Positions 1 through 64,000 of a stretch of DNA of 64,000 bases are shown here, in pieces; within the stretch, counting starts at the first letter, position 1; each line of letters starts with the position of its first letter. The notes beneath the pieces were generated by a model. The model did not search any database. It was not told the origin of the DNA and saw only the letters and a list, made by a program, of their open reading frames with translations. Position numbers and translations under genes: made by a program. The stretch is from a virus: positions 1-64,000 of IMG/VR virus record IMGVR_UViG_3300044972_000601, one strand, 5' to 3'.

Positions 1-108
1 AATACCAAAAACTCCATACTCATCTGGATGCATCAACTTTTTTCGGTGTTGATCGGCTTCGTCAGCAGTTGAGAATCCTTTACTATAAGCCGTGAATAAT
101 GTGTTCAT
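1..108 (-). CDS. Partial small hypothetical protein
   Basis: An open frame starts at an ATG at 108 and runs off the left edge of the window after 36 codons (begins MNTLFTAYSKGF, ends DEYGVFGI). It lies one base past the stop of the 110-253 gene, so it continues the same minus-strand operon. The composition (soluble, charged, DEADQHRKK) shows no membrane segment or motif I recognise. The function is unknown. Confidence 0.55.
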   Translation of the reverse strand, partial: MNTLFTAYSKGFSTADEADQHRKKLMHPDEYGVFGI

Positions 109-109
109 T

Positions 110-253
110 TTATTTCTTTCCAATCTTGGTTACTACTTCTACTTTGCTCAATTGCAGTTGATAAAGGAATCTACGGTATGTCCGCAATGCTGCAATGCTC
201 ATTGGATCTGTCTCACCTTCAAGTTCAGCAAGTTCTTTAATTCGTTCGTTCAT
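110..253 (-). CDS. Truncated MNERI-family small protein
   Basis: This 47-residue protein begins MNERIKELAELEGE, the N-terminal signature of the paralogous family that fills this operon. It lacks the FAELIVRE core and the HFGVEE end, so it looks like a family head joined to an unrelated tail (ALRTYRRFLYQLQLSK). Its ATG overlaps the preceding stop as ATGA at 250-253. A GGAG ribosome site lies inside the last codons of the upstream gene. Function unknown. Confidence 0.6.
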   Translation of the reverse strand: MNERIKELAELEGETDPMSIAALRTYRRFLYQLQLSKVEVVTKIGKK

Positions 254-453
254 TCTTCAACTCCGAAATGTTCAGCAACTTTGCTTGCAATTACCGTTGA
301 TTTAACTTTATGACCTTCATATTCAGTGTCAGTTCGATAACATACATCCATACATTCTCGCACAATCAACTGGGCGAACTTTTCCAAGTCAATGTTGTAT
401 TCTGAATAACGATGGTAGCATTGTTCAGCAAGTTGTTGAATTCGTTCGTTCAT
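250..453 (-). CDS. MNERI/FAELIVREC family small protein
   Basis: This 67-residue member of the repeated family begins MNERIQQLAEQCYHRY, has the core LEKFAQLIVRECMDVCYR in the middle and ends VAEHFGVEE. I chose the ATG at 453 rather than an upstream ATG at 504 because it matches the start of every paralogue and overlaps the preceding stop as ATGA. The core looks like an amphipathic helix with an invariant Glu-Cys pair. The family is common in phage metagenomes but I know no function. A small soluble early accessory protein is the safest reading. Confidence 0.75.
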   Translation of the reverse strand: MNERIQQLAEQCYHRYSEYNIDLEKFAQLIVRECMDVCYRTDTEYEGHKVKSTVIASKVAEHFGVEE

Positions 454-569
454 AAAAACCACTCCATGTAAATCCAGGCCACAATGCAAGCAACATTGAA
501 CCATACAGCAAACAACACCATGTAGAGCATCACCTGAGCCCGCCGTCCTGCTTGTTCACCTTCGTTCAT
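450..569 (-). CDS. Small single-span membrane protein
   Basis: This 39-residue protein starts MNEGEQAGRRAQ and then has one hydrophobic stretch of about 22 residues (MLYMVLFAVWFNVACIVAW), ending MEWFL. The basic N-terminal segment suggests an N-in orientation. It is joined to both neighbours by ATGA overlaps. The codons of MEW supply a GGAG for the next gene. No family is recognised. Membrane targeting is predicted from sequence only. Confidence 0.65.
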   Translation of the reverse strand: MNEGEQAGRRAQVMLYMVLFAVWFNVACIVAWIYMEWFL

Positions 570-784
570 TCTTCAACTCCTAATGTTGCGGGATTATGAT
601 CTAGACGGTTACCGTTATCGTCTGAATAGAAGGTGGCATCATCGTCTGTTATTGTAACACACAAATCGCTATGAAGCAAGTCATAATCGGTGAACTCACC
701 CAAGTCTGTGTACACACGAAACTGGTACTTGTCCAGGGCTGTGTATATTAAATGGCCCTCTACTCCGTCTGCTGATAGTTTCAT
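566..784 (-). CDS. Small acidic hypothetical protein
   Basis: This 72-residue protein (MKLSADGVEGHLIYTAL...) is rich in Asp (TITDDDATFYSDDNGNRLD) and ends ATLGVEE. It is not a FAELIVREC paralogue, yet its last codons are those of the family terminus. This keeps the AGGAG ribosome site for the next gene. The ATG at 784 overlaps the previous stop. An upstream in-frame ATG at 838 would add a poly-Leu segment and run deep into the upstream gene, so I rejected it. Function unknown. Confidence 0.65.
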   Translation of the reverse strand: MKLSADGVEGHLIYTALDKYQFRVYTDLGEFTDYDLLHSDLCVTITDDDATFYSDDNGNRLDHNPATLGVEE

Positions 785-975
785 TCTTGTGTCCTTTGTG
801 GGTAATAGTAATAACAATAAGGCCTGTTGGTGTTCCAATCTCCAGTCATGCCATCCAAATCCTGTAGGCTATCCACAGCGCGAGCTGTCATGCTGTCATG
901 CACAATCCATGGAGTGTCACGCCTTGCCCGCAGGTATTGCTTGAGATAGATCCGGCTTTGTTCCAGCCGATTCAT
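781..975 (-). CDS. Small basic hypothetical protein
   Basis: This 64-residue protein starts MNRLEQSRIYLKQYLRARRD and ends with an unusual Tyr run (YCYYYYPQRTQE). It overlaps both neighbours by 4 bp (ATGA). The N-terminal half is predicted helical and basic. The Tyr-rich end overlaps the start region of the next gene, so its composition may be constrained by that overlap. No family recognised. Confidence 0.6.
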   Translation of the reverse strand: MNRLEQSRIYLKQYLRARRDTPWIVHDSMTARAVDSLQDLDGMTGDWNTNRPYCYYYYPQRTQE

Positions 976-1067
976 TCTGTATCCGTTCTTTTATCTTCGT
1001 TGGAGCGATATGCCATAAAGAACACACCCACGACAAATCCCATTACTAATCCCCAAAAGAAACTCAT
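972..1067 (-). CDS. Tiny membrane protein (31 aa)
   Basis: This 31-residue protein begins MSFFWGLVMGFVVGVFFMAY and ends RSNEDKRTDTE. It has one membrane span directly at the N-terminus followed by a charged tail, with GxxxG-type glycine spacing that often supports helix packing. It is placed by ATGA overlaps with both neighbouring genes. Such proteins are typical small early phage membrane proteins, but no partner can be named. Confidence 0.65.
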   Translation of the reverse strand: MSFFWGLVMGFVVGVFFMAYRSNEDKRTDTE

Positions 1068-1255
1068 AGTTCAACTTTAATTTTATCTTTGGGAATCTGG
1101 TTATAGGGCATGTTGTGTTTGAGGCTCTCTTCCATGATATGAGCCAAGTCATCTTCAAATTTTGTATATCCGGGATTGGCTCGTAGTCGTTGCCAAAATG
1201 GACTATTGGTGTCATTGCTGAACACTTCCTTGATACTGGTTTTATATGCCTTCAT
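1064..1255 (-). CDS. Small hypothetical protein
   Basis: This 63-residue protein (MKAYKTSIKEVFSNDTNSPF...) contains a predicted helix KFEDDLAHIMEESLKHNM and ends DKIKVEL. The ending resembles the HFGVEL terminus of a family member at 2130. Its start overlaps the stop of the upstream FAELIVREC gene. It seems to be an unrelated cassette inserted between family junctions. No motif recognised. Confidence 0.6.
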   Translation of the reverse strand: MKAYKTSIKEVFSNDTNSPFWQRLRANPGYTKFEDDLAHIMEESLKHNMPYNQIPKDKIKVEL

Positions 1256-1458
1256 TCTTCAACTCCAAAACGGTCTTGAATTCTTTGTTCAATCTCATAG
1301 CATCTATCCAGCGCCCAGTCATCGGGTTCAGAAATGTTTCCTACATTATGTGCAATATCCATACATTCCCGAACAATCAACTCGGCGAACTTTTCTGTGT
1401 TAAACCCACATTCAGTTTCAGATTGTTTCATCAATTCTTTGAGCAGTTTATAGTTCAT
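1252..1458 (-). CDS. FAELIVREC family small protein
   Basis: This 68-residue member has a divergent N-terminus (MNYKLLKELMKQSE), the core TEKFAELIVRECMDIAHNVG and the end IQDRFGVEE. The middle matches the paralogue at 250-453 (RECMD), and the C-terminal segment EIEQRIQDRFG is helical. It is linked by ATGA at 1455-1458 to the upstream paralogue and at 1252-1255 to the next gene. Function unknown. Confidence 0.75.
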   Translation of the reverse strand: MNYKLLKELMKQSETECGFNTEKFAELIVRECMDIAHNVGNISEPDDWALDRCYEIEQRIQDRFGVEE

Positions 1459-1700
1459 TCTTCAACTCCGAAATGTTTTAAAATCTCTTCTGCCAATTCT
1501 CGCCTACCCCTATTGTAGTCAGATACGCCACCAACTACGACATTTTTATATTGTAATTTAACACATTCTTTGACAATCAGTTCGGCTAATCTATCAATCC
1601 GGCTAAGAAAAGCTGGGGCTGGTATGTTATAAAACCCCATGTCCTCGCCGTAGCTGACAAGCCCAGCTTCCTCAAGCAAGTCTTTAATTCGTTCGTTCAT
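1455..1700 (-). CDS. MNERI/ELIVKEC family small protein
   Basis: This 81-residue member starts MNERIKDLLEEAGLVSYGE and has core DRLAELIVKECVKLQYKN. It ends ILKHFGVEE. Its second half is nearly identical to that of the plus-strand paralogue at 11582-11818, including a 47-bp identical DNA run (1525-1571 against 11702-11748), while the N-terminal halves differ. This shows recent swapping of a family module inside the genome. ATGA overlaps on both sides. Confidence 0.75.
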   Translation of the reverse strand: MNERIKDLLEEAGLVSYGEDMGFYNIPAPAFLSRIDRLAELIVKECVKLQYKNVVVGGVSDYNRGRRELAEEILKHFGVEE

Positions 1701-1942
1701 TCTTCAACTCCGAAATGTTCTCGAATCTCATCACCCATGGTTCCGCCACCGTTTGATTTTTCACGCAGGATAAAATCCACTTTACCAGCACATTCCTTTA
1801 CAATCAACTCGGCAAACTTTTGGTCATTATCTCTCTGAAACGCATAGTGCGCTTCCGGGTAAGGTATTTTGTTTCCTTTAGCCCAGTCTGCTCTAACTTC
1901 TGCTCTAGCCTGTTCAGCAAGTTGTTTAATTCGTTTATTCAT
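1697..1942 (-). CDS. MNKRI/FAELIVKEC family small protein
   Basis: This 81-residue paralogue begins MNKRIKQLAEQARAEVRADW. It carries the core DQKFAELIVKECAGKVDFIL and ends EIREHFGVEE. The start at 1942 overlaps the upstream stop, and the SD-like GGAG is inside the upstream FGVEE codons. The insert between the N-terminal helix and the core (KGNKIPYPEAHYAFQR) is specific to this copy. Function unknown. Confidence 0.75.
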   Translation of the reverse strand: MNKRIKQLAEQARAEVRADWAKGNKIPYPEAHYAFQRDNDQKFAELIVKECAGKVDFILREKSNGGGTMGDEIREHFGVEE

Positions 1943-2133
1943 TCTTCAACTCCGAAATGCTTCAACACTTCACCGCCAATATCTTGTTCATTTGTATCTT
2001 GTGCCCAACTAGCACGATTGGCGCATTCCCGCACAATCAACTCGGCGAACTTTGCTACATCTTCAAATGGGACTGTCCCTGTTCCGTCAAATAATTTTGC
2101 TTGGTAAGCAAGTTTTACAAATCGGTCGTTCAT
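1939..2133 (-). CDS. MNDRF/FAELIVREC family small protein
   Basis: This 64-residue paralogue (MNDRFVKLAYQAKLFDG...) has core VAKFAELIVRECANRASWAQ and ends VLKHFGVEE. It is one of the shorter complete copies, so the family minimum is roughly an N-terminal helix, the core helix and the HFGVEE tail. It overlaps the neighbours at 2130-2133 and 1939-1942. Function unknown. Confidence 0.75.
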   Translation of the reverse strand: MNDRFVKLAYQAKLFDGTGTVPFEDVAKFAELIVRECANRASWAQDTNEQDIGGEVLKHFGVEE

Positions 2134-2360
2134 AGTTCAACTCCAAAATGGTGTTTAATCTTTTTAACAGTGTCCTTGTCATGTTCCTTTAATGCCCGAA
2201 CTCTTTCGTTGGCAAATGGCTCATGTGGGTTTAGTATCATATACTTTTGATCCACAAACAATTCTGCACATTCCCGAACAATCAACTCGGCAAACTTTTT
2301 TGTCTCAATTGTAAGCTCTAATTCAGCCTCTGTGGCAAGTTCTCGAATTCGTTGGTTCAT
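2130..2360 (-). CDS. MNQRI/FAELIVREC family small protein
   Basis: This 76-residue paralogue begins MNQRIRELATEAELELTIET, contains KKFAELIVRECAELFVDQ and ends IKHHFGVEL. I took the ATG at 2360 because it aligns with the other copies and overlaps the stop of the upstream small membrane gene. The much longer open frame that continues upstream is a shadow of the SWIM gene. It is the first family copy read from the operon promoter. Confidence 0.75.
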   Translation of the reverse strand: MNQRIRELATEAELELTIETKKFAELIVRECAELFVDQKYMILNPHEPFANERVRALKEHDKDTVKKIKHHFGVEL

Positions 2361-2473
2361 GTGCATACTCCAGTAGTTCGGTGTATGATAGTGTATTCGG
2401 GTATGGTGACCACACTGAGCAATACAATCCACAACAAGGTGGCTGTGATGATGCCCAAGCAGAACTGTTTCAT
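2357..2473 (-). CDS. Tiny membrane protein (38 aa)
   Basis: This 38-residue protein starts MKQFCLGIITATLLWIVLLS and continues VVTIPEYTIIHRTTGVCT. One N-terminal hydrophobic span of about 20 residues follows a short basic head. The Cys at position 5 is too early for a normal lipobox. It overlaps the SWIM gene (ATG at 2473) and the next family gene (stop at 2357). Function unknown. Confidence 0.6.
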   Translation of the reverse strand: MKQFCLGIITATLLWIVLLSVVTIPEYTIIHRTTGVCT

Positions 2474-2805
2474 GCCAATTCCAATTGCTTAACGTGTTTG
2501 CAAGCACCACGATAGGTGTAGCCTGGGCAGGTGCATGTGCCCGCTGATGTGTCCACAGTGTAGGTTTGACCTTTGCTGCCCTCAACTGACACCACGTGGC
2601 TGGCCACAACAGGTGTTTCAAATGGATTGGGCGAGACCACGTCAAACTTACGTGCTCGTCGATCAAAGCCTTTGATGGGCGATTTGAAGTAAAATGGCAC
2701 AGTAGTACCTGAGCGTATGTAAGCAATCAGTGTGTTGCCATCCAGCAGATAAGTGTGATTGGCAGTGTTACCTGGCCACGCAGTGGTTTCCAATAGGGCT
2801 TGCAT
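2470..2805 (-). CDS. SWIM zinc-finger protein
   Basis: The C-terminal third contains CTCPGYTYRGACKHVKQLEL, the CxC...CxH pattern of the SWIM zinc finger, a module that binds DNA or proteins. The start used here (ATG at 2805, MQALLETTAWPG, 111 residues) is the first in-frame ATG after the promoter start point. An earlier ATG at 2862 lies inside the promoter and cannot be transcribed from it. The N-terminal part has beta-rich sequence (YLLDGNTLIAYIRSGTTVPF), also seen in other phage SWIM proteins of about this size. It is the first gene of the minus-strand early operon. The exact role is unknown. Confidence 0.7.
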   Translation of the reverse strand: MQALLETTAWPGNTANHTYLLDGNTLIAYIRSGTTVPFYFKSPIKGFDRRARKFDVVSPNPFETPVVASHVVSVEGSKGQTYTVDTSAGTCTCPGYTYRGACKHVKQLELA

Positions 2806-2833
2806 AAAGAACTCATGTAGTTGGTATGTGATG

Positions 2834-2862
2834 ATTATAGCAGGTGTGGCCCGTGAAGTCAA
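2834..2862 (-). promoter_or_regulatory. Sigma70 promoter of left operon
   Basis: On the minus strand TTGACT (2857-2862) is followed by 17 bp and a perfect TATAAT (2834-2839) with an upstream TG (extended -10). The predicted start near 2827 lies about 22 bp before the SWIM gene. No other promoter of this quality is seen to the left, so it probably drives all the small genes down to base 1. Confidence 0.8.
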
Positions 2863-2979
2863 GGGTCAAGATTGCCAAACCCGAGAATCGGCTGCGAAAA
2901 AATTTTTGAGCATTCAGCGGCCAAAATACGGGAAAGCAATTCGAAACGCCGCCCGGTACAAGCGCGGTCGCCGTTTCTC

Positions 2980-3008
2980 TTGGTGATTCACAATTCCCAT
3001 GTTACAAT
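2980..3008 (+). promoter_or_regulatory. Probable weak sigma70 promoter
   Basis: TTGGTG, 17 bp, TACAAT. It matches the spacing of the other early promoters but has weaker hexamers. The -10 ends 5 bp before the lipoprotein ATG at 3014, so the message would have almost no leader. Confidence 0.45.
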
Positions 3009-3013
3009 ATGGT

Positions 3014-3241
3014 ATGACTAAATGGATCACAATACTCACTGCCCTATCACTGCAAGGCTGTGCCACTGCATACACAGTGACCTCCACGGCCACATGGGTT
3101 GCAACTGGTAAAAGCGTAACGGATCATGTGACTAGTAAGCTCACATATGGTGATTGCGATGCAGTTCGTATGATAACAAAGCTAACTTACTACTGTGAAA
3201 TGACGGATCCAAGTAAGACATACAACCGTACGGGACTGTGA
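3014..3241 (+). CDS. Small lipoprotein
   Basis: This 75-residue protein starts MTKWITILTALSLQGCATAY: a short signal peptide with a lipobox (L-Q-G-C) and Cys at position 16, so it should be lipidated and membrane-anchored after cleavage. The mature part TATWVATGKSVTDHVTSKLT followed by Cys residues (GDCD, YYCEM) resembles a family of short bacterial lipoproteins with a TGKSxxDH segment (recalled, not searched). An upstream ATG at 2999 lies within the promoter -10 and was rejected. A surface or superinfection role is possible but is only inference. Confidence 0.65.
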   Translation: MTKWITILTALSLQGCATAYTVTSTATWVATGKSVTDHVTSKLTYGDCDAVRMITKLTYYCEMTDPSKTYNRTGL

Positions 3242-3297
3242 ACATAGCTACGCACAGGAGACCCCGCTGTTGATGTGTGCGTATACACGAGCAATGA

Positions 3298-3411
3298 CTA
3301 GTTTATATGTTTGATCAACACTAGTATAATGCCAACACCCAGCGTGCCTGCCAGCATGCGCAGTAACCATAACAGCACAGTCAGCAGTAGTTCGGTTAGT
3401 AGTTGATTCAT
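3298..3411 (-). CDS. Tiny membrane protein (37 aa)
   Basis: This 37-residue protein begins MNQLLTELLLTVLLWLLRML and continues AGTLGVGIILVLIKHIN. It is almost entirely hydrophobic, with two short spans or one long span broken by Arg. The start lies just downstream, on the minus strand, of a copy of the GC-rich repeat. No clear Shine-Dalgarno site other than the repeat GGGG is visible. No family recognised. It is a candidate phage membrane peptide. Confidence 0.5.
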   Translation of the reverse strand: MNQLLTELLLTVLLWLLRMLAGTLGVGIILVLIKHIN

Positions 3412-3434
3412 AGTGTAGGAGACCCCGCTGTGCG

Positions 3435-3623
3435 TTATGTGTATATGTCTAGATTGGGTCTATGCACCAAATGGCAGTCTGCTAACATGGCTAGACTCAA
3501 TCGGTCTTCCCGTATGTAGAAGCGTATGCCCAGGGGCTGTGCTGAGTATGAGTAGCTACAGAATCCCAATTGATCCAGGGTGTCTGCATCCACAGTGTAT
3601 GAGTCGTAACAGTATAAGCGCAT
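3435..3623 (-). CDS. Small hypothetical protein
   Basis: This 62-residue protein (MRLYCYDSYTVDADTLDQLG...) is Tyr- and Asp-rich and reads like a folded soluble protein (YIREDRLSLAMLADCHLVH). I preferred it to the overlapping plus-strand frame, which is Cys/Ser/Pro-rich. The start at 3623 is about 25 bp downstream (minus sense) of a repeat copy. An ATG at 3638 is also possible. Function unknown. Confidence 0.45.
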   Translation of the reverse strand: MRLYCYDSYTVDADTLDQLGFCSYSYSAQPLGIRFYIREDRLSLAMLADCHLVHRPNLDIYT

Positions 3624-3720
3624 ACTGTATATAGTCAAACCAGTACGTTAGGCCCCGCTGTGAGCTCTGCGTGTACAAGCTGTGTGCAGTTAGGCCCCGC
3701 TGTTGATGTGTGCGTGTATA

Positions 3721-4154
3721 GTGGTTAGGCGGAGATTTTAGAGAAATGTAGATAGAAGATTGGGATGATGGGAGTAACCATTAAAACTATGCCTCTCTGC
3801 CCCACCCGGGACCTCATCGCTAGACACCGTACGCCACGGTCCGGAACCCCACTCTTGATTCAAAACCCCAGAACCGTTGCACTTTATCACACTATTCTGC
3901 ACTTTTCCACATGTTTCTAACCTGGCAACCGCACTCGTTGCCCCTGTACGCTGGGTGGCGGTGAGTCTAGATGCACTTTAGTACGCATTCTTTATGTGTT
4001 GTGTCACATAATATAGTCAGTGAGTCCCTATATATGCTACTCAACACATATTTGCTGTACAGTGTATATACAGTAAGGCATGGTGTCTCACTAGATTAAC
4101 CAACTCAATAGTGCTGAACCATATAAGTACTATGTACACTGGAGGAACACTAAC
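3721..4154. other. Non-coding stretch with long inverted repeat
   Basis: No convincing gene is seen. An imperfect inverted repeat pairs 3815-3837 (CTAGAC, ACC, GCCAC) with 3955-3973 (GTGGC, GGT, GTCTAG) around a loop of about 117 bases, which suggests a structured RNA or a cruciform. No consensus promoter of the local type precedes it. The 3' part (4000-4100) is AT-rich with TATATA runs. Confidence 0.4.
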
Positions 4155-4394
4155 ATGATTAACAGTCTAGCTCAAATACGTTTTCCAACTCATCAAGTCG
4201 TCATCAGTCGCAGTGATGATTACATACACATATTCAAGTATACAGACTCAGCATGTGCATATGAAGTATTCACTAGCAGTATAGCGGCAGGTGATTACTT
4301 ATTAATAGAACCGGACAGTCAGCATTATCGTGTGGTAATAGAAGGTGATGTTGCTTGGATGCCTATATATTGCAGGCCTTCACCTTTCCTATAA
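4155..4394 (+). CDS. Small hypothetical protein
   Basis: This 79-residue protein starts MINSLAQIRFPTHQVVISRS and is predicted beta-rich (YIHIFKYTDSACAYEVFTSS, YLLIEPDSQHYRVVIEGDV). It is preceded by a good ribosome site (TGGAGG, 8 bp before the ATG). No promoter of the standard early form is obvious upstream. It stands alone between the non-coding stretch and the DnaA-box region. No family recognised. Confidence 0.6.
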   Translation: MINSLAQIRFPTHQVVISRSDDYIHIFKYTDSACAYEVFTSSIAAGDYLLIEPDSQHYRVVIEGDVAWMPIYCRPSPFL

Positions 4395-4444
4395 TACATT
4401 AATTGTATTAAGGCGGTTCAAACCCGTATCAATTGTCATATAGA

Positions 4445-4616
4445 GGCGGGACCCAACCCGCCCAAACTCGTTTATCAACTCGTTTAATATTATGTGGATA
4501 AGTCTGTGGATAACTTAGTTTAGGGGCAGTGTGAATAACCTGTGCATAACTTTATCCACAGCCCCTTAATCTCTCGCCCAAAAAGTTATCCACAGCTTAT
4601 ACATCAGTTATCCACA
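4445..4616. other. Origin-like DnaA-box cluster
   Basis: Seven matches to the DnaA box TTATNCACA lie within 124 bp. Four are on the minus strand (4493-4501, 4505-4513, 4530-4538, 4541-4549) and three on the plus strand (4552-4560, 4586-4594, 4608-4616); five are exactly TTATCCACA. On the left are a GGCGGG/CCCGCC hairpin (4445-4462), two direct repeats AACTCGTTTA (4465-4474 and 4477-4486) and a short AT-rich segment. This is the architecture of a DnaA-dependent origin or a DnaA titration site. No other explanation for the spacing is seen. Confidence 0.75.
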
Positions 4617-4671
4617 GCCGAAAACGTGCGCAGCCCCGCCGTCCATCCCCACTATGTTCGAACATGAGTGT

Positions 4672-4700
4672 ATTATAACACGTTTTGGGCACAGTGTCAA
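4672..4700 (-). promoter_or_regulatory. Perfect minus-strand promoter facing DnaA boxes
   Basis: TTGACA (4695-4700), 17 bp, TATAAT (4672-4677), with TG just upstream of the -10. The predicted start is near 4665 and the transcript would run leftward through the DnaA-box cluster. No minus-strand gene lies downstream before about 3623, so the product is probably non-coding or a replication primer (inference). Confidence 0.75.
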
Positions 4701-4745
4701 ACGTGTTAGCAAAGACCCTGTTAGCAGTGTGGGTATTTTTTTGAC

Positions 4746-4774
4746 TTGACGTTTTGGGCATTGTTTGCTATAAT
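4746..4774 (+). promoter_or_regulatory. Sigma70 promoter of GIY-YIG gene
   Basis: TTGACG, 17 bp, TATAAT. The -10 ends 5 bp before the first ATG of the gene, which predicts a leaderless message. It is divergent from the minus-strand promoter at 4672-4700. Confidence 0.8.
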
Positions 4775-4779
4775 ACACT

Positions 4780-5103
4780 ATGATGAAAACAAAACGAACT
4801 GCCCGTAAAGACTGCAACTACGTTATCTACGTAGCCGAGCACAACGGCTCTGCTTACATTGGACTCACCCGTAAGGGCACTGTAAGCATCGCCAAAGCTG
4901 TCAAAGAACGGTGGCGTAAGCATATCAGCAGAGCCCGGCACGAGGACAGAGACTGGGAACTGTACAAGTACATCAAATCGGGCAACTGGGACGGATGGAC
5001 TCATACAGTACTAGACATCGTGCGTGGCCGTGCTGAAGCGTATGCATACGAGCGTGAGCTTGTAAAGCATATGGAACCCGAGCTGAATGACCAGTACCTT
5101 TGA
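4780..5103 (+). CDS. GIY-YIG domain nuclease
   Basis: This 107-residue protein has the GIY-YIG core: NYVIYVAEHNGSAYIGLT (residues 13-30, with VIY standing for GIY and YIG present), then ERWRKHISRA with the expected Arg, YERELVKHM with the catalytic-type Glu, and EPELNDQYL with the Asn. It is a single-domain protein with no DNA-binding extension. This fits a small nicking or cutting endonuclease, either a homing type or one acting in host DNA breakdown or repair. It starts at ATG 4780 or the next codon ATG 4783. There is no ribosome site, consistent with a leaderless message. It sits beside the DnaA-box cluster. Confidence 0.75.
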   Translation: MMKTKRTARKDCNYVIYVAEHNGSAYIGLTRKGTVSIAKAVKERWRKHISRARHEDRDWELYKYIKSGNWDGWTHTVLDIVRGRAEAYAYERELVKHMEPELNDQYL

Positions 5104-5110
5104 AGGGTTA

Positions 5111-5139
5111 TTGACACACTCTTCAAATGGTGCTATAAT
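5111..5139 (+). promoter_or_regulatory. Sigma70 early promoter
   Basis: TTGACA, 17 bp, TATAAT with TGC before the -10. The leader (ACTTAAACAACAAAGGAGCG) is the shared early leader. It drives 5169-5456 and the two overlapping genes after it. Confidence 0.85.
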
Positions 5140-5168
5140 ACATACTTAAACAACAAAGGAGCGAAACG

Positions 5169-5456
5169 ATGAAGTTTACACAAGCAACATGGCAAGAGGC
5201 AAACGGCACTAGCCTGCAGGGTTACATTAATGCAACTTACGCAGACTTGGTAGAGCGTTTTGGTGAGCCCGAATGTGGTGGTGACAAGACTACAGTGGAG
5301 TGGGTGCTGAAGTTTGCGGACGGCACTGTGGCCACTATCTATGATTGGAAACTTGACGAGACGCCCACTGACATGTATAATTGGCACATCGGCGGTAAAA
5401 ACAACACTGCTGTCACTCGCGTTACATCCACATTCAAGCAAGGAGCAACTGTATGA
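5169..5456 (+). CDS. Conserved phage protein with WHIGG motif
   Basis: This 95-residue protein contains LVERFGEPECGGDKTTVEWV, then FADGTVATIYDWK and YNWHIGGKNN near residue 80. I recall the W-x-I-G-G ending from many T4-like and cyanophage small proteins, but its role is not known. A strong AGGAGC ribosome site precedes ATG 5169. The stop overlaps the next start by 4 bp (ATGA at 5453), so the two are translationally coupled. Confidence 0.7.
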   Translation: MKFTQATWQEANGTSLQGYINATYADLVERFGEPECGGDKTTVEWVLKFADGTVATIYDWKLDETPTDMYNWHIGGKNNTAVTRVTSTFKQGATV

Positions 5457-5734
5457 AACAGAATTACACCATGTACTGCTACAAGAAGGACCGCCGTTGC
5501 AAGACTGGCGAGAGACTGTTCTCCACCACAGTGTGGCAGGACCGCACACTGGAGGGATTGGAGCGGGAGATGCGTGACATGTCACGTGACCTATATCCGG
5601 GCACTGACTGGCGGTTTGAGTTCGTTCCCACAATGAAGACTGTGAAGAACTTGATGAGTGGCAAAGACATTCAAATCCCACACGACACACCTCGCTCGTG
5701 CGATCCGTCAAGCGAACTCTACTGGAGCATGTGA
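5453..5734 (+). CDS. Conserved hypothetical protein
   Basis: This 93-residue protein starts MKQNYTMYCYKKDRRCKTGE and includes GLEREMRDMSRDLYPGTDWR and FVPTMKTVKNLMSGKDI. It is charged and soluble, with no recognised motif. It is second in a three-gene unit (5169-5898) with overlapping starts and stops. A long antisense frame over this region (5133-5804 minus) is a shadow. Confidence 0.65.
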   Translation: MKQNYTMYCYKKDRRCKTGERLFSTTVWQDRTLEGLEREMRDMSRDLYPGTDWRFEFVPTMKTVKNLMSGKDIQIPHDTPRSCDPSSELYWSM

Positions 5735-5898
5735 TGAAGAACGAGATTGAACGCTTGAACTTTGTCATTTGGGCAAAGACTCGTTTCCCGGGCTTTACCA
5801 CCAATCATGTACAGTATACCAAGGCCAATCGGGCATGGCGGGCTGTGGCACGTAAAGACCCTATGGTTGACAAGGTTATTAGATCCTGCTATAATTAA
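5734..5898 (+). CDS. Small basic protein with HTH-like helix
   Basis: This 54-residue protein (MKNEIERLNFVIWAKTRFPG...) starts inside the preceding stop (TGATG at 5732-5736). It is basic (TKANRAWRAVARKDPMVDKV) and may contain a helical DNA-binding segment, but no family is assigned. Its last codons carry the -35 and -10 of the next promoter, so coding and control DNA overlap. Confidence 0.6.
   Translation: MKNEIERLNFVIWAKTRFPGFTTNHVQYTKANRAWRAVARKDPMVDKVIRSCYN
5867..5895 (+). promoter_or_regulatory. Sigma70 early promoter
   Basis: TTGACA, 17 bp, TATAAT with TGC before the -10, embedded in the 3' end of the 5734-5898 gene. It drives 5930-6130. Confidence 0.85.
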
Positions 5899-5929
5899 GG
5901 CTACAGTAAACAACTAAGGAGCGAAACTT

Positions 5930-6130
5930 ATGCGTACACAGACAACCCGACTGCTAGAGATGATGGACGAAGGTCTTATCTCAGCCCAAGCCATTGCTGA
6001 GATGGCTCTGGCCTACATGAGCGAAGACGATGTGGCAGACATGATGAGGGCCAATGACATCCTGGAGGAAGAGGATGATGGGCAACCCAGCGAATCCCAG
6101 GAGTGGGAATCGTTTGACGCAGACTGCTAA
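5930..6130 (+). CDS. Small acidic helical protein
   Basis: This 66-residue protein (MRTQTTRLLEMMDEGLISAQ...) is helical and very acidic at the C-terminus (DILEEEDDGQPSESQEW). The segment DEGLISAQAIAEMALAYMSE looks like paired helices. Preceded by AGGAGCG and followed 10 bp later by the next gene. No family name can be given. Confidence 0.65.
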   Translation: MRTQTTRLLEMMDEGLISAQAIAEMALAYMSEDDVADMMRANDILEEEDDGQPSESQEWESFDADC

Positions 6131-6140
6131 GGAGCACACT

Positions 6141-6515
6141 ATGACACGCTATTACGACGAACTGGCCGTTTACGAACGCAACGGATTTGATATCATTGTG
6201 GACAAATCATATGAAGACCTGGATCCCAAAGACTGTTTTGATGACGACTGCTTCAACATCAAAGAAATGTATTCCGACATCGAGTGCGGGAACCTTGACT
6301 GGTTCATGCTCCGTGTCCGAGTTATGGTTGAGAACATCGAACTCAGCTCGGAGTTCTTGGGCGGATGCTTATACAAAGACGCCCGCGAAGTCCTTACAGA
6401 CGGCACGGCAGAAGACCTCATCGACATGGCTCTGACTGAAGCCAAGAAGGATGTCTACAGGCTGTACAAGAAGTTCCAGGACATCAGCTGGGAACTTGAC
6501 GCACAATCGGTTTGA
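6141..6515 (+). CDS. Hypothetical acidic protein
   Basis: This 124-residue protein starts at ATG 6141 after an AGGAGC site (MTRYYDELAVYERNGFDIIV). An upstream in-frame ATG at 6054 lies inside the previous gene and lacks a ribosome site. The sequence is Asp/Glu-rich in the first half (SYEDLDPKDCFDDDCF) and ends with a helix (ALTEAKKDVYRLYKKFQD). The next promoter begins in its last codons. No domain recognised. Confidence 0.65.
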   Translation: MTRYYDELAVYERNGFDIIVDKSYEDLDPKDCFDDDCFNIKEMYSDIECGNLDWFMLRVRVMVENIELSSEFLGGCLYKDAREVLTDGTAEDLIDMALTEAKKDVYRLYKKFQDISWELDAQSV

Positions 6516-6524
6516 TGCTATAAT
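6496..6524 (+). promoter_or_regulatory. Sigma70 early promoter
   Basis: TTGACG, 17 bp, TATAAT with TGC before the -10. The leader ACTTAAACACACACAGGAGC is shared with other early genes. It drives 6553-6888. Confidence 0.85.
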
Positions 6525-6552
6525 AAACACTTAAACACACACAGGAGCGAAG

Positions 6553-6888
6553 ATGCTAACCATTCAACAAGTGAATTCAGCTATCATGTTGCAGACATGG
6601 ACCAATGAGCAACTGACCAGCATGATTGATGCAGTCAAGTGGAATCGGGCTACATTGGCCAAGATCACCAAACGTAGCCTCAGCATTGGTGACAACGTGA
6701 ACTTCACATCCAGCAAGACTGGTGTGAATGTAACGGGTGTAGTGACTAAGATTGCCATCAAGTATGTCACGGTGAAGACTGTGCAGGGCTTGTGGAGAGT
6801 GCCAGCCAACATGCTGGAGAAGGTTGAAGAGGAGTGGACTCCGGACAATGCAGACTTCAACGACAGAGGTTCACGTCATCACTATTGA
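6553..6888 (+). CDS. Small protein with SH3/KOW-like segment
   Basis: This 111-residue protein starts MLTIQQVNSAIMLQTWTNEQ. A basic helical region (DAVKWNRATLAKITKRSLS) is followed by a beta segment GDNVNFTSSKTGVNVTGVV and VTVKTVQGLWRVPANML. This pattern resembles a small SH3/KOW-like barrel that could bind nucleic acid or polymerase. I recall similar proteins in aquatic T4-like phages. The assignment of a barrel is inference, and the function is unknown. Confidence 0.65.
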   Translation: MLTIQQVNSAIMLQTWTNEQLTSMIDAVKWNRATLAKITKRSLSIGDNVNFTSSKTGVNVTGVVTKIAIKYVTVKTVQGLWRVPANMLEKVEEEWTPDNADFNDRGSRHHY

Positions 6889-6917
6889 TTGACAAGGATA
6901 GGTTCATGTGCTATAAT
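6889..6917 (+). promoter_or_regulatory. Sigma70 promoter of ncRNA/tRNA-Asp unit
   Basis: TTGACA, 17 bp, TATAAT. The -10 is the loop of a perfect 10-bp inverted repeat (GTTCATGTGC at 6902-6911, GCACATGAAC at 6920-6929), which looks like an operator. No protein gene of reasonable size follows. Confidence 0.85.
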
Positions 6918-6923
6918 AAGCAC

Positions 6924-7149
6924 ATGAACAGTTAGATAAGAGTTAAAGGTTACCCACACCGTTAGGCACTGTAAGACGCGAGCACAGAGGGCACTCTACG
7001 CAATCTTACAGTGTATGAAATAGGAGCAAAAGCTCTGGAGATGCGGCGGAGCATGTGGGAAGTAATGACCGTCAAGGCCCGTGAGAGATGCGCTTACAGG
7101 TAGACATAGATTGACAATGGTTCCTTTAGTTCTTTTCTAACTGAGATTT
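6924..7149 (+). ncRNA. Structured non-coding RNA upstream of tRNA-Asp
   Basis: The transcript from the 6889 promoter has no credible gene before the tRNA. It folds strongly. A 10-bp stem (CACTGTAAGA at 6967-6976 with TCTTACAGTG at 7004-7013) continues inward with GCG/CGC and AGAG/CTCT. A small GAGC-AAAA-GCTC hairpin follows near 7023. An outer helix can form between CCCACA (about 6953-6958) and TGTGGG. A 20-codon frame (start MRRSMWEV) exists after AGGAGC but is probably incidental. It matches no RNA class I can identify. Confidence 0.5.
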
Positions 7150-7224
7150 GCCGAGGTAGTCCTCTGGGAGGGCAACGGATTGTCTATCCGACCTAGGCGG
7201 GTTCGATCCCCGTCCTCGGCGCCA
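7150..7224 (+). tRNA. tRNA-Asp (GUC)
   Basis: A cloverleaf with a perfect 7-bp acceptor stem (GCCGAGG with CCTCGGC), a D arm GTCC/GGGC, anticodon loop TTGTCTA (anticodon GTC), T stem GCGGG/CCCGT with loop TTCGATC, discriminator G and encoded CCA. The top pair of the anticodon stem is an A-A mismatch. It lies at the end of the ncRNA transcript. Confidence 0.9.
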
Positions 7225-7296
7225 TTCAAGGCATTCAGGTAGTCCCTGATGTAAGCCCAATCCATGAACTGTTGTTTTTTCACAACACCCAAAAAA

Positions 7297-7322
7297 AGAC
7301 CTGGTTGACATCAGGGTCTTTG
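7297..7322 (+). terminator. Hairpin terminator after tRNA-Asp
   Basis: AGACCTG (7297-7303) pairs with CAGGGTCT (7312-7319, one bulge) and is followed by a short T run. The right arm can instead pair with CCCTGATGT at 7244-7252, so two exclusive folds exist. Confidence 0.5.
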
Positions 7323-7331
7323 CACAAGCTG

Positions 7332-7360
7332 TTGACGTTTTGGTGGAAGTACGCTATAAT
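7332..7360 (+). promoter_or_regulatory. Sigma70 early promoter
   Basis: TTGACG, 17 bp, TATAAT. Drives 7390-7644. Its leader differs from the shared one (ACACTAAAAAGGACACACA). Confidence 0.85.
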
Positions 7361-7389
7361 ACATGCATACACACTAAAAAGGACACACA

Positions 7390-7644
7390 ATGCTTACACA
7401 ATGCATAGCAAAAGCAAAATTAGTTTTTAACAAAAAACTCAAAACTTATAAACTTGTTGTAGCGTTTAACGCACACAAAACAATCAAGCCAAACGGGGAC
7501 GTAAAATACAGCTTCCCTACGCAAGCAAAATGCAATTATGTAAGCGGAGATTTGCTTGCAGACAATTTGCAAAACGAGCTTGCAACTGTACTGCCTACAG
7601 TTTATGCAACATTACGCACAAACAGCGTAGAGTTTGTAGATTAA
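7390..7644 (+). CDS. Small hypothetical protein
   Basis: This 84-residue protein begins MLTQCIAKAKLVFNKKLKTY and is basic in the first half, beta-like (YKLVVAFNAHKTIKPNGDVK) and helical later (DNLQNELATVLPTVYATL). Codon choice is strongly A-ending (GCA, AAA, ACA, TTA), unlike genes before 7 kb and after 8.8 kb, so this segment may have a different origin. No family recognised. Confidence 0.65.
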   Translation: MLTQCIAKAKLVFNKKLKTYKLVVAFNAHKTIKPNGDVKYSFPTQAKCNYVSGDLLADNLQNELATVLPTVYATLRTNSVEFVD

Positions 7645-7690
7645 TACTAAAGTTAATGACCTTACCAGCTGTAGGGTTATTACAGCGCAT

Positions 7691-7719
7691 TTGACATTTT
7701 AGCCAAAATGCGCTATAAT
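7691..7719 (+). promoter_or_regulatory. Sigma70 early promoter with dyad
   Basis: TTGACA, 17 bp, TATAAT. Arms GCGCATTT (7685-7692) and AAATGCGC (7706-7713) form a dyad across the spacer, and CATTTT/AAAATG forms an inner one. Drives 7750-8631. Confidence 0.85.
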
Positions 7720-7749
7720 AACAACTTAGCAACAAAGAAAGTAACAAAA

Positions 7750-7986
7750 ATGGGAATTTACGCAAGCACAGTTAACGCATATGCAGAATCTGCCGCTCGT
7801 GCGCAAGTGTACACTATGCAAAACAAATTGCAAAGCTACGGACAAACAGCACAGCAACTAAATGTTAGCAGTGCAAAGTTCCGCAGGGACATCGAAACTA
7901 AAAAAGCAAAGTTTATTGCAAAAATGCAAAAAGACAAAATTGCAAAAATGCAAGCAGAGATTGCACACTTGCAAGCAACAGTTTAA
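7750..7986 (+). CDS. Small coiled-coil protein
   Basis: This 78-residue protein (MGIYASTVNAYAESAARAQV...) is almost all helix. The C-terminal half, about residues 40-78 (ETKKAKFIAKMQKDKIAKMQ then AEIAHLQATV), has heptad-like spacing typical of a coiled coil. I used ATG 7750 because the upstream frame starts within the -10. Ala/Lys/Gln-rich with A-ending codons. Probably oligomeric; function unknown. Confidence 0.65.
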   Translation: MGIYASTVNAYAESAARAQVYTMQNKLQSYGQTAQQLNVSSAKFRRDIETKKAKFIAKMQKDKIAKMQAEIAHLQATV

Positions 7987-8003
7987 TTTTTAAGGAGCAA
8001 AAC

Positions 8004-8393
8004 ATGTTAGAAAACACTTTTACATTGCACACAAACGGACGCGGCTATTGGTCGCGCAAAGCAACTGCTGTAACTGTTGAGGCGCTAGACTTGCAGTACA
8101 TTACAAACGACAAGGACTTTGGCGAGCTGTGCATACACTTTAACACAAACGATTGGGACACAAAAACAGACGGGCTTATATACACAGACAAAAAGTTTAT
8201 GTCGGAACTGCGCACATACTTGCAAACTGTGGGCTTTACGCAAGCGGAAGCCGACGACGTTAGCTACAGCGAGCAGGGGATGCAAAGCGACAATTATGTT
8301 AGCTGTGACGTAGGGGCTGTGTTTATAGCGGGCTTAGAGCGTTTAGAGCCGGAGCATGTGCAAGCTGTGTATAAGGAGTGCGAGGATGTTTAA
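8004..8393 (+). CDS. Hypothetical protein
   Basis: This 129-residue protein follows 17 bp after the coiled-coil gene with its own AAGGAGC site (MLENTFTLHTNGRGYWSRKA). It has mixed secondary structure: ALDLQYITNDKDFGELCIHF, a helix with FMSELRTYLQTVGFTQAEAD, then YVSCDVGAVFIAGLERLEPE. No catalytic motif is apparent. It overlaps the start of the next gene by 8 bp, so the three genes 7750-8631 form one operon. Confidence 0.65.
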   Translation: MLENTFTLHTNGRGYWSRKATAVTVEALDLQYITNDKDFGELCIHFNTNDWDTKTDGLIYTDKKFMSELRTYLQTVGFTQAEADDVSYSEQGMQSDNYVSCDVGAVFIAGLERLEPEHVQAVYKECEDV

Positions 8394-8631
8394 CGTAACA
8401 TGCAAGCAACTAGACGACACACTACAATGGACGGGTGCTGTTGCAATTATTGCGGGCCATGTGCTTAACGCTGTAGGGCCTAGCATGTACCCCTACAACA
8501 TTGCAGTATTTGCTGTGGGCACGGTTGCGTTTTTGGCATGGGCCGTGCGTGTGCGCAACATGCCGCAAGCTGTTGTCAACCTCGTAGCATTAGCCATAGG
8601 GCTAGTAGGGTTATACAACGCTGTTGGTTGA
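8386..8631 (+). CDS. Three-span small membrane protein
   Basis: This 81-residue protein (MFNVTCKQLDDTLQWTGAVA...) has three hydrophobic spans: about 15-32 (WTGAVAIIAGHVLNAVG), 37-57 (YNIAVFAVGTVAFLAWAV) and 62-80 (AVVNLVALAIGLVGLYNA), with positive residues RVRN between spans 2 and 3. The length and three-helix layout recall SemiSWEET-like or PnuC-like small transporters of aquatic phages, but the key motifs cannot be confirmed. ATG 8386 is chosen; the frame upstream lies in the previous gene. Confidence 0.7.
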   Translation: MFNVTCKQLDDTLQWTGAVAIIAGHVLNAVGPSMYPYNIAVFAVGTVAFLAWAVRVRNMPQAVVNLVALAIGLVGLYNAVG

Positions 8632-8656
8632 CGTTTTGGCTAAAGTGCGTTATAAT
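8628..8656 (+). promoter_or_regulatory. Sigma70 early promoter
   Basis: TTGACG, 17 bp, TATAAT; the -35 overlaps the stop region of the membrane protein gene. Drives 8684-8839. Confidence 0.85.
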
Positions 8657-8683
8657 ACACACATAGCAACAAAGGAGCACACA

Positions 8684-8839
8684 ATGAGAGACGCAATACT
8701 TGCAAAGCTAGCGGAAGTAGAAGAGATGCTGTTAGAGGCAACGCTGGACGGCGAGCAACTGGCAGAGATGGCAGTGTTTGAAGAAGTGACTGGGGCGTTG
8801 AACACGCTGACAGAAGCGGTTGACTACTACGTGGATTGA
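8684..8839 (+). CDS. Small acidic helical protein
   Basis: This 51-residue protein (MRDAILAKLAEVEEMLLEAT...) is a continuous acidic helix with regular Leu spacing (ILAKLAEVEEMLLEATLDGE), likely a helical hairpin or dimer. The start at 8684 has an AGGAGC site; upstream codons in frame lie in the promoter. Promoter hexamers of the next gene occupy its last codons. No family recognised. Confidence 0.6.
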   Translation: MRDAILAKLAEVEEMLLEATLDGEQLAEMAVFEEVTGALNTLTEAVDYYVD

Positions 8840-8848
8840 CTGTATAAT
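8820..8848 (+). promoter_or_regulatory. Sigma70 early promoter
   Basis: TTGACT, 17 bp, TATAAT. TTGACT is directly repeated inside the spacer. The leader ACTTAAACAAACATTAGGAG is of the shared type. Drives 8881-9153. Confidence 0.8.
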
Positions 8849-8880
8849 TAACACTTAAACAAACATTAGGAGCGAACCAA

Positions 8881-9153
8881 ATGGACAAATACGAAATTGT
8901 AGATATGTTTGAGCAAAACTTTATGACCCGCAGTGAAGGCGAGACCGGCGTAAAGAACTTGGAAAACGTGTGCGAGATCCTGGGCTACGGCACGGGCTTT
9001 ATGCGTAACCGTGCTATTGAGGAGTTCCTCACAGACAATCCGGGTGCTGTAGAAGCCCTGTTCCAGTTTATTACAGAGTGGGCCGTACGCAACTCCGACT
9101 GGCAAGCTGGCATGGAAGATGCTCTTGCTGAAGAGGGGTTGGTTGACGAGTAA
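8881..9153 (+). CDS. Conserved hypothetical acidic protein
   Basis: This 90-residue protein (MDKYEIVDMFEQNFMTRSEG...) is helical and acidic: KNLENVCEILGYGTGFM, then IEEFLTDNPGAVEALFQFI and MEDALAEEGLVDE. The charge (many Asp/Glu) would suit a protein that binds a basic partner such as a nucleoid or polymerase component, but this is only speculation. It has a strong shared-type leader and ribosome site. Confidence 0.65.
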   Translation: MDKYEIVDMFEQNFMTRSEGETGVKNLENVCEILGYGTGFMRNRAIEEFLTDNPGAVEALFQFITEWAVRNSDWQAGMEDALAEEGLVDE

Positions 9154-9171
9154 GCCAAAAGCTGTTATAAT
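9143..9171 (+). promoter_or_regulatory. Sigma70 early promoter
   Basis: TTGACG, 17 bp with the GCCAAAA core, TATAAT; located in the last codons of 8881-9153. Drives 9202-9705. Confidence 0.85.
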
Positions 9172-9201
9172 ACACACATCAACAACACATTGGAGCGAAC
9201 A

Positions 9202-9441
9202 ATGAAAGTATCACAACTCATCGAAGCATTGCAAAGCATGGACCCAACACTGGACGTTCACTTTAGCTACTGCTATGGCGACCACTGGCGCACAGAGGTG
9301 GCCCCTGCTGTGTCACACATTGACATGGGCATAGTGGGTTACAGCGAGTACCACCGTATGGACAAAGTCATCGAAGTTGATTATGACGACGAGGACAGCG
9401 CCGACGAGTGCAAGGGCAAACCCGTAGTTCTTATTGCTTAA
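9202..9441 (+). CDS. Conserved small phage protein
   Basis: This 79-residue protein starts MKVSQLIEALQSMDPTLDVH and contains paired His/Tyr segments (HFSYCYGDHWRTEVAPAV), then acidic DYDDEDSADEC and a C-terminal strand KPVVLIA. The opening VSQLIEALQSMDPxxxV is a recurrent pattern in small phage and bacterial proteins of unknown function, as I recall. ATG 9202 has the TTGGAGCG site; the in-frame ATG at 9190 overlaps that site. Confidence 0.65.
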   Translation: MKVSQLIEALQSMDPTLDVHFSYCYGDHWRTEVAPAVSHIDMGIVGYSEYHRMDKVIEVDYDDEDSADECKGKPVVLIA

Positions 9442-9450
9442 GGAGCAGAC

Positions 9451-9705
9451 ATGATTACAGCAGACACACTAGAGGTTCTAACAGATTTTGGACCACAGTA
9501 TCTAACCAGAGCCGCACAGGATGCAGGCTACAGAGGTCCTAACTTCACATCGTGCAAGTTCCTGGGCATCACTAATGGCGGCCAGTTCTGCTACATGGGT
9601 GTCTTCCAAGTAGAGGGCGGTACTGACAGCACAAAGGTCTTCCTTACATATGACCACACAGAGGATAAGGTCTTTGCAGACGTTCAGTTGACAGACTGGG
9701 CTTGA
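9451..9705 (+). CDS. Hypothetical protein
   Basis: This 84-residue protein (MITADTLEVLTDFGPQYLTR...) is second in the unit, 9 bp after the previous stop with an AAGGAGC site. It is predicted as a small alpha/beta domain (GPNFTSCKFLGITNGGQF, CYMGVFQVEGGTDSTKVF, LTYDHTEDKVFADVQL). No active-site motif is seen. The next promoter starts in its end. Confidence 0.6.
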   Translation: MITADTLEVLTDFGPQYLTRAAQDAGYRGPNFTSCKFLGITNGGQFCYMGVFQVEGGTDSTKVFLTYDHTEDKVFADVQLTDWA

Positions 9706-9716
9706 TACGCTATAAT
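9688..9716 (+). promoter_or_regulatory. Sigma70 early promoter
   Basis: TTGACA, 17 bp with a TGGGC core, TATAAT. Drives 9749-10413. Confidence 0.85.
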
Positions 9717-9748
9717 ATACGCTTACACAAACACACTAGGAGCACACA

Positions 9749-10225
9749 ATGGGAACACGTTCAACAATCGCATTGGAATTCGCAGACGGCACAGTAGAGC
9801 AAGTGTATTGCCACTGGGACGGCTATCTCGAGCACAACGGCAAAATCCTTGCTGAACACTATTCAGATCCGTTCAAACTGCGTGACTTGATTGATCAAGG
9901 CAGCATCAGTTCGCTGGGCAAGGTTGTTGGCAATACACATCCTTTCAGCCCATTCGAAGGCGAGACACAGAAAGCACAGTACGAAGCGGCAATGGCAGCG
10001 GGTGCAACTACATTCTACGCACGAGATCGTGGCGAGGAGTTGCAAGTAGAGAAGTTCAACGACTTCCAGGACTACTTGGCTCATCACCAGTATGAGGAAT
10101 ACGAGTACATCCTACGCCGGGACGGCAACTGGTACGTTCAATGCCACGATGACGCCTTTGTTACATTAAAGTCTGCAATCGCAGACGAACAAGATCGAAT
10201 TGCACAAGAGGAGACAGCAGAATGA
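9749..10225 (+). CDS. MGTRSTI-family phage protein
   Basis: This 158-residue protein begins MGTRSTIALEFADGTVEQVY and continues CHWDGYLEHNGKILAEHYSD. This N-terminal block is a widely conserved phage family (MGTRS...Y-C-H-W-D-G-Y) that I recall from many tailed phages; its function is unknown. The middle has LRDLIDQGSISSLGK, and the end contains a second conserved-looking segment EYEYILRRDGNWYVQCHDD. It overlaps the next gene by 4 bp. Confidence 0.75.
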   Translation: MGTRSTIALEFADGTVEQVYCHWDGYLEHNGKILAEHYSDPFKLRDLIDQGSISSLGKVVGNTHPFSPFEGETQKAQYEAAMAAGATTFYARDRGEELQVEKFNDFQDYLAHHQYEEYEYILRRDGNWYVQCHDDAFVTLKSAIADEQDRIAQEETAE

Positions 10226-10413
10226 GCAAGATGGCCGAACTAGCATACGATATCGAGCAACTATACATCGAGGGCCTGCATCCTACAAAGATTGCCAAAG
10301 AGCTCGACTGTCCGTTGACAGTGGTCTACGATTGGTTGGAATCATGTAGCTTGGAAGCAGATGTTGCGGAAAAGCCACAGGATGAACCTTACAGCCCTTA
10401 CTTGGGCGCTTGA
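10222..10413 (+). CDS. Small helix-turn-helix protein
   Basis: This 63-residue protein has a resolvase/Trp-repressor-like helix-turn-helix at about residues 10-40: IEQLYIEGLHPTKIAKELDC then PLTVVYDWLESC. Such an isolated HTH could act as a small transcription regulator of the early promoters (inference). It is coupled to 9749-10225 by ATGA. The acidic tail ADVAEKPQDEPYSPYLGA overlaps the next -35. Confidence 0.65.
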   Translation: MSKMAELAYDIEQLYIEGLHPTKIAKELDCPLTVVYDWLESCSLEADVAEKPQDEPYSPYLGA

Positions 10414-10438
10414 CACTCTGGGCTTTTGGTTGTATAAT
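10410..10438 (+). promoter_or_regulatory. Sigma70 early promoter
   Basis: TTGACA, 17 bp with a TGGGC core, TATAAT; overlaps the stop of the HTH gene. Drives the unit 10464-11010. Confidence 0.85.
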
Positions 10439-10463
10439 TACTACATACAGACAGGAGCACACA

Positions 10464-10604
10464 GTGAAAATCATAATCAAAGTACCAAAGAAGCACAGAG
10501 AACACATCATCCTGTTCTGTACAGGCACACCTTTCCGGCAGAAGGTTGTGCAGAGCAAGATCCAATACCGTCGTCAACCCAAACACAAAGGACGCGAGCA
10601 ATGA
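10464..10604 (+). CDS. Small basic protein, GTG start
   Basis: This 46-residue protein uses GTG at 10464, placed 7 bp after an AGGAG site. It reads MKIIIKVPKKHREHIILFCT and GTPFRQKVVQSKIQYRRQPK. It is highly basic and could bind nucleic acid. No upstream ATG fits because the in-frame one lies in the promoter. Its stop overlaps the next start as ATGA. Function unknown. Confidence 0.55.
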   Translation: MKIIIKVPKKHREHIILFCTGTPFRQKVVQSKIQYRRQPKHKGREQ

Positions 10605-10816
10605 ACGAACGAATTGATGAATTGTGGCAAGAGGCAGTAGACGCCACGTGGATTGATAATTCTAAGTCTGCTCACGAAAAGTTCGCCGAGTTGATTGTGC
10701 GGGAATGTAAAGAGAACTTTGGTAAAGTTTGGTATGAACAAGGTTTAGATATTCGTGGTGCAGAATTTGGTAAGTTTATGACACGGTTTGAAGAACATTT
10801 CGGAGTTGAAAAATGA
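10601..10816 (+). CDS. MNERI/FAELIVREC family small protein
   Basis: This 71-residue plus-strand member begins MNERIDELWQEAVDATWIDN, with core HEKFAELIVRECKENFGKVW and end FEEHFGVEK. It shows that the family is not confined to the left operon. The junction with the next copy keeps the FGV-E codons with GGAG, as in the minus-strand array. ATGA overlaps at both ends. Confidence 0.75.
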   Translation: MNERIDELWQEAVDATWIDNSKSAHEKFAELIVRECKENFGKVWYEQGLDIRGAEFGKFMTRFEEHFGVEK

Positions 10817-11010
10817 ACGAACGAATTAACCTACTGTTGGAACAGTCCGGCCTCCAGCCTTATTACGATGCACAAGAGGGCCAAATCGAAAAGTTCGCCC
10901 AGTTGATTGTGCAGGAATGTATGGAAGAAGTTATGACTTACCAGCATCACCGCAATCCTACTATACCGTTCATAGTAGAAGATATTAAAAAACATTTCGG
11001 AGTTGGTTGA
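10813..11010 (+). CDS. MNERI/FAQLIVQEC family small protein
   Basis: This 65-residue member starts MNERINLLLEQSGLQPYYDA, with core IEKFAQLIVQECMEEVMTYQ and end IKKHFGVG. Here the usual junction is broken: the terminal codons run straight into a TTGACA promoter instead of another start. Only a Gly replaces the final EE, so the promoter cassette seems to have landed exactly at the junction. Confidence 0.75.
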   Translation: MNERINLLLEQSGLQPYYDAQEGQIEKFAQLIVQECMEEVMTYQHHRNPTIPFIVEDIKKHFGVG

Positions 11011-11035
11011 CAGGACTAGCCAATCCTGCTATAAT
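11007..11035 (+). promoter_or_regulatory. Sigma70 promoter, copy A of identical set
   Basis: TTGACA, spacer GGACTAGCCAATCCTGC, TATAAT. It is one of four promoters with identical spacers (also 11308, 15003, 15334). The arms CAGGA/TCCTG make a dyad. Drives 11066-11311. Confidence 0.9.
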
Positions 11036-11065
11036 ACACACATGGACAACGCAAAAGGAAGCAAG

Positions 11066-11311
11066 ATGAACAAACAATGCTACGTTAGATTCAACGAAGA
11101 CCTGCATGTTCTCTACAATGATCGTTTCATCCGCGTGTCGCTGTTCACGTTCGAGGACGGCGGCCAACGATGCTGTCATTTGAGCGGGCCGGTGGGCTGG
11201 GAACTCAGCCACACAGGGTCCGAAGCTGACGGAAAGTTTGAAGAGCTGTTGGGCCTAGAAGAAGTCTCGTGGGATGACTTGAAGCGGCTGGGCTTCACAC
11301 AATACGGTTGA
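11066..11311 (+). CDS. Hypothetical protein
   Basis: This 81-residue protein (MNKQCYVRFNEDLHVLYNDR...) is beta-rich at first (FIRVSLFTFEDGGQRCCHLS) and helical at the end (EADGKFEELLGLEEVSWDDL). ATG 11066 has an AAAGGAAG site. An in-frame ATG at 11042, 6 bp after the -10, could give a leaderless form with the extension MDNAKGSK. The next promoter overlaps its stop. No family recognised. Confidence 0.6.
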   Translation: MNKQCYVRFNEDLHVLYNDRFIRVSLFTFEDGGQRCCHLSGPVGWELSHTGSEADGKFEELLGLEEVSWDDLKRLGFTQYG

Positions 11312-11336
11312 CAGGACTAGCCAATCCTGCTATAAT
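11308..11336 (+). promoter_or_regulatory. Sigma70 promoter, copy B of identical set
   Basis: Same hexamers and spacer as copy A at 11007. Drives 11361-12033. Confidence 0.9.
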
Positions 11337-11360
11337 ACACGCATACACTAGGAGCACAAG

Positions 11361-11585
11361 ATGATCGTACACAATGTTCAAGTCTACCCAGTCTATGCTG
11401 GTCATATCAATGATCACAAGGTCATCAGAGAGGAAGAGTTTAACTCCCGTGAGGATGCACTCATGTGGGTAGGATACTACAACCAGCATGAGCACTGGAA
11501 CCAAAATGATTGGGCTGAGAACGGCAACGGCGTCGTTGCTGTCTACACTGGCATGATTGATACTGAAACAGGAGAGAATCTATGA
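11361..11585 (+). CDS. Hypothetical protein
   Basis: This 74-residue protein (MIVHNVQVYPVYAGHINDHK...) has a central helix EEFNSREDALMWVGYYNQHE rich in aromatic residues and ends VAVYTGMIDTETGENL. It has an AGGAGC site and overlaps the following family gene by 4 bp. Its ending TGENL resembles the ending of the family gene at 11582 (FGENL), another reused junction. Function unknown. Confidence 0.6.
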   Translation: MIVHNVQVYPVYAGHINDHKVIREEEFNSREDALMWVGYYNQHEHWNQNDWAENGNGVVAVYTGMIDTETGENL

Positions 11586-11818
11586 ACGAACGAATTCTAA
11601 AACTTGCCAAGCAGTCGGGTATGCGATCACCAGACTTGTTTAAACTTACAGTATCTCATATGTCCACAGATACCTTAGAAAAGTTCGCCGAGTTGATTGT
11701 GAAAGAATGTGTTAAATTACAATATAAAAATGTCGTAGTTGGTGGCGTGTCTGACTACAACCGGGGCAGGCGAGAATTGACGGAAGATATTCAAAAACAT
11801 TTTGGAGAAAACCTATGA
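11582..11818 (+). CDS. MNERI/FAELIVKEC family mosaic protein
   Basis: This 78-residue member begins MNERILKLAKQSGMRSPDLF, with core LEKFAELIVKECVKLQYKNV and end IQKHFGENL. From the core onward it nearly equals the minus-strand copy at 1455-1700, with a 47-bp identical DNA run, whereas the N-terminal half is unique. The mosaic gives direct evidence of module exchange within the genome. Confidence 0.75.
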   Translation: MNERILKLAKQSGMRSPDLFKLTVSHMSTDTLEKFAELIVKECVKLQYKNVVVGGVSDYNRGRRELTEDIQKHFGENL

Positions 11819-12033
11819 TTGAGATCCAAGGATTTAGCCCTAAGCAAATGGCACTGGCAGACATCATGTGGGCCATCAGCACCAAGGAAGGTGTGGATGC
11901 GTTCATCGCAACCCTGCCAAAGGCAGAGCGCCGTGAGTGCGAATTGGTGAAAGAGATGTTGGTCCTGGCCTTCCTGGACGAGATTGTTAATACCCAGGAA
12001 GCTAGCATGGTAATTGACAAGTTTCGTCTTTGA
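11815..12033 (+). CDS. Hypothetical helical protein
   Basis: This 72-residue protein starts MIEIQGFSPKQMALADIMWA and is helical throughout (VDAFIATLPKAERRECELVK, MLVLAFLDEIVNTQEASMV). It is coupled to the previous gene by ATGA and closes the unit. The next promoter -35 is inside its last codons. No family is assigned with confidence. Confidence 0.6.
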   Translation: MIEIQGFSPKQMALADIMWAISTKEGVDAFIATLPKAERRECELVKEMLVLAFLDEIVNTQEASMVIDKFRL

Positions 12034-12042
12034 TGTTATAAT
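12014..12042 (+). promoter_or_regulatory. Sigma70 early promoter
   Basis: TTGACA, 17 bp, TATAAT. The leader (ACTTACACACAGCAACTAGG) is of the shared type. Drives 12074-13353. Confidence 0.85.
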
Positions 12043-12073
12043 ACATACTTACACACAGCAACTAGGAGCAACA

Positions 12074-12340
12074 ATGAAAGCACTACAGAACTTCGTAGAC
12101 CAGAAGAATCACTGGAACTCATTCTTCAAAGGCGAGCAGTATGAGATTTCTACTGCCAAGGGTCGTCAGCGTGTCGCAGACATGATTGATTCGGCTCTGA
12201 GTCCAGAGAATCTCACATGCGATGGCGAACTCAGCAGAACAGAGGTCAACCGCCGCTACAAGGAATTGAGCACAGCGGCCCGGCAGTTGAAGAAGCTGGA
12301 TCCAGCTGTTACCTTTTACGAATACGAAGGAGAGTTTTAA
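12074..12340 (+). CDS. Hypothetical protein
   Basis: This 88-residue protein (MKALQNFVDQKNHWNSFFKG...) contains ISTAKGRQRVADMIDSAL, then LSRTEVNRRYKELSTAARQL and a C-terminal VTFYEYEGEF. It is mainly helical and weakly basic. The start at 12074 has an AGGAGC site. It lies one base before the Api92-like gene and is probably translated with it. No family recognised. Confidence 0.6.
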   Translation: MKALQNFVDQKNHWNSFFKGEQYEISTAKGRQRVADMIDSALSPENLTCDGELSRTEVNRRYKELSTAARQLKKLDPAVTFYEYEGEF

Positions 12341-12341
12341 T

Positions 12342-12956
12342 ATGCCTAATTGGTGCAACAACTCGGTAGAGATCTACCACGCTGACCCTGCTATGATTGA
12401 GCGGGTGCGTAAAGGCTTCAACGACGGCGGCTTGCTCAGTGAACTGCTACCATGCCCACAAGAGCTCACAGAAACTGTGTCAGGCTCCATGGGTGAGGAC
12501 AAGCGGGCTGAACACGAAGCACAGCAAGCAGCCAATGTTGAGAAGTATGGCTATGCCAACTGGTATGACTTCTGCGTGAACGAATGGGGCACCAAGTGGG
12601 ATGTGGGTGCAGATGGCAACCCAGCACAGGATATCCCAGGTGGGTTGATGTTGGGATTCGAGTCAGCATGGAGTCCTCCAATCGGTGCTTACGAGAAACT
12701 GACTGACTTGGGTTTCACCATCCGTGCCATGTATTACGAGCCTGGCATGGCATTTGCAGGCATTTGGGAAGACGGCCAGGATGACTACTATGAGTATGGT
12801 GGACTAGACTCAGCAGGCATTGCTGAAGCATTGCCCGTGGAATTGGACGAGGCGTTTGGTATCAGCGAATCGGCGGCTGAGTGGGAAGAAGAGAATCAAG
12901 AGATTGATTTAGATGACGGCCTTAGTGCCATTAACGAACAAGAAGAACTAAAATGA
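12342..12956 (+). CDS. Api92-like ferredoxin-fold protein
   Basis: This 204-residue protein begins MPNWCNNSVEIYHADPAMIE, the hallmark MPNWCxN start of the Api92/YubB-like family with a ferredoxin-like fold found in phages and plasmids. Later segments WYDFCVNEWGTKWDVGADGN and GLMLGFESAWSPPIGAYEKL match the family pattern as I recall it. The C-terminal tail is very acidic (EEENQEIDLDDG). The molecular role is unknown. The stop overlaps the next start. Confidence 0.8.
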   Translation: MPNWCNNSVEIYHADPAMIERVRKGFNDGGLLSELLPCPQELTETVSGSMGEDKRAEHEAQQAANVEKYGYANWYDFCVNEWGTKWDVGADGNPAQDIPGGLMLGFESAWSPPIGAYEKLTDLGFTIRAMYYEPGMAFAGIWEDGQDDYYEYGGLDSAGIAEALPVELDEAFGISESAAEWEEENQEIDLDDGLSAINEQEELK

Positions 12957-13093
12957 AAAACACAAACCCTAATCGTGAGAAGAACATGGAACATGATAAC
13001 CGCGAGGTCATTCGCCCTAAGACCAAGTTCTATGAGTACAAAGAGCTTGAGCAGGTGGTTGCCAACTGGATTAGGCAGAGTCAATCAAAATGA
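12953..13093 (+). CDS. Small charged hypothetical protein
   Basis: This 46-residue protein starts MKNTNPNREKNMEHDNREVI and continues RPKTKFYEYKELEQVVANWI. It is highly charged, with one helix near the end. It is placed by 4-bp overlaps with both flanking genes (ATGA at 12953 and 13090). No motif recognised. Confidence 0.55.
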   Translation: MKNTNPNREKNMEHDNREVIRPKTKFYEYKELEQVVANWIRQSQSK

Positions 13094-13353
13094 GCAGACT
13101 TGAATTGATTGGCAGGCCGTTCACGGTATTCGATCCAGAGAACAAACAGCATCGGCGTTGGTACTTTGAATTCGTCAAAAGCTCTACCTGGGGACAATGC
13201 CCAGTTCGATTTGTGGTAGCCGATGATCAAGGCGATTTGGTTACCATGATTCAACGCAGTTTGATCAAGTTCTATGTGGAGCGTGAGTTCCGCAAGACAG
13301 CAGTTCCGACTCCTTTGGTTCGCCAAAAGAGGAAGAAAGCGGTTGACAACTAA
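13090..13353 (+). CDS. Small basic hypothetical protein
   Basis: This 87-residue protein (MSRLELIGRPFTVFDPENKQ...) has a beta-rich middle (WGQCPVRFVVADDQGDLVTM), then a helix and a basic tail REFRKTAVPTPLVRQKRKKA. The tail could bind nucleic acid. It is last in the unit. The TTGACA of the next promoter encodes its final VDN. Confidence 0.6.
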   Translation: MSRLELIGRPFTVFDPENKQHRRWYFEFVKSSTWGQCPVRFVVADDQGDLVTMIQRSLIKFYVEREFRKTAVPTPLVRQKRKKAVDN

Positions 13354-13371
13354 CCCAAATAGTTGTATAAT
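13343..13371 (+). promoter_or_regulatory. Sigma70 promoter with ACAACT dyad
   Basis: TTGACA, 17 bp, TATAAT. Arms ACAACT and AGTTGT flank an AACCCAAAT core. Drives 13427-13780 through a leader holding an attenuator-like hairpin. Confidence 0.85.
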
Positions 13372-13374
13372 TAG

Positions 13375-13401
13375 AACATGAACAAGGCGTTCATGTTTTT
13401 T
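13375..13401 (+). terminator. Leader hairpin with T run (attenuator-like)
   Basis: AACATGAAC pairs with GTTCATGTT around loop AAGGC and is followed by T residues, 26 bp before the ATG of 13427. A 15-codon frame (MNKAFMFFNTHIRGI) starts at 13378, the predicted transcription start, and ends just before the gene. Confidence 0.45.
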
Positions 13402-13426
13402 AACACACACATAAGAGGTATTTAAA

Positions 13427-13780
13427 ATGGCTACAGATAAGAAGTTTACGGTTGCTGGTATTAGCAAACTCAATGGCGAGTACAAGGTTCGCTTTGCCAA
13501 TGACATCATGCGTATCAAAGTGCTTGCAAAACACGGTCACGAAGACATTCGCCTGGCTGATCTCGAAGGCGAGTTCACCAAGTTGGATGCGGCTCGTGCT
13601 ATCCTTGCATTGGAAGACTTTGAAGATGCAACTGCACAGGCAACCATCACAGAGTATATTGAAGACAATACGCCCAAGGCCAAGTCTGCTCCTGCTCCTA
13701 AGGCGGTTGCAAAAGCTGCACCTAAGGCCAAAGCAGTCAAGACAGCCAAGGTTACTGAAGACGAAGACGCACCATTCTAA
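13427..13780 (+). CDS. Basic-tailed conserved phage protein
   Basis: This 117-residue protein starts MATDKKFTVAGISKLNGEYK and has a globular N-terminal domain (VRFANDIMRIKVLAKHGHED) of about 80 residues. A histone-H1-like tail follows, with repeated Pro-Lys-Ala (TPKAKSAPAPKAVAKAAPKA, KAVKTAKV) and an acidic end DEDAPF. The domain recurs in aquatic T4-like phages, as I recall. DNA binding through the tail is inference. It is the only gene in its transcript and has a regulated-looking leader. Confidence 0.7.
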   Translation: MATDKKFTVAGISKLNGEYKVRFANDIMRIKVLAKHGHEDIRLADLEGEFTKLDAARAILALEDFEDATAQATITEYIEDNTPKAKSAPAPKAVAKAAPKAKAVKTAKVTEDEDAPF

Positions 13781-13786
13781 GCTATC

Positions 13787-13862
13787 AAGCCCGGGCCTGT
13801 TGATATCGCCTGACTGTTCCTACATAGTACGCACAGTCTGCAACAATCGACTCCCCGGGCTT
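13787..13862. other. Nested inverted repeats
   Basis: AAGCCCGGG (13787-13795) pairs with CCCGGGCTT (13854-13862), and inside it GACTGT pairs with ACAGTC. The structure follows the basic-tailed gene and may be a terminator or processing site. It lies just upstream of 13885. Confidence 0.45.
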
Positions 13863-13884
13863 CTTAACACAACTGAGCAAAGCA

Positions 13885-14076
13885 ATGACCAACTGGGTTC
13901 AATACGAAGTCTGGGCTGAAGACGACGATGGGCATCAAGAGCTTGTCGAAACCACAGCAAGTAAGAAGGAAGCATTGAGTGTGGCACAAAAAGCATTCAA
14001 TGAGGGTGCGGGCATAGTTACTGTGCATGAAGAAACATCAGACGGCAGCTATGAGTTGATAAAAGAGTTTAAATAA
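13885..14076 (+). CDS. Small hypothetical protein
   Basis: This 63-residue protein (MTNWVQYEVWAEDDDGHQEL...) is acidic, with a helix TASKKEALSVAQKAFNEGAG and a final strand pair IVTVHEETSDGSYELIKEF. This looks like a small beta-alpha-beta domain. It ends 6 bp before the first of two tRNA genes, so it may be cotranscribed with them. No family recognised. Confidence 0.6.
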   Translation: MTNWVQYEVWAEDDDGHQELVETTASKKEALSVAQKAFNEGAGIVTVHEETSDGSYELIKEFK

Positions 14077-14082
14077 CACACC

Positions 14083-14160
14083 GGGCCCTTAGCTCATGTT
14101 GGTTAGAGCAGTGGACTCATAATCCATTGGTGCTGTGTTCGACTCACAGAGGGCCCACCA
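14083..14160 (+). tRNA. tRNA with CAU anticodon (Ile2 or Met)
   Basis: Acceptor GGGCCCT pairs with AGGGCCC; D arm GCTC/GAGC; anticodon stem GTGGA/TCCAT with loop CTCATAA (anticodon CAT); T stem CTGTG/CACAG; discriminator A; encoded CCA. The GGNCCCTTAGCTCA start resembles bacterial tRNA-Ile2, which reads AUA after lysidine modification. Elongator Met remains possible. Confidence 0.9.
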
Positions 14161-14164
14161 ATTC

Positions 14165-14239
14165 CTGGCGTTCGTATAATGGATAATACAGGGGATTTCT
14201 ACTCCCCTAATAGCGGTTCGATTCCGTTACGCCGGACCA
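14165..14239 (+). tRNA. tRNA-Arg (UCU)
   Basis: Acceptor CTGGCGT pairs with ACGCCGG (one U-G), D stem GTAT/ATAC with loop AATGGATA, anticodon stem GGGGA/TCCCC with loop TTTCTAC (anticodon TCT), T stem AGCGG/CCGTT, discriminator A and encoded CCA. It is placed 4 bp after the previous tRNA. It would read AGA codons. Confidence 0.88.
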
Positions 14240-14252
14240 CTACAAGGATGAT

Positions 14253-14456
14253 ATGACTGAACAAGAACAACGAGATGCAGCAATGGCAGAGTTCCTAGCC
14301 AAGGGTGGAGTGATCCAGCAAGTGGCCAATGGAGTCAGTGGCCGTGTGGAAGGTGTATCCTACTCAGCTTGGGGAGCACCACGCAAAGCAGGGCGTCCAG
14401 CCGCAGAGAAGAGCATTGCACCAACTGAAGAACCTGAAGAAGACATGGACGAATAG
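14253..14456 (+). CDS. Small hypothetical protein
   Basis: This 67-residue protein starts MTEQEQRDAAMAEFLAKGGV and continues IQQVANGVSGRVEGVSYSAW. The pattern M-x-E-F-L-A-K-G-G-x-I/V-Q-x-V is familiar from small proteins of T4-like aquatic phages, with unknown role. The tail is basic and then acidic (APRKAGRPAAEKS, EEPEEDMDE). It follows the two tRNAs without a separate promoter. Confidence 0.65.
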   Translation: MTEQEQRDAAMAEFLAKGGVIQQVANGVSGRVEGVSYSAWGAPRKAGRPAAEKSIAPTEEPEEDMDE

Positions 14457-14481
14457 TGTTGCGAAAACGCAACACATTTTT
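14456..14481 (+). terminator. Rho-independent terminator
   Basis: GTGTTGCG pairs with CGCAACAC around an AAAA loop and is followed by ATTTTT. It begins at the stop codon of 14253-14456 and closes the basic-protein/tRNA unit. Confidence 0.8.
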
Positions 14482-14483
14482 GG

Positions 14484-14512
14484 TTGACGCTCTGCCCAAG
14501 AGGCTGTATAAT
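14484..14512 (+). promoter_or_regulatory. Sigma70 early promoter
   Basis: TTGACG, 17 bp with a GCCCAA core and a bulged dyad (GC-TCT/AGA-GC), TATAAT. Drives 14542-14996 with the shared leader. Confidence 0.85.
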
Positions 14513-14541
14513 TAAGACTTAAACAGCAAACAGGAGCGAAG

Positions 14542-14733
14542 ATGGGTTACAAAGTTCTAAACACCGTAGACAATATGCGTGACAACTATGGCCCACGTCC
14601 AGGACTAGAAGGTCCATTCAACTTCAGCGGCAGGGTTCTGTACTACGATCCTAAAGAAGGTCAGTACTGGGATCCCCGCAGTGACTTCTATGTCAGTCAC
14701 TCAGAGTACTTCCAACTGGTTGGTTTAATCTAA
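14542..14733 (+). CDS. Small hypothetical protein
   Basis: This 63-residue protein (MGYKVLNTVDNMRDNYGPRP...) contains a compact beta-rich segment GPFNFSGRVLYYDPKEGQYW followed by DPRSDFYVSHSEYFQLVGLI. It is aromatic-rich with no recognised motif. It is first of three genes in one unit, with an AGGAGCG site. Confidence 0.6.
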   Translation: MGYKVLNTVDNMRDNYGPRPGLEGPFNFSGRVLYYDPKEGQYWDPRSDFYVSHSEYFQLVGLI

Positions 14734-14743
14734 GGAGAACACA

Positions 14744-14827
14744 ATGACAGACTTTCAAATACTCATAACGGTGGCAGTGATTGCAGTCATCGTTGCCGTT
14801 AAGATTTGGATACTCACTAAGATTTAA
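14744..14827 (+). CDS. Tiny membrane protein (27 aa)
   Basis: This 27-residue protein begins MTDFQILITVAVIAVIVAVK and ends IWILTKI. It is a single transmembrane helix with a short polar head and a Lys near the middle-right. AAGGAGA precedes ATG 14744, and the next gene follows 10 bp after the stop with its own site, so translation is likely despite the size. Function unknown. Confidence 0.6.
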   Translation: MTDFQILITVAVIAVIVAVKIWILTKI

Positions 14828-14837
14828 GGAGCACAAA

Positions 14838-14996
14838 ATGACAGGACTAGACTTTGCAGATATTCGCATAGGACGCATGTTCCACCTCAACGGTTGCGAC
14901 TACGTCAAACAATCAACTCGCACAGCCCGTATGCTCAGCAACGGACGCATCTTTTACTTTGGCAAGACTGAGTACGTTCACCCTGCGGCGTGGTAG
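14838..14996 (+). CDS. Small hypothetical protein
   Basis: This 52-residue protein (MTGLDFADIRIGRMFHLNGC...) reads as a small beta domain (DYVKQSTRTARMLSNGRIFY, FGKTEYVHPAAW). The pattern IRIGxxFxxNGxxYxK is seen in short phage and bacterial proteins that I associate with a small barrel. ATG 14838 has AAGGAGC. No function can be given. Confidence 0.6.
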   Translation: MTGLDFADIRIGRMFHLNGCDYVKQSTRTARMLSNGRIFYFGKTEYVHPAAW

Positions 14997-15002
14997 GATT
15001 GG

Positions 15003-15031
15003 TTGACAGGACTAGCCAATCCTGCTATAAT
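15003..15031 (+). promoter_or_regulatory. Sigma70 promoter, copy C of identical set
   Basis: Same hexamers and spacer as at 11007. The identity to copy A continues through the leader to near the second ATG. Drives 15062-15337. Confidence 0.9.
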
Positions 15032-15061
15032 ACACACATGGACAACGCAAAAGGAAACGAA

Positions 15062-15337
15062 ATGCTCAAGCATCAGATCAAGCACGTCAAGGCTGCTATT
15101 GCTACTGAATCCAAATATCGGGCCGCTGATGCCGCGGTGAAGAAGTTCCAAGATGCTGCCCAAGCCAACTACGACACTTCTGCTTTCGCTAACGGCTACT
15201 TGGGGTCAATGGTTGCGGGCATGGCAGCACAGCACCTGACTAAGGCGCAGTTCGCAGAGTTTTTGGTGGCAATGGAGCAGTCGGCAGCCAAGCAACAGGC
15301 CGAAGTGGATGCGAAAAAGAAGTACAAATTGGCTTGA
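15062..15337 (+). CDS. Small helical Ala/Lys-rich protein
   Basis: This 91-residue protein (MLKHQIKHVKAAIATESKYR...) is mostly helical with many Ala, Lys and Gln. The middle (SAFANGYLGSMVAGMAAQHL) is less polar and the end is a charged helix (AKQQAEVDAKKKYKLA). A leaderless form from ATG 15038 would add MDNAKGNE. The next promoter overlaps its end. No family recognised. Confidence 0.6.
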   Translation: MLKHQIKHVKAAIATESKYRAADAAVKKFQDAAQANYDTSAFANGYLGSMVAGMAAQHLTKAQFAEFLVAMEQSAAKQQAEVDAKKKYKLA

Positions 15338-15362
15338 CAGGACTAGCCAATCCTGCTATAAT
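15334..15362 (+). promoter_or_regulatory. Sigma70 promoter, copy D of identical set
   Basis: Same hexamers and spacer as at 11007. It overlaps the stop of 15062-15337. Drives 15396-15767. Confidence 0.9.
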
Positions 15363-15395
15363 ACACACATGGACAGCAACACACTGGAGCACACA

Positions 15396-15767
15396 ATGCA
15401 AGAATACACACTGACCCGCATGGAAGAACTTCAAAGCATCCACTGGGACATGTACAAGGATGCCTATAACTTCCGCCCACGGCATGTGGACACTAGCGGT
15501 TGGACTGAAGCCCAGTTCGAAGCTGAGTTCGAACAGTTGGCAGAAGTGATCCGCCGTGAAAGCCAACTCCGTGAACAGGCTGAGGACGCGGCTTCCATCG
15601 CGTTCGAAATGCGGATGCAGAGCCTGATGATGTCGGGTGCTAAGAGCTACGAGATGGCACTTCGTTGGGTCCACGAAGCTGAAGGCACCAGCGGCGATGA
15701 CGAGTTCCTTGCTTGGACTTTGGACTTGCCCTACCGCTATTTTGCAGTTGACAAGGCCACAGTTTGA
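15396..15767 (+). CDS. Hypothetical helical protein
   Basis: This 123-residue protein (MQEYTLTRMEELQSIHWDMY...) is a long helical protein rich in Glu, Arg and Met: WTEAQFEAEFEQLAEVIRRE, then SIAFEMRMQSLMMSGAKSYE and LRWVHEAEGTSGDDEFLAWT. It is likely oligomeric. ATG 15396 has TGGAGC; an in-frame ATG at 15369 sits 6 bp after the -10. No domain recognised. Confidence 0.6.
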   Translation: MQEYTLTRMEELQSIHWDMYKDAYNFRPRHVDTSGWTEAQFEAEFEQLAEVIRRESQLREQAEDAASIAFEMRMQSLMMSGAKSYEMALRWVHEAEGTSGDDEFLAWTLDLPYRYFAVDKATV

Positions 15768-15776
15768 TAGTATAAT
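15748..15776 (+). promoter_or_regulatory. Sigma70 promoter of orphan RNA
   Basis: TTGACA, 17 bp, TATAAT in the last codons of 15396-15767. No gene follows before the next promoter at 15895. Confidence 0.8.
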
Positions 15777-15782
15777 AAACAC

Positions 15783-15890
15783 ATAAACAGCAACAAGGTG
15801 ATCCTCGTATGTAAGAACCCAGCAGAAATGCAAAAAGGGTTGTAACCAAGGGATCCTAAGAGAGTTCGGAGACTCTGCCCAATATGTAGT
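15783..15890 (+). ncRNA. Short orphan transcript, likely ncRNA
   Basis: About 110 nt separate a perfect promoter from the next one with no gene. Hairpins are possible: AACCC/GGGTT, AGAGT/ACTCT and a GATCCT/AGGGATCCT pair. The only frame is 15 codons from a GTG at 15797 (ILVCKNPAEMQKGL) without a spaced ribosome site. No known RNA family is recognised. Confidence 0.45.
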
Positions 15891-15894
15891 TAGG

Positions 15895-15923
15895 TTGACA
15901 ACTTGCCAAAGTAGTTGTATAAT
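15895..15923 (+). promoter_or_regulatory. Sigma70 promoter with ACAACT dyad
   Basis: TTGACA, 17 bp, TATAAT. Arms ACAACT and AGTTGT surround TGCCAAAGT. Drives 15955-16338. Confidence 0.85.
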
Positions 15924-15954
15924 AAACACTTACACACACAAGGGAGCGACCCAA

Positions 15955-16338
15955 ATGACTACTATTAACTATGACCGTTTTGCCAGTTTTGACATTAACG
16001 AGTGCTGTGACCACTTTGACAGCGAGAAGCAGAGCAACTGGAAGAAGATAAACAAGTTCATCATTGCAGATGGACAAGAGTACGCCCACATTATGGAAAC
16101 AGAGTTTGACTTTGAAGACACAGGTGATGGCGAGTACGAGGCCTTCCAAGCAGGCGTTAAGTATGCACTGACCAAGATGAACATTGCCTTTGAGGCCGCC
16201 GCAGTGGATCTCCAGGTATGCGAGGTGGACTTGGTAGAGAGCATGGGCTTTGTGCTGGTACGTGCAGACGACGAGCCCGAGGACTTTGTAAAACGAGTGC
16301 TTAAGAAGCCCGTTATGATGGTTGACAGCTGGGTCTAA
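15955..16338 (+). CDS. Hypothetical acidic protein
   Basis: This 127-residue protein (MTTINYDRFASFDINECCDH...) is acidic, with segments EYAHIMETEFDFEDTGDGEY, YALTKMNIAFEAAAVDLQVC and FVLVRADDEPEDFVKRVLKK. A mixed alpha/beta fold is likely. GGGAGCG precedes ATG 15955; the upstream in-frame ATG is in the promoter. No family assigned. The next promoter overlaps its last codons. Confidence 0.6.
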   Translation: MTTINYDRFASFDINECCDHFDSEKQSNWKKINKFIIADGQEYAHIMETEFDFEDTGDGEYEAFQAGVKYALTKMNIAFEAAAVDLQVCEVDLVESMGFVLVRADDEPEDFVKRVLKKPVMMVDSWV

Positions 16339-16350
16339 AGCTGTTATAAT
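16322..16350 (+). promoter_or_regulatory. Sigma70 promoter with ACAGCT dyad
   Basis: TTGACA, 17 bp, TATAAT. Arms ACAGCT and AGCTGT lie between the hexamers. Drives 16382-16735. Confidence 0.85.
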
Positions 16351-16381
16351 TACTACTTAAACAACACACAGGAGCGAACCT

Positions 16382-16735
16382 ATGTTAGCACAAGCAACAG
16401 TTATCACACAAGAAGCAGTTCAAAACGCTTGCAACGAAGCAGGCATCCAAGCCCGTACAGCGGCCAAAGCATTCCACGCCAAACACGGCGACAGAGATGC
16501 ATGCGGCTTTGCGTGGGTCAACGTGTTTGGCGTTCGTTCAAACAGCAAAGTGGGCAAGTGGCTACAGGCCGCAGGCTTCCGCAAAGACTACACGGGTGCA
16601 TTGAGCTTGTGGAACCCCAGCGGCTTCCCTACTCAATCAATCAGCATTTTGGAAGCGGGAGCAGATGCCTACGCCCAAGTGCTCAAAGACAAGTTGGGTC
16701 TGGACAAGGTCTACAGCGGAAGCAGAATGGACTAA
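16382..16735 (+). CDS. Conserved hypothetical phage protein
   Basis: This 117-residue protein starts MLAQATVITQEAVQNACNEA and includes KHGDRDACGFAWVNVFGVRS, SKVGKWLQAAGFRKDYTGAL and SLWNPSGFPTQSISILEAGA. The W-V-x-V...G-R-x-G-K-x-G pattern recalls a small phage family of unknown role. The last helix (ADAYAQVLKDKLG) is amphipathic. The strong shared leader suggests high early expression. Confidence 0.65.
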   Translation: MLAQATVITQEAVQNACNEAGIQARTAAKAFHAKHGDRDACGFAWVNVFGVRSNSKVGKWLQAAGFRKDYTGALSLWNPSGFPTQSISILEAGADAYAQVLKDKLGLDKVYSGSRMD

Positions 16736-16744
16736 CCAAAATAC

Positions 16745-16773
16745 ATGACAGAGCCGCAAGGTTCTGTTATAAT
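16745..16773 (+). promoter_or_regulatory. Sigma70 promoter with 8-bp dyad
   Basis: ATGACA, 17 bp, TATAAT. Arms ACAGAGCC and GGTTCTGT (one G-T) flank GCAA, the strongest dyad of the set. Drives the AAA ATPase. Confidence 0.8.
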
Positions 16774-16807
16774 TAAATCTTTAAACAGCGTAAATAAAGG
16801 AACACAA

Positions 16808-17692
16808 ATGGCTAAAGTCGTTACATCAAAGATGCTTATGGCACTACAATCAGAAGTTACCAGCAAGACTCTTGAAGTCGAAGCTGTGAAGAAGGATCTG
16901 TCTAAAGAAACGGATGAAGAGATACTGACTCGTTTGAGAGATCGTTTTGAGATCCTGGACGACATGACTCGTGCAGTTAAGAGCGGCAAGGTACGTGCTA
17001 TGATTGTCACAGGCCCTCCGGGTGTGGGCAAGAGCCACGGTGTTGAGACTGTGTTGTCAAAGCACGATGTGTTTGCCAATGTGGCACAGGACGAGAAGCT
17101 GAAGAAGTATGAAGTAGTCAAAGGTGCTATGAGTGCCCTGGGCTTGTACTCTAAGCTGTATCACTACAAGGATGCCAAGAACATTCTAGTGTTTGATGAC
17201 TGTGACAGTGTGCTGTTGGATGACTTGAGCTTGAACATTCTTAAGGCAGCATTGGATACATCCAGCAAGCGTATGATCCATTGGAACACTGACTCACACC
17301 TATTGCGTCGTGAAGGCGTGCCAGACAGCTTTGAGTTCAAGGGCGGTGCTATCTTTATTACCAACATCAAGTTCGATCACGTTAAGTCAAAGAAGCTCCG
17401 CGATCACTTGGAAGCATTGGAGTCACGCTGCCACTACTTGGACCTTACTATCGACACAGAGCGTGAGAAGATCCTACGCATTGAGCAGGTGGTTAACGAG
17501 TGCGGTATGCTGGACAAGTATGAGTTCGAACCCTACCAAGCAATGGAGGTAGTGGACTTTGTTAAGGCCAACGTGCATCGCCTGCGTGAGCTGAGCTTGC
17601 GTACAGTCCTTAAGGTAGCTGACTTGAAGCATGGCTTCCCAGACAAGTGGAAGGCAGTAGCAGAGGTAACGTGTATGCGTAACAGCCGTTAA
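16808..17692 (+). CDS. AAA-family ATPase
   Basis: This 294-residue protein contains Walker A GPPGVGKSHGVETV (about residues 75-88), Walker B NILVFDDCDSVLL (about 126-138) and a sensor-type segment GGAIFITNIKFDH. The domain after it has Arg-rich segments (LEALESRCHYLDLTID) fitting the AAA lid. ATG 16808 is used because it has AAAGGAAC and follows the promoter. I recall close relatives in cyanophage-like T4 phages annotated only as ATPase. A role in DNA metabolism or remodelling is likely but unproven. It is the last gene of the early plus-strand region. Confidence 0.85.
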   Translation: MAKVVTSKMLMALQSEVTSKTLEVEAVKKDLSKETDEEILTRLRDRFEILDDMTRAVKSGKVRAMIVTGPPGVGKSHGVETVLSKHDVFANVAQDEKLKKYEVVKGAMSALGLYSKLYHYKDAKNILVFDDCDSVLLDDLSLNILKAALDTSSKRMIHWNTDSHLLRREGVPDSFEFKGGAIFITNIKFDHVKSKKLRDHLEALESRCHYLDLTIDTEREKILRIEQVVNECGMLDKYEFEPYQAMEVVDFVKANVHRLRELSLRTVLKVADLKHGFPDKWKAVAEVTCMRNSR

Positions 17693-17699
17693 GCTGTAC

Positions 17700-17861
17700 G
17701 TGTATGCAGTACAGTAAGCAGCCACTAAGAGCTGTGCTGTACACAAGGTCTCGCCAACGATTCGCTCCCGGCAACGAGACTCCTAGCCCGGAAGGATGTC
17801 CGGGCAGTGTGATCCCTGACAATAAATCCGATTCGCTCCCGGTATGTCAGGGATTCTTTTT
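17700..17861 (+). other. Structured 3' region with twin-loop hairpins
   Basis: Four stems follow the ATPase gene: GTACAG/CTGTAC, GTCTCG/CGAGAC (17748-17780), GCCCGG/CCGGGC (17786-17805) and ATCCCTGAC/GTCAGGGAT (17812-17854) with a T run. The second and fourth carry the same 14-base loop CGATTCGCTCCCGG (17758-17771, 17829-17842). Confidence 0.6.
17812..17861 (+). terminator. Rho-independent terminator of early region
   Basis: A 9-bp stem ATCCCTGAC/GTCAGGGAT with a 25-base loop is followed by TCTTTTT. It closes the early plus-strand transcription unit. Confidence 0.75.
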
Positions 17862-18153
17862 GATTAAAATATCGGTCGGGGCATGCAAAATAAAAAAGAT
17901 TTCGAGAGGGGTGGGGGACTATACAAATGATTTACTGTTGTATTTTTACAACAGCGCATGCAAAATCAACTCACCATAGGTGCCAAATCACCCCACCAAA
18001 AGCAAAAGTACTTCTCTATATTTTTTTACGCACAAGAAATTTGCGGAGCAAAGGACCCATTCGGGGACTTCAAACTAACCCCGTATAGTGCGTAAGTACT
18101 GCTCAAATTTTTTCTGCGTATATTTTTTTTGAACCTTACAACACCATTCTCGC
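17862..18153. other. AT-rich boundary, no gene seen
   Basis: No gene is supported. It holds two copies of GCATGCAAAAT (near 17882 and 17954), a CTGTTGT/ACAACAG hairpin and several T runs. It marks the change from early sigma70 promoters to late-type promoters. Confidence 0.4.
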
Positions 18154-18161
18154 TATAAATA
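18154..18161 (+). promoter_or_regulatory. T4-type late promoter
   Basis: TATAAATA, an exact match to the T4 late consensus, six bases before the ATG of the metallopeptidase gene. Confidence 0.75.
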
Positions 18162-18167
18162 CACTGT

Positions 18168-18824
18168 ATGAAAATTATTGAAATACTTGAACCCACTGCG
18201 GAGCCCACAACCACTGCCACACCCACAACTCCCGCTAAGAAGTTTCAAGATATTGCCACTTTGCAAAAGGATCCTGATGCACTGGTCAATACTTGGGCAC
18301 CACGATTAAATCAATTGCAAGCACGTTGTAACAGCATGTTAGCCAGACTCGTTCAAGCAGCTGGAGCACCATGGGCGAAAAAGCTAGCAGGCACTACTAT
18401 CACAGTAAGAAGCACTGATCAGTACGTACAAGCCAATGCACAGGATCGTACTATTATCATAGACATTACAGTGTTTTGGGACGCACCAGATGCCACACTG
18501 GCAGTGGCCATAGGACATGAACTTGGCCATATTGCACTGGCACACATAGGTGCACCAGCAACACCTGCAGTTTCACGTAAGGATGAGTTTGATGCTGATG
18601 ACTTTGGTATTAAGCTGGCCAAATTACTAGGTTACAACACTGCTGAATTGTTCAAGTTCATGCACAGTAAGGAAGAGTATGATTGGACTAACTTTGTATC
18701 CAGCATGCCCAATAGTACGCATCCAAATTATCAACAGCGTATTGATCGTGCTAAGAAGGCAGGGTTTAAATTATCCAAGGGCGGACAACAACAGATCAAC
18801 GCCCTACAACAGCATTTGGCCTAG
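18168..18824 (+). CDS. M48-like zinc metallopeptidase
   Basis: This 218-residue protein carries GHELGHIALAH with the HExxH zinc site at residues 117-121 and a likely third ligand in DEFDADDFG (140-147), the layout of M48-type gluzincins without the membrane domains. The N-terminus MKIIEILEPTAE resembles the capsid-targeting start of T4 internal proteins and is followed by a Thr/Pro linker (PTTTATPTTPAKK). It is read from a late promoter, so it may be packaged with or act on virion proteins (inference). The start codon abuts the promoter and no ribosome site exists. Confidence 0.8.
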   Translation: MKIIEILEPTAEPTTTATPTTPAKKFQDIATLQKDPDALVNTWAPRLNQLQARCNSMLARLVQAAGAPWAKKLAGTTITVRSTDQYVQANAQDRTIIIDITVFWDAPDATLAVAIGHELGHIALAHIGAPATPAVSRKDEFDADDFGIKLAKLLGYNTAELFKFMHSKEEYDWTNFVSSMPNSTHPNYQQRIDRAKKAGFKLSKGGQQQINALQQHLA

Positions 18825-18833
18825 TATTATACT

Positions 18834-19157
18834 TTAGGCCCAGCTTACTGTTACTGTGGTAAAACTGTCGTTATTGGCATCGCTTTTGGTTACCACATAT
18901 CCATAACGCACCATTAGTGCAGTAAACTCAGTTTCATTGGCTGCTACTCCGCCTTCCAACGCACCACCATCAAAACCACTGTAACTACTGTAGTTGAATA
19001 CCTTTGTGCTGTAGCCCTGTGTTGCCCTTGTGCTAATAGTGGTAATTACCGTGGCATATTTTGCAGCCAGTGCGTCGTCGATTTCAGCTTGTGAAGCTGA
19101 GTCCACCAATATTTTCATATTGGCTGCTAGGGGTATGCTTGCGGATATGGTTGCCAT
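18834..19157 (-). CDS. Hypothetical late protein
   Basis: This 107-residue protein (MATISASIPLAANMKILVDS...) is Ala/Thr-rich, with a helix ASQAEIDDALAAKYATVITT and beta-like Tyr/Ser segments. Composition and the late-type promoter upstream suggest a virion or tail-associated protein. A GGAG ribosome site lies before the ATG. It faces the metallopeptidase gene, 9 bp away. No family assigned. Confidence 0.6.
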   Translation of the reverse strand: MATISASIPLAANMKILVDSASQAEIDDALAAKYATVITTISTRATQGYSTKVFNYSSYSGFDGGALEGGVAANETEFTALMVRYGYVVTKSDANNDSFTTVTVSWA

Positions 19158-19174
19158 AGAATTCTCCAGTACTG

Positions 19175-19182
19175 TATTTAAA
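19175..19182 (-). promoter_or_regulatory. Late promoter (TTTAAATA)
   Basis: One mismatch to TATAAATA, 17 bp upstream of the 19157 start and followed by a GGAG site. Confidence 0.5.
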
Positions 19183-19281
19183 GGATTTGGTGAGAGTGAT
19201 AATGTGGGCTGTTAACTGACCTAAAATCTGCTTTCCGATTTTGCGCTTCGCTGCTACTTCGTAGCAAGAACCAGCGGGTGC

Positions 19282-20016
19282 CTAGATGCTGTCTACCAAA
19301 GCAGTAATGTATCGTTCATAGGCACGCTGTTCATCAGGTTTCATTATGTGTGAAGGCCAAGGCTGTTTGCCCGCATTGATAACGCTCAGGGCTGGTTGAC
19401 CCGACATCATTTCTCCTGCCAAATTTCTCACATCGCCTATGGAGCTGTCCAGCACATGGGCCACACGTGCCAGTTTGGCATTGCCATAATACGTATTGAT
19501 CATTTCTTCTGTCCAACCTTTGTTGAACCAGCCTTTGGCACCAATGCCAAAGAACGGATACCATTTGCCCACAGGCACTCCGGTTTTGCCACCACTGCCT
19601 GTGCTCACATAAAACGGAGCAGCAAAACCATCTATGTCCACCACCACTATGGGTCTAGTACCTATCTGCACTATTTTATCCTGTGTGCCCGGAAGATTGT
19701 GCAACTGCAATCCAACCCTTTCTGCTTGAGCTGTTTTGGCGGCCAGTGCAGGAAAGGTATCCAGTCCGGCTGTGGATTTGGGTGTGGTGTATATGGGAGT
19801 GGGTCTAGGAGTTTGATCAGGATCACGAGTGGGCGTGGGAGTTGCACCAGTGGGTTTGGATGTTTGACCAAGATCCGGCCGTGTGGGAGTGGGGGTTGCA
19901 CCACTGGGCTTGCCCATTACGGGATCTATACGGGGCAGTTCTTTTGGCGCTTGTTTGCCAAATAGACCCAATATCTTGGATCCAATTCCTTCGCTGATTA
20001 TTTCATGTACTCGCAT
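19282..20016 (-). CDS. Virion protein with capsid-targeting-like N-terminus
   Basis: This 244-residue protein begins MRVHEIISEGIGSKILGLFG, close in style to the T4 internal-protein targeting peptide (MKTYQEFIAEA), with a fitting I-S-E/G cleavage site for a gp21-type protease. A long Pro/Thr linker with two PTPTR repeats (residues 40-85) precedes a folded domain (IVVVDIDGFAAPFYVSTGSG ... KWYPFFGIGAKGWFNKG). The domain is unrecognised. The start abuts a late promoter. An internal capsid protein delivered with DNA is a reasonable inference. Confidence 0.65.
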   Translation of the reverse strand: MRVHEIISEGIGSKILGLFGKQAPKELPRIDPVMGKPSGATPTPTRPDLGQTSKPTGATPTPTRDPDQTPRPTPIYTTPKSTAGLDTFPALAAKTAQAERVGLQLHNLPGTQDKIVQIGTRPIVVVDIDGFAAPFYVSTGSGGKTGVPVGKWYPFFGIGAKGWFNKGWTEEMINTYYGNAKLARVAHVLDSSIGDVRNLAGEMMSGQPALSVINAGKQPWPSHIMKPDEQRAYERYITALVDSI

Positions 20017-20020
20017 GCAA

Positions 20021-20028
20021 TATTTATG
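20021..20028 (-). promoter_or_regulatory. Late promoter (CATAAATA)
   Basis: One mismatch to TATAAATA; it ends four bases before the ATG at 20016, so the message would have no leader. Confidence 0.6.
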
Positions 20029-20033
20029 CGAAT

Positions 20034-20495
20034 TTACTCAGTGGGCTTCTTGCGACGGTAGTATTGATAGTTAACTGTGGTATCGTTGGTTTGATGCACA
20101 GTGGCACCGTTCTTGGTGTGGAATCGGCGTGCCATCTCAGTCTGGGGACTAAGTGTAACAATATCGTCCACATCCTTGTAGTCCTTTAGAATCCATTCTG
20201 CGGCTTCCTTGATCAAGCGGGCGCCTGCACCTGGTGCGTAACTCCAAATGGTATAGAACACTGCCACACGTTTGTCCTTGTCCATGGTGACCAAATCTTC
20301 TTCGCTCTTGGGAATAGTGCTGAGCCATTGCATGCATGTGGCCGCAAGTATTTCCTCGCCTGCTTTCAGTATCAAGATTTCAGCTGCTTCATTTATACGC
20401 TGTTCAAGTGGAATGTGGGGTCGTACCGGATCGTCCTTGATGCAACTTGCTCTAGGATCTTTCGGATCAGTTATGCGTATGAATTCCATGGTCAT
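20034..20495 (-). CDS. GNAT-family acetyltransferase
   Basis: This 153-residue protein has the GNAT layout: an N-terminal substrate part, beta strand KRVAVFYTIWSYAPGAGARL whose GAGARL corresponds to the acetyl-CoA loop, helix IKEAAEWILKDYKD, then strand DIVTLSPQTEMARRFHTKNG with the typical A-R-x-F-H-x-K-x-G-A near the end. Acetyl transfer to an amine is the expected reaction; the substrate is unknown. ATG 20495 or the third codon (20489) could be the start. It precedes the helicase operon on the minus strand. Confidence 0.75.
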   Translation of the reverse strand: MTMEFIRITDPKDPRASCIKDDPVRPHIPLEQRINEAAEILILKAGEEILAATCMQWLSTIPKSEEDLVTMDKDKRVAVFYTIWSYAPGAGARLIKEAAEWILKDYKDVDDIVTLSPQTEMARRFHTKNGATVHQTNDTTVNYQYYRRKKPTE

Positions 20496-20542
20496 TATAT
20501 GTGTACTTATGTCTTTTGTCTTAAAGTTGTGTTACAGGATGA

Positions 20543-22006
20543 TTACACATCATCCTGTGGTAAGTTGTTCAGTAAATCTCTTAGCTTGCTACTTTCGACC
20601 TGTGCTTTGATTCTAGGCTTGCCCAGGTCAAAACCTTCCGCAGGTGTGGCACGTTCCCATGCAGGTTTGGTTTCATCTGTTACAGTTTGACGGGCTTTGA
20701 TACTGCTTAACAAACTGGATCCTGCACTGGCTTGTCCAGAACCATATGTATCTTCTTGCTCACAGTCTGTGATACGCAGTGTATCAATATTAAAGTCCAG
20801 ATCAATCTTTTGACCGACACCACTGCTGGAGCGTGTCTTCATCAGCTGAATTTGATACTTGCCACGTTCACGCATAGCACGACTTGTAAAAATACCAAAC
20901 ACGTTATCTGCTGTTTGAATCTTGGAGAGCCCGCCCGATATGTGGCTGTGGTCAAACTCAATTTCTTCCACTGCTCCACGATTCAACTGCGCCGCAGTAA
21001 CGAATACACATTGCTTTTCCACTGCTAGATTACGTAGTTCTTCACTAACATACTTGTCCTTGACAAACAAGTTTTCTGCACTGATCTTCTTGCTCAAGGG
21101 CATTAGCAAGTCCATGTAGTCAACTAGCAATACATCAATCTTACGGCCCATTTTGATTTCATACTCTTTCATATAAGCACGAATATCATTGGCTGTCTTA
21201 CCACTTGGCATGTACTTGACTTGGAACTGTCCAGATTTCTTGCCAATCATTTTGACTTTGATCTCAACGTCATCGATGTTCTTGAAAATCTCTCTTGTAG
21301 GGATTCCGGTTATCATTGCATCCACACGCATGGATACAAGTTCTTCACTCAATTCTAATGTGAGATACAGTACGTTAAGTCCAGATGTTGCATAGTTAAC
21401 ACCTAAGTTAGCTAGGAAAAGACTTTTACCAGCGCCACTACCACCAGCCCAGATATTAAGTTCCCCGCGATTAAAACCCCCAAATAACTTATCGTCGACA
21501 GCTTTCCAACCTGTTGAAATTTGTCCATTCTTGTCCTTGATCCTCATCAATCGTGCTCTTGGGTCTTTGAAATAATCAGTACCCATGTCTCTTTGTAATC
21601 CAATCTGTACCGCTTGTTTGATTTTTTCTTCCACTGGACCGTACTCACCTTTTTCCAGCAAATCTGCCGATTCTAGAATAGCACGTTCCAGTCCTTTGTG
21701 GCGGGTAAACGTTTCAAAGTCGTTGAGCAACCATTCAAAGTGTTCTTCACGTAGTTCTGTTGCTGCCTTGAGATTACTGCCTGTTGCCGCATTTAGAATG
21801 TCAGGCGTGGGTAACACATTGTTCTCACTTACATATGCAGTAAGAAACTCCGCTGGCTCACGTAGCTTACGGTCGAATAAACTGCTGTCAAAAATACTTT
21901 GGCAGCGTACAAATGTGCCTGCATCTGCCAGCATCATTTCCAAGTAGACTTTCTGGATGTCATATCCATAGTCCACGTTTTGTCTTGCTTTTTTATCATC
22001 TGTCAT
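20543..22006 (-). CDS. 41: Replicative DNA helicase (T4 gp41-like)
   Basis: This 487-residue protein of the DnaB/gp41 family unwinds DNA ahead of the lagging-strand machinery. The C-terminal RecA-like domain has Walker A GGSGAGKSLFLANLGVNY (about residues 188-205), Walker B KIDVLLVDYMDLLMP and a motif with CVFVTAAQLNRGAVEE (Gln sensor). The length is close to T4 gp41 (475). It is in the same block as gp61 primase, with which it should form the primosome. Confidence 0.92.
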   Translation of the reverse strand: MTDDKKARQNVDYGYDIQKVYLEMMLADAGTFVRCQSIFDSSLFDRKLREPAEFLTAYVSENNVLPTPDILNAATGSNLKAATELREEHFEWLLNDFETFTRHKGLERAILESADLLEKGEYGPVEEKIKQAVQIGLQRDMGTDYFKDPRARLMRIKDKNGQISTGWKAVDDKLFGGFNRGELNIWAGGSGAGKSLFLANLGVNYATSGLNVLYLTLELSEELVSMRVDAMITGIPTREIFKNIDDVEIKVKMIGKKSGQFQVKYMPSGKTANDIRAYMKEYEIKMGRKIDVLLVDYMDLLMPLSKKISAENLFVKDKYVSEELRNLAVEKQCVFVTAAQLNRGAVEEIEFDHSHISGGLSKIQTADNVFGIFTSRAMRERGKYQIQLMKTRSSSGVGQKIDLDFNIDTLRITDCEQEDTYGSGQASAGSSLLSSIKARQTVTDETKPAWERATPAEGFDLGKPRIKAQVESSKLRDLLNNLPQDDV

Positions 22007-22023
22007 AATGTATTATACGCTCT

Positions 22024-22980
22024 TTAAACTTTAATATCAATGTGTTTGACTGGATCCCACGGATAATCCTGCACTCGATTTTTTGTATGATATAACACGG
22101 CGCCCATGCTACTACTAGGATCGCCAGGGTTAGGTAAACTCCATATGTACTTAAACTGTGGTTCTACTTCGTTACGATTGGCCTGACTGTTCATAGCACA
22201 ACCGCCCATATAGACTAAACAGTCTGCATTAGTTAATGTCTTAGCCAGACGCATTATCTTGCCTACTTCTATTTCAAAACGCTCTTGTACTGCGGCAGCA
22301 AGGTCGCATTGTAGCTGTAACGTCTCTAATTTATTGTCATCCCAATGCCCAACTCCTCTATGAAAGTTGTATTCTAAGTCAACTACTCCTGTTCCAAAGT
22401 AGTTACCTACTGTTCTTCTAAACAAGTAAGGATTACCTTGTTCTGCCATTTTCTGTAATAAGTGTTCGTCTTTTATTGGAGTTAACCCAATAAACTGAGT
22501 AAAGGCACTGTAGAACAATCCTAAACTATGTGGGTAACTTCTACTCCACACTTTCTTCATTTCGCCGTGACTGCAATTCCAAATTGTAGCACATTCAAAC
22601 TCACCGATAGCATCAAGCACGACAACAGCACAGTGATTAAAAGGGCTGGTATAATAACCTGCCGCCGCGTGACTAGCATGGTGTGGAGTGTACGTAATTG
22701 GTGCATAATGTAATCCTGTTCTTTGTGTATAGTTATTTGGTAAGTTGCTTATATCCATGGCAGTACGATATTGTCCAGCATAAATTTGTCTTGCCTTCTT
22801 TACCCACGGACGTTCATACCAATATATGCGATCCGGTGCACCACCATAATTTAATGCCTTAAGTTTAATCTCGCTAGGTATTTCATCTTCGTGTGAAACA
22901 TCCAAACTTATTAGTCTCTCGTCCTTAAACACTGCAAGGCTACTGCCGTGATTAAGTGCATTAATCCCCCAGTGAATCAT
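22024..22980 (-). CDS. Carbamoyltransferase, N-terminal domain only
   Basis: This 318-residue protein matches the N-terminal Kae1-like domain of NodU/CmcH/TobZ carbamoyltransferases: opening INALNHGSSLAVFKDERLIS, metal-binding HHASHAAAGYYTSPF (about residues 99-113), CAVVVLDAIGEFE and the late MGGCAMNSQANR. Full enzymes are near 570 residues and have a C-terminal YrdC-like domain that is absent here. Cyanophages carry similar genes. It overlaps a tiny conserved gene by 4 bp within the helicase-primase operon. The substrate is unknown. Confidence 0.8.
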   Translation of the reverse strand: MIHWGINALNHGSSLAVFKDERLISLDVSHEDEIPSEIKLKALNYGGAPDRIYWYERPWVKKARQIYAGQYRTAMDISNLPNNYTQRTGLHYAPITYTPHHASHAAAGYYTSPFNHCAVVVLDAIGEFECATIWNCSHGEMKKVWSRSYPHSLGLFYSAFTQFIGLTPIKDEHLLQKMAEQGNPYLFRRTVGNYFGTGVVDLEYNFHRGVGHWDDNKLETLQLQCDLAAAVQERFEIEVGKIMRLAKTLTNADCLVYMGGCAMNSQANRNEVEPQFKYIWSLPNPGDPSSSMGAVLYHTKNRVQDYPWDPVKHIDIKV

Positions 22981-23090
22981 TTGTAGATAAATGGATCACG
23001 TTTGCGTAATTCTTCGAGCCGTTCTTTAAAACGTTTGCGTTCTTGATACTTGTACCAAGGTCGTAATAAAAAATCAATTATTCGTTTCAT
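22977..23090 (-). CDS. Tiny conserved protein (RKRDPFIYK)
   Basis: This 37-residue protein starts MKRIIDFLLRPWYKYQERKR and ends RLEELRKRDPFIYK. I recall near-identical endings in short cyanophage proteins beside gp61, so it is likely a real conserved gene. A hydrophobic head is followed by a basic helix. It overlaps the end of gp61 (23074) and the start of the carbamoyltransferase (ATGA). Function unknown. Confidence 0.7.
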   Translation of the reverse strand: MKRIIDFLLRPWYKYQERKRFKERLEELRKRDPFIYK

Positions 23091-24054
23091 GTTCTTCCTT
23101 AAACCATTTCTTTGCCTTAAGTTGTATCTTAAGGCTGTTGGATTCTTTAGCGGATGTTATTAGGTATAATGTTGCTAGTCTACCTAACTTAACTACTGCA
23201 TCGTTTACATCTTTAATGCCTTCGGGCCAGTTGGGCATACTTACTGACCAGCCATACTCTAATGCTTGCTCTATTGTCTTAGGTCCTTCGTGATCTCTAT
23301 CGGGAACAAGAACAATTTCCCTACCCAATTGCTTGAGTAGCCAGTTTTGGCTGTCTTTAATCTCAGCACCTAACAATGCACATCCATCAATACTTATCGC
23401 GTCAAACGGGCCTTCACATACAATTACGAAGTCTCGATTATTTGCTTGCCTATCTAAATTAAACACATATCCCGGTTGTTGCTCACTGATGTACTTGGGT
23501 TTAGTGTCGCCTATGGCCCGAGCTGTGTAACCCACAATGACATTGTCTTTGAGGAACGGTATGATTACTCTATTGCTAAACCCTATTTTAGGTGTCCAAT
23601 AAAATGGATAATCTTCGAGATATAAACTTCTACTTGAAAGATATTCAAGCACAGGAATGAGCTTTTCCGGGATATGGTCTAAACTTGATATAAGTTCGCT
23701 ATCCAAAGGCATTGCTCTAGGTTCAAACTTGGGTACTATGCTTTGTATAATTGTATTGGAATTGTCATTAAGACGCAGTGCTTCTAGCTTTAATTGGCTA
23801 ATAGTATCATCGCCCATGTTGAGCAATTGCATGAACTTGTTCATCTTTTGACTAATAGTTCTGCCGGGTTGCCAACTGCATTTGAACTGGCAATTAAAAC
23901 AATGATAGCTTACTGCATCGCCACCGTTAATAATAAAGCCGCCACGCTGTCTTTTATCGTCACAGCAAGGGGCATTAAAACTTATCCATCCGCTTGGAGT
24001 TTGTTTTCTTTTACCAGGTAAGTATTGTAGTAGTGTGTCTGCTATTAGGCCCAT
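23074..24054 (-). CDS. 61: DNA primase (T4 gp61-like)
   Basis: This 326-residue primase makes RNA primers for lagging-strand synthesis with gp41. The N-terminus has the zinc-binding site: CCDDKRQRGG then YHCFNCQFKCSW (residues 29-62). The TOPRIM-type core follows with RVIIPFLKDNVIVGYTARAI, FVIVCEGPFDAISIDG (Glu of the metal site) and VLVPDRDHEG (DxD). The length is close to T4 gp61 (342). It is located upstream of gp41 in the same operon. Confidence 0.88.
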   Translation of the reverse strand: MGLIADTLLQYLPGKRKQTPSGWISFNAPCCDDKRQRGGFIINGGDAVSYHCFNCQFKCSWQPGRTISQKMNKFMQLLNMGDDTISQLKLEALRLNDNSNTIIQSIVPKFEPRAMPLDSELISSLDHIPEKLIPVLEYLSSRSLYLEDYPFYWTPKIGFSNRVIIPFLKDNVIVGYTARAIGDTKPKYISEQQPGYVFNLDRQANNRDFVIVCEGPFDAISIDGCALLGAEIKDSQNWLLKQLGREIVLVPDRDHEGPKTIEQALEYGWSVSMPNWPEGIKDVNDAVVKLGRLATLYLITSAKESNSLKIQLKAKKWFKEEHETNN

Positions 24055-24066
24055 GCCTAATTATAC

Positions 24067-24894
24067 TTAATTTACCACTACTTTGTCAACAGTTCCGGTT
24101 GGACTAGCACCATATAGTCCAAGTAATGTTGGATCTAAATATGTCCAGACTACTCTAAAATAATTGTAATCACCAACTGGCAATGTAAACGATTGAGTAA
24201 ATGTTCCAGTACCTACTGGAGGTGTAAATGTAACTAATTTTACACCATTACGATTAAATGATTCTACACTAATGGTAGAATCCTTGGTTGCTTCAATATA
24301 CATCTCACCGGTATAATCGGTATAAGTTATATCAAATGACATTTCAGTTGTTGGTATAGCTTCGTAAAATTTACAAGGAATAGCACTGGTATGATTTTTT
24401 ACATTACCCATCAAATCAATTTCACCGCTGAATCTATCGTAAACTTTCTCATTCCTAAATGTTGGCATTGCATCTCCAACTAATTCAAATTTGCCCACTG
24501 CTCCGAATCTACTGTCAGCATACAACATAACATCGTTGCCATCTTTAAGGGCAGTAACACTGTATTTTAAATATTGGCTGGATAATTCAGTTAAATCTTC
24601 TTGAGGAATAGTAACAGCGGCAATACCTTTCAATGCAGTTGGAGTAACAGTGTATGGACTATTTTCTAAAGCATTTCCTTGAGCATCCATTATGTTTAAT
24701 TCTATCTGAGTCAGCGTGGCCAAATCGATGCGTTTTTGATCTGCGTTCTTTATATCGAACTCAATGGTGTTATCGATGCCATTATATATTTTTACATTTC
24801 TCTGATACACGTTTGTATACTCCACAGTAAATCCTGCCAAATTGGCTAATAGTTCAACTCTATTAGGATATAAATAACTTGAAATTTTTTGCAT
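24067..24894 (-). CDS. Virion structural protein, BppU-like N-terminus
   Basis: This 275-residue beta-rich protein contains NVKIYNGIDNTIEFDIKNAD (residues 31-50), like the N-terminal domain of baseplate proteins of the BppU type, followed by QKRIDLATLTQIELNIMDAQ. The C-terminal half has a Gly/Thr-rich beta domain ending TVDKVVVN. Similar proteins in cyanophages are virion proteins, as I recall. The late octamer CATAAATA lies upstream (24915-24922). A baseplate or fibre location is inference. Confidence 0.6.
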   Translation of the reverse strand: MQKISSYLYPNRVELLANLAGFTVEYTNVYQRNVKIYNGIDNTIEFDIKNADQKRIDLATLTQIELNIMDAQGNALENSPYTVTPTALKGIAAVTIPQEDLTELSSQYLKYSVTALKDGNDVMLYADSRFGAVGKFELVGDAMPTFRNEKVYDRFSGEIDLMGNVKNHTSAIPCKFYEAIPTTEMSFDITYTDYTGEMYIEATKDSTISVESFNRNGVKLVTFTPPVGTGTFTQSFTLPVGDYNYFRVVWTYLDPTLLGLYGASPTGTVDKVVVN

Positions 24895-24914
24895 CTGACA
24901 GGACCTTTATATAC

Positions 24915-24922
24915 TATTTATG
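24915..24922 (-). promoter_or_regulatory. Late promoter (CATAAATA)
   Basis: One mismatch to TATAAATA, 20 bp upstream of the 24894 start. It overlaps the ATG of the divergent gene at 24920. Confidence 0.5.
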
Positions 24923-25294
24923 GCAAAACTAAGAGACGATATCGAACAGAAATTACCCTTTATATCCGTGTTAAACTACGGTGAGGAAGAATACGTGGGC
25001 ATTATTATAAACCAGGATCAATTCGTCACAAGTTTTTATGACCTTAATGCCATTAAGACTGCTGAAGAGAAAACATTGTTCTTAGAAATAGGCGAAACAT
25101 GGTGGTGGGAATCAAATAGACAATTTCCCATCAACATATTCTGCAGAGAAATGATACACCCATTCCACTATGCTATCAAAACATTCAACAGCAAAGATAC
25201 ACGATTATTGTTGGGCCCGTGTGTAAATCTCATGAACTTGACTCTCAAACGTGTGAAACGCAAGAGTGTACAGTTAGTTCGAAAGGTTCGTTAA
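24920..25294 (+). CDS. Conserved hypothetical protein
   Basis: This 124-residue protein (MAKLRDDIEQKLPFISVLNY...) has EEYVGIIINQDQFVTSFYDL, then FLEIGETWWWESNRQFPINI and a C-terminal basic segment LTLKRVKRKSVQLVRKVR. I recall similar proteins in cyanophages. It is the only plus-strand gene in this block; its 3' end overlaps the convergent DnaE-like gene by 21 bp. No ribosome site is evident. Function unknown. Confidence 0.65.
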   Translation: MAKLRDDIEQKLPFISVLNYGEEEYVGIIINQDQFVTSFYDLNAIKTAEEKTLFLEIGETWWWESNRQFPINIFCREMIHPFHYAIKTFNSKDTRLLLGPCVNLMNLTLKRVKRKSVQLVRKVR

Positions 25295-25849
25295 ATTTTC
25301 ACAAATTAGATTCATTTGCACAACAATCACGTGTGCGTATGCTATAGAATGACTGTGTTTGAAAAAATACTCATCATTCTCTGGTTTGGTCCAAATCTCC
25401 GTCATCACTGTCGTCCAATCTTTCCCAATCAGGTAACGTTTTGCCGGACGTATCATTGCCAACACTGCCGCTAACTGTTCTATAGATCCAGGTTTCATTT
25501 GTCGAAGAATAGGTCCATGCCCATTCACGTGGAACAAATTGTTCACGAAGTCGTCTTCCAAGAGTAAATCCCATAGTGGTTCAGTCTCCAATAATTGAGT
25601 CAAATGCTCTTTGCTTTTAACACCATCATACACACTAACATTTAAAAAATCTATTTTAAAATAACCTCTATCTTCTGCTGTTTTATAATCTATAGTACTT
25701 ATTCCTGTGATAGGATTGTACGGAATACTAGTGCAATATACTCCAGTATTGTGTTTTTTAAAAATACCCTTGTCGTCAATAGCCGCAACCACGTGCTTGA
25801 ATTTTTTCAAAGCAATTGATCTATCAGCAAAGTCAATATCAACATCCAT
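25274..25849 (-). CDS. Mini DnaE-like (Pol III alpha) protein
   Basis: This 191-residue protein starts MDVDIDFADRSIALKKFKHV; DVDIDF matches the Asp-rich active-site motif of bacterial Pol III alpha. Near the end YFFKHSHSIAYAHVIVVQMN matches the FNKSHAxAYA motif of the same enzyme. Only these two ends of the catalytic region are joined, with KRYLIGKDWTTVMTEIWTKP between, so it cannot be a full polymerase. It is conserved in aquatic T4-like phages as I recall. It may bind DNA, clamp or primer-template; function unknown. Confidence 0.65.
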   Translation of the reverse strand: MDVDIDFADRSIALKKFKHVVAAIDDKGIFKKHNTGVYCTSIPYNPITGISTIDYKTAEDRGYFKIDFLNVSVYDGVKSKEHLTQLLETEPLWDLLLEDDFVNNLFHVNGHGPILRQMKPGSIEQLAAVLAMIRPAKRYLIGKDWTTVMTEIWTKPENDEYFFKHSHSIAYAHVIVVQMNLICENLTNLSN

Positions 25850-26541
25850 TATATATTACTCTCTCTAACTACTTCTTTAACCAACGCAACATCTGCTGGA
25901 AGTTTTTTAAATTTACTCATCCAGAATTGGAGATCAATAGTTGATCCAATTGCTGACAATTGTTCATCATTTAATTTACGCAACATCTCTTTACCGCTAT
26001 TGCTATTTAAAATTAGCCACGGACTCACTTTTCCATCTTTAATATCATAACAAGCACGACTTAAACTAACATATAGAAAGTAATGATTCCATTGTGCATT
26101 ATTATCATCACCCCATTTCATCATGTGTGTAATGCTACGTTGTAGTGCAGTTTCTACTGTTTCGACCCGGATAAGATCAAGTACATATTTTTCGTAAAGT
26201 TCATCTCTACACCATTGATCCAGTTTAACGCCGCTAACCACCACGTAGTCAATGAATCTGTCCGGGTATAAAGGATTAACATTACTAACAAAGCTGCCAA
26301 ACTTAACGAAAGCGTTATAATAAGGACTTTTAGCAAAATCCTCATAAGTTTTATCCTGCTTACTGTTTTGCGTTTTTCTGTAAAATCTGTTATAAGTATC
26401 ATATCCCATTACCACATGTTTTTCAGTCTTAGCAAGTGCTCTGCGTTTTTGCTCGCAGATATGCACAGCCAAAGTTTTTTCTTTACTGAATTTGTTCTTG
26501 CAATACTGACAAGTATAAGATATATTTTCCAGTAGCATCAT
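25849..26541 (-). CDS. Zinc-finger protein
   Basis: This 230-residue protein has an N-terminal C2H2-type finger YTCQYCKNKFSKEKTLAVHI with a following Cys (residues 9-29), then a basic stretch EQKRRALAKTEKHV and a helical domain (DTYNRFYRKTQ ... YEDFAKSPYYNAFVKFGSFV). It sits between the DnaE-like gene and 26538, with overlapping ends on both sides, so the three probably act together in DNA replication or transcription (inference). Confidence 0.65.
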   Translation of the reverse strand: MMLLENISYTCQYCKNKFSKEKTLAVHICEQKRRALAKTEKHVVMGYDTYNRFYRKTQNSKQDKTYEDFAKSPYYNAFVKFGSFVSNVNPLYPDRFIDYVVVSGVKLDQWCRDELYEKYVLDLIRVETVETALQRSITHMMKWGDDNNAQWNHYFLYVSLSRACYDIKDGKVSPWLILNSNSGKEMLRKLNDEQLSAIGSTIDLQFWMSKFKKLPADVALVKEVVRESNI

Positions 26542-27017
26542 TTAAGTTTTTTAGCAATAGTTGCTTCATCAAAGCCGTGTTTTCTGGCCAGCTCTTTCAT
26601 GTCTTTATCTGTGGCAAGATCTGCCAGTAGTTCCAACTCATCCATTTTTTTATTAGGATAAATCTCTGCAAGAAACTTCAACTTCTTGCCGCCTGTGCCT
26701 GTTTTCTTTTTATTACCTAACCATTGATGAAAGAAAACTGTTTCTCCATTGTAGCTACACATACACAGTAATTGCCACATTAGTTTAGGATGCTTTTGCA
26801 ACAAGTTCCAGTTCTTGTTAAAGTATTCGTTGACAGTCAATACAAAATGTTCCTGTACTTCTCGTTTAGAACTTTGAACATTACTAACATAGCGATTGAG
26901 AATAAAGTATTCTCCTTTGAGAGCTTTTTGTTGTTCAGCATCCATGGCATCCCACAGTTCTTTAACATTCTGATCTATTGCAGCCAGTTTTTCTTTAAGC
27001 TCTACTTTTTCACTCAT
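26538..27017 (-). CDS. Conserved hypothetical replication-block protein
   Basis: This 159-residue helical protein starts MSEKVELKEKLAAIDQNVKE and includes KALKGEYFILNRYVSNVQSS, KHPKLMWQLLCMCSYNGETV and a C-terminal HTH-like ELLADLATDKDMKELARKHG. I recall it from cyanophages in the same neighbourhood, without a firm name. The small clamp-loader subunit is one possibility but I cannot support it. ATGA overlaps both neighbours. Confidence 0.6.
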   Translation of the reverse strand: MSEKVELKEKLAAIDQNVKELWDAMDAEQQKALKGEYFILNRYVSNVQSSKREVQEHFVLTVNEYFNKNWNLLQKHPKLMWQLLCMCSYNGETVFFHQWLGNKKKTGTGGKKLKFLAEIYPNKKMDELELLADLATDKDMKELARKHGFDEATIAKKLK

Positions 27018-27289
27018 ACTTTATCTTTACTAAGTTTGTATATCATTATAGCACGATCCAGGGCCTTTTGTAAAGTCACATTGGTCTTTGCTTCTCTCCG
27101 AATTTGTCCCCACAATTGATCTTCTTTCATGTGCTCATGCAGGGGCCGCCCATCTGCTGTTCGAGGATCTGTTCCATTTTCGTACTGATAACCAATTAAC
27201 TTACGCTCGTTATCTCCAAACTCTCTCGCATATATTTCCTCGCCGTTACGCTCGTAGATATATTTTGCACCAGGTTTAAGATCTCCCAT
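27014..27289 (-). CDS. Conserved small hypothetical protein
   Basis: This 91-residue protein (MGDLKPGAKYIYERNGEEIY...) has AREFGDNERKLIGYQYENGT, then DGRPLHEHMKEDQLWGQIRR and a helix ALDRAIMIYKLSKDKV. The Y-x-Y-E-R-N/D-G-E start is familiar from phage small proteins. It is operonic with 26538 and 27289. Function unknown. Confidence 0.65.
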   Translation of the reverse strand: MGDLKPGAKYIYERNGEEIYAREFGDNERKLIGYQYENGTDPRTADGRPLHEHMKEDQLWGQIRREAKTNVTLQKALDRAIMIYKLSKDKV

Positions 27290-27876
27290 TACATCTCCTT
27301 GGCCACTAATATTACATCAAATGCTAGCAATGTCCGACTTCCTTGTCCATGCCATGGATTAACACTGTGCGGAATATGACTTGGAAACAATACAAATGTG
27401 CCAGGCTCTGGTTGAAATTTCCAAGTATCCTGCATAATAAATCTAGTTAAATCTCTAGTTTGCGGAAGCCTTAATAATAAATTTCCGTCTGCTGGCTTTT
27501 TACCTTCTCCATACTCTGGAACACTGGTGTAAATATGACCACTTAAATTTCCTGCAGGATGAGTGTGCATTTCCATATAGTCACCACTGAGCTGTTTAAC
27601 AGTTCTAATATTTACTACTTTAGGGTTGCAGTAATCTAGATCCTTTGTAACAGATTGTGTGGATACTAGATCCATATAACCTTTACACATTTCTTCAATT
27701 AGCGATACAAGCCAGCCGTAATCCACGTCGGTTTCATTGGGATATAACTGTACTTCTTGTGCTGTAATTTGCGAGTGAACTGCTTCCACGAGATTATAAA
27801 TCTTAACAAAATCCGCTGGTGGAACAGGTGCAGCCGCAACTATGATAGGTTGAAAATACGCTACTTTTAATGTCAT
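27289..27876 (-). CDS. Putative 2OG-Fe(II) oxygenase
   Basis: This 195-residue protein has the double-stranded beta-helix metal site seen in phage 2OG oxygenases: YMEMHTHPAGNLSGHIYTSV (first His pair, residues 101-120) and GTFVLFPSHIPHSVNPWHGQ with the distal His, then GSRTLLAFDVIL with the Arg for 2-oxoglutarate. Such enzymes hydroxylate a protein, nucleotide or small molecule. The substrate is unknown. A second member lies at 63473-64000. Confidence 0.75.
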   Translation of the reverse strand: MTLKVAYFQPIIVAAAPVPPADFVKIYNLVEAVHSQITAQEVQLYPNETDVDYGWLVSLIEEMCKGYMDLVSTQSVTKDLDYCNPKVVNIRTVKQLSGDYMEMHTHPAGNLSGHIYTSVPEYGEGKKPADGNLLLRLPQTRDLTRFIMQDTWKFQPEPGTFVLFPSHIPHSVNPWHGQGSRTLLAFDVILVAKEM

Positions 27877-28379
27877 AATATTTTATCCAACTGAATGATT
27901 TCGCACTGACGTGAAATTTCTTTAACAAAATAAACACAATCTGGTTTGTCGCCGCCGCGTGTAGGAGTTGCTAATAGTTGATTATTTTTCATCTTTGGAA
28001 AATACCATTTAACATCATTATAAAAATTTACAATCTCTATCTTTTTAAACTCTACTCTAAAGCTACTTAATGGGTTAAAAACTAATGCTTCGAATCCTCT
28101 ATCATTAAGACTTGTTAACGGTAAAATTTCAATGTCACTGGCACTGCTACTATCGCCCACTGCAATACTCCAATCCAATGGCATTGTTACTTCATCGTTG
28201 CCAATTCTAAGTACCATTGCAGGTGCGTTAAAACTTTCCAGAAAGATTAATGGCATAAAGAAAAAATCGGGCTCAGTTGGATCGCTGTTGTCCAACACAG
28301 CAAACCGTGTATTTTCATCCACTTCTTCTGGTAAGTTGTTCAATGAGAACATTTTATTTTCTAATGTTAATATTTGCAT
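27873..28379 (-). CDS. Hypothetical protein
   Basis: This 168-residue protein (MQILTLENKMFSLNNLPEEV...) is beta-rich: FAVLDNSDPTEPDFFFMPLI, then MPLDWSIAVGDSSSASDIEI and DRGFEALVFNPLSSFRVEFK. No motif is recognised. It overlaps the oxygenase start by 4 bp and begins 6 bp after UvsW, so it belongs to the UvsW operon. I recall similar unknown proteins in aquatic T4-like phages. Confidence 0.65.
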   Translation of the reverse strand: MQILTLENKMFSLNNLPEEVDENTRFAVLDNSDPTEPDFFFMPLIFLESFNAPAMVLRIGNDEVTMPLDWSIAVGDSSSASDIEILPLTSLNDRGFEALVFNPLSSFRVEFKKIEIVNFYNDVKWYFPKMKNNQLLATPTRGGDKPDCVYFVKEISRQCEIIQLDKIL

Positions 28380-28385
28380 AGTTCC

Positions 28386-29852
28386 TTATTTTTGCCAGTC
28401 TATCTTTTCTAATGTGAAAGGATACTTAGCGTCCTTGTAAAATTTCTTACGTTCAGTAAGATGCCGCTTGGCATATTTGCAGGTGCTGGTTATGTCCCAG
28501 ATTTGGACAAAGTCCTTGTCTTCTGCTTTTCTAATGCCTCGCCCAATGCTCTGTATAACTCGGGTAAAGCTCTTTCCGGATTCCAAAAGAACCAAATTAA
28601 AAATCCTAGGGATATTAATACCCACAGCGGCCACACCGTAAGTCGCCACAATAATCTTGTTAGTGCTTGTTTTAATTTCGTCATATTCTTCTTTGCGATC
28701 CTTAGTTTTTACCTCACCCGAGACAAAAACTGCGTCTTCAATTTCGTTGATGATAAATTTGCCTGAGTCAATTCTATTAACTAATACTAGTGTGTTGCCT
28801 GATTGTGATATTTTTTTAATTAGTTTACTAACATAAATCATCCTGTCATCGTCTGTGACAAGATATTTTAATTCGTCTGGATATGATGTAAAAACCGGCA
28901 AGTCTACCATTTGAACTATGTTTACGTGACATGCACTAAGCACACCTATATCTTGTAGCTCGTGTGCTTTGATGCCGCCAACTACTGGACCAAGACTTGC
29001 AAAAATTTGTTCGTATTCAAATTTTTCCTTGGGCACAGTTCCTGTCAATCCCCAACGAATGGGAGCATTACACAAGTTTTGTGTGAGTAAATTCTTCAAC
29101 ACTTCCGCTTTGGCCATGTGTACTTCGTCAACAATAACAGTCTTAACTCCGTCGAGAAATTCAGCAAGTGTAACAATGTCATGCTCGTGATTTTTACTTT
29201 TCTTATCGAGAATGTTAAGGCTTTGCCAAGTGCAAATGGTGTGTGTCTTACCTAAATCTTTGCGATCTCCGTAATAAACACCAACATCTAATCCCACTGC
29301 AATAAAGTCTTCTTCTGTTTGTTCCACTAGAGATTTATTAGGAACAATAGTAATTGTACGACCATATTTTTCTGCAAGCTGACTTAATGTTGCTGTTGTA
29401 ATGGTCTTTCCAGCACCTGTTGCAATCTCTTGTAGTGCTTGAGTATTGGTTAAAAATGTGTTAATTGCATCAACTTGATAGTCACGCAACATAATAGGCT
29501 GACCTGCTTGCTGGTGACCCTTTGGCCATACTTTGCCTTGGTCTGCCCAATAAGATTCTGTCACAGGTTCAAAAGATATCTTGCTAGTGGTACGTAAGTC
29601 GTCTACTTCTTCAACACTAATTCCCAGTTTGTTTAATACGTCTAAGATAGTTTCAAGCTGACTAAGATAACCGTTGCCGCCAAGCCCAAACAAACTGACC
29701 ATTCCGTCCCAACGTCCAAGTTTGTATGCAGGATGATATCTTGCATATGGATTTTCATACTTAAATGCGTTGGCTAATTTCTTGCGAGCATCCAGTGGCA
29801 AATTCTCTAACTTAATGTTAACTTCGTCTTTAATTACTAATCGTATTGTCAT
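28386..29852 (-). CDS. uvsW: UvsW helicase
   Basis: This 488-residue superfamily 2 helicase has motif I IATGAGKTITTATLSQLAEK (about residue 143), motif II VIVDEVHMAK (DEVH), motif III WGLTGTVPKEKF and C-terminal motifs V and VI (VATYGVAAVGINIPRIFNLV, RVIQSIGRGIRKAEDKD). T4 UvsW (about 500 residues) unwinds R-loops and branched DNA and moves the phage from origin-dependent to recombination-dependent replication. Coupled upstream to 29849-31033. Confidence 0.93.
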   Translation of the reverse strand: MTIRLVIKDEVNIKLENLPLDARKKLANAFKYENPYARYHPAYKLGRWDGMVSLFGLGGNGYLSQLETILDVLNKLGISVEEVDDLRTTSKISFEPVTESYWADQGKVWPKGHQQAGQPIMLRDYQVDAINTFLTNTQALQEIATGAGKTITTATLSQLAEKYGRTITIVPNKSLVEQTEEDFIAVGLDVGVYYGDRKDLGKTHTICTWQSLNILDKKSKNHEHDIVTLAEFLDGVKTVIVDEVHMAKAEVLKNLLTQNLCNAPIRWGLTGTVPKEKFEYEQIFASLGPVVGGIKAHELQDIGVLSACHVNIVQMVDLPVFTSYPDELKYLVTDDDRMIYVSKLIKKISQSGNTLVLVNRIDSGKFIINEIEDAVFVSGEVKTKDRKEEYDEIKTSTNKIIVATYGVAAVGINIPRIFNLVLLESGKSFTRVIQSIGRGIRKAEDKDFVQIWDITSTCKYAKRHLTERKKFYKDAKYPFTLEKIDWQK

Positions 29853-31033
29853 TTTAATCTTTGCTCAATAATAGTAGGTGCTTCGGAATATGTAATAACA
29901 AGGTCGCAACAATTGGTATATAGCGATGCTTTGTTATATCTGAGATTAGCATCGAACGAAATTACACTCATAGGAGTCCAGTCATTTTTTATCAAAAATT
30001 TGGGTAATTTTCCAGTTTGTATACCAACTACTTGTGTAGTGTTATCCAGCTGACTATTATATTTTTTCTCAGCGATAAGTTGATTGAATAATTTTCCTTG
30101 CGTATCATTATCCATTCTAAAATAAATTCCAACACTATCTGCAATATTATTTTTCTCCAAACAATCGCTCAAAATCACCATATTTTCTTGGAGTTTTTGT
30201 GGTAGCCAATTGGGGAACACAACCAGTAGTGGAAATCGTTTAAGTGCAATTAAGGACGTTATCACATTGTCCACAGTGTGTATTGTACTGTCAATCCACA
30301 AGCGAGACTGTGGTCTATTGGCAATATGCTCAACCAGGGAATTTCCGGTTTTTTCCGGTTTTTCTGTGAAATACTGGTACCTGACACTTCTGTCATTAAT
30401 GATGTTTTTGTCAATGGTTGTACTGAGTCCAAGGTCTTCAGTAATGGTCTTTTGAAAGGCATTACCGGGCATATTGCTGATCAAGTACTGGTCTTGAAAT
30501 GTTGATTTTTCCCAGGATTTTATGGTTTCGTAGTACTTTTTTATCAACTCATCGACTTCGAATTCTAATGGCAATAGTAATTCGCATAACACTACCACAT
30601 TCTTTTCTGTTAAGTCAGCTTGGTAACTTTTACCAGGTGCAACTATAATCAAGTTCTCGATGTGTTTTGTATTATTTTGTATAATTTTGCGAAAATTGGC
30701 AGAAAACGTGAATTCTACAAAAAGTGTTAAATCGTCTGACGAGTTTTTACCGATAAAGAATTTTTTCACTTGTTCAACTTTTCTAAAGTTTTTAGACCAA
30801 GTTGGTAACTCTAATGCGTGAACTAGGTCTTGGCAATTTAGGGCTATTTTTTCACTATGTTCCTTCAAAATCTTCAATAACAATTTTGATTGGCTTTCAG
30901 TAATAAAATAATGAGTACCCACTGCTGTTGCTAAACTTCGTAAAACTCGCGAGTCTCTACTGGGCATTATTTCTTCAATAGTGGGACCAGTAAAATTTAC
31001 AATTTTAAGCAATAAGTGATCAACTGTTATCAT
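29849..31033 (-). CDS. Unknown protein coupled to UvsW
   Basis: This 394-residue protein (MITVDHLLLKIVNFTGPTIE...) overlaps the uvsW start by 4 bp. It has no intact Walker motifs, but the C-terminal half (FPLLVVFPNWLPQKLQENMV, VGIYFRMDNDTQGKLFNQLI, DLVITYSEAPTIIEQRL) alternates strands and helices as a RecA-like helicase domain would. A degenerate helicase or a UvsW partner is possible; neither is proven. Length and position are similar in aquatic T4-like relatives as I recall. Confidence 0.6.
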   Translation of the reverse strand: MITVDHLLLKIVNFTGPTIEEIMPSRDSRVLRSLATAVGTHYFITESQSKLLLKILKEHSEKIALNCQDLVHALELPTWSKNFRKVEQVKKFFIGKNSSDDLTLFVEFTFSANFRKIIQNNTKHIENLIIVAPGKSYQADLTEKNVVVLCELLLPLEFEVDELIKKYYETIKSWEKSTFQDQYLISNMPGNAFQKTITEDLGLSTTIDKNIINDRSVRYQYFTEKPEKTGNSLVEHIANRPQSRLWIDSTIHTVDNVITSLIALKRFPLLVVFPNWLPQKLQENMVILSDCLEKNNIADSVGIYFRMDNDTQGKLFNQLIAEKKYNSQLDNTTQVVGIQTGKLPKFLIKNDWTPMSVISFDANLRYNKASLYTNCCDLVITYSEAPTIIEQRLK

Positions 31034-31076
31034 ATGTGTAGTATAGCATAGTTTTGTCTAATGTCAAACCTTTTAG

Positions 31077-31110
31077 ACAAAAAAATAGGCCGTAAATATT
31101 TAAGGCCTAT
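31077..31110 (-). terminator. Rho-independent terminator after uvsY
   Basis: On the minus strand ATAGGCC/GGCCTAT forms a 7-bp stem with a 12-base loop followed by TTTTTTT. It lies 24 bp past the uvsY stop. Confidence 0.75.
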
Positions 31111-31133
31111 AGGTCACCTTTTGGTGGAATTGA

Positions 31134-31589
31134 TTATATACTTGCGTCTTCCATACCTGCAATACGCAATTTTACAATATTAGTGATTTGCCATTGTTTC
31201 TGGTCAAGACCTTTGGTAATACCCAACCACTTGTTGCGAAGTAAAGCAAACTCGTTGATAATCTTTTCAAAGTCAACAACATCTGCTTCACCTTCCACAA
31301 ACTTTTCACAATCACGACTGCTAAGAGCACGTTGATATGTTTCAAGGTATTTTCTAAAATGACTACTCTTTAATCTTCGCAATTCAATGTTCAGGTATTC
31401 CAAGATAGCCTCAATTTCTTGTAATTGTCCAAAGCGTTGTTCAACTACACCCGGAAGATCAGCCGCTGACTTTTCCAAGTTGCCAAAGATTTTTACTTCT
31501 CTCTTGGCTTCTTGTAATTCAGATTCAAAATGATCCACAGCATCCGGAATATTAGAAATATCCTTGGCTATCTTAGTATACCAACCCAT
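31134..31589 (-). CDS. uvsY: Recombination mediator UvsY
   Basis: This 151-residue helical protein starts MGWYTKIAKDISNIPDAVDH and ends WQITNIVKLRIAGMEDASI. The C-terminal pattern (hydrophobic W, then I-x-x-I-x-x-x-R) resembles T4 UvsY, which loads UvsX on gp32-coated DNA. The location between uvsX and uvsW and a basic/acidic helical make-up fit. T4 UvsY has 137 residues. It overlaps the preceding small gene by one base. Confidence 0.8.
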   Translation of the reverse strand: MGWYTKIAKDISNIPDAVDHFESELQEAKREVKIFGNLEKSAADLPGVVEQRFGQLQEIEAILEYLNIELRRLKSSHFRKYLETYQRALSSRDCEKFVEGEADVVDFEKIINEFALLRNKWLGITKGLDQKQWQITNIVKLRIAGMEDASI

Positions 31590-31825
31590 TAAAAGTCCAA
31601 TTCTGGTGTATCGTCTTCGTCTCCGAAGCCATCGTCATTGAGATAATATGCAATAGCTTGATCAAGTGTTTCATCAACACCCGTAGCTGCTTGCAATGCT
31701 TTGTCAGGTACTCCAAAATCTGCAAGTAGATCAATATAGCGTTCTGCTACTGTTTCTAATTGTTTCTTATCGAGATACTCGACAAAGTTTAACCAGATAT
31801 CACCAATTTGTGTTTCATTCAACAT
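31589..31825 (-). CDS. Small acidic protein between uvsX and uvsY
   Basis: This 78-residue protein (MLNETQIGDIWLNFVEYLDK...) has a helical body (LETVAERYIDLLADFGVPDK) and a strongly acidic tail DDGFGDEDDTPELDF that resembles the acidic ends of ssDNA-binding proteins and may interact with the recombination proteins (inference). It overlaps the end of uvsX by 11 bp. Conserved in cyanophage-like relatives as I recall. Confidence 0.65.
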   Translation of the reverse strand: MLNETQIGDIWLNFVEYLDKKQLETVAERYIDLLADFGVPDKALQAATGVDETLDQAIAYYLNDDGFGDEDDTPELDF

Positions 31826-32867
31826 CTTCTGTTTTCTCCTCAGGAATAGTAGGTGTAGATTTAAGATGATAATTATTCATTATCATATCTAATTTATCAT
31901 CTTTCCATTCTTTTCGGTAGAATAAGTGTTCTTCTCCGGAGGTCGGGTCAACATACTTTAGTCTGTTGCCTTGTTGTGTCAGCAGTCCTTGTTTTTCAAA
32001 AAGATCTACAAGACCACTGTAAGGACTCATGCCTGTTGAATATGGGATTTCAATTTGCAATGACTCGAAAGGTTTTGCATAACGTGTTTTCATAATCTTG
32101 CAGGCAGCACGAATGCCATGTACTTCGCTTGTCTTAACACCATTTTCATCAGTCTTAAGTTTGAGTTTTTTCATAGCAACAACAATACTAGAAGCATAAA
32201 CAAATCCTTGTCCACCACTAATTTTGTCATCTGGATCAAACATGTCTTGGCTTGCGTATGTGTGATTGGTACATACCATACCCACATTATAACTGCCAAA
32301 CATATTAACACAATTACGAACTAAACTGGTAAGTGCTTTAGGTTTACGGCCCATGTCTCCCTTCATATCACCAGCTTCGAACTGGTTAATGTCAGTAGGG
32401 GTAAGCAACATACCCAATGAGTCTATGACAAATAAGACTTTAGGACGAGTCTCCATTGCTTTGTACTCTTTCATGAACTCACTGATGGTTTTAGCAACAT
32501 CATCAATCATAGCCATGTTGAGTTTAAGCAATTTATCTTCACTTGTATCTACACCAAGTGCATGTAGCCATTTTTCGTCAAGTGCATTTTCGCTATCAAT
32601 CAAGATAACATAGATACCTTGTTCCTGTGCATTTTTAACAATGTTTGCAGAACAAATGTAGCTCTTACCTGCACCAGATTCACCGGCAAACACAGTAACC
32701 TTGCCCAAAGGAATACCCTTGTGAAAGTCGCCACTAATAAGGGAATTCAAGGCATAATTGCCAGTGCCTACCCAGTCTGTAGGATCGTTAAATCCTACAC
32801 CCAGACCGTCAATTGACTTAGTCAAGGTTTTTCTAAATTTCGATAAATCGAAGGCTTTTGTAGCCAT
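31815..32867 (-). CDS. uvsX: RecA-like recombinase UvsX
   Basis: This 350-residue protein has Walker A GESGAGKSYICSANIVKN (about residues 62-79), Walker B KVLFVIDSLGMLLTP and the segment VGMVCTNHTYASQDMFDPDD followed by KISGGQGFVYASS, as in T4 UvsX (391 residues). It forms filaments on ssDNA for strand exchange and recombination-dependent replication. It acts with UvsY and gp32, which are its neighbours. Confidence 0.93.
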   Translation of the reverse strand: MATKAFDLSKFRKTLTKSIDGLGVGFNDPTDWVGTGNYALNSLISGDFHKGIPLGKVTVFAGESGAGKSYICSANIVKNAQEQGIYVILIDSENALDEKWLHALGVDTSEDKLLKLNMAMIDDVAKTISEFMKEYKAMETRPKVLFVIDSLGMLLTPTDINQFEAGDMKGDMGRKPKALTSLVRNCVNMFGSYNVGMVCTNHTYASQDMFDPDDKISGGQGFVYASSIVVAMKKLKLKTDENGVKTSEVHGIRAACKIMKTRYAKPFESLQIEIPYSTGMSPYSGLVDLFEKQGLLTQQGNRLKYVDPTSGEEHLFYRKEWKDDKLDMIMNNYHLKSTPTIPEEKTEDVE

Positions 32868-32933
32868 AAGTTATTTCTCCTAATAAGATAACCCGGGCGT
32901 ATGACTAAGTCACAGTGGCCCGAGTCGAACGTT

Positions 32934-33920
32934 TTACTTCTGACGATTACGAATCATTGCCAAGATGTCTTGGGCACGATTGTCACCGCCACTTGCATCA
33001 GCCGCTGGTGCTGGTGCAGGAGTAGCTTTTGCTACTGGAGCAGGTGTGTCATCTTCGTCATGGCTTACTGCTGGTGCAGGAGCCGCTCTAGGAGTAGATG
33101 TCTTTTGTGGATCACCAGTGTTCTGGCTCATGCCAGCTGGCTTGAAGTATTGACCCCAACGTTCCATATCATACGGCTCGCCATCAACTGATGCTTCAAA
33201 CATTTCCTTCATAACCTTGAGCTCAACATCAGTTGGCTTTTTAGGCAAGAAGTCGCTCAAGTTAAACAAACCATGTTGTTTAATTGCCGCTTGTTCTGTA
33301 TCGTTCAATGGACGCTCACGACGTGACCAAGTACTAGTAGAGTAGTCAGCGTAACCGCCTTTACTACCTTTCTTCATACGATAGTCAATACCGTGTACGT
33401 AATCTGTTGGCAAGTCTTCCAACTCTGGATCAACCAATGCCGCACGGATTGATGTAAAGATCTGAGGACCAATAATAAATCTACGGATTGGATTTGCTGG
33501 AGTTTCTTTTTCAGCAAGGCCGTCTTCAACAACGAATCCTTGGAAAATATAACTACGCTTTTTCCAGTACTTACGGCCCATGTCTTCCAATGCTGGGTCT
33601 TTGAACCACGCACGGACTTCTGACAAGATCGGGCATGTATTGCCTTCGCCATACATTTCTACGCATGGAACTTGTACTGTGATTTGTTTGCTTTCTGATT
33701 CACCTTTGATTCCAGCGAATGGCAATTTGATCATTGCACGTTCAACCCAGAAAAAAGTGTTATTGGCGTTACCATCTGGTAGGAAGCGGAGTGATGCTTC
33801 GTCGCCTTCTTTGAGATTCCAGAATGGATAAATGGAATTGTCTCCACCTGTTCTGTTACCGTCTGAACCTTTCGATTCTGCTGCCTTAAGTTTTGCTCTG
33901 ATTTCTGCTAATGTAGCCAT
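32934..33920 (-). CDS. 32: Single-stranded DNA-binding protein gp32
   Basis: This 328-residue protein has the T4 gp32 plan: a basic N-terminal cooperativity segment (MATLAEIRAKLKAAESK), core domain with IYPFWNLKEGDEASLRFLPD and FFWVERAMIKLPFAG, and VPCVEMYGEGNTCPIL where the zinc-site Cys pair is found (T4 has His plus three Cys; here only two Cys are plain). The C-terminal tail is Ala/Pro-rich with some acid (DEDDTPAPVAKATPAPAPAA). It coats replication and recombination intermediates. Confidence 0.9.
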   Translation of the reverse strand: MATLAEIRAKLKAAESKGSDGNRTGGDNSIYPFWNLKEGDEASLRFLPDGNANNTFFWVERAMIKLPFAGIKGESESKQITVQVPCVEMYGEGNTCPILSEVRAWFKDPALEDMGRKYWKKRSYIFQGFVVEDGLAEKETPANPIRRFIIGPQIFTSIRAALVDPELEDLPTDYVHGIDYRMKKGSKGGYADYSTSTWSRRERPLNDTEQAAIKQHGLFNLSDFLPKKPTDVELKVMKEMFEASVDGEPYDMERWGQYFKPAGMSQNTGDPQKTSTPRAAPAPAVSHDEDDTPAPVAKATPAPAPAADASGGDNRAQDILAMIRNRQK

Positions 33921-33999
33921 AGTATTTCTCCTGTTGTAAGCCTATGTTTTGCATTTCTGCTATTTTTATGTGCCTGTATTGCTTTAGAACCTACTAAAG

Positions 34000-34034
34000 C
34001 AAAAAACGCATACATGTTATTGTATACGTTTTTA
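34000..34034 (-). terminator. Terminator between virion gene and gene 32
   Basis: A stem with one mismatch (about 34005-34014 with 34021-34030) is followed on the minus strand by TTTTTT. It separates late 34084-37771 from gp32. Confidence 0.65.
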
Positions 34035-34083
34035 TTTATCTTTGCAAGAGAAATCTTGCTTAAATGTGGTTTAATTTCACCAA

Positions 34084-35022
34084 TTATCTACGACCCAATG
34101 AAACTATTCTTGCCAAAGTTTGATCGTCTGCATATGTAACCGATTCTTTTAAACCATATCTCTTCATTTCGTCAGCAGTTAATTCCCTTGGTGGATTGCC
34201 TGTAGTGTAATACTTACCTCCAGCATCTCTTCGTACTGGCGGCACTACTGGTGCTTTATCAAACCGTTGATATTTGTCATCCGTTGGTTTAGTTTTTAAC
34301 AAAGCCAAATTGGATTCTGCACTTCCTGCTTTATATTTTCCAGCACCTAACATTCTATCTACAAATGCTTGATCAAGTCTGTTTTGCTTGCTGATTCCCA
34401 TTCTAGCTAACGCTTGACCGGTTGGCCCGTCACGTGGATCTACTGGTACTGCGGCAGGTGTTGAAACTTTTGCAGCTGAATCTGCCTGCGGCTCGTTCAT
34501 GCGAGCCAGTGCTTGATTGAAGGCTGCGTCTGATGCTGCTGGTGAAAATGCAGGGCTAGCATCTGCCGCAGGTGCTGCCGCAGGTGTTGTTTGAGTTTTG
34601 TTAGCTAATCTTTGATCTGTTGGATTAGCCTCTGGTGCTACAGGTGGCAGATCTGTGCTGGCTATTGGTGCAGGAGGTGTAACTGGTGATGTCACTGCGG
34701 CTGGTGCTGCTGGCACTGTTATATTTTGCAATTCAGCTGGCATGGCTTGGCCAGCTTTCCAGCCACCTTTTCCATCATAAACTCCGCGAACTAACCCGGC
34801 TGGATTCACGGCAACTACTTGACCGTTGTGTGTGGCTAATCTTGTAACATCTTGCAATGCTGGCGTCATTTTATTAAGTGCTATGTTAGGATCAACACCT
34901 GGATCTCGAGTAATAGTTTCGTCATGACTACCAACCGGCCGAACTTCGCCTGCTTCTAAAATTAATTTTTCCCTTAGTGAATTGACACGCTTAGATAATT
35001 CTGCTTCTGTAATTTTTTTCAT
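34084..35022 (-). CDS. Pro/Ala-rich virion-associated protein
   Basis: This 312-residue protein starts MKKITEAELSKRVNSLREKL followed by ILEAGEVRP, where I-L-E/A fits a prohead-protease site. The middle (about residues 85-200) is low-complexity Pro/Ala (APAAVTSPVTPPAPIAST), with three repeats of the type (F)NQALARMNE / GQALARMGI / RMLGAGKY, as in structural proteins of aquatic phages. ATG 35022 fits better than 35040, which lies in the upstream gene. Function unknown. Confidence 0.6.
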   Translation of the reverse strand: MKKITEAELSKRVNSLREKLILEAGEVRPVGSHDETITRDPGVDPNIALNKMTPALQDVTRLATHNGQVVAVNPAGLVRGVYDGKGGWKAGQAMPAELQNITVPAAPAAVTSPVTPPAPIASTDLPPVAPEANPTDQRLANKTQTTPAAAPAADASPAFSPAASDAAFNQALARMNEPQADSAAKVSTPAAVPVDPRDGPTGQALARMGISKQNRLDQAFVDRMLGAGKYKAGSAESNLALLKTKPTDDKYQRFDKAPVVPPVRRDAGGKYYTTGNPPRELTADEMKRYGLKESVTYADDQTLARIVSLGRR

Positions 35023-35023
35023 A

Positions 35024-37771
35024 TTATTTAATTCCTGCAATCTTTAGCCATGATGCTAATTCGTTGTTTGATTCCATAGTGGTTTGTCCCACAACTGCTC
35101 CGGGTTTTTTAAGTGCGGCTGCACGTCTTGCCACATACTCAGGATTGTCAACTTGTAGTAAATTAGATTGATTACCTGGTTTGAAATCCATCGTGTTTGT
35201 TGGTGCAATACTGCCAATTGTGTGGAGGTCTTCTTCTGGCGGCTCAGGTGTGGTGATTGACCTTGTCACTCCAGGCCTGTATATGCCCATTTCAAGGTCG
35301 TCCAAGTTACCGGGTGCACCTGGTAACGCTTTGTTGGATGGTGCACCTGGCATGTTCATGCCTTGTTTAGGCATCTTGCTCATAATACTCTTCATCATGG
35401 CTTGTGGATCCAGTTGGCCGTCGGCACCCATTCCAGGCATATTCATACCTTTCATCATGCTGCCAAGTTTGCCTTGAATACTTTTTTGCATAGCTTCTGG
35501 ACTAGATCCATCAAATCCCATGCCGGTAACCATGTTTCTAAACTTGGCCATTGCATCTGCATAGTTAGCTGGTTTACCATCTATTGTGCCAGTTTGATTA
35601 TTGCTTGCTGTTTGGCCTGCTTGCGGTGCAGTTGGAGTTGTAACACCAGGCATGTCAAAATTATCATCTTCTGAATCTGTTTCGTCAGGCATGTCAAAAT
35701 CCCCATCTTCAGGCCCTTCGTTTGTACCGTGAGGTTGAGGAATTCCAGCCATTTGTTTCATGCGATTTAATCCGCCTGCATCACTGCTGGGATCCATCTT
35801 TTCAATCATGGCCAATACTCGACCAACATCTTCCTTAGTAGCATGTTTGTATTCGCCGTTTTTAAAGTTAGAAACAACATGCTGTTTGGTCCAAGTACCA
35901 CCTTTGGTAAAGTTACCTTCTGTAATTGTGGCATCTCTATTCCAAAAACCAGAAATGCTTTTTAAAATTTCTTGTACGCCATCACCGCCACTACGCGACT
36001 TCATGCCAATGCTTGTTGGATCGATACCACATTCTTGTAACGCACTCATTAGGCTCATTTTTCTAGAACCAAAATCTAATTGTGTGTCGGGGCCAGCACC
36101 GCATTCAACTGCTTTGATCAGCTTGGCTTTTAACTTGCTCATGCCCATGCTTTCTGCTACCGGCGGTGCTGCTGGAGCGGCTGGTGCAGTAGGTTCTGTA
36201 GGTACAGCTGGTTCTGCAGGAGGTGCTTCTGGTGCTGGCATATCTTGTCCGCCAACTGGCATGTCACTGCCTTCTGGACTACTAAATTGTAATTGTCCTG
36301 ATTGAATTAAATCTGCAAGGTCTTTATTGTGTTCAGACATTTGATTTAAAATTACTTCTATACCTGAACGCATATCTAAATTGTTGGTACCACTTAACTG
36401 ATCTAACATAGAAGCAAACTCTGGATCAGGAATTAATTCTTTAACTTTGTTAAGATTCATTCCATCTGGGCCACCTTTGAGTTCAGTCTTAAAAATATTA
36501 TTTAATTCAGCAACTGCACCAGGACGTTGTTGCGGATCAAAAATTCCTCTAAGTGCGGCAGCGCCGTCTTCAGGAAGGATACCATTCATGAAATTTTCAA
36601 ATGCTTGTTCAGGATCAAAGCCTTCCTTCTTAGGAATGCCTTTTTGTGCCAATGCCTTGGCAGCATCTCTTCCAGTACGGTTAGGATTGTTTGGTTTCTT
36701 AAACGGCGACTTTTCTTTCTTGCCGCCTTCACGTGACTTGGCTTCGTCGTCAGTTTCCCAAGGTAAAGTTTCTTCGTCCAACAAATCGTCAGCAGTTAAT
36801 TCACGGATTGGCAATTCGCTTTCGTCGACTAGTTTAAAGATATATGGAAATACGCCTTTTAATTCTTCGTTGAATGTGCGGATAGTCAAACGATCAATCC
36901 AGTCATCCATAACTGCTTCTGGAATCATTTGTTCTTCATGTTCAACAAACGACTCTGCAAATTGTTGATAGTAAGTAGGACGTTGTAAAGAATGAATTTC
37001 TTTCTTTATACTGTCAATGCGTTCCATTACCTTGCTGGTAATGTCGCCCATTGCTTCACTCAGTTGTTCTTGACGTCCAACGTAGTTCTTAAACTTACGC
37101 AGACTTGCTAATTCTTCGCTTAGGCTGGTAATGTGTTGACCAATTCCGTCATACGGATGACCACCAGCTTTAATGTGCTCTGCTAATGCACGGGCACCAT
37201 TTAAATGCTTTACGGGATAACGAAAGCGTTCTCCCATTGCATTTTCAATGTAAATATTTTCAATGTGCATTGTGCGGCCTGCGGCGAGTTCAGGATTAAT
37301 TTGTTGACTGTGTTTAATAATTAATCGTGCTTCTCCGAGATCCTGGTAGCTCATCTTCGAAGTACCAAACAACTTGTTTTCCATAATCATATCATCCTTA
37401 ACTTTGGAGCGAAACGCATAGTCTCTTTTATCTAAATTACTTTTGCCCATTCTTTTAACATCATAATTCAATAGCCTATCTTTGGCAAATTGCCTAAAAC
37501 TGCGAATAAATTTAAATGCACCAGGGTGTTTCTTTGAAACAATATCGCCACTGACTTCTAACACTACGCCCTCATCGGTGTCTAGTGTGATGGAAATCGT
37601 GCCAATTTCGTCACCATCTTCTTTATATTCAAACTCAAAAAATCGAGCTTTGGGTATATCTTGTTTTTTACTCAATACGTTAGCTTCTTCGTCACCGATA
37701 CGAATATCAGGAAAGCGTGTCTGTATTTTTCCGTAAAGGTCTTTGGCAATTGTGTCTAAATTAGCGTCCAT
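35024..37771 (-). CDS. Large virion-associated protein (915 aa)
   Basis: The 915-residue product starts MDANLDTIAKDLYGKIQTRF. Residues 1-140 form a mixed domain (IRIGDEEANVLSKKQDIPKA), a helical middle (LGEARLIIKHSQQINPELAA, ITSLSEELASLRKFKNYVGR) follows, then an acidic linker and a disordered C-terminal third rich in Met, Gly, Pro and Gln (MPGMGADGQLDPQAMMKSIM). It ends ELASWLKIAGIK. Similar giant unknown proteins occur near terminase genes in aquatic T4-like phages. The ATG at 37771 abuts a late promoter. Probably packaged in the head; function unknown. Confidence 0.65.
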   Translation of the reverse strand: MDANLDTIAKDLYGKIQTRFPDIRIGDEEANVLSKKQDIPKARFFEFEYKEDGDEIGTISITLDTDEGVVLEVSGDIVSKKHPGAFKFIRSFRQFAKDRLLNYDVKRMGKSNLDKRDYAFRSKVKDDMIMENKLFGTSKMSYQDLGEARLIIKHSQQINPELAAGRTMHIENIYIENAMGERFRYPVKHLNGARALAEHIKAGGHPYDGIGQHITSLSEELASLRKFKNYVGRQEQLSEAMGDITSKVMERIDSIKKEIHSLQRPTYYQQFAESFVEHEEQMIPEAVMDDWIDRLTIRTFNEELKGVFPYIFKLVDESELPIRELTADDLLDEETLPWETDDEAKSREGGKKEKSPFKKPNNPNRTGRDAAKALAQKGIPKKEGFDPEQAFENFMNGILPEDGAAALRGIFDPQQRPGAVAELNNIFKTELKGGPDGMNLNKVKELIPDPEFASMLDQLSGTNNLDMRSGIEVILNQMSEHNKDLADLIQSGQLQFSSPEGSDMPVGGQDMPAPEAPPAEPAVPTEPTAPAAPAAPPVAESMGMSKLKAKLIKAVECGAGPDTQLDFGSRKMSLMSALQECGIDPTSIGMKSRSGGDGVQEILKSISGFWNRDATITEGNFTKGGTWTKQHVVSNFKNGEYKHATKEDVGRVLAMIEKMDPSSDAGGLNRMKQMAGIPQPHGTNEGPEDGDFDMPDETDSEDDNFDMPGVTTPTAPQAGQTASNNQTGTIDGKPANYADAMAKFRNMVTGMGFDGSSPEAMQKSIQGKLGSMMKGMNMPGMGADGQLDPQAMMKSIMSKMPKQGMNMPGAPSNKALPGAPGNLDDLEMGIYRPGVTRSITTPEPPEEDLHTIGSIAPTNTMDFKPGNQSNLLQVDNPEYVARRAAALKKPGAVVGQTTMESNNELASWLKIAGIK

Positions 37772-37775
37772 ATGA

Positions 37776-37783
37776 TATTTATC
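37776..37783 (-). promoter_or_regulatory. Late promoter (GATAAATA)
   Basis: The string GATAAATATCATATG joins the promoter to the ATG with four bases between. The same 15-mer occurs at 49412-49426. It overlaps the end of the terminase gene. Confidence 0.65.
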
Positions 37784-39377
37784 AAACGTTAGAGGAAATG
37801 AATATGGGTAGTGGTGCGTCCCAATCTTCGGCGAAATCGCTGTTAACACTCATTGTTTCAAATACCAAAGGATCCCATTCTGCTAAAATAACACTCATAC
37901 GTATTACAAGTAATAATGCACTTACCAAGTCATCATGTTGCCCAGTTTTAGCTTTGAAACTTGTGCCAGCCGCAATAAATGCCTTGAGTTCTGTGATCAA
38001 GGGTCTGCTGTTTAGCTTCATTTTATTTTCTTCAATTAGGTATTTCAAGCGGGCACACGCTGATATTTTACTGCCAAATGTGGTGTTGAATCCTTTACGG
38101 AATTTACGTATATGCCCTTTCTTAACTGGCTCGCTGACAAATAATCCTGGGAATGTTTCCTCTCCAAGATCCTTGATAACAACCAATGCGGCTTCACCTA
38201 CTGTGTTATTTTCGCATGACCAGTAAATGCTGTTGGTGTATTCTTGGCCAATTTCGTCTTGAATATATCTCACTATGTCTCTAAATATTCTAATTTGATC
38301 TTGAATAATTGTTAGATTGTGTTGCCATTCACCACATTGCGTCATACTGGGCAATTCGAATATTTGTATGGCTGCAAAATCTCCGCCTGTTCCTAAACTG
38401 GGATCCAGTGCAACAACATACAAGTTTCCGGGCGTTGGCTTTTTAAACCATCGTACTTGCCCCATCTTAGTAATAGGCTCTTTGCCAGTGAGTTCGCTAA
38501 GTTTAATACTGTTGATAAGCGTTTCGTCATACACTAGAAATTCACATCCGTATTCACGACGAAACCGTTCTTCTCCAATACGACCCATCTCAACTTGCTT
38601 CCATGCATCATCACGATCCGGATGTTCATTCCATTCAGCACGGAATCCATGAAAGCCGTTGATGCCAAGGCCGTCTGGTTTTTCGTTGCCGAACTCGTCA
38701 AATGTGTTTTTGCTTTCTTTCCAAATTAGTGCAAATTCATCTTCGTCACTGTTGGGTGTACTAGTAATAATTGCACGGCCACCAGTTGCTAGTGTCGGGG
38801 AAATTGAAGTCCAAAACTCTGTGGCGATGTTAGGTTGCACAAATGCAAACTCATCGCAATACAATAAGGATATTGACATACCGCGACCAGTATTACCGGT
38901 AGTAGTTGCTGAAACAATTCTTGATCCATTTTCAAACTCAATAGAGCCCTTGTTATAGTTTACTACACCTGCACGAATATGGTCAGGGCATAGTTCGTAT
39001 CCGTAACGGATACGTTGCATAATTTCCTGTGAGCCGGTGTATTTGTGTGCGGCAACTAGAATAGTTTGATCCGGGTGGAACATAGCAAACCATAACAAGT
39101 ATGCACTTGCACATGTTGTCTTGCCGCTTTGGCGTGGCAGCATGTTTATGTTAAAACGATAATCGTGATAACTTTGTAATAGTCGTTCTTGGTATTCAAA
39201 TGGTTCAAACAACAACTTGCCTTTGACAGGATGTTGTATATAGAAAAACTTTTTACTGAAATGCAAATAGCCATTTACCGGATCGGAACAATCCAACAGC
39301 TCTTTGATATCAGCTTCTGTGAACTTTTCTTTTGTGTGGGCTTTCTTGGTGATTACACCATCTAAACTTTTTGACAT
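37782..39377 (-). CDS. 17: Terminase large subunit gp17
   Basis: This 531-residue packaging motor has ATPase Walker A LPRQSGKTTCASAYLLWFAM (about residues 80-99), Walker B SLLYCDEFAF and coupling motif AIITSTPNS. The nuclease domain follows with VVALDPSLGTGGDFAAIQIF (first Asp), YWSCENNTVGEAA and the final QHDDLVSALLLVI. The length is somewhat under T4 gp17 (610). It pumps DNA into the prohead with gp16 (40831). Confidence 0.93.
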   Translation of the reverse strand: MSKSLDGVITKKAHTKEKFTEADIKELLDCSDPVNGYLHFSKKFFYIQHPVKGKLLFEPFEYQERLLQSYHDYRFNINMLPRQSGKTTCASAYLLWFAMFHPDQTILVAAHKYTGSQEIMQRIRYGYELCPDHIRAGVVNYNKGSIEFENGSRIVSATTTGNTGRGMSISLLYCDEFAFVQPNIATEFWTSISPTLATGGRAIITSTPNSDEDEFALIWKESKNTFDEFGNEKPDGLGINGFHGFRAEWNEHPDRDDAWKQVEMGRIGEERFRREYGCEFLVYDETLINSIKLSELTGKEPITKMGQVRWFKKPTPGNLYVVALDPSLGTGGDFAAIQIFELPSMTQCGEWQHNLTIIQDQIRIFRDIVRYIQDEIGQEYTNSIYWSCENNTVGEAALVVIKDLGEETFPGLFVSEPVKKGHIRKFRKGFNTTFGSKISACARLKYLIEENKMKLNSRPLITELKAFIAAGTSFKAKTGQHDDLVSALLLVIRMSVILAEWDPLVFETMSVNSDFAEDWDAPLPIFISSNV

Positions 39378-39382
39378 AACTT

Positions 39383-39390
39383 TATTTACA
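39383..39390 (-). promoter_or_regulatory. Late promoter (TGTAAATA)
   Basis: Two mismatches to TATAAATA. It ends five bases before the terminase ATG, leaving no room for a ribosome site. Confidence 0.45.
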
Positions 39391-39391
39391 T

Positions 39392-39419
39392 AAAAAAAGC
39401 ACCGCGAAGGTGCTTTTTT
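39392..39419. terminator. Bidirectional-type terminator
   Basis: A run of A, then AGCACC paired with GGTGCT around GCGAA, then TTTTTT. On the minus strand it terminates the unit ending at 39438. Confidence 0.85.
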
Positions 39420-39437
39420 GGTATCTTGAACAAATGT

Positions 39438-40199
39438 TTATCTTTCCATACGATCGTTGTAATCGTTACGCATACGTTCTTTTTTATCTTTTAATGCTTG
39501 TAAACGTTTCTTAGCTGACTCATCTCCGTCAGCTGCTTTTTTCTTCAAGCTGTCTTCTTGTGATTTTTCTAGGTCGCGACGATGTTCAGCATCTACTGAA
39601 TTTGGGTTATATGCTTCGTCATATTTGTTGTACTTTTTGCGGATAGCATCCATTTCTTCTTCGCCGGCTTCTTTAATTTCTTGATATAAACTTGACAACT
39701 GACTAACAAGTTCTTCGCTTACTTGAGTGTAAGGATTGCCGCCGCCATGGGCTTTGGGTACTTCGTGATCACCGCGTCCTGAGTTTGATCCAAGGTCAGT
39801 GACTGCGGATGGTGGAAAAATTTTCTTACCGCTGGCACCTGCCATGGAGTTTGCAAATGCTTCCATCTCTGGTTCCATCTCTCCGCCAAACACTACATCA
39901 ATTGCATCATGGTCTGCATGTGGCTCGCCAACATTTTCAATACCTTTTAGAATATTCATCAAATCACGGATGCCGCCATCACCTGAACCATTCATGCTAA
40001 CATTCATGGTAACTGAGTTGCTTTGAGCAGGATGGCCGTGGCCCATGCTTGTAGGAAGTGCCATCATGTCGCCACATTCTTCTACATCAGCTGCCGGCTG
40101 TGGTATTGGCATTACCGTATCGCCGCCGTCACCGCCGTCCGAGTGAATGTCACGTTCGTCGATAGCTTTAATCTTTTTATAAATGTCTGAGAAGTTCAT
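39438..40199 (-). CDS. Virion-associated protein
   Basis: This 253-residue protein starts MNFSDIYKKIKAIDERDIHS. A Gly/Asp/Met-rich middle (MNVSMNGSGDGGIRDLMNIL) is followed by a coiled-coil-like charged end (SQLSSLYQEIKEAGEEEMDA, SLKKKAADGDESAKKRLQAL, KDKKERMRNDYNDRMER). The N-terminal amphipathic helix with an I-D-E site is similar to capsid-targeting peptides. Head-related function is inference; the terminal charged part recalls scaffold-type proteins. Confidence 0.6.
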   Translation of the reverse strand: MNFSDIYKKIKAIDERDIHSDGGDGGDTVMPIPQPAADVEECGDMMALPTSMGHGHPAQSNSVTMNVSMNGSGDGGIRDLMNILKGIENVGEPHADHDAIDVVFGGEMEPEMEAFANSMAGASGKKIFPPSAVTDLGSNSGRGDHEVPKAHGGGNPYTQVSEELVSQLSSLYQEIKEAGEEEMDAIRKKYNKYDEAYNPNSVDAEHRRDLEKSQEDSLKKKAADGDESAKKRLQALKDKKERMRNDYNDRMER

Positions 40200-40200
40200 A

Positions 40201-40809
40201 TTATTTTCCTTTCCTCGGGTCTGGATTTGTTACTTTACCAAAGACCCCGGTAGTCGATGATAGCTTTTCTGATTTTGTAGATTTTTCGCTTGGAGCTTTT
40301 TTTGCCAACAATTTTTCGTTAACACCTTTGTACTGTGTAAGCTCAGCTTTGTTTTTGTTTAACTCTTTTAACAAACTCATAACATGCTTCTCACCAACTT
40401 TATCCTGGCCAGTACTTTTGTCGTATTCTTTTTCAATCAATGCTTCTCCACTTAGTTCGTCATTGGCATGATTAAGTTCTTCTTCTTCTTGTTCTTTTAA
40501 ATTACGTACTTTAATGCAACCTGCTGGAACACCACAATGTTCTGCAACTAAGTTTTGTACTTCTAAACTGGTGGCAGGATAGCTTGTGCATACGTCAAAC
40601 ATAGTGATACCTACATTTGCTAATCCTGGAAAATCTGTTTGAGTTTCTTGAATAGGAGTGCTTTTTCCACTGCTACAACTTTCAACTTGGAACTTGGATA
40701 AGGCCCGTTTAATCAGCATAGAACAGTCTTTAGGACAGTCTCCTGCAATTTTAACTTTAAATTCGTAGACTTGTTTATTCTCTACTAAGTATTCTTTGAA
40801 TGATTTCAT
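40201..40809 (-). CDS. Virion protein with capsid-targeting-like start
   Basis: This 202-residue protein begins MKSFKEYLVENKQVYEFKVK; the first ten residues match the pattern of T4 internal-protein targeting peptides (MKTYQEFIAE) and include an L-V-E site. The next domain has paired Cys (GDCPKDCSM, VESCSSG, HCGVPAGCIKVRN) in an alpha/beta arrangement, and the rest is charged and helical. Likely an internal head protein (inference). A late octamer lies upstream, with an AGGAAT ribosome site. Confidence 0.65.
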   Translation of the reverse strand: MKSFKEYLVENKQVYEFKVKIAGDCPKDCSMLIKRALSKFQVESCSSGKSTPIQETQTDFPGLANVGITMFDVCTSYPATSLEVQNLVAEHCGVPAGCIKVRNLKEQEEEELNHANDELSGEALIEKEYDKSTGQDKVGEKHVMSLLKELNKNKAELTQYKGVNEKLLAKKAPSEKSTKSEKLSSTTGVFGKVTNPDPRKGK

Positions 40810-40827
40810 GTTAGATTCCTGATAGTG

Positions 40828-40835
40828 TATTTATT
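40828..40835 (-). promoter_or_regulatory. Late promoter (AATAAATA)
   Basis: One mismatch to TATAAATA, 18 bp upstream of the 40809 start, overlapping the stop of the terminase small subunit gene. Confidence 0.55.
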
Positions 40836-41307
40836 TCATATTGCGTAGTTTTTCTAATAAACTATTGCGATCAGTGATAATAACACCATCGCCTTGTATA
40901 CTAATGCCAGAATCTTCTTGAATTGAATCGTTATCTAATTTCTGTTTCTTAAGCTGAAGATCAATCATCTTTAATTTCTTATCTATTTTGGCAGCTTTGG
41001 CATCAATAGCATTTTTTAACATTCCGCCAGCAACTTCAAAAATACGTCCACTATAACGTGCTTCCACATTCATACCCAAATCCATGAGATCGTCAAATGC
41101 GTCTGTAGCACGGGTTGCAAGTGCGTCAAATTCTGCATCGCTTTCAGCAAGGCCTTTTACAGCAGGTAATGCAGCCGAAATCTTGTCAAACTCTGACATG
41201 TCACGGAGGAACGGCTGAGCCATTTCTGCCTTGGCAGCAGCTTTTTCTTCGTCCTTGACAACTTTCTTGCTTTCAGGTAGGTTTAAAATTTCTTCAAGTT
41301 TCTTCAT
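40831..41307 (-). CDS. 16: Terminase small subunit gp16
   Basis: This 158-residue helical protein contains ATDAFDDLMDLGMNVEARYS and GRIFEVAGGMLKNAIDAKAA, matching the central helices of T4 gp16 (164 residues; pattern of LGMNV and R-x-F-E-V-A). A coiled-coil helix (KIDKKLKMIDLQLKKQKLDN) follows. gp16 forms a ring that recognises DNA and regulates gp17. It is two genes upstream of gp17 on the same strand. Confidence 0.8.
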   Translation of the reverse strand: MKKLEEILNLPESKKVVKDEEKAAAKAEMAQPFLRDMSEFDKISAALPAVKGLAESDAEFDALATRATDAFDDLMDLGMNVEARYSGRIFEVAGGMLKNAIDAKAAKIDKKLKMIDLQLKKQKLDNDSIQEDSGISIQGDGVIITDRNSLLEKLRNMK

Positions 41308-41315
41308 AATAATAC

Positions 41316-41753
41316 TTATGCGTTTCCTTGGTGGAACAAATCGTTTTCGTTAAGGATGCGGAACTTTATGCCCTGTTGCCTGCACCATACACTGGCAGCG
41401 GCCCACTTGGCTTGATTCTTAACGTACTGTGCTTGATTATATTTGTTCTTGCCGACACGTTCTAATATAGTCTGACTTGCGGGTTTAACTTCAATTAATT
41501 CCACTATGATTTTGTTATTTTTATCCACATATTGGATGAAAAAATCAGGAACATATATTGTGTTGCGACCAGTCAGTGGATCTCGGTAAGGTATGTTGAT
41601 AGCTTCGCTGGCCCATTTTTGAACACTTTTATTGGTGTCGCAAAATCGCATAAAACTCCATTCCCAACTGCTACGATATGTAGGAATCTTAGTGCCCACA
41701 TACTTTTCAGGTTGTGTCATGGTAAACTTACCGCGGGCAAATTTACTGGCCAT
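41316..41753 (-). CDS. 4: Head completion protein gp4
   Basis: This 145-residue protein is T4 gp4-like: MASKFARGKFTMTQPEKYVG, RSSWEWSFMRFCDTNKSVQK, then YVPDFFIQYVDKNNKIIVEL with IEVKPASQT. The D...E-x-K arrangement (PDFF ... ELIEVK) is the PD-(D/E)xK nuclease core reported for this family. In T4 it finishes the packaged head before tail joining (149-150 residues). Confidence 0.88.
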   Translation of the reverse strand: MASKFARGKFTMTQPEKYVGTKIPTYRSSWEWSFMRFCDTNKSVQKWASEAINIPYRDPLTGRNTIYVPDFFIQYVDKNNKIIVELIEVKPASQTILERVGKNKYNQAQYVKNQAKWAAASVWCRQQGIKFRILNENDLFHQGNA

Positions 41754-41754
41754 A

Positions 41755-42120
41755 TTACACTAAGATATTGCGGCTTTCGTAGCTATCTGCAAGTGGTGCA
41801 ATTCGATATCCAAGCAAGCTAATTTTTTCTCTGTAAGAGTTTAGTATCTGTGCTATAATCTGACTTAATTTTACATCAGTTAATGACGTCAATGTATCTA
41901 ACAGTTCAAAAGAATTTACGTTATCTAGTCTTGCTTGATTAAGTAACACAATTGCAATGCTTCTTGCACCTTCTGTGTCAAATCCTCGTTTTAAGAAAAA
42001 TCCAACGCTTGCATCTATTTCGTTGGCTGGAAAACTAACTGCATTAACAAAAAACTTATCAAAGAACTGTTTAGTATCAAGTGTTGAATTTGTATTAACG
42101 GTTGGTAAATTACTGGCCAT
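41755..42120 (-). CDS. Conserved virion-block protein
   Basis: This 121-residue protein starts MASNLPTVNTNSTLDTKQFF and contains ASVGFFLKRGFDTEGARSIA, then VLLNQARLDNVNSFELLDTL and KLSQIIAQILNSYREKISLL. It is helical and soluble. I recall it next to gp4 in cyanophages without a firm T4 name; a baseplate or tail-completion role is plausible from position. One base separates it from gp4. Confidence 0.6.
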   Translation of the reverse strand: MASNLPTVNTNSTLDTKQFFDKFFVNAVSFPANEIDASVGFFLKRGFDTEGARSIAIVLLNQARLDNVNSFELLDTLTSLTDVKLSQIIAQILNSYREKISLLGYRIAPLADSYESRNILV

Positions 42121-43121
42121 TATGGTTCTATACCTAAATTAATTTTTTTAGCAACTGTGGTGTTGCTGTTCGCTACGTTAAGCGATTGCGGAAATGTAGT
42201 ATTTTGAATTCCGCCAACAGTTTGTATAGTGTTTGTTGACAACAGCCCAGATACACCGGATGCAGGCCTAGTTTGTGTATTTTGATATGAATTAATACTA
42301 GTCACAGTATTATTTAATGACTCTACTGCATTGTTAGTAACATTTTGTTGAGATACAAAACTTGGGCTTGCATTGTCAACTTGTGGCAATCCTTGCAACG
42401 GGCTTGGAGTTAAGTCATAATGTTCTAAGCCCCATCCTTCAACGTTCTCCGAACTCACAGTTCCCATTTCATAACTGACTGCTTCGTATCCCAAAGCCAT
42501 AGAAAATTCATGTAAATCTTTGGATGCATATCCTACTTCTTTATGGTCGAATTCTTTAATAATAGGATTATGTAATTTATAACTAACATACTCGTGTCTG
42601 GCCATCTGATATATTTTAATATAATTAAAAAACGGTGCAGTACTACCGTTATCTAACCCGTATGCAGTTTTAATAAAATCACTGTTTCTAGTGGCGTTTC
42701 TGTTGTAAGAACCTGATGCTTTGGCACTTAATGAATCAGCATAATAATAACTGTAGTAGTTTTGCCACAACTGATTAATCAGGCTCATGTTGTCATCGTG
42801 AAATGTAATTCTGGCATCTTCAAATTTGTGTTGAAATTGTATTATTTTTTTTCTATTGTACTGATTAACTTGGTCAGTGCTTATTGTAAACTTGGGCAAG
42901 TTGATCTTTTTAACCAACACACTAATCTCATTTCTATGACGTTGGGACAGGTCTATTGTTTTCAATGCCGCCGGATTGATATTAAATGCCACGTGAAATT
43001 GAAAATCAAACTTGGGTGCAAGTCTGAACTGATCCGATACAAATGTTCTACTTGCGTGTTGAAAATCACGCAATAATACATGCGAATTTGCTGTCAAAAA
43101 TTTAGTTGGAGTGAATGCCAT
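42120..43121 (-). CDS. Baseplate tail-tube junction protein (gp54/gp48-like)
   Basis: This 333-residue protein has segments common to tail-tube-related baseplate proteins: PKFDFQFHVAFNINPAALKT, ISVLVKKINLPKFTISTDQV, then NRKKIIQFQHKFEDARITFH and SLINQLWQNYYSYYYADSLS. These correspond to the gp19-like fold that T4 gp48 and gp54 use to start the tube. The C-terminal 100 residues are Asn/Thr/Ser-rich. Which of gp48 or gp54 it matches cannot be decided here. The start abuts a late promoter. Confidence 0.6.
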   Translation of the reverse strand: MAFTPTKFLTANSHVLLRDFQHASRTFVSDQFRLAPKFDFQFHVAFNINPAALKTIDLSQRHRNEISVLVKKINLPKFTISTDQVNQYNRKKIIQFQHKFEDARITFHDDNMSLINQLWQNYYSYYYADSLSAKASGSYNRNATRNSDFIKTAYGLDNGSTAPFFNYIKIYQMARHEYVSYKLHNPIIKEFDHKEVGYASKDLHEFSMALGYEAVSYEMGTVSSENVEGWGLEHYDLTPSPLQGLPQVDNASPSFVSQQNVTNNAVESLNNTVTSINSYQNTQTRPASGVSGLLSTNTIQTVGGIQNTTFPQSLNVANSNTTVAKKINLGIEP

Positions 43122-43126
43122 AACAG

Positions 43127-43134
43127 TATTTATT
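43127..43134 (-). promoter_or_regulatory. Late promoter (AATAAATA)
   Basis: One mismatch to TATAAATA. It ends five bases before the ATG at 43121. Confidence 0.6.
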
Positions 43135-43170
43135 TAAAATATAAACTACGTAGTTAATGATCAGTCGTTT

Positions 43171-43194
43171 AAAAACCCACCGAAGTGGGTTTTT
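43171..43194 (-). terminator. TTCG-loop terminator after gp19
   Basis: On the minus strand AACCCAC-TTCG-GTGGGTT followed by a T run, 8 bp past the gp19 stop. The opposite strand is also followed by T residues. Confidence 0.85.
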
Positions 43195-43201
43195 ATATAT
43201 C

Positions 43202-43837
43202 TTAGTAAAGTCCGCCGCCAGTAACAGCAGTACCACGCTTTTGTTGGAATCCAGAAGTGCCAAATCCTGCGCCAGCGCCAATTTGTTGTGCGTTATCATA
43301 TTGAATTGACAAGTCGATTAACATGATATCTGCACTGCCTGTGTAGCTAAGTGCTTGGTAGTTGGTTGATTCTAAGTAGCAACCATACAATTCCCAAGTT
43401 TCGAGTACTGTGATTGCTTCAGCACCATTGCCGCCGTCAAGCATTTCGATACGTGTGATAAACTTGTAATCGCCTGCAGATGTAGCACTTGCCTGCTCAA
43501 AGAAGTCAAACTGTTTTTGATTCTGTTCGCCAACAAGTTTGGTAACTGCGTTGGTGATATCATCACGTAGTTTGATCGCAACAGGTGTAAAAGTTGGCTT
43601 ACCAGCATAATGAATCTTGCTGTTGTAAACTTCGATGGTCTTGTCTTCAAACTTAACGCTTGGGCGTGCCGCATCAGCGACTTGTTTTGTTAATTCAACA
43701 GTACTACCTGATACACCAAAGTTTTCAAATGAAACACGGAATCTGTATTTCATTTTTGGCATTAGTAGACCCTGTGTAGCAGAGCTTTGATTGCTTGCTA
43801 ACGGTACTGTAAATCTTGATAATGATGCAATTGACAT
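43202..43837 (-). CDS. 19: Tail tube protein gp19
   Basis: This 211-residue protein is the myovirus tube subunit: MPKMKYRFRVSFENFGVSGS, ELTKQVADAARPSVKFEDKT, then IEVYNSKIHYAGKPTFTPVA and IKLRDDITNAVTKLVGEQNQ, ending with a Gly-rich tail. The size and segment order fit T4 gp19 (163) with extended ends. Hexamers stack to form the inner tube. It follows the sheath gene in the same transcription unit, 17 bp downstream. Confidence 0.9.
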   Translation of the reverse strand: MSIASLSRFTVPLASNQSSATQGLLMPKMKYRFRVSFENFGVSGSTVELTKQVADAARPSVKFEDKTIEVYNSKIHYAGKPTFTPVAIKLRDDITNAVTKLVGEQNQKQFDFFEQASATSAGDYKFITRIEMLDGGNGAEAITVLETWELYGCYLESTNYQALSYTGSADIMLIDLSIQYDNAQQIGAGAGFGTSGFQQKRGTAVTGGGLY

Positions 43838-43854
43838 TTATGTTCTCCTAATTA

Positions 43855-46800
43855 TTATAGACCTGCTATCTCGCCAGTGTTCTTCAAGCGTAGTGGAATG
43901 TAAATAAATTCAACTGCTTTCACTGGTTCAATTGCAACATCAAGGTATAGTTCGCTGCGATCGATTCTTGCAGGCGTATTATTTGAAGTATCGCACACTA
44001 CCAAGTAGTCGTACAATGCACGTTGTCCTACTAATTCAAGCAATAGACTTTCTGCGGCTTGTTTAATTTCATTACGTGTGATAGTGTCGTTTGGTTCAAA
44101 CACATATGGTTTTGCCAACTGGGCAAACTGTCTACGTAGATAAATCACCAAACGTGCCACGTTAATGCGATCCAATGAGCTCGCAGTTAATTGTCGTGTA
44201 TATTGTCCAAAGTTAACTAGACCAGTGCCTGTGATGAATGTGATTGGGTTCACATGAATGCTTGCTAGCGTATCACGTTGTCCGTTGTTCAATGCAGTTG
44301 CATTAAATTCACCAGTTAGCGGATCAACATAACCCACTGAGCTAACATTAGTAATACCGCCACGGCGTGTTCCTGCTGGAGCAAACCATGGATAAGAGAC
44401 ATTATCGCTTAGAGCAATTGTACGCAACATCATGTGGCTTGGAGGAACAACAATGTTGTTGCCTAACAAGTCTGTGGTATAACCCCATGGATAGAACACA
44501 CCAAGATAAGCATCTGTTGCAATTAATCCGTCATCGCCGTTAACTGTTGCGTTTGCTGTGTTGTTACCCCAGTTGCTTAGTGTAGTAGCATCTGGTGTTA
44601 AACGTGCTGGTGTATCGCCAACCACGAATGCAGTTTGTCCACGGTCGTAGTTTAAGCCAACCAATGCTGTAATTGCTTCAGTATAACCTGGGCAAGCCAT
44701 CAAGTTGAAAATAAGTGATTCTTCATCACGCATGTTTGTGTTGCCGTTGATTTCTGCATTGATTGCAGCAAGTACAACTTGACGTACAGCCTTGCGTCCA
44801 AATGATCCAGCACCATTAACTTGGTTGGCAGCATAGCTAACCCAGCGAGCTGGATAGTAGTCTGTCATCACTTCATCACCAAATCGGATGTTACGTGCAA
44901 GAACATCAACATAAGTTTCTTGATAACGTTTAACGTTAAATCCACTACGACGCAAATTCCATAACAATGTTCCTGATGGATACAATGCAGGATCTGGACA
45001 GTCAAAATCTACAAAATCGCTGCCTAACAAGTCAACTATAGGACTAGCGTCAGGACCTTCACCAGTTGTGTTCCAACGTGCGTCTGCAAATAAAACACCA
45101 TTTTGTGTTGTTTGATCTGCGTTATCAAGTAGTACCCATTTCTTAGTGGTAAAGTTAAATTTATAGATTAATGGGAAGTTTTCTAAATCAGCAGTACTGA
45201 TCCACAAATCTCCGTTTACCAGTGCAGTTCCATCAGACTGTAATGTTGGTCTAGTTGCACTAACAATCGGACCTGTTGGATTACTGCCTGCAATACTGCT
45301 ATAACCCTTCCAAATTGTACCGTTATGCACCATGATATCAACTTCGTCAATCATGGTGTTGTACCACAATGTACCGTCTGTTGGTGTTGATGTAGGTGCA
45401 GTGTCACTTGATGTAATATCAAAAGACTCTGTCCACAAACTTGCAACACCATCTGCAACACCTGTTGGATCTAGGTAGAAATTAGTAGTTGTACCAGCTG
45501 CAAATAGTTGATTTATCGGAGCACCAGTTCCGTCGGTGAATTTAATGTCGCCGCCGTCTGTGTGACTAATAACAATTTGATTAGTAGTAGTTCTTGTGGC
45601 AGTTACTGGAAGACCAGTTAGTTGAGAATGTAACTGATCCAACAATGAATTTACGTTTTGCACAGGATCAGTTCCTGCTGTAAATGTAACAGTGACATTG
45701 GTGTAGGTATTTGATCCTGCACGGCTTACGTCCAATTGGAATGTATTAGTGCCAGCAGTGAAATTACGGGCAGTTGTGATTGCAATCGAAGTTACTATAG
45801 TTGGACCAACTCCTGAACGTGCATAAATTTTAAAATCTGCTTCGTTGGTTGTTTCGGCATCATTTGTTTTTACATAAACAGTACCGATTGCTAGGCCTAG
45901 TCCACCTGTTAATGGATCTAATCCGTTAAGGGCCTGGGCTGCTGTTGGGTATAACGAAACTGCTTGCTCTACAAAGGCACCAGTAGTTGCACTGTATTTT
46001 TTAATAATATAGTCTGCACCTTGATTAGGTTTAGTTGTCTTAACCCAGATTGAACCAGTTGGAGCATTGTCTGCATCGAATGTTGGAACTGAAGTGTGTT
46101 TGCTGATTTGTAATACAGGAGCGATATAAGTAGTTGAAGATAATCCAACTTTTGCTACAGTAGTGCCACTGATCACAATGTCAACACCACTAGAATAAAG
46201 ATTTAAAAATCCGCTAATTGCGGCTGCTTTAACACCACCTGCAGAAATGTTTGCAGCATTGATGGCAGCAGCCAATGCAGTCACTGACTCAACACCAGTT
46301 ACAGTAACACTGTTAATAACAATTTCGTCGCCCACTAGCAGAGTGGGACTAACTATGTTTCCAGTGGCAGCAGGCCAACTTGCTTTCCAAGCACCTGTTC
46401 CAACTTTAACCCATGTTCCTGCGGCTGTGTTTGTTAAAACTTTTTTGTAGTACAATCTATTAAGACTTGTAGTTGCTACCAGTGCATACTCGCCGTTGGC
46501 ACCAACTGAAGTTGCAGGATCTCCGTCTGCAACTGCTCCGACTAGTTGATTAACATCAGTGATGATTGTTGGGTAACGAACATTGTCCGTGCCAAATGTG
46601 CCAGTGTCTGCGTTATATTGGTTGACGCCAAATTTGGTGTCCGCAGTAGCAAACCAGTATGTTCCGTCAGCTGGTGCACCAGTAGGTGCTTCTGCTTTGC
46701 CTGTCAGTTGGTCAAGATCTAAATCTGCACGTACCACATACGCACGATTGCTCACCCCTAAGAAGCTGTATGCAGCCTCTAAACCATACTCATTCTGTTC

Positions 46801-47064
46801 ACCAGCATGGATAGGATTGTTGTTTGAGTCAGTGTAAAATTTGGGTATACCAAATGTATCTGAAAGATCTTTCTGGCTAGTAAGCAAATATATTTTGCCT
46901 GCGTTTGCTGCCAGTGTTCCAGGTGCGGTACCAGTACCTGCACCATTTTGTTTATTTTCTGCGGAAGCAACGACAATTAACGGTACAGTGCCGGGGGCAG
47001 CTGGAGTGTAGAAACTCTCGTCTATTACTGTTACGCTTACGCCTGGTGAACTTAATTGAGCCAT
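43855..47064 (-). CDS. 18: Tail sheath protein gp18, enlarged
   Basis: The 1069-residue sheath starts MAQLSSPGVSVTVIDESFYT, the normal sheath N-terminus, and ends with the normal sheath core (YPWFAPAGTRRGGITNVSSV, then FVFEPND-type KPYVFEPNDTITRNEIKQAA). Between them several hundred extra residues hold repeated W-containing modules (DGTYWFATADTKFGV, GSIWVKTTKP, DGTLWYNTMID, NGDLWISTAD), likely surface domains. T4 gp18 has 659 residues. The ATG at 47064 is preceded by a GGAG site. Confidence 0.92.
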   Translation of the reverse strand: MAQLSSPGVSVTVIDESFYTPAAPGTVPLIVVASAENKQNGAGTGTAPGTLAANAGKIYLLTSQKDLSDTFGIPKFYTDSNNNPIHAGEQNEYGLEAAYSFLGVSNRAYVVRADLDLDQLTGKAEAPTGAPADGTYWFATADTKFGVNQYNADTGTFGTDNVRYPTIITDVNQLVGAVADGDPATSVGANGEYALVATTSLNRLYYKKVLTNTAAGTWVKVGTGAWKASWPAATGNIVSPTLLVGDEIVINSVTVTGVESVTALAAAINAANISAGGVKAAAISGFLNLYSSGVDIVISGTTVAKVGLSSTTYIAPVLQISKHTSVPTFDADNAPTGSIWVKTTKPNQGADYIIKKYSATTGAFVEQAVSLYPTAAQALNGLDPLTGGLGLAIGTVYVKTNDAETTNEADFKIYARSGVGPTIVTSIAITTARNFTAGTNTFQLDVSRAGSNTYTNVTVTFTAGTDPVQNVNSLLDQLHSQLTGLPVTATRTTTNQIVISHTDGGDIKFTDGTGAPINQLFAAGTTTNFYLDPTGVADGVASLWTESFDITSSDTAPTSTPTDGTLWYNTMIDEVDIMVHNGTIWKGYSSIAGSNPTGPIVSATRPTLQSDGTALVNGDLWISTADLENFPLIYKFNFTTKKWVLLDNADQTTQNGVLFADARWNTTGEGPDASPIVDLLGSDFVDFDCPDPALYPSGTLLWNLRRSGFNVKRYQETYVDVLARNIRFGDEVMTDYYPARWVSYAANQVNGAGSFGRKAVRQVVLAAINAEINGNTNMRDEESLIFNLMACPGYTEAITALVGLNYDRGQTAFVVGDTPARLTPDATTLSNWGNNTANATVNGDDGLIATDAYLGVFYPWGYTTDLLGNNIVVPPSHMMLRTIALSDNVSYPWFAPAGTRRGGITNVSSVGYVDPLTGEFNATALNNGQRDTLASIHVNPITFITGTGLVNFGQYTRQLTASSLDRINVARLVIYLRRQFAQLAKPYVFEPNDTITRNEIKQAAESLLLELVGQRALYDYLVVCDTSNNTPARIDRSELYLDVAIEPVKAVEFIYIPLRLKNTGEIAGL

Positions 47065-47096
47065 ATGTTTTATCTCCATGAATACATGTTCTAATG

Positions 47097-47104
47097 TATT
47101 TATA
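47097..47104 (-). promoter_or_regulatory. Late promoter of gp18 (TATAAATA)
   Basis: Exact late consensus, 32 bp upstream of the sheath start, with a GGAG site between. Confidence 0.8.
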
Positions 47105-47165
47105 GGTTTTTTGGTTTTTCTAGCTGATATAGCGTAATGAAATTGACAAAAAAGGCTTGAAAAGG

Positions 47166-47173
47166 TATAAATA
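47166..47173 (+). promoter_or_regulatory. Late promoter of HNH gene (TATAAATA)
   Basis: Exact late consensus, 23 bp before the ATG at 47197. Confidence 0.75.
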
Positions 47174-47196
47174 TTTTCACAAAGGTCTTAAAAGGT

Positions 47197-47916
47197 ATGC
47201 ATCCAGATTTAATAAAAAACAAATATACAAAATGGTACGCTTTGATTATTGCTAATTGTAAAATGCGTGTTAAGCCAACTGTTTATACAGAGTCTCATCA
47301 TATTCTTCCTAGGAGTTTAGGAGGTGCTGATGTTCCTGAAAATTTAGTAATCTTAACTGCAAGGGAGCATTTTGTAGCACACTTGCTATTAGCTAAAATG
47401 TACAGAGGCGATAGTGGAATTAAGATGGCACAGGCTATTAATGCTATGTCTATGCAGGATCGTGACGGAAAACGTACTCGATTAAATTCAAAAAAATATG
47501 CTCTTGCAAAGTCAATAATTAGTAAAATATATCGACAAGCTGGCAAAGAATATAAAAAAGAAAAAACAATACAGGATGAAATCTTATCTGCACATACTGA
47601 TCTAACAAAAGTATTTGATAGGGGATCTTGTAAGATATGCGGAATTCGACCAAAAACTATTAATTATATCAAAGAAGGCAAGACCTTTTATAGATCAACT
47701 TGTACTATTTGTAGTAAAGGAGATACACGAGAACGGGTTCCAGATTGGATGCGGGATGGCTATAAAAAATTAACAAATTGCGAAATATGTAATTTTAAAT
47801 CAAAATTTACAGAACAATTACTTGTAAATAAAGAAAATAAAAAATACAAAACAATCTGTTTAAACTGTCAAGTGGCTATTAAATTGACTCCGCCGAAGTT
47901 AATTCCCGATTTATAA
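47197..47916 (+). CDS. HNH endonuclease (free-standing homing type)
   Basis: This 239-residue protein has an HNH core near the N-terminus: YTESHHILPRSLGGADVPEN followed by LVILTAREHFVAHLLLAKM (His-His, Asn and His). Four Cys pairs further on (CKICGIRP, CTICSKGD, CEICNFKS, CLNCQV) form zinc ribbons. It runs opposite to the surrounding genes, between gp18 and gene 1, and overlaps the 3' end of gene 1. This insertion and AT-rich codon use are typical of a mobile homing endonuclease. Confidence 0.85.
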   Translation: MHPDLIKNKYTKWYALIIANCKMRVKPTVYTESHHILPRSLGGADVPENLVILTAREHFVAHLLLAKMYRGDSGIKMAQAINAMSMQDRDGKRTRLNSKKYALAKSIISKIYRQAGKEYKKEKTIQDEILSAHTDLTKVFDRGSCKICGIRPKTINYIKEGKTFYRSTCTICSKGDTRERVPDWMRDGYKKLTNCEICNFKSKFTEQLLVNKENKKYKTICLNCQVAIKLTPPKLIPDL

Positions 47917-48538
47917 GAGGGTATACTTGGGCGTACAAGTCATCAATGTGTCCATTGTTGTCTAATACAGCATCAAACTCAGTACCAACCCATGCAGTTT
48001 CACTGGCATGAATTCCTAATTCTTCTATTTTAGACTTGCTCAATGCCCAGGTCATGTTGCCTCGGTCACCTTTATTCATGCTGATTGCCGCGTCGTACCA
48101 TTCAGGTTCAGTGCCTCGGAGAACACGTACAACAATGCCGCCAGCATCTTTAATTGACTTAATTTCGTTAGGAAAGCGGCAATCACTGATAACAACATCG
48201 TCTGTACTATTACGTAGCTTGTTTTCTAAACTGGCAATCCAAATATCATCGTGAAATGCTCGACGACATACTTCAGTACCCCAGTATTGTAACACCCAAC
48301 GTGGTGTGAGATTGGGTATATTCAAGCGTTCTGACCACCAAGGATCTACCTGTTCACGCCATTCACGGGCTTGTTTAGTGCGTCCTTCTAACATAGTACG
48401 GTCCCAGCCGAACACTTGTGCCACTGCATCTTTAAGACTATTGGCAAATGATTCTCGACGAAATCCGTGAAAGTTAGTAAGGTAGTCGGCAATAGTATCT
48501 TTGCCAGAACCAATAAAACCGCAAACGCCTATAATCAT
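47879..48538 (-). CDS. 1: Deoxynucleoside monophosphate kinase (gp1)
   Basis: This 219-residue P-loop kinase begins MIIGVCGFIGSGKDTIADYL (Walker A GFIGSGKD). A T4 gp1-like lid and substrate region follow (LEGRTKQAREWREQVDPWWS, LTPRWVLQYWGTEVCRRAFH, DIWIASL) and DDVVISDCRFPNEIKSIKD. It phosphorylates dNMPs to dNDPs, including modified ones in T4 (241 residues). Its last 38 bp overlap the convergent HNH gene. Confidence 0.88.
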   Translation of the reverse strand: MIIGVCGFIGSGKDTIADYLTNFHGFRRESFANSLKDAVAQVFGWDRTMLEGRTKQAREWREQVDPWWSERLNIPNLTPRWVLQYWGTEVCRRAFHDDIWIASLENKLRNSTDDVVISDCRFPNEIKSIKDAGGIVVRVLRGTEPEWYDAAISMNKGDRGNMTWALSKSKIEELGIHASETAWVGTEFDAVLDNNGHIDDLYAQVYPLINRELTSAESI

Positions 48539-48597
48539 AGAGCCCCCTAATAATAGCTCTATTATATAACAGTTTTATTACAAAGTCAATTTATTTG

Positions 48598-49383
48598 TTA
48601 GCCAATAACAAATGCATAGCCTGTACCACCTGCTATGTAAGTTTCCATTTCTTTGTCAAGATCTTTAAGTTCCGCTGTTCCAGCAGTTAATAATGCTGTA
48701 CCGTTTAGTGTGATGGCACTACCTGGCCCTGCAATAGAACCAAACTTACTGCGGGCTTCTCCCAGCATGATTTTACAACTTGCCAGTGTATAGTCTTTGA
48801 GCCATTGTTTGGCATAGATATCCTGTAGCAATACCCAGTCTGGACGATAGTTCTGACTCTTAATTAAAATTTGTTCGCCTTGTGCAAACGGGCGTTGTAA
48901 AATGTTTAGAATATGACTTGTGGGCTTCCAACTAAATTCAATGAACGATCCAAACATTTTACCCACTAGCTTTTGATAGCCAGCAAATAGTTCATATGTT
49001 GCAAGGCCGCCCATCATACTACCCGACATCAAATAGGTATTTGTATAGGCCAAGTTGAATGGTTCAAACAATGTACCACCTGCACCCATACCACTTCTAC
49101 TGCCAATTGCTCTGCGAAATACACTTTGCACATTGATAATTTCGTCGGGCAAGCGATATTCGTTTTGATCCTGTATTAATTCAAGGAAGCTATAACTTTC
49201 CTCCACTGCGTTTGGACTGCGTTGTCGAAAGCGATTTAACGCACGATCAAGTCCAGTTTCATAGTGAATAGGGTCAAGCTCTACTTCAATCATGCCATCG
49301 CCAAGCATGGCACGAACATAGTCAAACACTTTGTTTCGTTCCAATAATGAATTAGATTCTGTTGTTGCTGGTAGATCGTCCAT
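48598..49383 (-). CDS. 13: Neck protein gp13
   Basis: This 261-residue protein contains KVFDYVRAMLGDGMIEVELD, ALNRFRQRSPNAVEESYSFL, NEYRLPDEIINVQSVFRRAI and FEPFNLAYTNTYLMSGSMMG, which I recall from cyanophage gp13 neck proteins. It ends GGTGYAFVIG. gp13 caps the filled head and receives the tail with gp14. T4 gp13 has 309 residues. It is divergent from gp14, with a late promoter for each in the shared gap. Confidence 0.8.
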   Translation of the reverse strand: MDDLPATTESNSLLERNKVFDYVRAMLGDGMIEVELDPIHYETGLDRALNRFRQRSPNAVEESYSFLELIQDQNEYRLPDEIINVQSVFRRAIGSRSGMGAGGTLFEPFNLAYTNTYLMSGSMMGGLATYELFAGYQKLVGKMFGSFIEFSWKPTSHILNILQRPFAQGEQILIKSQNYRPDWVLLQDIYAKQWLKDYTLASCKIMLGEARSKFGSIAGPGSAITLNGTALLTAGTAELKDLDKEMETYIAGGTGYAFVIG

Positions 49384-49411
49384 ATAAGTTCTCCATGTAT
49401 ATTTAGCTGGC

Positions 49412-49419
49412 GATAAATA
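49412..49419 (+). promoter_or_regulatory. Late promoter of gp14 (GATAAATA)
   Basis: One mismatch to TATAAATA, four bases before the ATG at 49424; identical 15-mer GATAAATATCATATG to the minus-strand promoter at 37776. Confidence 0.65.
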
Positions 49420-49423
49420 TCAT

Positions 49424-50827
49424 ATGCCAAGACTATCACTGTATAAACCCGAACGTGGGCAAGATTATAAATTCATGGATCGCCAGATTTCTGAGATGTT
49501 TCAGGTTGGCGGTACAGATGTATACTTGCACAAGTATATGGGTCCAAAATTAAACCCAAACGGTACCGCAGATCAACCTGTAATTGATTCATACAATGTG
49601 GCAAACATACAGGATTTACTGTTTTTAGAAAACCGTGATAGGAAATACGAAGAAGAAATATACCGTATTCGTGGCATTTATAATGTGCAAAATATCGACT
49701 TTAATCTAAGTCAGTTTGGCCTGTTCATTGATAACGATACAATTTACATGACTGTGCATATCAACGATTTTATCAAGTATATCGATCGTAAACCTATCAG
49801 TGGCGATGTGATAGAACTACCGCATTTGAAGGATCAATTTGCACTGAATGATTACGATATTGCCTTGCCACGATATTATGTAATTGAGGATGTGGGCCGT
49901 GCCAGTGAAGGATTTAGCCCAACTTGGTATCCGCATTTGTACAGATTAAAACTTAAGAAAATAACAGATAGCCAGCAGTTTGCTGACATTCTCAACAAAC
50001 CTGCTACAGATGCTAACGGTGATCCAAGTGGTATGACATTGCGTGATTTGCTCAGTACACACAACAAAGAACTGGAAATCAACGATCAAGTTGTTGCACA
50101 AGCAGAAGCAGATGCACCCAAGAGTGGATACGAAACAAGACAGTTTTATACACTTGCAGTTGATTCTACGGGCAAACCAACATTAACAACCGCGGATGAA
50201 ACTGATATATCAGCGGCATCTTCAGTAAGAGCAAGTCAAGTGAATGGTGTTCCGGAGCGTACTGGATATACAGGTTATTTGGTAGGCGACGGTTTTCCAG
50301 TTAACGGATACGAGTTTGGATTTGGAATACAGTTCCCTATGGCACCAGCACAAAATGATTTCTTTTTGCGTACTGATTTTTTACCCAATAGACTGTTTAG
50401 ATTTGATAGTACTAGATGGATCAAAGTTGAAGATGCAGTACGTATGAATATGACTAATAACGACACAAGACGTACTTTTAAGACTAACTTTATTAACAAT
50501 ACTAATCACATGTATACTGATATTGTTGCTACTGATTATGTAAGATTAGAAATTGGAGATACGGTTGTACTTACTAACATTGCGTCCACTGTCACAGCAC
50601 CGTATGTTGTGTTAAAACTTGATACAAACAAATTAGAATATGCACTTGCAGATCATCCAGAGTTAATTTCTATTGCAGGTAGTTTTATACAAATAGCATT
50701 GCCAGTTATTAATCTAACACAAGAAACAATTCCTTACGATGGAGCGTGGACTGTAACGCTATACAATGTACGCGAAGAAGAGAGGCAAAGTCTCTCTAAG
50801 GCACTTAAACCCAAGGCAGATCTATAA
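49424..50827 (+). CDS. 14: Neck protein gp14
   Basis: This 467-residue protein starts MPRLSLYKPERGQDYKFMDR and contains EMFQVGGTDVYLHKYMGPKL, then LFLENRDRKYEEEIYRIRGI and the region FGLFIDNDTIYMTVHINDFI, as in T4-like gp14. T4 gp14 has 256 residues, so the C-terminal half (from about 260) is an extension. It includes FPVNGYEFGFGIQFPMAPAQ with W/F-rich modules. It forms the neck with gp13. The gene is followed by gp15 with a one-base overlap. Confidence 0.85.
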   Translation: MPRLSLYKPERGQDYKFMDRQISEMFQVGGTDVYLHKYMGPKLNPNGTADQPVIDSYNVANIQDLLFLENRDRKYEEEIYRIRGIYNVQNIDFNLSQFGLFIDNDTIYMTVHINDFIKYIDRKPISGDVIELPHLKDQFALNDYDIALPRYYVIEDVGRASEGFSPTWYPHLYRLKLKKITDSQQFADILNKPATDANGDPSGMTLRDLLSTHNKELEINDQVVAQAEADAPKSGYETRQFYTLAVDSTGKPTLTTADETDISAASSVRASQVNGVPERTGYTGYLVGDGFPVNGYEFGFGIQFPMAPAQNDFFLRTDFLPNRLFRFDSTRWIKVEDAVRMNMTNNDTRRTFKTNFINNTNHMYTDIVATDYVRLEIGDTVVLTNIASTVTAPYVVLKLDTNKLEYALADHPELISIAGSFIQIALPVINLTQETIPYDGAWTVTLYNVREEERQSLSKALKPKADL

Positions 50828-52338
50828 TGCAACATTTTTACGATGGTCAAATACGTAGATATCTAACACAAACAATTCGGGTGTTCAGTAATTTTGTAGT
50901 CAAATACAGCGACGGTACACTAGTACGTATTCCGGTTATGTATGGTGATGCTGACAGACAAGTTGCCAGTATCATAAGGCAAAATAGTGAAAACAAAGTT
51001 AATAGTGTTCCTAGAATTTCTGTGTATATCGGCGAATTAAGTTTGGATCGTAATAGACTTAGCGATTCAAGTTTTGTAGGAAAAGTACACTTTAGAGAAC
51101 GTGGAATCCAAGTTGACACAGCAACTGGGAATGACACGTATAATCAAAGCCAGGGCCGTAATTATACTGTTGAACGTGTGATGCCAACTCCATTCAAACT
51201 GACAATGAAAGTAGATATATGGGCCGCCAATACTGACCAGAAATTACAAATCATGGAACAGCTATTGGTGTTGTTTAATCCTAGTTTGGAACTACAAACA
51301 ACTGACAATTACATTGATTGGACCAGTTTAACCACCTTAGAATTAACTGATGTAAAATGGGGCAGTAGAACTGTTCCAGTAGGAACTGATACTCCTATTG
51401 ACATAGCTACACTAACAGTAGTAACTCCAATTTGGATTAGTCCGCCTGCTAAAGTCAAACACCTTGGCGTTATTACCAAAATTATCACAAGTTTTTATCA
51501 AGATTCAAACACAAGCCCAAGTGGATACATAGATGGCCTAGGGCAAGATCTTGCTGGCCCAACAATAACATTATCAACAGAGCTGACAAGAATAACCGAA
51601 ACTACCAGCGGTAACTTTGGAATTCAAGTATACGGTGGCGAAGTTAGATTAATGGCTTCGAGTGAAAATGCAATACCTAAAAACAATCTTTTAGAATTGC
51701 CGGTTAAACAAGGGCCAGCTATCAATTGGCTAGTGCTGTTTGAACAATTTCCTCAGCAGTATGTTGCTGGTTCCAGTAGATTGTTTTTAACGCAGCCCAA
51801 CGGATCAAGTGTCATAGGTACTATATTGATCAACCCATTGGATAATACACTACTTAATGTGTCATGGGATACTGATACACTTACTACCAACACCGGCATA
51901 GATAGTAATGGATACTTGGATACTGATATTGGATACAATTTAGGCGGGTGTCACAGAGCCAGTAGTCCGGGCACGTTCGATGCCATCATGGACCCACTGG
52001 TTACTGGGCCCAGTGATGCAAAATTTGTTTCTCGATACGGTGCATTAGCAGCTGGTCGACGTTATTTAATAATAGAAGATATCGGCAGTGTGATCAATAC
52101 AGACGGTGCCGATGCTTGGAAAAGCACTGCAAATGTTGATTTTGTGGCACATGCCAACGATATTATCGAATGGAGTGGCACAGCATGGCAAGTAATTTTT
52201 AACAGCATTCAAGAAGCAGACACCATGGTATGGCAGACGAATATATACACTGGAGTTCAGTACGCATGGAACGGAGTTTCCTGGGTCAAGAGCTTTGAAG
52301 GTGAATATAAGGCCGGCCAATGGATGATAGAACTATAA
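50827..52338 (+). CDS. 15: Tail sheath stabiliser gp15
   Basis: This 503-residue protein begins MQHFYDGQIRRYLTQTIRVF, continues SNFVVKYSDGTLVRIPVMYG and has VMPTPFKLTMKVDIWAANTD then QKLQIMEQLLVLFNPSLELQ. This sequence order matches T4 gp15 (FRRY ... RVPITYA ... PSPIKMIYELSI ... QILPYF), 272 residues, which closes the tail end and attaches it to the neck. The C-terminal half is an extension with repeated GxxW-type modules (WNGVSWVKSF). It is operonic with gp14. Confidence 0.85.
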   Translation: MQHFYDGQIRRYLTQTIRVFSNFVVKYSDGTLVRIPVMYGDADRQVASIIRQNSENKVNSVPRISVYIGELSLDRNRLSDSSFVGKVHFRERGIQVDTATGNDTYNQSQGRNYTVERVMPTPFKLTMKVDIWAANTDQKLQIMEQLLVLFNPSLELQTTDNYIDWTSLTTLELTDVKWGSRTVPVGTDTPIDIATLTVVTPIWISPPAKVKHLGVITKIITSFYQDSNTSPSGYIDGLGQDLAGPTITLSTELTRITETTSGNFGIQVYGGEVRLMASSENAIPKNNLLELPVKQGPAINWLVLFEQFPQQYVAGSSRLFLTQPNGSSVIGTILINPLDNTLLNVSWDTDTLTTNTGIDSNGYLDTDIGYNLGGCHRASSPGTFDAIMDPLVTGPSDAKFVSRYGALAAGRRYLIIEDIGSVINTDGADAWKSTANVDFVAHANDIIEWSGTAWQVIFNSIQEADTMVWQTNIYTGVQYAWNGVSWVKSFEGEYKAGQWMIEL

Positions 52339-52769
52339 CAGAAAAAATCATATGCAGTGGTGCATTGTTTTGTGCCAAATCAACTCAAAGATTTTTATTA
52401 CTACAAAAAGCACACGGCAAACATGTAGGCACTTGGGGACTAGTGGGCGGTACTAATATATCTGGAGAATCTCCTTGGCAAGGTCTTCAGCGTGAAATTG
52501 AAGAAGAAATAGGAAAAGTTCCTTACATTAATAAAACGCTACCTTTAGAAAAATTCACCAGCAATGACAGTGTGTTTAACTTTCACACGTACTTCTGTGT
52601 TGTGGAAGAAGAATTTATTCCTATTCTAAGTGACGAACACAGTGCCTGGGGCTGGTTCAGCTTGGATCGGCTTCCTAAACCCGTACACCGAGGACTCGAT
52701 TTAAGTCTGCGTAATCGAGTCATTCAAACCAAAATACAAACTGTGATAGATTTAATAGATAACTTATAA
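52320..52769 (+). CDS. NUDIX hydrolase
   Basis: This 149-residue protein has the Nudix box GGTNISGESPWQGLQREIEE followed by EIG (pattern G-x5-E-x7-REUxEExGU) at about residues 42-64. It would hydrolyse a nucleoside diphosphate linked to another group, such as dNTPs, nucleotide sugars or capped RNA. It overlaps the gp15 end by 19 bp and is the last gene of the plus-strand unit. Cyanophage relatives carry similar enzymes. Confidence 0.85.
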   Translation: MDDRTITEKIICSGALFCAKSTQRFLLLQKAHGKHVGTWGLVGGTNISGESPWQGLQREIEEEIGKVPYINKTLPLEKFTSNDSVFNFHTYFCVVEEEFIPILSDEHSAWGWFSLDRLPKPVHRGLDLSLRNRVIQTKIQTVIDLIDNL

Positions 52770-52772
52770 AAC

Positions 52773-52799
52773 AAAAAAGCCGCATCAAGCGGCTTTTTT
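52773..52799. terminator. Bidirectional terminator
   Basis: AAAAAAGCCGC, loop ATCAA, GCGGCTTTTTT between convergent genes at 52769 and 52817; it serves both strands. Confidence 0.9.
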
Positions 52800-52816
52800 G
52801 TTGGGTACTGTTTGAA

Positions 52817-55800
52817 TTAAGCCTGCGCTTCACTCCAACGCAACACCAAGTTACAAGGAATAGTTCCTGAACCTGAAGCACGATAGATATTAATAGCCAA
52901 CACGTCTGGACCATTTGGATATGTGCCTCGACCACCCAATGTGGTATTTGTAAGTTCTTTCAACGGACTTAGATTCAGTGAATTGGTAGAACCTGGGGCA
53001 GCAATAAACGAGAAAATCTGCTCGCCTGGTTGTGCGTATGGGGGTTGTCCAAACTTGAATGTTACTGTGGTTGAACCAGCGGTAATTGTTGTAGTATCCG
53101 ATGTCTGGTTAAACGTCACACGATAATACTGTGTTGCAAAATACGTGGACAAGGTCACTGATGAAACAAACGTACCACCTGGAAAAATACCGCCAACGTT
53201 GACTTCAGTACCTGTGGTAGCAGAAGTTGCTTCCCAGCTTGCTTTGGTGAAGAATATTAGTGAAGTTCTTGTAAGAGGATAGCTGATTGTCGATGTTAAT
53301 GTTGTGGCACCAGCAGTTGAACCGCTTGGGTTTTTACTCAATGTTATGTAGTAGTATTGTGTACCACTGAAACTGCCCCAGAAGTTTATTGAGTTAATAA
53401 CAGTACCAGATTGTATGTTTGATCCTGTAATAGGTTGCCCAGTTTGTAGCCCAGCTGCAATATATGTTGAGTAATTGGCTGCTGTTATAAACAAGTACGG
53501 ATACCCGCTAAGAACGGAATTACTGTTACCAGGAATTAGTTCAATGCTAAGTGTTCCAGTTGGAAACGCCACTGACGTAATAGAACTTGTGGTCTGCGTT
53601 GCACCGCTGGCCCAAACAATACCACCGCCACTTGCTACTTGTGAGAAACTGGGCAATCCGCCAGCTCCTGCACCTTGTAATCCGTTCCATGCCACGTCAG
53701 AAACGTTGAGTGGATAATTTTGTGGATTCAGCACACCTTCAATAACAATACCACCCGTGTATGGAGTTGTGCCGGTGTAACCGTCGGACGTAATTTCAAG
53801 AGCTTGTAATAACAATTGAGCACGGTTAATCAGTTCTCTATCACCCAAGTCGCCAATAAGAGCATTGCTCACGCTGGGTGCCAGTCGAATCATGAAAGCT
53901 GTTTGTTTAGTTGTTGATACCAACAAGTTTGTGGCTTGATAGTTGAACAAATATCCACGGTCTTGGTCAAATCCACCGTCTTGAATATAAGCACTACCCC
54001 AGTGACTGATGTTTGGAGTTGCTGTGGCAGCAACTTGCAATACACCTTCATACTTGGCATGCGTTGCGGCAACACCTGCACTGTATGCTCTTGCAGAACC
54101 TGCAACAAAGTGAGTGAATGTTGTGGCACGAACTGCACCTGTCAAGTTGCCTGCATTAACACTGGCACTTTTGCCAGTGTATCTAATTAGTTCGTTGTCA
54201 ATGTACACAGTGCCAGCTGTTGGGAAATATGTCAAATCAGATACTGGAATAGTTGTTTGACTGTCAGTCATTGCTTCTGTCAACACACTCTTTGCACCTT
54301 CGTTGATGACTTCATAACGAACTGGGCTGTTACCTGAACGTTGATAAGCTTCTCTATTTAAATTGTTACCACGCAATCTATGCACAGTGATGTATCGTCC
54401 ATCAGGGCCACGCATCATCCAGTCACAGAAACCAGCACCATACCATGTCCACTGCAAGCCAATCATCTGCATCTTGCCCACATCAATGTTAAAACCGCTG
54501 GGGTTATGCACTCCGCCAGTGCCGTCACAGCGATCCACATTCCATTCTCTTTGCGGAACAGTGTAGTCAACCACACGAGCCATCTTGATACCAGATGCGG
54601 TGTTAACACCGCGATAGTCTGGAGTAACTGTGATTTGTGTATCGCTGTTAACTTGGCTGACCACGTGAGTCATACCACGAACAACCACACGGTCACCTGC
54701 TGCCAACTGGGCAATAAAGCGAGTGTTGGTTCCAGTAAGAATATTGCTATCTGGAGAGACTGCAATAGTTCCAGATACTTGGAATGTGCTGGAACGACGT
54801 CCAATTGCCAATGTCTGGCCATCGTATTGCCAGTAAGGTCCGTTTTGGTCGTCAAATGTGCCTGCACGAACAATCGCACCAGTCCAGTTTTTAACCACCA
54901 TGAAACTTGGTCCGGCCAAATCTGTAGTTGTTGCGCCTAGTGTTTGGGTGGCCAGTACTGTCAATGTTCTTTCATCCACAATACTGGTAACTGTGTATGA
55001 GCCATCATAGCCCGAGGTAAGTACTCCGTGAAGTTCTATACCTGCGCCAATCTGACATGAATGATCCACGTCATCTGTGATAATAGTAATAATGCTGCCA
55101 ACAGTTGTACCAGATGCAGTTACACTTCTGATGTCATAGTTAGGAGCAAACAATGCGCCTGTGTTGTAGTTAATGGCTTTACCAGATTGATAACGAATAT
55201 ATTTCTTGCTCATACGAATTGCATGACTACCGTAGCTTGGACTTCCTGTGCTTAGAATAACACCGCCATCCAATGGACGATGTAAGAAATAAGCATCAGG
55301 ACGAGCGTAAATTATACCACCAATTGTGCCTGTGATAACCACAGCACTTCTGGCGGTATATGTAAGTGTTGTCAATGTTGGAACTGTTTCAACAAAAAAC
55401 GGGCCGCCGGCAAATTTGTGATTCAGTGTGTCGCCTGAGTCACTAGTAGTTGATACTATAATTGTGTCGCCAGGTAAAAAGCCGTGGGCAGCTGGAAATG
55501 TAACAGTGATCACAGGAGTTGCGGCTGCACTGTATGTGAACTGTGGAGCACTTACTTGTGACCCAGTATAAAAACCACCCTTACGTAGTTGAATAATTGG
55601 GCTGAATAAATTGTCGCCGTTTGTAACACCAACTTGTGCCTTAGCATAATAGGTAAAAGTAGTTGTTGTAGGCACACTAAAAATAATAAAACTTCCTTCA
55701 GCACGACTAAAACCAGTAATGGCAGTGTTGAAACCTTTAATTGTGACGGGCTGACCAACTGTATATCCGTGAACGCTGGATGTTGTGATGGTAATTAAAC

Positions 55801-56323
55801 TTTCGCCTGTTGCAGCATTTGTTACAGCCGCACTAACGTTTGCATCAGAACCTGGAAGTTCGTAAATACTTGGATAACCACGCATCAAACTAACTGCTTG
55901 CCACTTGGTAGGTTGTAATCCGTATTCAAAGTCAGCGTCCAGCATGGACAAGGGCTGTGATACACGAGTACGTTCAAACGCATCTGTACCAACTTCTGGC
56001 AAACGTACATCTGTCCAGGGTTTTTCGTAGAATATTTGAAGTGTATCGTTAGCGTTATGACTAGCGGTATTAACTTGTAATGTAATAGTGGTAATGCCGT
56101 CAGTGCTGTCTAATGCATGTGGAAAGTCCGTACTATTTGCTCTGCTAAAACTGATTGCTGTGCTAGCGTTTGTTGTGTCTGCAAAGTTATAAAGAATAAC
56201 GTTGCGGGTGGTGTTTGTAATAATCAACAACTGATTAAGGTCAAGTTTACCCGGAACTTTAATAGTACCTACGCCAGCGACACCTGGGGTAAAAACGTAG
56301 CTTCTAATCTGACTTTTGGCCAT
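52817..56323 (-). CDS. Large virion structural protein (1168 aa)
   Basis: This 1168-residue, Thr/Ser/Gly-rich protein of beta structure starts MAKSQIRSYVFTPGVAGVGT. Residues 110-160 contain FEYGLQPTKWQAVSLMRGYP and SIYELPG, a block I recall from T4-like aquatic phage tail or baseplate proteins. Several Ig-like or jelly-roll style segments follow (TITTSSVHGYTVGQPVTIKG, VTFPAAHGFLPGDTIIVSTT, the recurring hydrophobic HGF/HGY-x-x-G-D/Q). It ends LRWSEAQA. It lies upstream of tail fibre genes. A baseplate or fibre connector role is inferred. Confidence 0.7.
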   Translation of the reverse strand: MAKSQIRSYVFTPGVAGVGTIKVPGKLDLNQLLIITNTTRNVILYNFADTTNASTAISFSRANSTDFPHALDSTDGITTITLQVNTASHNANDTLQIFYEKPWTDVRLPEVGTDAFERTRVSQPLSMLDADFEYGLQPTKWQAVSLMRGYPSIYELPGSDANVSAAVTNAATGESLITITTSSVHGYTVGQPVTIKGFNTAITGFSRAEGSFIIFSVPTTTTFTYYAKAQVGVTNGDNLFSPIIQLRKGGFYTGSQVSAPQFTYSAAATPVITVTFPAAHGFLPGDTIIVSTTSDSGDTLNHKFAGGPFFVETVPTLTTLTYTARSAVVITGTIGGIIYARPDAYFLHRPLDGGVILSTGSPSYGSHAIRMSKKYIRYQSGKAINYNTGALFAPNYDIRSVTASGTTVGSIITIITDDVDHSCQIGAGIELHGVLTSGYDGSYTVTSIVDERTLTVLATQTLGATTTDLAGPSFMVVKNWTGAIVRAGTFDDQNGPYWQYDGQTLAIGRRSSTFQVSGTIAVSPDSNILTGTNTRFIAQLAAGDRVVVRGMTHVVSQVNSDTQITVTPDYRGVNTASGIKMARVVDYTVPQREWNVDRCDGTGGVHNPSGFNIDVGKMQMIGLQWTWYGAGFCDWMMRGPDGRYITVHRLRGNNLNREAYQRSGNSPVRYEVINEGAKSVLTEAMTDSQTTIPVSDLTYFPTAGTVYIDNELIRYTGKSASVNAGNLTGAVRATTFTHFVAGSARAYSAGVAATHAKYEGVLQVAATATPNISHWGSAYIQDGGFDQDRGYLFNYQATNLLVSTTKQTAFMIRLAPSVSNALIGDLGDRELINRAQLLLQALEITSDGYTGTTPYTGGIVIEGVLNPQNYPLNVSDVAWNGLQGAGAGGLPSFSQVASGGGIVWASGATQTTSSITSVAFPTGTLSIELIPGNSNSVLSGYPYLFITAANYSTYIAAGLQTGQPITGSNIQSGTVINSINFWGSFSGTQYYYITLSKNPSGSTAGATTLTSTISYPLTRTSLIFFTKASWEATSATTGTEVNVGGIFPGGTFVSSVTLSTYFATQYYRVTFNQTSDTTTITAGSTTVTFKFGQPPYAQPGEQIFSFIAAPGSTNSLNLSPLKELTNTTLGGRGTYPNGPDVLAINIYRASGSGTIPCNLVLRWSEAQA

Positions 56324-56391
56324 TTATGACTTCTCCAAATATTATTAATGTTATTTAGCTTAAATTATTGTTGCTAGTGCTGATTTGTAAT

Positions 56392-56856
56392 TTAAAAGTT
56401 TTTGATGTCAATTGCATCAATTGCTTCGCGTGTTGTACACGCCAATACTTCAGCTTCTAACGCATTATTTGCATCTCGTATTGCTTGCCTAGCTTGTAAC
56501 ACTTCAAGTACTCGAGAAGTTGTATTTTCAAGCTGATCTTGTTCTTTGGCTCTTTCTAGTTGCCAGTCCAGGGCCATTATCTTTTCAGCAGCCTTAGCCT
56601 TGATCTGCGGAATTCTGGATTCTTTATATTTTTGCAAAGAATCCGCTTCTTTAGCTGAGTTGTATTCTGTAACTTGTTGATCCAATGTTTTGCCTGGCAT
56701 TGTGTGTACAACTACGCCGTCAATCAACTTCAAGGTGGCCAACAATTCTGTTGCTGGATTGTATGGATATGCATAGCTGGTGGTGTGTGCGTCTGACTCA
56801 GCATCGAAAAAATTAGTTGCTTCGTTAGTCAGCGGGTCGAATGTGAGATATTTCAT
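56392..56856 (-). CDS. Tail-fibre-associated helical protein
   Basis: This 154-residue protein has a beta N-terminal part (MKYLTFDPLTNEATNFFDAE) and a long helix (KESRIPQIKAKAAEKIMALD, WQLERAKEQDQLENTTSRVL, EVLQARQAIRDANNALEAEV). Such small proteins with a coiled coil next to fibre genes often act in fibre assembly. This is inferred from position. No known chaperone motif is visible. Confidence 0.6.
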   Translation of the reverse strand: MKYLTFDPLTNEATNFFDAESDAHTTSYAYPYNPATELLATLKLIDGVVVHTMPGKTLDQQVTEYNSAKEADSLQKYKESRIPQIKAKAAEKIMALDWQLERAKEQDQLENTTSRVLEVLQARQAIRDANNALEAEVLACTTREAIDAIDIKNF

Positions 56857-56868
56857 AATTGTCCTGTT

Positions 56869-58266
56869 TTATAAATCATTGAATGGTTTTGTGTCGTACA
56901 TTAACGGCACAATACACGGATAGTCTGTACTGTTGTAGTTACTGCCAATAATTTCAGTGGCTTGAGTTCGTACCATATTGGCCCTAGCAGAATCAGCAGT
57001 GGTGTTCATCAACCAATCACTGGCAATGTGCTGGAAATACAGGCCTGCTCCGCCGTTTGCATTTGCACCGTTTTGACACATGAAATCGCTTTTGCCAATT
57101 GGTGTAAACTGATAGCCACGACTATTGGGATGTTCAAAATCATAAATTGTTTTGCCATCACTTACTCGGATCAATGCACAGTAAATTCCAGCTTGGTAGT
57201 AGTAACTTGCACAGTACGCCATGACATATCTGCCGTCTGAACTGACTACAAATCTAATACCATAATTCACACCTTGGTCAATGCCATAGCTGGTGGTATT
57301 ACTTTGACTTACAATTGCACCTTCTGCTAAGCCAGTTGTTCCCCATCGGTGTACCCAAAATCCATAACTAGGTATCATGTTAACAAAAACAATTTTTCCA
57401 TTGTCGCACATCACAGGAATGCCCCGGTAGTTGTCTTCGGTTCCGTTATTAGTTGGGACTCCAGTACTTGCCGCATACGCAGTACTGTAGTTTGCCGCAG
57501 TGTTAAAATATGTGTACAGATTGCTGGAAGTGGCTTGTGTAAAGGCTGCTAATTGCTCAGTGGTTCCAAAAAATTCTCTATTCGAGTACTGACTTAATCT
57601 TGGTACATTGTTGTAAACCACAGGTTTGTGAACATAACTACCGTTGCTTTCTATAATGCACAGCTGATTTGTTTTGGCATTGTAGCTGACGCGACCGTAT
57701 CTAGTATTACTATATCCTGCATTTTTAGTAGTAACTGTGACATAGCCTTTGCCTAAACTAAATCTCTGAAAGCCGTACCAAGTTGCACTTCTTGGCCCAA
57801 CAGAAATTTCAGCACTGTTATTAAAAATAGCATACACTTGATCTGATTCGTTGACCACTGTGCCTACATCTCTAAAGGCTTGGCCACGTCGAGTCAATTC
57901 AGTACTTTCTCTAATAAGATCGCCGGCAAACCCTGAGCCCATGGCATGGCTCAGATTGCCTAAAAATCCTGCACTTGGTGCACCTTGACTGTAACAATCC
58001 GATGTGCCGCCCGGTTGACTACTGGTTAGCGCATATCTACTTCCATAGTATTCTTCACTACTAGGTGCTCCTGTGCTACTCATGGTTGCACCACCACCAC
58101 CACGATTACTATTATTCAACATGAATCTACCTACGCAATTATAGTTATGATCATATATGGAGTAGCCGCCATTTGCACTTTGATTTGACCACACTGCAAA
58201 CGCTGCCTGCAAGTATGCATTGCTTGGTGTGTAATTTGTTAAAGTATTGCCTAATAAGGTTGGCAT
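56869..58266 (-). CDS. Virion fibre-type protein, paralogue 1
   Basis: This 465-residue protein (MPTLLGNTLTNYTPSNAYLQ...) is a paralogue of the next gene: shared AAFAVWSNQSANGGYSIYDH, NCVGRFMLNNSNRGGGG, NTAANYSTAYAASTGVPTNN and GTEDNYRGIPVMCDNGKIVF. It is rich in Tyr, Asn, Gly and Ser, with beta-propeller-like repeats (SYNAKTNQLC, SDGRYVMAYC). The Gly-rich N-terminal part suggests a decoration or receptor-binding protein. Confidence 0.65.
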   Translation of the reverse strand: MPTLLGNTLTNYTPSNAYLQAAFAVWSNQSANGGYSIYDHNYNCVGRFMLNNSNRGGGGATMSSTGAPSSEEYYGSRYALTSSQPGGTSDCYSQGAPSAGFLGNLSHAMGSGFAGDLIRESTELTRRGQAFRDVGTVVNESDQVYAIFNNSAEISVGPRSATWYGFQRFSLGKGYVTVTTKNAGYSNTRYGRVSYNAKTNQLCIIESNGSYVHKPVVYNNVPRLSQYSNREFFGTTEQLAAFTQATSSNLYTYFNTAANYSTAYAASTGVPTNNGTEDNYRGIPVMCDNGKIVFVNMIPSYGFWVHRWGTTGLAEGAIVSQSNTTSYGIDQGVNYGIRFVVSSDGRYVMAYCASYYYQAGIYCALIRVSDGKTIYDFEHPNSRGYQFTPIGKSDFMCQNGANANGGAGLYFQHIASDWLMNTTADSARANMVRTQATEIIGSNYNSTDYPCIVPLMYDTKPFNDL

Positions 58267-58289
58267 TTTATCGATTCCTTGGATTCATA

Positions 58290-59696
58290 TTATGCATTAA
58301 TATTGAACAATGCAGTATCATATTGTACAGATGCAAACGCTGGATAATCAGTTGAGTAAAAATTACTGTGCATAAATCCAGGAAGATAAGTTCTGCATAT
58401 GTTTGCCTGGGCAAGATCCGCTGTTTCATTCATTATGGAATCACTCGAAATACTTTGATGGTGTATGCCAGCTCCGCTATCGGCATTGACATTTTCTAAC
58501 CTCACAAAATCACTCTTGCCAATTGGGGTGTAAAAATTCGCATAACTGCCACCATTACTTTCATCCCATACAGTTTTGCCATCGCTGACTCTCACTAGGA
58601 ATACTTTAGTGCCCGAACCATAATAATTGTACGGGCAATGTACCAACACATATCTGCCATCTGACGACACTTGATGTCTAATACCATATCTAAATCCCTG
58701 ATCAGTTCCGTAACTAGTAGTCAAACTTCTATTAATCAATGCACCGGTATGAGTACCATCTGCATTCCACCTGCTCATCCAAACATTATTACTAGGAATC
58801 ATCTGTATCCATACTATTTTATCATTGTCACACATCACAGGTATGCCTCGATAGTTATCTTCAGTGCCGTTGTTTGTGGGCTTACCAGTGGCTGCTACAT
58901 ATGTTGTGCTGTAATTGGCTGCGGTATTAAAAAAGTTGTACACTGGGCCAGTAGTGCCGGCGGCATATGCGGCAGACTGCTCTGCAACTCCTCTAAACAA
59001 AGACGGTGCATAATATCTAAGATTAGGCACTGCATTATACACAGTAGGTCTAGCACCGTATGAATCGTTGACTTCAATGATGCAGACTTTTTTAGTTTTT
59101 ACGTTATAGCTGATACGCCCTTGAATACTATTTAAATTATAACCAGATTGTTTGGCAGTGACTGTGGTGTAATTCTGAGTATTGACGACTCGCTGATGCA
59201 CGTACCAATTCATACTGCGTTGGCCAATTCTTAAATAACCGCTAGTCGACATGAAAATTGCATAGTCTTGATTGGTTTCATTTACTATAACTCCACAATC
59301 TGCAAGACCACGGGCACGTTGTTCATACCCAGATGACCCCATGATGTCTCCGCAGGCATTTGACCCTTGAGTGAAGCCTATTGACAATAAGCAGTTACCA
59401 AGATAATTATTAAACTGCGACTGTGCATACGTATCATTGTTACCAGTGGTGGTGCTGGTTCGGGTGAATGCACTGGCAGAATATGAGTCAGTCATTTCGT
59501 TTGCTGAAGTAGAAGTCATTGCACCTCCGCCGTTGACGTTGCTGTCATTCAGCATGAATCTACCAATGCAGTGAAAATTGTGATCATATATGGACCAGCC
59601 GCCTTGACTGCCGTTGTTGCTCCAGCAGGCAAATGCAGGTTGCTTGTACGCTTGACCTGGAACATTCCCACCTACAAAATTAGATAATAACGCCAT
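58290..59696 (-). CDS. Virion fibre-type protein, paralogue 2
   Basis: This 468-residue protein (MALLSNFVGGNVPGQAYKQP...) shares the same order of blocks with 56869-58266: FACWSNNGSQGGWSIYDHNF, NTAANYSTTYVAATGKPTNN, GTEDNYRGIPVMCDNDKIVW and a C-terminal YSTDYPAFASVQYDTALFN. The two genes are adjacent, arose by tandem duplication and diverged. Differences are spread through surface-loop-like regions. A role as an alternative receptor binder is inference. Confidence 0.65.
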   Translation of the reverse strand: MALLSNFVGGNVPGQAYKQPAFACWSNNGSQGGWSIYDHNFHCIGRFMLNDSNVNGGGAMTSTSANEMTDSYSASAFTRTSTTTGNNDTYAQSQFNNYLGNCLLSIGFTQGSNACGDIMGSSGYEQRARGLADCGVIVNETNQDYAIFMSTSGYLRIGQRSMNWYVHQRVVNTQNYTTVTAKQSGYNLNSIQGRISYNVKTKKVCIIEVNDSYGARPTVYNAVPNLRYYAPSLFRGVAEQSAAYAAGTTGPVYNFFNTAANYSTTYVAATGKPTNNGTEDNYRGIPVMCDNDKIVWIQMIPSNNVWMSRWNADGTHTGALINRSLTTSYGTDQGFRYGIRHQVSSDGRYVLVHCPYNYYGSGTKVFLVRVSDGKTVWDESNGGSYANFYTPIGKSDFVRLENVNADSGAGIHHQSISSDSIMNETADLAQANICRTYLPGFMHSNFYSTDYPAFASVQYDTALFNINA

Positions 59697-59705
59697 TTAT
59701 TTCCC

Positions 59706-60899
59706 TTATACCAATTTCCAACCGTAAGTTACGCCTGAATACACCAGTGCAACGCTTACGTTTTTTATGTTTAAAATTAAATCTTCTGTTAACCCCATAA
59801 TCAAACTGGCGTTTCTTGCAACAGTTAAATTGTTACGGTCAAATGTTCCAGCCAAATCAGCAATGTATATGGTTGCATTAGTTGCAGGTGTTGCTGGCAA
59901 TGTCAAGGTAAATGCAGATGTGGCAGTATTGGCAAAATATTTTGCACCTGCCACTGCGGTTGTTGCGGTTGTGATAGTAGACCAAGCGCCGCCGCCTGAA
60001 GCATCCACATAACCTTTTGTTGCAGCTTGTAAATCAGTAGTTGGGTTGCCAGCTAGATACACTGCGGCGCCAAAATAACTGACACCGTTGACTCCTATAC
60101 CGCCAGCCACTGTAACTGCTCCAGTTGTTGCACTGCTGGATGCGGTAACATCAGTGGATATTAAAGTTGTAAATTTTCCAGAACTTGCTGTGGCACTGCC
60201 AATTGCAGGAGGACTTGCCAAGTAACTGCTAAAACCAGTGCCACTTATACTGGTGGCAGATAATGAGGTAAATGCTCCTGATAATGCCGTTGTTGCACCA
60301 ATGGTGACATTGTTAATTGTGCCGGCAGTTGCTGGATTAATGGTAACTGTGCCAGTACCAAGCGGGCTCAGTGTCACTGTTTGATTGGTAGATACCGCTG
60401 ATAGCTGGCCTAAAAACGTAGTAAGCTGTCCAGCTGTTCCGAGTGTTAGTGTACTGGTAGGGCTTATAGTGGCCAATCCTGTTGGACTGATTGTTACATT
60501 ACCGGTTGGACTTAAAGTCACTGTGCTGGTTGTGGTCAGTGTAGTAAATCTACCAGCGGCTGCTGTTGTTACACCTATACTTACATTGTTTAATGTGCCA
60601 GTCGAAGTTGGACTTAAACTAAAAGAATTCAACGTTAAATTTAAATTTCCAGAAATGTTAACAGTTCCGTCAACAGTTAGTCCGTCCAATGTTCCTGCAA
60701 TATGTGTTACACTTGGTCCTAGTGTGGTAGGAGTCAGTAACTCATCGCCGTTGTAACCTAAATACGATCCAGTAGTAAGTTCAATTTTAGTACCAGTCAC
60801 AGTGATAGTATTTGTGACCAAGTTTCCTTGCACATCTACAACAAAATAAGGGCTAACGTAGCCGTGTGCTGATCTAAATAATTTAGAAACTGTAGTCAT
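59706..60899 (-). CDS. Repeat-built tail fibre protein
   Basis: This 397-residue protein begins MTTVSKLFRSAHGYVSPYFV and then repeats a module of about 40 residues: TLSPTGTGT-type, (L/I)NNVSIGVTTAAAGRFTTL, TTTSTVTLSPTG, with NNVTIGATTALSGAFTSLSA later. The C-terminus has GAVTVAGGIGVNGVSYFGAA, then GYVDASGGGAW and a chaperone-like FTLTLPATPATNATIYIADL end. The same module occurs in the two following fibre proteins. It is a beta-structured fibre shaft. Confidence 0.7.
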   Translation of the reverse strand: MTTVSKLFRSAHGYVSPYFVVDVQGNLVTNTITVTGTKIELTTGSYLGYNGDELLTPTTLGPSVTHIAGTLDGLTVDGTVNISGNLNLTLNSFSLSPTSTGTLNNVSIGVTTAAAGRFTTLTTTSTVTLSPTGNVTISPTGLATISPTSTLTLGTAGQLTTFLGQLSAVSTNQTVTLSPLGTGTVTINPATAGTINNVTIGATTALSGAFTSLSATSISGTGFSSYLASPPAIGSATASSGKFTTLISTDVTASSSATTGAVTVAGGIGVNGVSYFGAAVYLAGNPTTDLQAATKGYVDASGGGAWSTITTATTAVAGAKYFANTATSAFTLTLPATPATNATIYIADLAGTFDRNNLTVARNASLIMGLTEDLILNIKNVSVALVYSGVTYGWKLV

Positions 60900-60909
60900 A
60901 TGTTTTCCG

Positions 60910-61584
60910 TTAAACCATTGCCATGCCGTATGCGGCTGCTAGGGCGGCTGCATAACCAAATGTAACGGCACTGTTTACACCTGCAGGCTGGCTGGTCATT
61001 GTTAATGTTGTGAATCTTCCAGTGGATGCTGTGGTGGCACCTATTGAAACATTATTAATATCACCAGTGGTATTTGGGTTTGCAACAAATGTTCCAGTCC
61101 CCGACGGAGTTATAGATATAATTGCATTTGAGCCGCTAAATGCAACATTGCCTGATGCAGTTAATGCAGTAAATGCACCGGCAGCTGGGGTAATATTGCC
61201 AACAGTGACATTATTCATAGAACCTGTTGTTGCTGGTGCTATTGTTATAGTTCCAGTGCCAGTTGGGCTTAATGTTATTACAGCATTTGAAGAATTAAGA
61301 TTTACAGTGCTAGTTGCAGTTAATGTTGTAAAAGTTCCTGCTTTAGGTGTTATAGCACCAATAATAACGTTATTCATTGCACCAGTTGTCACTGGATTAA
61401 CTGCTAAACTGTTGGTCACTGTTAAATCTGCAATTGAGCTACCGGTATTAATAAACAACGTGTTTGTGGTTGCATTTGTTGTGACAGCTATTCCGTTTGT
61501 TCCCACCACATTTAATACGCTGTTGGATGCGTGAAGATTAATGGCATCTTGCCCACTGACCGCAAGTTGTGTATAACTGTTCAT
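60910..61584 (-). CDS. Short repeat-built fibre protein
   Basis: This 224-residue protein starts MNSYTQLAVSGQDAINLHAS. It has three of the NNV-x-IG ... GxFTTLTA modules (MNNVIIGAITPKAGTFTTLT, MNNVTVGNITPAAGAFTALT, INNVSIGATTASTGRFTTLT) with LSPTGTGTITIAPATTGS between. It is the shaft part of a fibre without a C-terminal tip. It overlaps 61581-62771 by 4 bp, so both are made together and may form one fibre. Confidence 0.7.
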   Translation of the reverse strand: MNSYTQLAVSGQDAINLHASNSVLNVVGTNGIAVTTNATTNTLFINTGSSIADLTVTNSLAVNPVTTGAMNNVIIGAITPKAGTFTTLTATSTVNLNSSNAVITLSPTGTGTITIAPATTGSMNNVTVGNITPAAGAFTALTASGNVAFSGSNAIISITPSGTGTFVANPNTTGDINNVSIGATTASTGRFTTLTMTSQPAGVNSAVTFGYAAALAAAYGMAMV

Positions 61585-62771
61585 ACTGCTGCTCCTAAAA
61601 GAATAGCCTGTAACTGGCCAAGTGTGATAAGTTGATTGCCCTGAGTGCTTTGATTTAAAACTGTTATAGTAGTAAATCTACCAGCAGCCGGTATTGATGA
61701 TCCAACATTTACATTATCTATAGAACCTATATTACTAGGCCCTATATTAACTGTACCAGTACCGCCAGGGCTTATGTTAACTGTTTGATTATTGCTGTTA
61801 AAGATTCCGTTATTATTAACAGTGAACGTTGTAAAAGAACCACTATTAGAACTTACTAATCCTATAGTGGTATTATTTATAGTTCCCACGGTTGCTGGAT
61901 TGACTGTAACAGTGCCGCTGCCTGTTGGTGCCAACGAAATTAGCTGATTATTACTAACAGCAGACACCGCTCCTATTGCTGTCAGTTCTGTAAATGTTCC
62001 AGACTCTGGCGTAAGTGTTCCTATGTTCACATTATTAAAATTGGATACTTCTACAGTATTTGCTGTGAATGTAGTAGTTACATTTAAATTAGCAATATTT
62101 TCTAAACTAAACGTTATTGCACTAGGAGCAGTTGTAATTGTAATAGCACCATCTGTATTTAAAATGTTTAGTTTTGTTAGAATAAAATCTGGAGCAAGCT
62201 CGGTTTGGCCAGGAACTTGTATTAACCCAATATTACCAATTGCCACGGATCCAGTTTCGTTAATTATCATGAATCCGTCTGACAGGTTAGTGTTATTCCA
62301 ATTTCTGAACACACCTAATTCGCCGCCGGCATTTGAACTTTCACCGTCAATTGTTGGAATATAAGTAGGAGTTAGACGTTCAAAATATGTAACTTTAAAA
62401 GTTAACTTGACATTTACTAATGGAGTAACACCATCATCTTGATAAAATGGGCTGGCTGTTACAATTACCCTAGATGCATCTGCCACGGCACTGAAACTTA
62501 CTAAATCTCTACCATTATTATTCCTGCCACTTACTGTAATTGATGCTTGTTCAGGGCGAGCTGATATTTTTACATTAATATGCTCAACATCGTTTTTTCC
62601 GTACTCTGCAACAATTTCATAAACCGCACTGGAAAACTCACCAACAAACCACGTGTCTATCACAGTGGCCGTTGGAATAGGTATTTCAGATCCTTTTACA
62701 GACCAGTTTACGCCCCTTTTAAGTCTTAGGGTATTTCTTAAGCCTCTAACAAAGTAGTCTGCAAAGTTCAT
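61581..62771 (-). CDS. Fibre protein with baseplate-like N-terminus
   Basis: This 396-residue protein begins MNFADYFVRGLRNTLRLKRG, followed by a folded beta domain (SAVYEIVAEYGKNDVEHINV, ARPEQASITVSGRNNNGRDL), probably the attachment domain. The last half has three modules of the same fibre repeat (NFNNVNIGTLTPESGTFTEL, INNTTIGLVSSNSGSFTTFT, IDNVNVGSSIPAAGRFTTIT). A late octamer lies 20 bp upstream of the start. It is the first gene of the fibre operon. Confidence 0.7.
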   Translation of the reverse strand: MNFADYFVRGLRNTLRLKRGVNWSVKGSEIPIPTATVIDTWFVGEFSSAVYEIVAEYGKNDVEHINVKISARPEQASITVSGRNNNGRDLVSFSAVADASRVIVTASPFYQDDGVTPLVNVKLTFKVTYFERLTPTYIPTIDGESSNAGGELGVFRNWNNTNLSDGFMIINETGSVAIGNIGLIQVPGQTELAPDFILTKLNILNTDGAITITTAPSAITFSLENIANLNVTTTFTANTVEVSNFNNVNIGTLTPESGTFTELTAIGAVSAVSNNQLISLAPTGSGTVTVNPATVGTINNTTIGLVSSNSGSFTTFTVNNNGIFNSNNQTVNISPGGTGTVNIGPSNIGSIDNVNVGSSIPAAGRFTTITVLNQSTQGNQLITLGQLQAILLGAAV

Positions 62772-62791
62772 ATAGTCTCACTAGTACAATG

Positions 62792-62799
62792 TATTTATT
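62792..62799 (-). promoter_or_regulatory. Late promoter of fibre operon (AATAAATA)
   Basis: One mismatch to TATAAATA, 20 bp before the 62771 start. Confidence 0.6.
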
Positions 62800-62863
62800 C
62801 ATAGTCAGATATATTGACTGTGCTCGCTAAAAATGCTAAATTAATATAAATTAGGAGTTTGAC

Positions 62864-63445
62864 ATGGGTCGTTATTCGGAATATTTCAAAGAAGTATGGA
62901 AGTTGCAGGCAAACCGCAAGGTTATGGGTGTGGGATTGTTCAATGTATTGGTTGACAACACACGGGTTTTTACACCCGGTGATGCAATTATGCCTGTAGA
63001 AGGTGTTGACAAAGCAATACAGATTCTGTCTCAAAAAGGATACGATTTTATCATTATTACGGGCCAACCTTCTAGCAGAACCCGTGCTTTAGAAATGCAC
63101 GATTTTGAAAATATTATCACTGGAGCAAGACAGTTTATCGAACAACTAGGCGGCCGAGTTCGCAATGTTTATTATGCACCGGGTACTGATAAAAATGACC
63201 CGTATGTTAGACCAAATACGGGTATGTGGGAGCGTGCGGCATCAGAAAATAATCTCAAATGGGATGGGGTGCATTTTGTAGGAAGCGAAACAAACGATGT
63301 TAAAGCATCTACTAAAATGAAAGCTATTCCTGTTTTAATTAAAACTGCTAATAGCGAGTCTAAACTCAAAGCGTTTGAACTAACGCATCAAACTAAAGTA
63401 AAAGAATTTAGCAGTTTATTAGATTTTGCTAATTCGCTGGAATAA
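62864..63445 (+). CDS. Degenerate HAD-fold protein (GmhB-like)
   Basis: This 193-residue protein has the HAD fold order: strand MGVGLFNVLVDNTR (residues 21-34), helix, FIIITGQPSSRTRALE (motif II region), VYYAPGTDKNDPYVRPNTGM and HFVGSETNDVKAS (motif IV). It resembles GmhB heptose bisphosphate phosphatases. The first-motif nucleophile DxD is missing (FNV in its place) and the zinc Cys set is gone, so catalysis is doubtful. ATG 62864 has a TAGGAG site. It lies opposite the fibre operon. Confidence 0.65.
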   Translation: MGRYSEYFKEVWKLQANRKVMGVGLFNVLVDNTRVFTPGDAIMPVEGVDKAIQILSQKGYDFIIITGQPSSRTRALEMHDFENIITGARQFIEQLGGRVRNVYYAPGTDKNDPYVRPNTGMWERAASENNLKWDGVHFVGSETNDVKASTKMKAIPVLIKTANSESKLKAFELTHQTKVKEFSSLLDFANSLE

Positions 63446-63471
63446 AAAAAGGAGCTAAATGCTCCTTTTTT
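63444..63471. terminator. Bidirectional terminator
   Basis: AAAAAAAGGAGC, loop TAAAT, GCTCCTTTTTT between the convergent HAD-like and oxygenase genes. Confidence 0.9.
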
Positions 63472-63472
63472 A

Positions 63473-64000
63473 TTAAAATACTCTAGAATTTAATATATCA
63501 TCTGCATTTCCAGTGCATCCTTTCCAGAATGTATTAAATGCAATAGTCCTACGTGCTGTATCTAGTTGTGCAGGAAAAACTTGATGTCCAACATTTGACA
63601 ATATCAGTAGCAAATGATTTTTAAGATTATCTTCGGAGCCAGCTAAATCTCTAATTGTTGCTTGTATTTGCTTTTTATACAAATAACAAGGAATCTCTTG
63701 GGAACTAGTATTCATAGCAAAATTTAAATTATCAGGATTATCGTCTAAGTATAATACACCACTGACAACGCTAAATGGGTGTGCGTGGTCTTGATGGCTA
63801 CCGCCTTGCGTGGATCTATTAGCCCACGAGTTAGTAATTTCTATTTTTTCAAATAGATTAACATTGTATGCATTTCTTAAATAGTCCTCGCATTCCTTCT
63901 CTAATGCTTCCTTAATTTCTTTAAATTCAGGTCTATTAAATAAATCTCGATTGATACTTATTTCATTATGTAGATTTTTTGTAAATTCAAGTTTGTCAAA
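63473..64000 (-). CDS. Putative 2OG-Fe(II) oxygenase, partial
   Basis: The frame is open from the right edge (175 residues visible, no start in the window). GGSHQDHAHPFSVVSGVLYL (metal His/Asp pair) is followed by DDNPDNLNF, then NVGHQVFPAQLDTARRTIAF with the distal His and the Arg. This matches the phage 2OG-Fe(II) oxygenase type also found at 27289-27876, though the two differ in sequence. An internal ATG at 63715 is not a start, because the conserved His motif lies upstream of it. Confidence 0.75.
   Translation of the reverse strand, partial: FDKLEFTKNLHNEISINRDLFNRPEFKEIKEALEKECEDYLRNAYNVNLFEKIEITNSWANRSTQGGSHQDHAHPFSVVSGVLYLDDNPDNLNFAMNTSSQEIPCYLYKKQIQATIRDLAGSEDNLKNHLLLILSNVGHQVFPAQLDTARRTIAFNTFWKGCTGNADDILNSRVF

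Follow-up and report, generated by a model that had tools for sequence, protein, structure and literature searches.

An oriC-like DnaA-box array behind a conserved promoter-core unit in jumbo T4-superfamily phages, a candidate DnaA-dependent origin or control module

Seven perfect TTATNCACA boxes are located within 124 bp (4493-4616) of the window, which is the whole 64,000-nucleotide stretch of DNA analysed here (bases 1-64000 of a 108,205-bp IMG/VR record that is itself a fragment). They lie downstream of a promoter and a G-rich core that recur in relatives at a fixed position. This arrangement suggests that in a jumbo T4-superfamily phage the site may act as a bacterial-oriC-like, transcription-assisted, DnaA-dependent origin or control module, and we give this reading, in which the origin function is deduced from sequence comparison, an even chance of being correct. 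The array itself is very likely to be bound by host DnaA, as judged from its boxes. T4-type phages are the textbook example of phages that replicate without the host initiator. The finding that rows of boxes have been kept, lost and regained at one place suggests that these phages borrow the replication switch of the host.

By a motif scan, the boxes were mapped to 4493..4501 and 4505..4513 (TTATCCACA), 4530..4538 (TTATTCACA) and 4541..4549 (TTATGCACA) on the minus strand, followed by 4552..4560, 4586..4594 and 4608..4616 (all TTATCCACA) on the plus strand. The order of four minus boxes followed by three plus boxes agrees with the original prediction. The TTATNCACA sequence is found 12 times across the 64-kb window, as compared with 4.55 expected. 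Outside the array, the full record holds only seven matches, all of which are isolated, so that the array is the sole cluster in the record. A Poisson estimate gives approximately 0.01 boxes for 124 bp, and the seven found are therefore far beyond chance. Similar clusters scattered through the record were not seen, and conservation in relatives was.

The contig is confirmed to be that of a T4-superfamily (far-T4/jumbo) phage, as had been proposed from the sequence. It contains Pfam matches to the gp23 major capsid protein, the gp20 portal protein and the sheath C-terminal domain, and it encodes UvsX, a DnaB-like gp41, a primase and a UvsW-type helicase. It is a piece of a jumbo genome, because relatives syntenic with it are as long as 364 and 383 kb. 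The nearest gp41 proteins from isolates are those of PA5oct, a jumbo phage of Pseudomonas, and of phages related to it (~50-54% identity) and of Agrobacterium phage Atu_ph07 (52%). A small paralogous gene family (MNERI...KFAELIVKEC...HFGVEE) flanks the array site on both sides in many copies, with members at 250-504, 1252-2133, 10361-11010 and 11582-11818 of the window. The starts of two ORFs, 22024-22980 and 64087-65799 (the latter beyond the window), appear to resemble NodU/CmcH-type carbamoyltransferases.

The unit is driven leftward by a sigma70 promoter with an extended -10 element (TTGACA-17-TATAAT, 4672..4700, minus strand). A perfect promoter firing through the cluster had been predicted, and the 12/12 match is confirmed, but this promoter is one of many in the region. 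It is by itself unremarkable, because eight further 12/12 sigma70 promoters are present within the first 12 kb of the window. Most of the nine perfect promoters in window 1-12000 stand ahead of small accessory genes. The core GTTCGAACATAGTGGGGATGGACG (4640..4663, minus strand), which is located at the start of the transcript, is present in a single copy in the record and is G-rich on the RNA-like strand. When the upstream regions of relatives are compared by eye, the unit is laid out on the minus strand as a TTGACA/TATAAT promoter, GTTCGAAC near the start, GGGGRTGGACG, a variable region of 150-300 bp that contains the boxes in the window, and the terminator of a plus-strand ORF. Two scans with a core pattern of our own yielded at least 66 non-redundant viral units with the promoter, and the promoter and the GTTCGAAC-N-GGGGRTGGACG core occur with or without boxes in contigs of up to 383 kb. 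The base preceding TGGACG in the core is either A or G. A small peptide starting at RTGGACG was considered and rejected, because its reading frame is not conserved in the alignment of 64 cores inspected by eye. The GC skew of the RNA-like strand is +0.44/+0.48 in the core and near zero downstream, and this strong G-richness is predicted to favour an RNA-DNA hybrid.

Every box is located downstream of the promoter and inside its transcribed region, and the promoter and core are kept even in units without boxes. Both facts are consistent with a transcription switch or roadblock, by which DnaA or the cell-cycle state would control the conserved noncoding RNA, with the RNA as the effector. This explanation is rather improbable, because the RNA has no conserved fold (0.0 for 64 aligned cores by RNAalifold). 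The RNA of the window folds well (z -4.15), but largely through pairing of the inverted boxes, and in several relatives the boxes are all in one orientation. A search of Rfam with window 3000-6000 gave no match.

Boxes were counted in 61 non-redundant members whose downstream sequence extends for 250 bp or more. Among the matches listed, 26 of these 61 carry two to nine boxes, 35 carry none and not one carries exactly one, where units scored as box-less may contain weaker boxes. The boxes are thus dispensable to the clade, because 35 of the 61 relatives lack perfect ones. The box-bearing share of ~40-43% does not represent the frequency in the clade, because it is derived from the matches listed and from our own core pattern.

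There are strong signs that the box arrays are under selection. The density of perfect boxes is 5.1/kb in the unit versus 0.07/kb in the flanks, an enrichment of ~74-fold, and the reversed control motif is found 0 times in the unit. When the 8-mers of the units are ranked without supervision, the top word is GTGGATAA, which is the box. Perfect boxes outnumber one-mismatch boxes in box-bearing units (122 versus 39), whereas this relation is reversed in the flanks (12 versus 291). The distances between neighbouring boxes cluster at 11, 12, 22, 23 and 34 bp, with a periodicity of R=0.70 at ~11.5 bp that is matched by none of 2000 random placements, related members being not fully independent. Promoter-distal boxes mostly face one way (65:10) and proximal boxes mostly face the opposite way (30:17). 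When the box state is mapped onto the neighbour-protein tree, at least five gains or losses are forced and nine are most parsimonious. This result indicates that one site repeatedly gained or lost arrays that differ in detail.

Up to nine strong boxes at one place could also serve as a sink similar to datA, which would titrate or inactivate host DnaA and thereby stop initiation of the host chromosome, with no role in phage initiation. This is the main rival explanation, and the optional presence of the arrays fits an anti-host function, as does the rise in array copies along with phage DNA. We nevertheless regard it as unlikely, because a sink need not be confined to the 320 bp that follow a single conserved promoter-core unit and has no need for helically phased opposing halves, and because the few additional copies present early in infection would capture few DnaA molecules.

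Two other elements were observed near the boxes. A AGTATTACC-like motif, AGTA(T/C)TA usually followed by CC, is located past the distal box in 9/26 box-bearing units (loci L128, L157, L161, L177, L179, L190, L197 and L356 among them) and in 0/35 box-less units. A palindromic GTTAGTTGGCGCCAACTAAC-like element, which is possibly the site of another protein, is found downstream of the core in 13/35 box-less and 5/26 box-bearing units (L023, L118, L128 and others).

Of 12 large contigs, 10 have one copy of the unit and the other two have two. The unit is located ~15-21 kb from gp41 in syntenic relatives, and its relation to gp41 is kept. In G003, which has two copies far apart, one copy is ~7 kb from gp41. 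G003, G004, L315, L316 and L342 have two core copies, which are oppositely oriented or separated by a few hundred to several thousand bases. In the 383-kb relative (G019), the unit contains 6 of the 19 boxes and is the sole cluster, the remainder being scattered. Conservation of position is therefore borne out for the slot, but only the minority of sampled relatives noted above, among the matches listed, have boxes in it. The 364-kb relative (G001) looks near-complete and permuted, because the interval between the unit and gp41 runs across the contig ends. The idea that contig ends near the core are physical genome ends was dropped, because the edges of the retrieved stretches are not contig ends.

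The site might also be a structural or DNA-entry signal like the injection-stop region of T5, which likewise has boxes and repeats. The T5-type stop signal has been described with DnaA boxes (PMC13250531). This explanation is the least probable of all and very remote, because the T5 region is located where a fixed terminal repeat ends, whereas the unit appears to be internal and the 364-kb relative looks permuted. In addition, the stretch from the T5-type phage Spc35 showed only three widely spaced boxes.

The left edge of the unit is formed by a terminator-like GGCGGG/CCCGCC hairpin (4445..4462, with arms at 4445-4450 and 4457-4462), and relatives have a GGGGCC..GCCC-type hairpin at the matching position. 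Next to it are two AACTCGTTTA direct repeats (4465-4474 and 4477-4486). The hairpin and repeats are present beside the cluster as predicted, but the repeats most probably represent the remnant of a terminator rather than origin iterons, because relatives have a clear plus-strand intrinsic terminator (AACCCGTTTTGTCAACCGGGTTTT; AACCCG..CGGGTT) at the same place. The ORF to the left of the unit (4155..4394, plus strand, 79 aa) has no PHROG or Pfam match. To the right, a divergent promoter identified by promoter scan (TTGACG-17-TATAAT, 4746..4774, plus strand) precedes the gene for a 107-aa GIY-YIG-like protein (4780..5103, plus strand), which gives a weak Pfam match (E=0.0012) under the curated cut-off. 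This neighbour protein was used as a query for relatives, and 26 were found.

If the boxes work, their binder is most likely host DnaA, because the DnaA DNA-binding domain (domain IV, PF08299) was detected in 0 of 25 phage records, many of them fragments, whereas the control worked in 10 of 14 genomes. A phage-encoded DnaA was accordingly discarded for these 25 records. Many DNA-binding proteins of jumbo phages are unknown, and the sites of one of them might share the DnaA-box sequence by coincidence. However, this is highly improbable, because the spacing is oriC-like, the phage records have no DnaA domain, and the consensus matches the classical box including its flanks. The extended consensus in box-bearing units is GTTATCCACAG, which we take to be identical to the strong E. 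coli boxes R1 and R4. A scan of genome contigs for the core gave mostly chance matches, with one promoter-bearing match in a Methylophilaceae MAG (L387). A relative of window ORF 14542-14733 is likewise encoded in this MAG, which is no more than a weak hint that Methylophilaceae are the host.

The preferred reading, that of a DnaA-dependent origin, is favoured by the uniqueness of the array, the conserved promoter and position, and the signs of selection. It is weakened by the box-less relatives among the matches listed, by the absence of the unit from the closest isolates, by the use of other origins in T4, and by two results on the DNA around the site. A change in GC skew at the cluster, as the original prediction anticipated, is not seen, because the local minimum tracks gene orientation and no switch attributable to replication is apparent there at synonymous sites. 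The AT content beyond the array is 60% versus 54% on average for the contig, but at fixed distance the profile is nearly the same as in box-less units, and a consistent AT-rich unwinding region is not evident. No sign was observed of an extrachromosomal state, for which the cluster had also been proposed as an origin. Capture of the array from a plasmid or a known phage origin was rejected, because only short box matches were found.

In a DnaA-dependent origin, host RNA polymerase would initiate at the conserved minus-strand promoter and make a short noncoding RNA, and the G-rich first 30-40 nt of this transcript could form an RNA-DNA hybrid, possibly as an R-loop. The transcript would then run into the helically phased, high-affinity boxes, at which host DnaA would assemble. 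DnaA binding and transcription may together open the DNA and help the first round of phage DNA synthesis to begin, after which the phage gp41/gp61/UvsX machinery would take over. It is conceivable, although we hold this with less than even confidence, that in a large clade of uncultivated jumbo T4-superfamily phages the first replication round begins through host DnaA, at an oriC-like array preceded by a clade-specific primer RNA, and that this dependence has been switched on and off in evolution by gain and loss of boxes at one site. If so, recurrent oriC-like arrays in a conserved slot would tie the start of phage replication, or the shutdown of the host, to the host initiation switch. The relatives with and without arrays provide a natural series for testing dependence on the host initiator, and the results point to a conserved phage noncoding unit without an Rfam match.

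T4 itself replicates from other origins. The unit resembles the T4 origins ori(uvsY) and ori(34) in having a promoter and a transcript that is potentially an R-loop primer, together with T4-type replication genes, but the TTATNCACA matches in T4 are scattered and number only five, and T4 lacks the core. Priming of T4 replication from R-loops has been reviewed (PMC5333043). The core is absent from the nine isolates checked, including T4, PA5oct and Atu_ph07, and box arrays are not found among the matches listed for isolates, including Salicola phage SCTP-2. PA5oct (NC_071039, 91223-91801) has three TTATGCACA sequences exactly 285 bp apart, which are probably a tandem repeat. For jumbo phages and T4-like phages, a report of DnaA boxes was not found in the open-access literature searched. 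Among lytic phages, the T5 family likewise has a noncoding control region with DnaA boxes, its first-step-transfer/injection-stop DNA, but this region is located in terminal repeats and lacks the core, and the boxes of Spc35 are few and wide apart. The Ori-Finder prediction for PseuGes_254 includes DnaA boxes (PMC11512268). Compact clusters, each of two to five perfect boxes, lie in stretches with little annotation in Klebsiella phage Kp7 (L529), Limnohabitans phage DC31 (L530), Lactococcus phages of the 949 group (L532, L527 and L528) and a microvirus (L533); many of their spacings are similarly 11-12 or 21-22 bp, but they have no core unit. E. coli datA is a DnaA-box cluster able to titrate DnaA, and it differs from the phage array in not being a promoter-core unit. 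In E. coli oriC, the box halves face each other and the mioC promoter is comparable to the array promoter. The array is similar to oriC in its perfect TTATCCACA boxes, two opposing groups, spacing of ~11/22 bp and promoter firing through the array. It differs from oriC in that it is viral, shows no dnaA or gidA neighbours and no clear AT-rich unwinding region, and is preceded by the phage-specific GTTCGAAC/GGGGRTGGACG core. DnaA-box clusters in phages are thus already known, because the cases of T5, PseuGes_254 and the unrelated phages exist, and what is new here is a T4-superfamily unit with a core, a fixed position and repeated turnover of its boxes.
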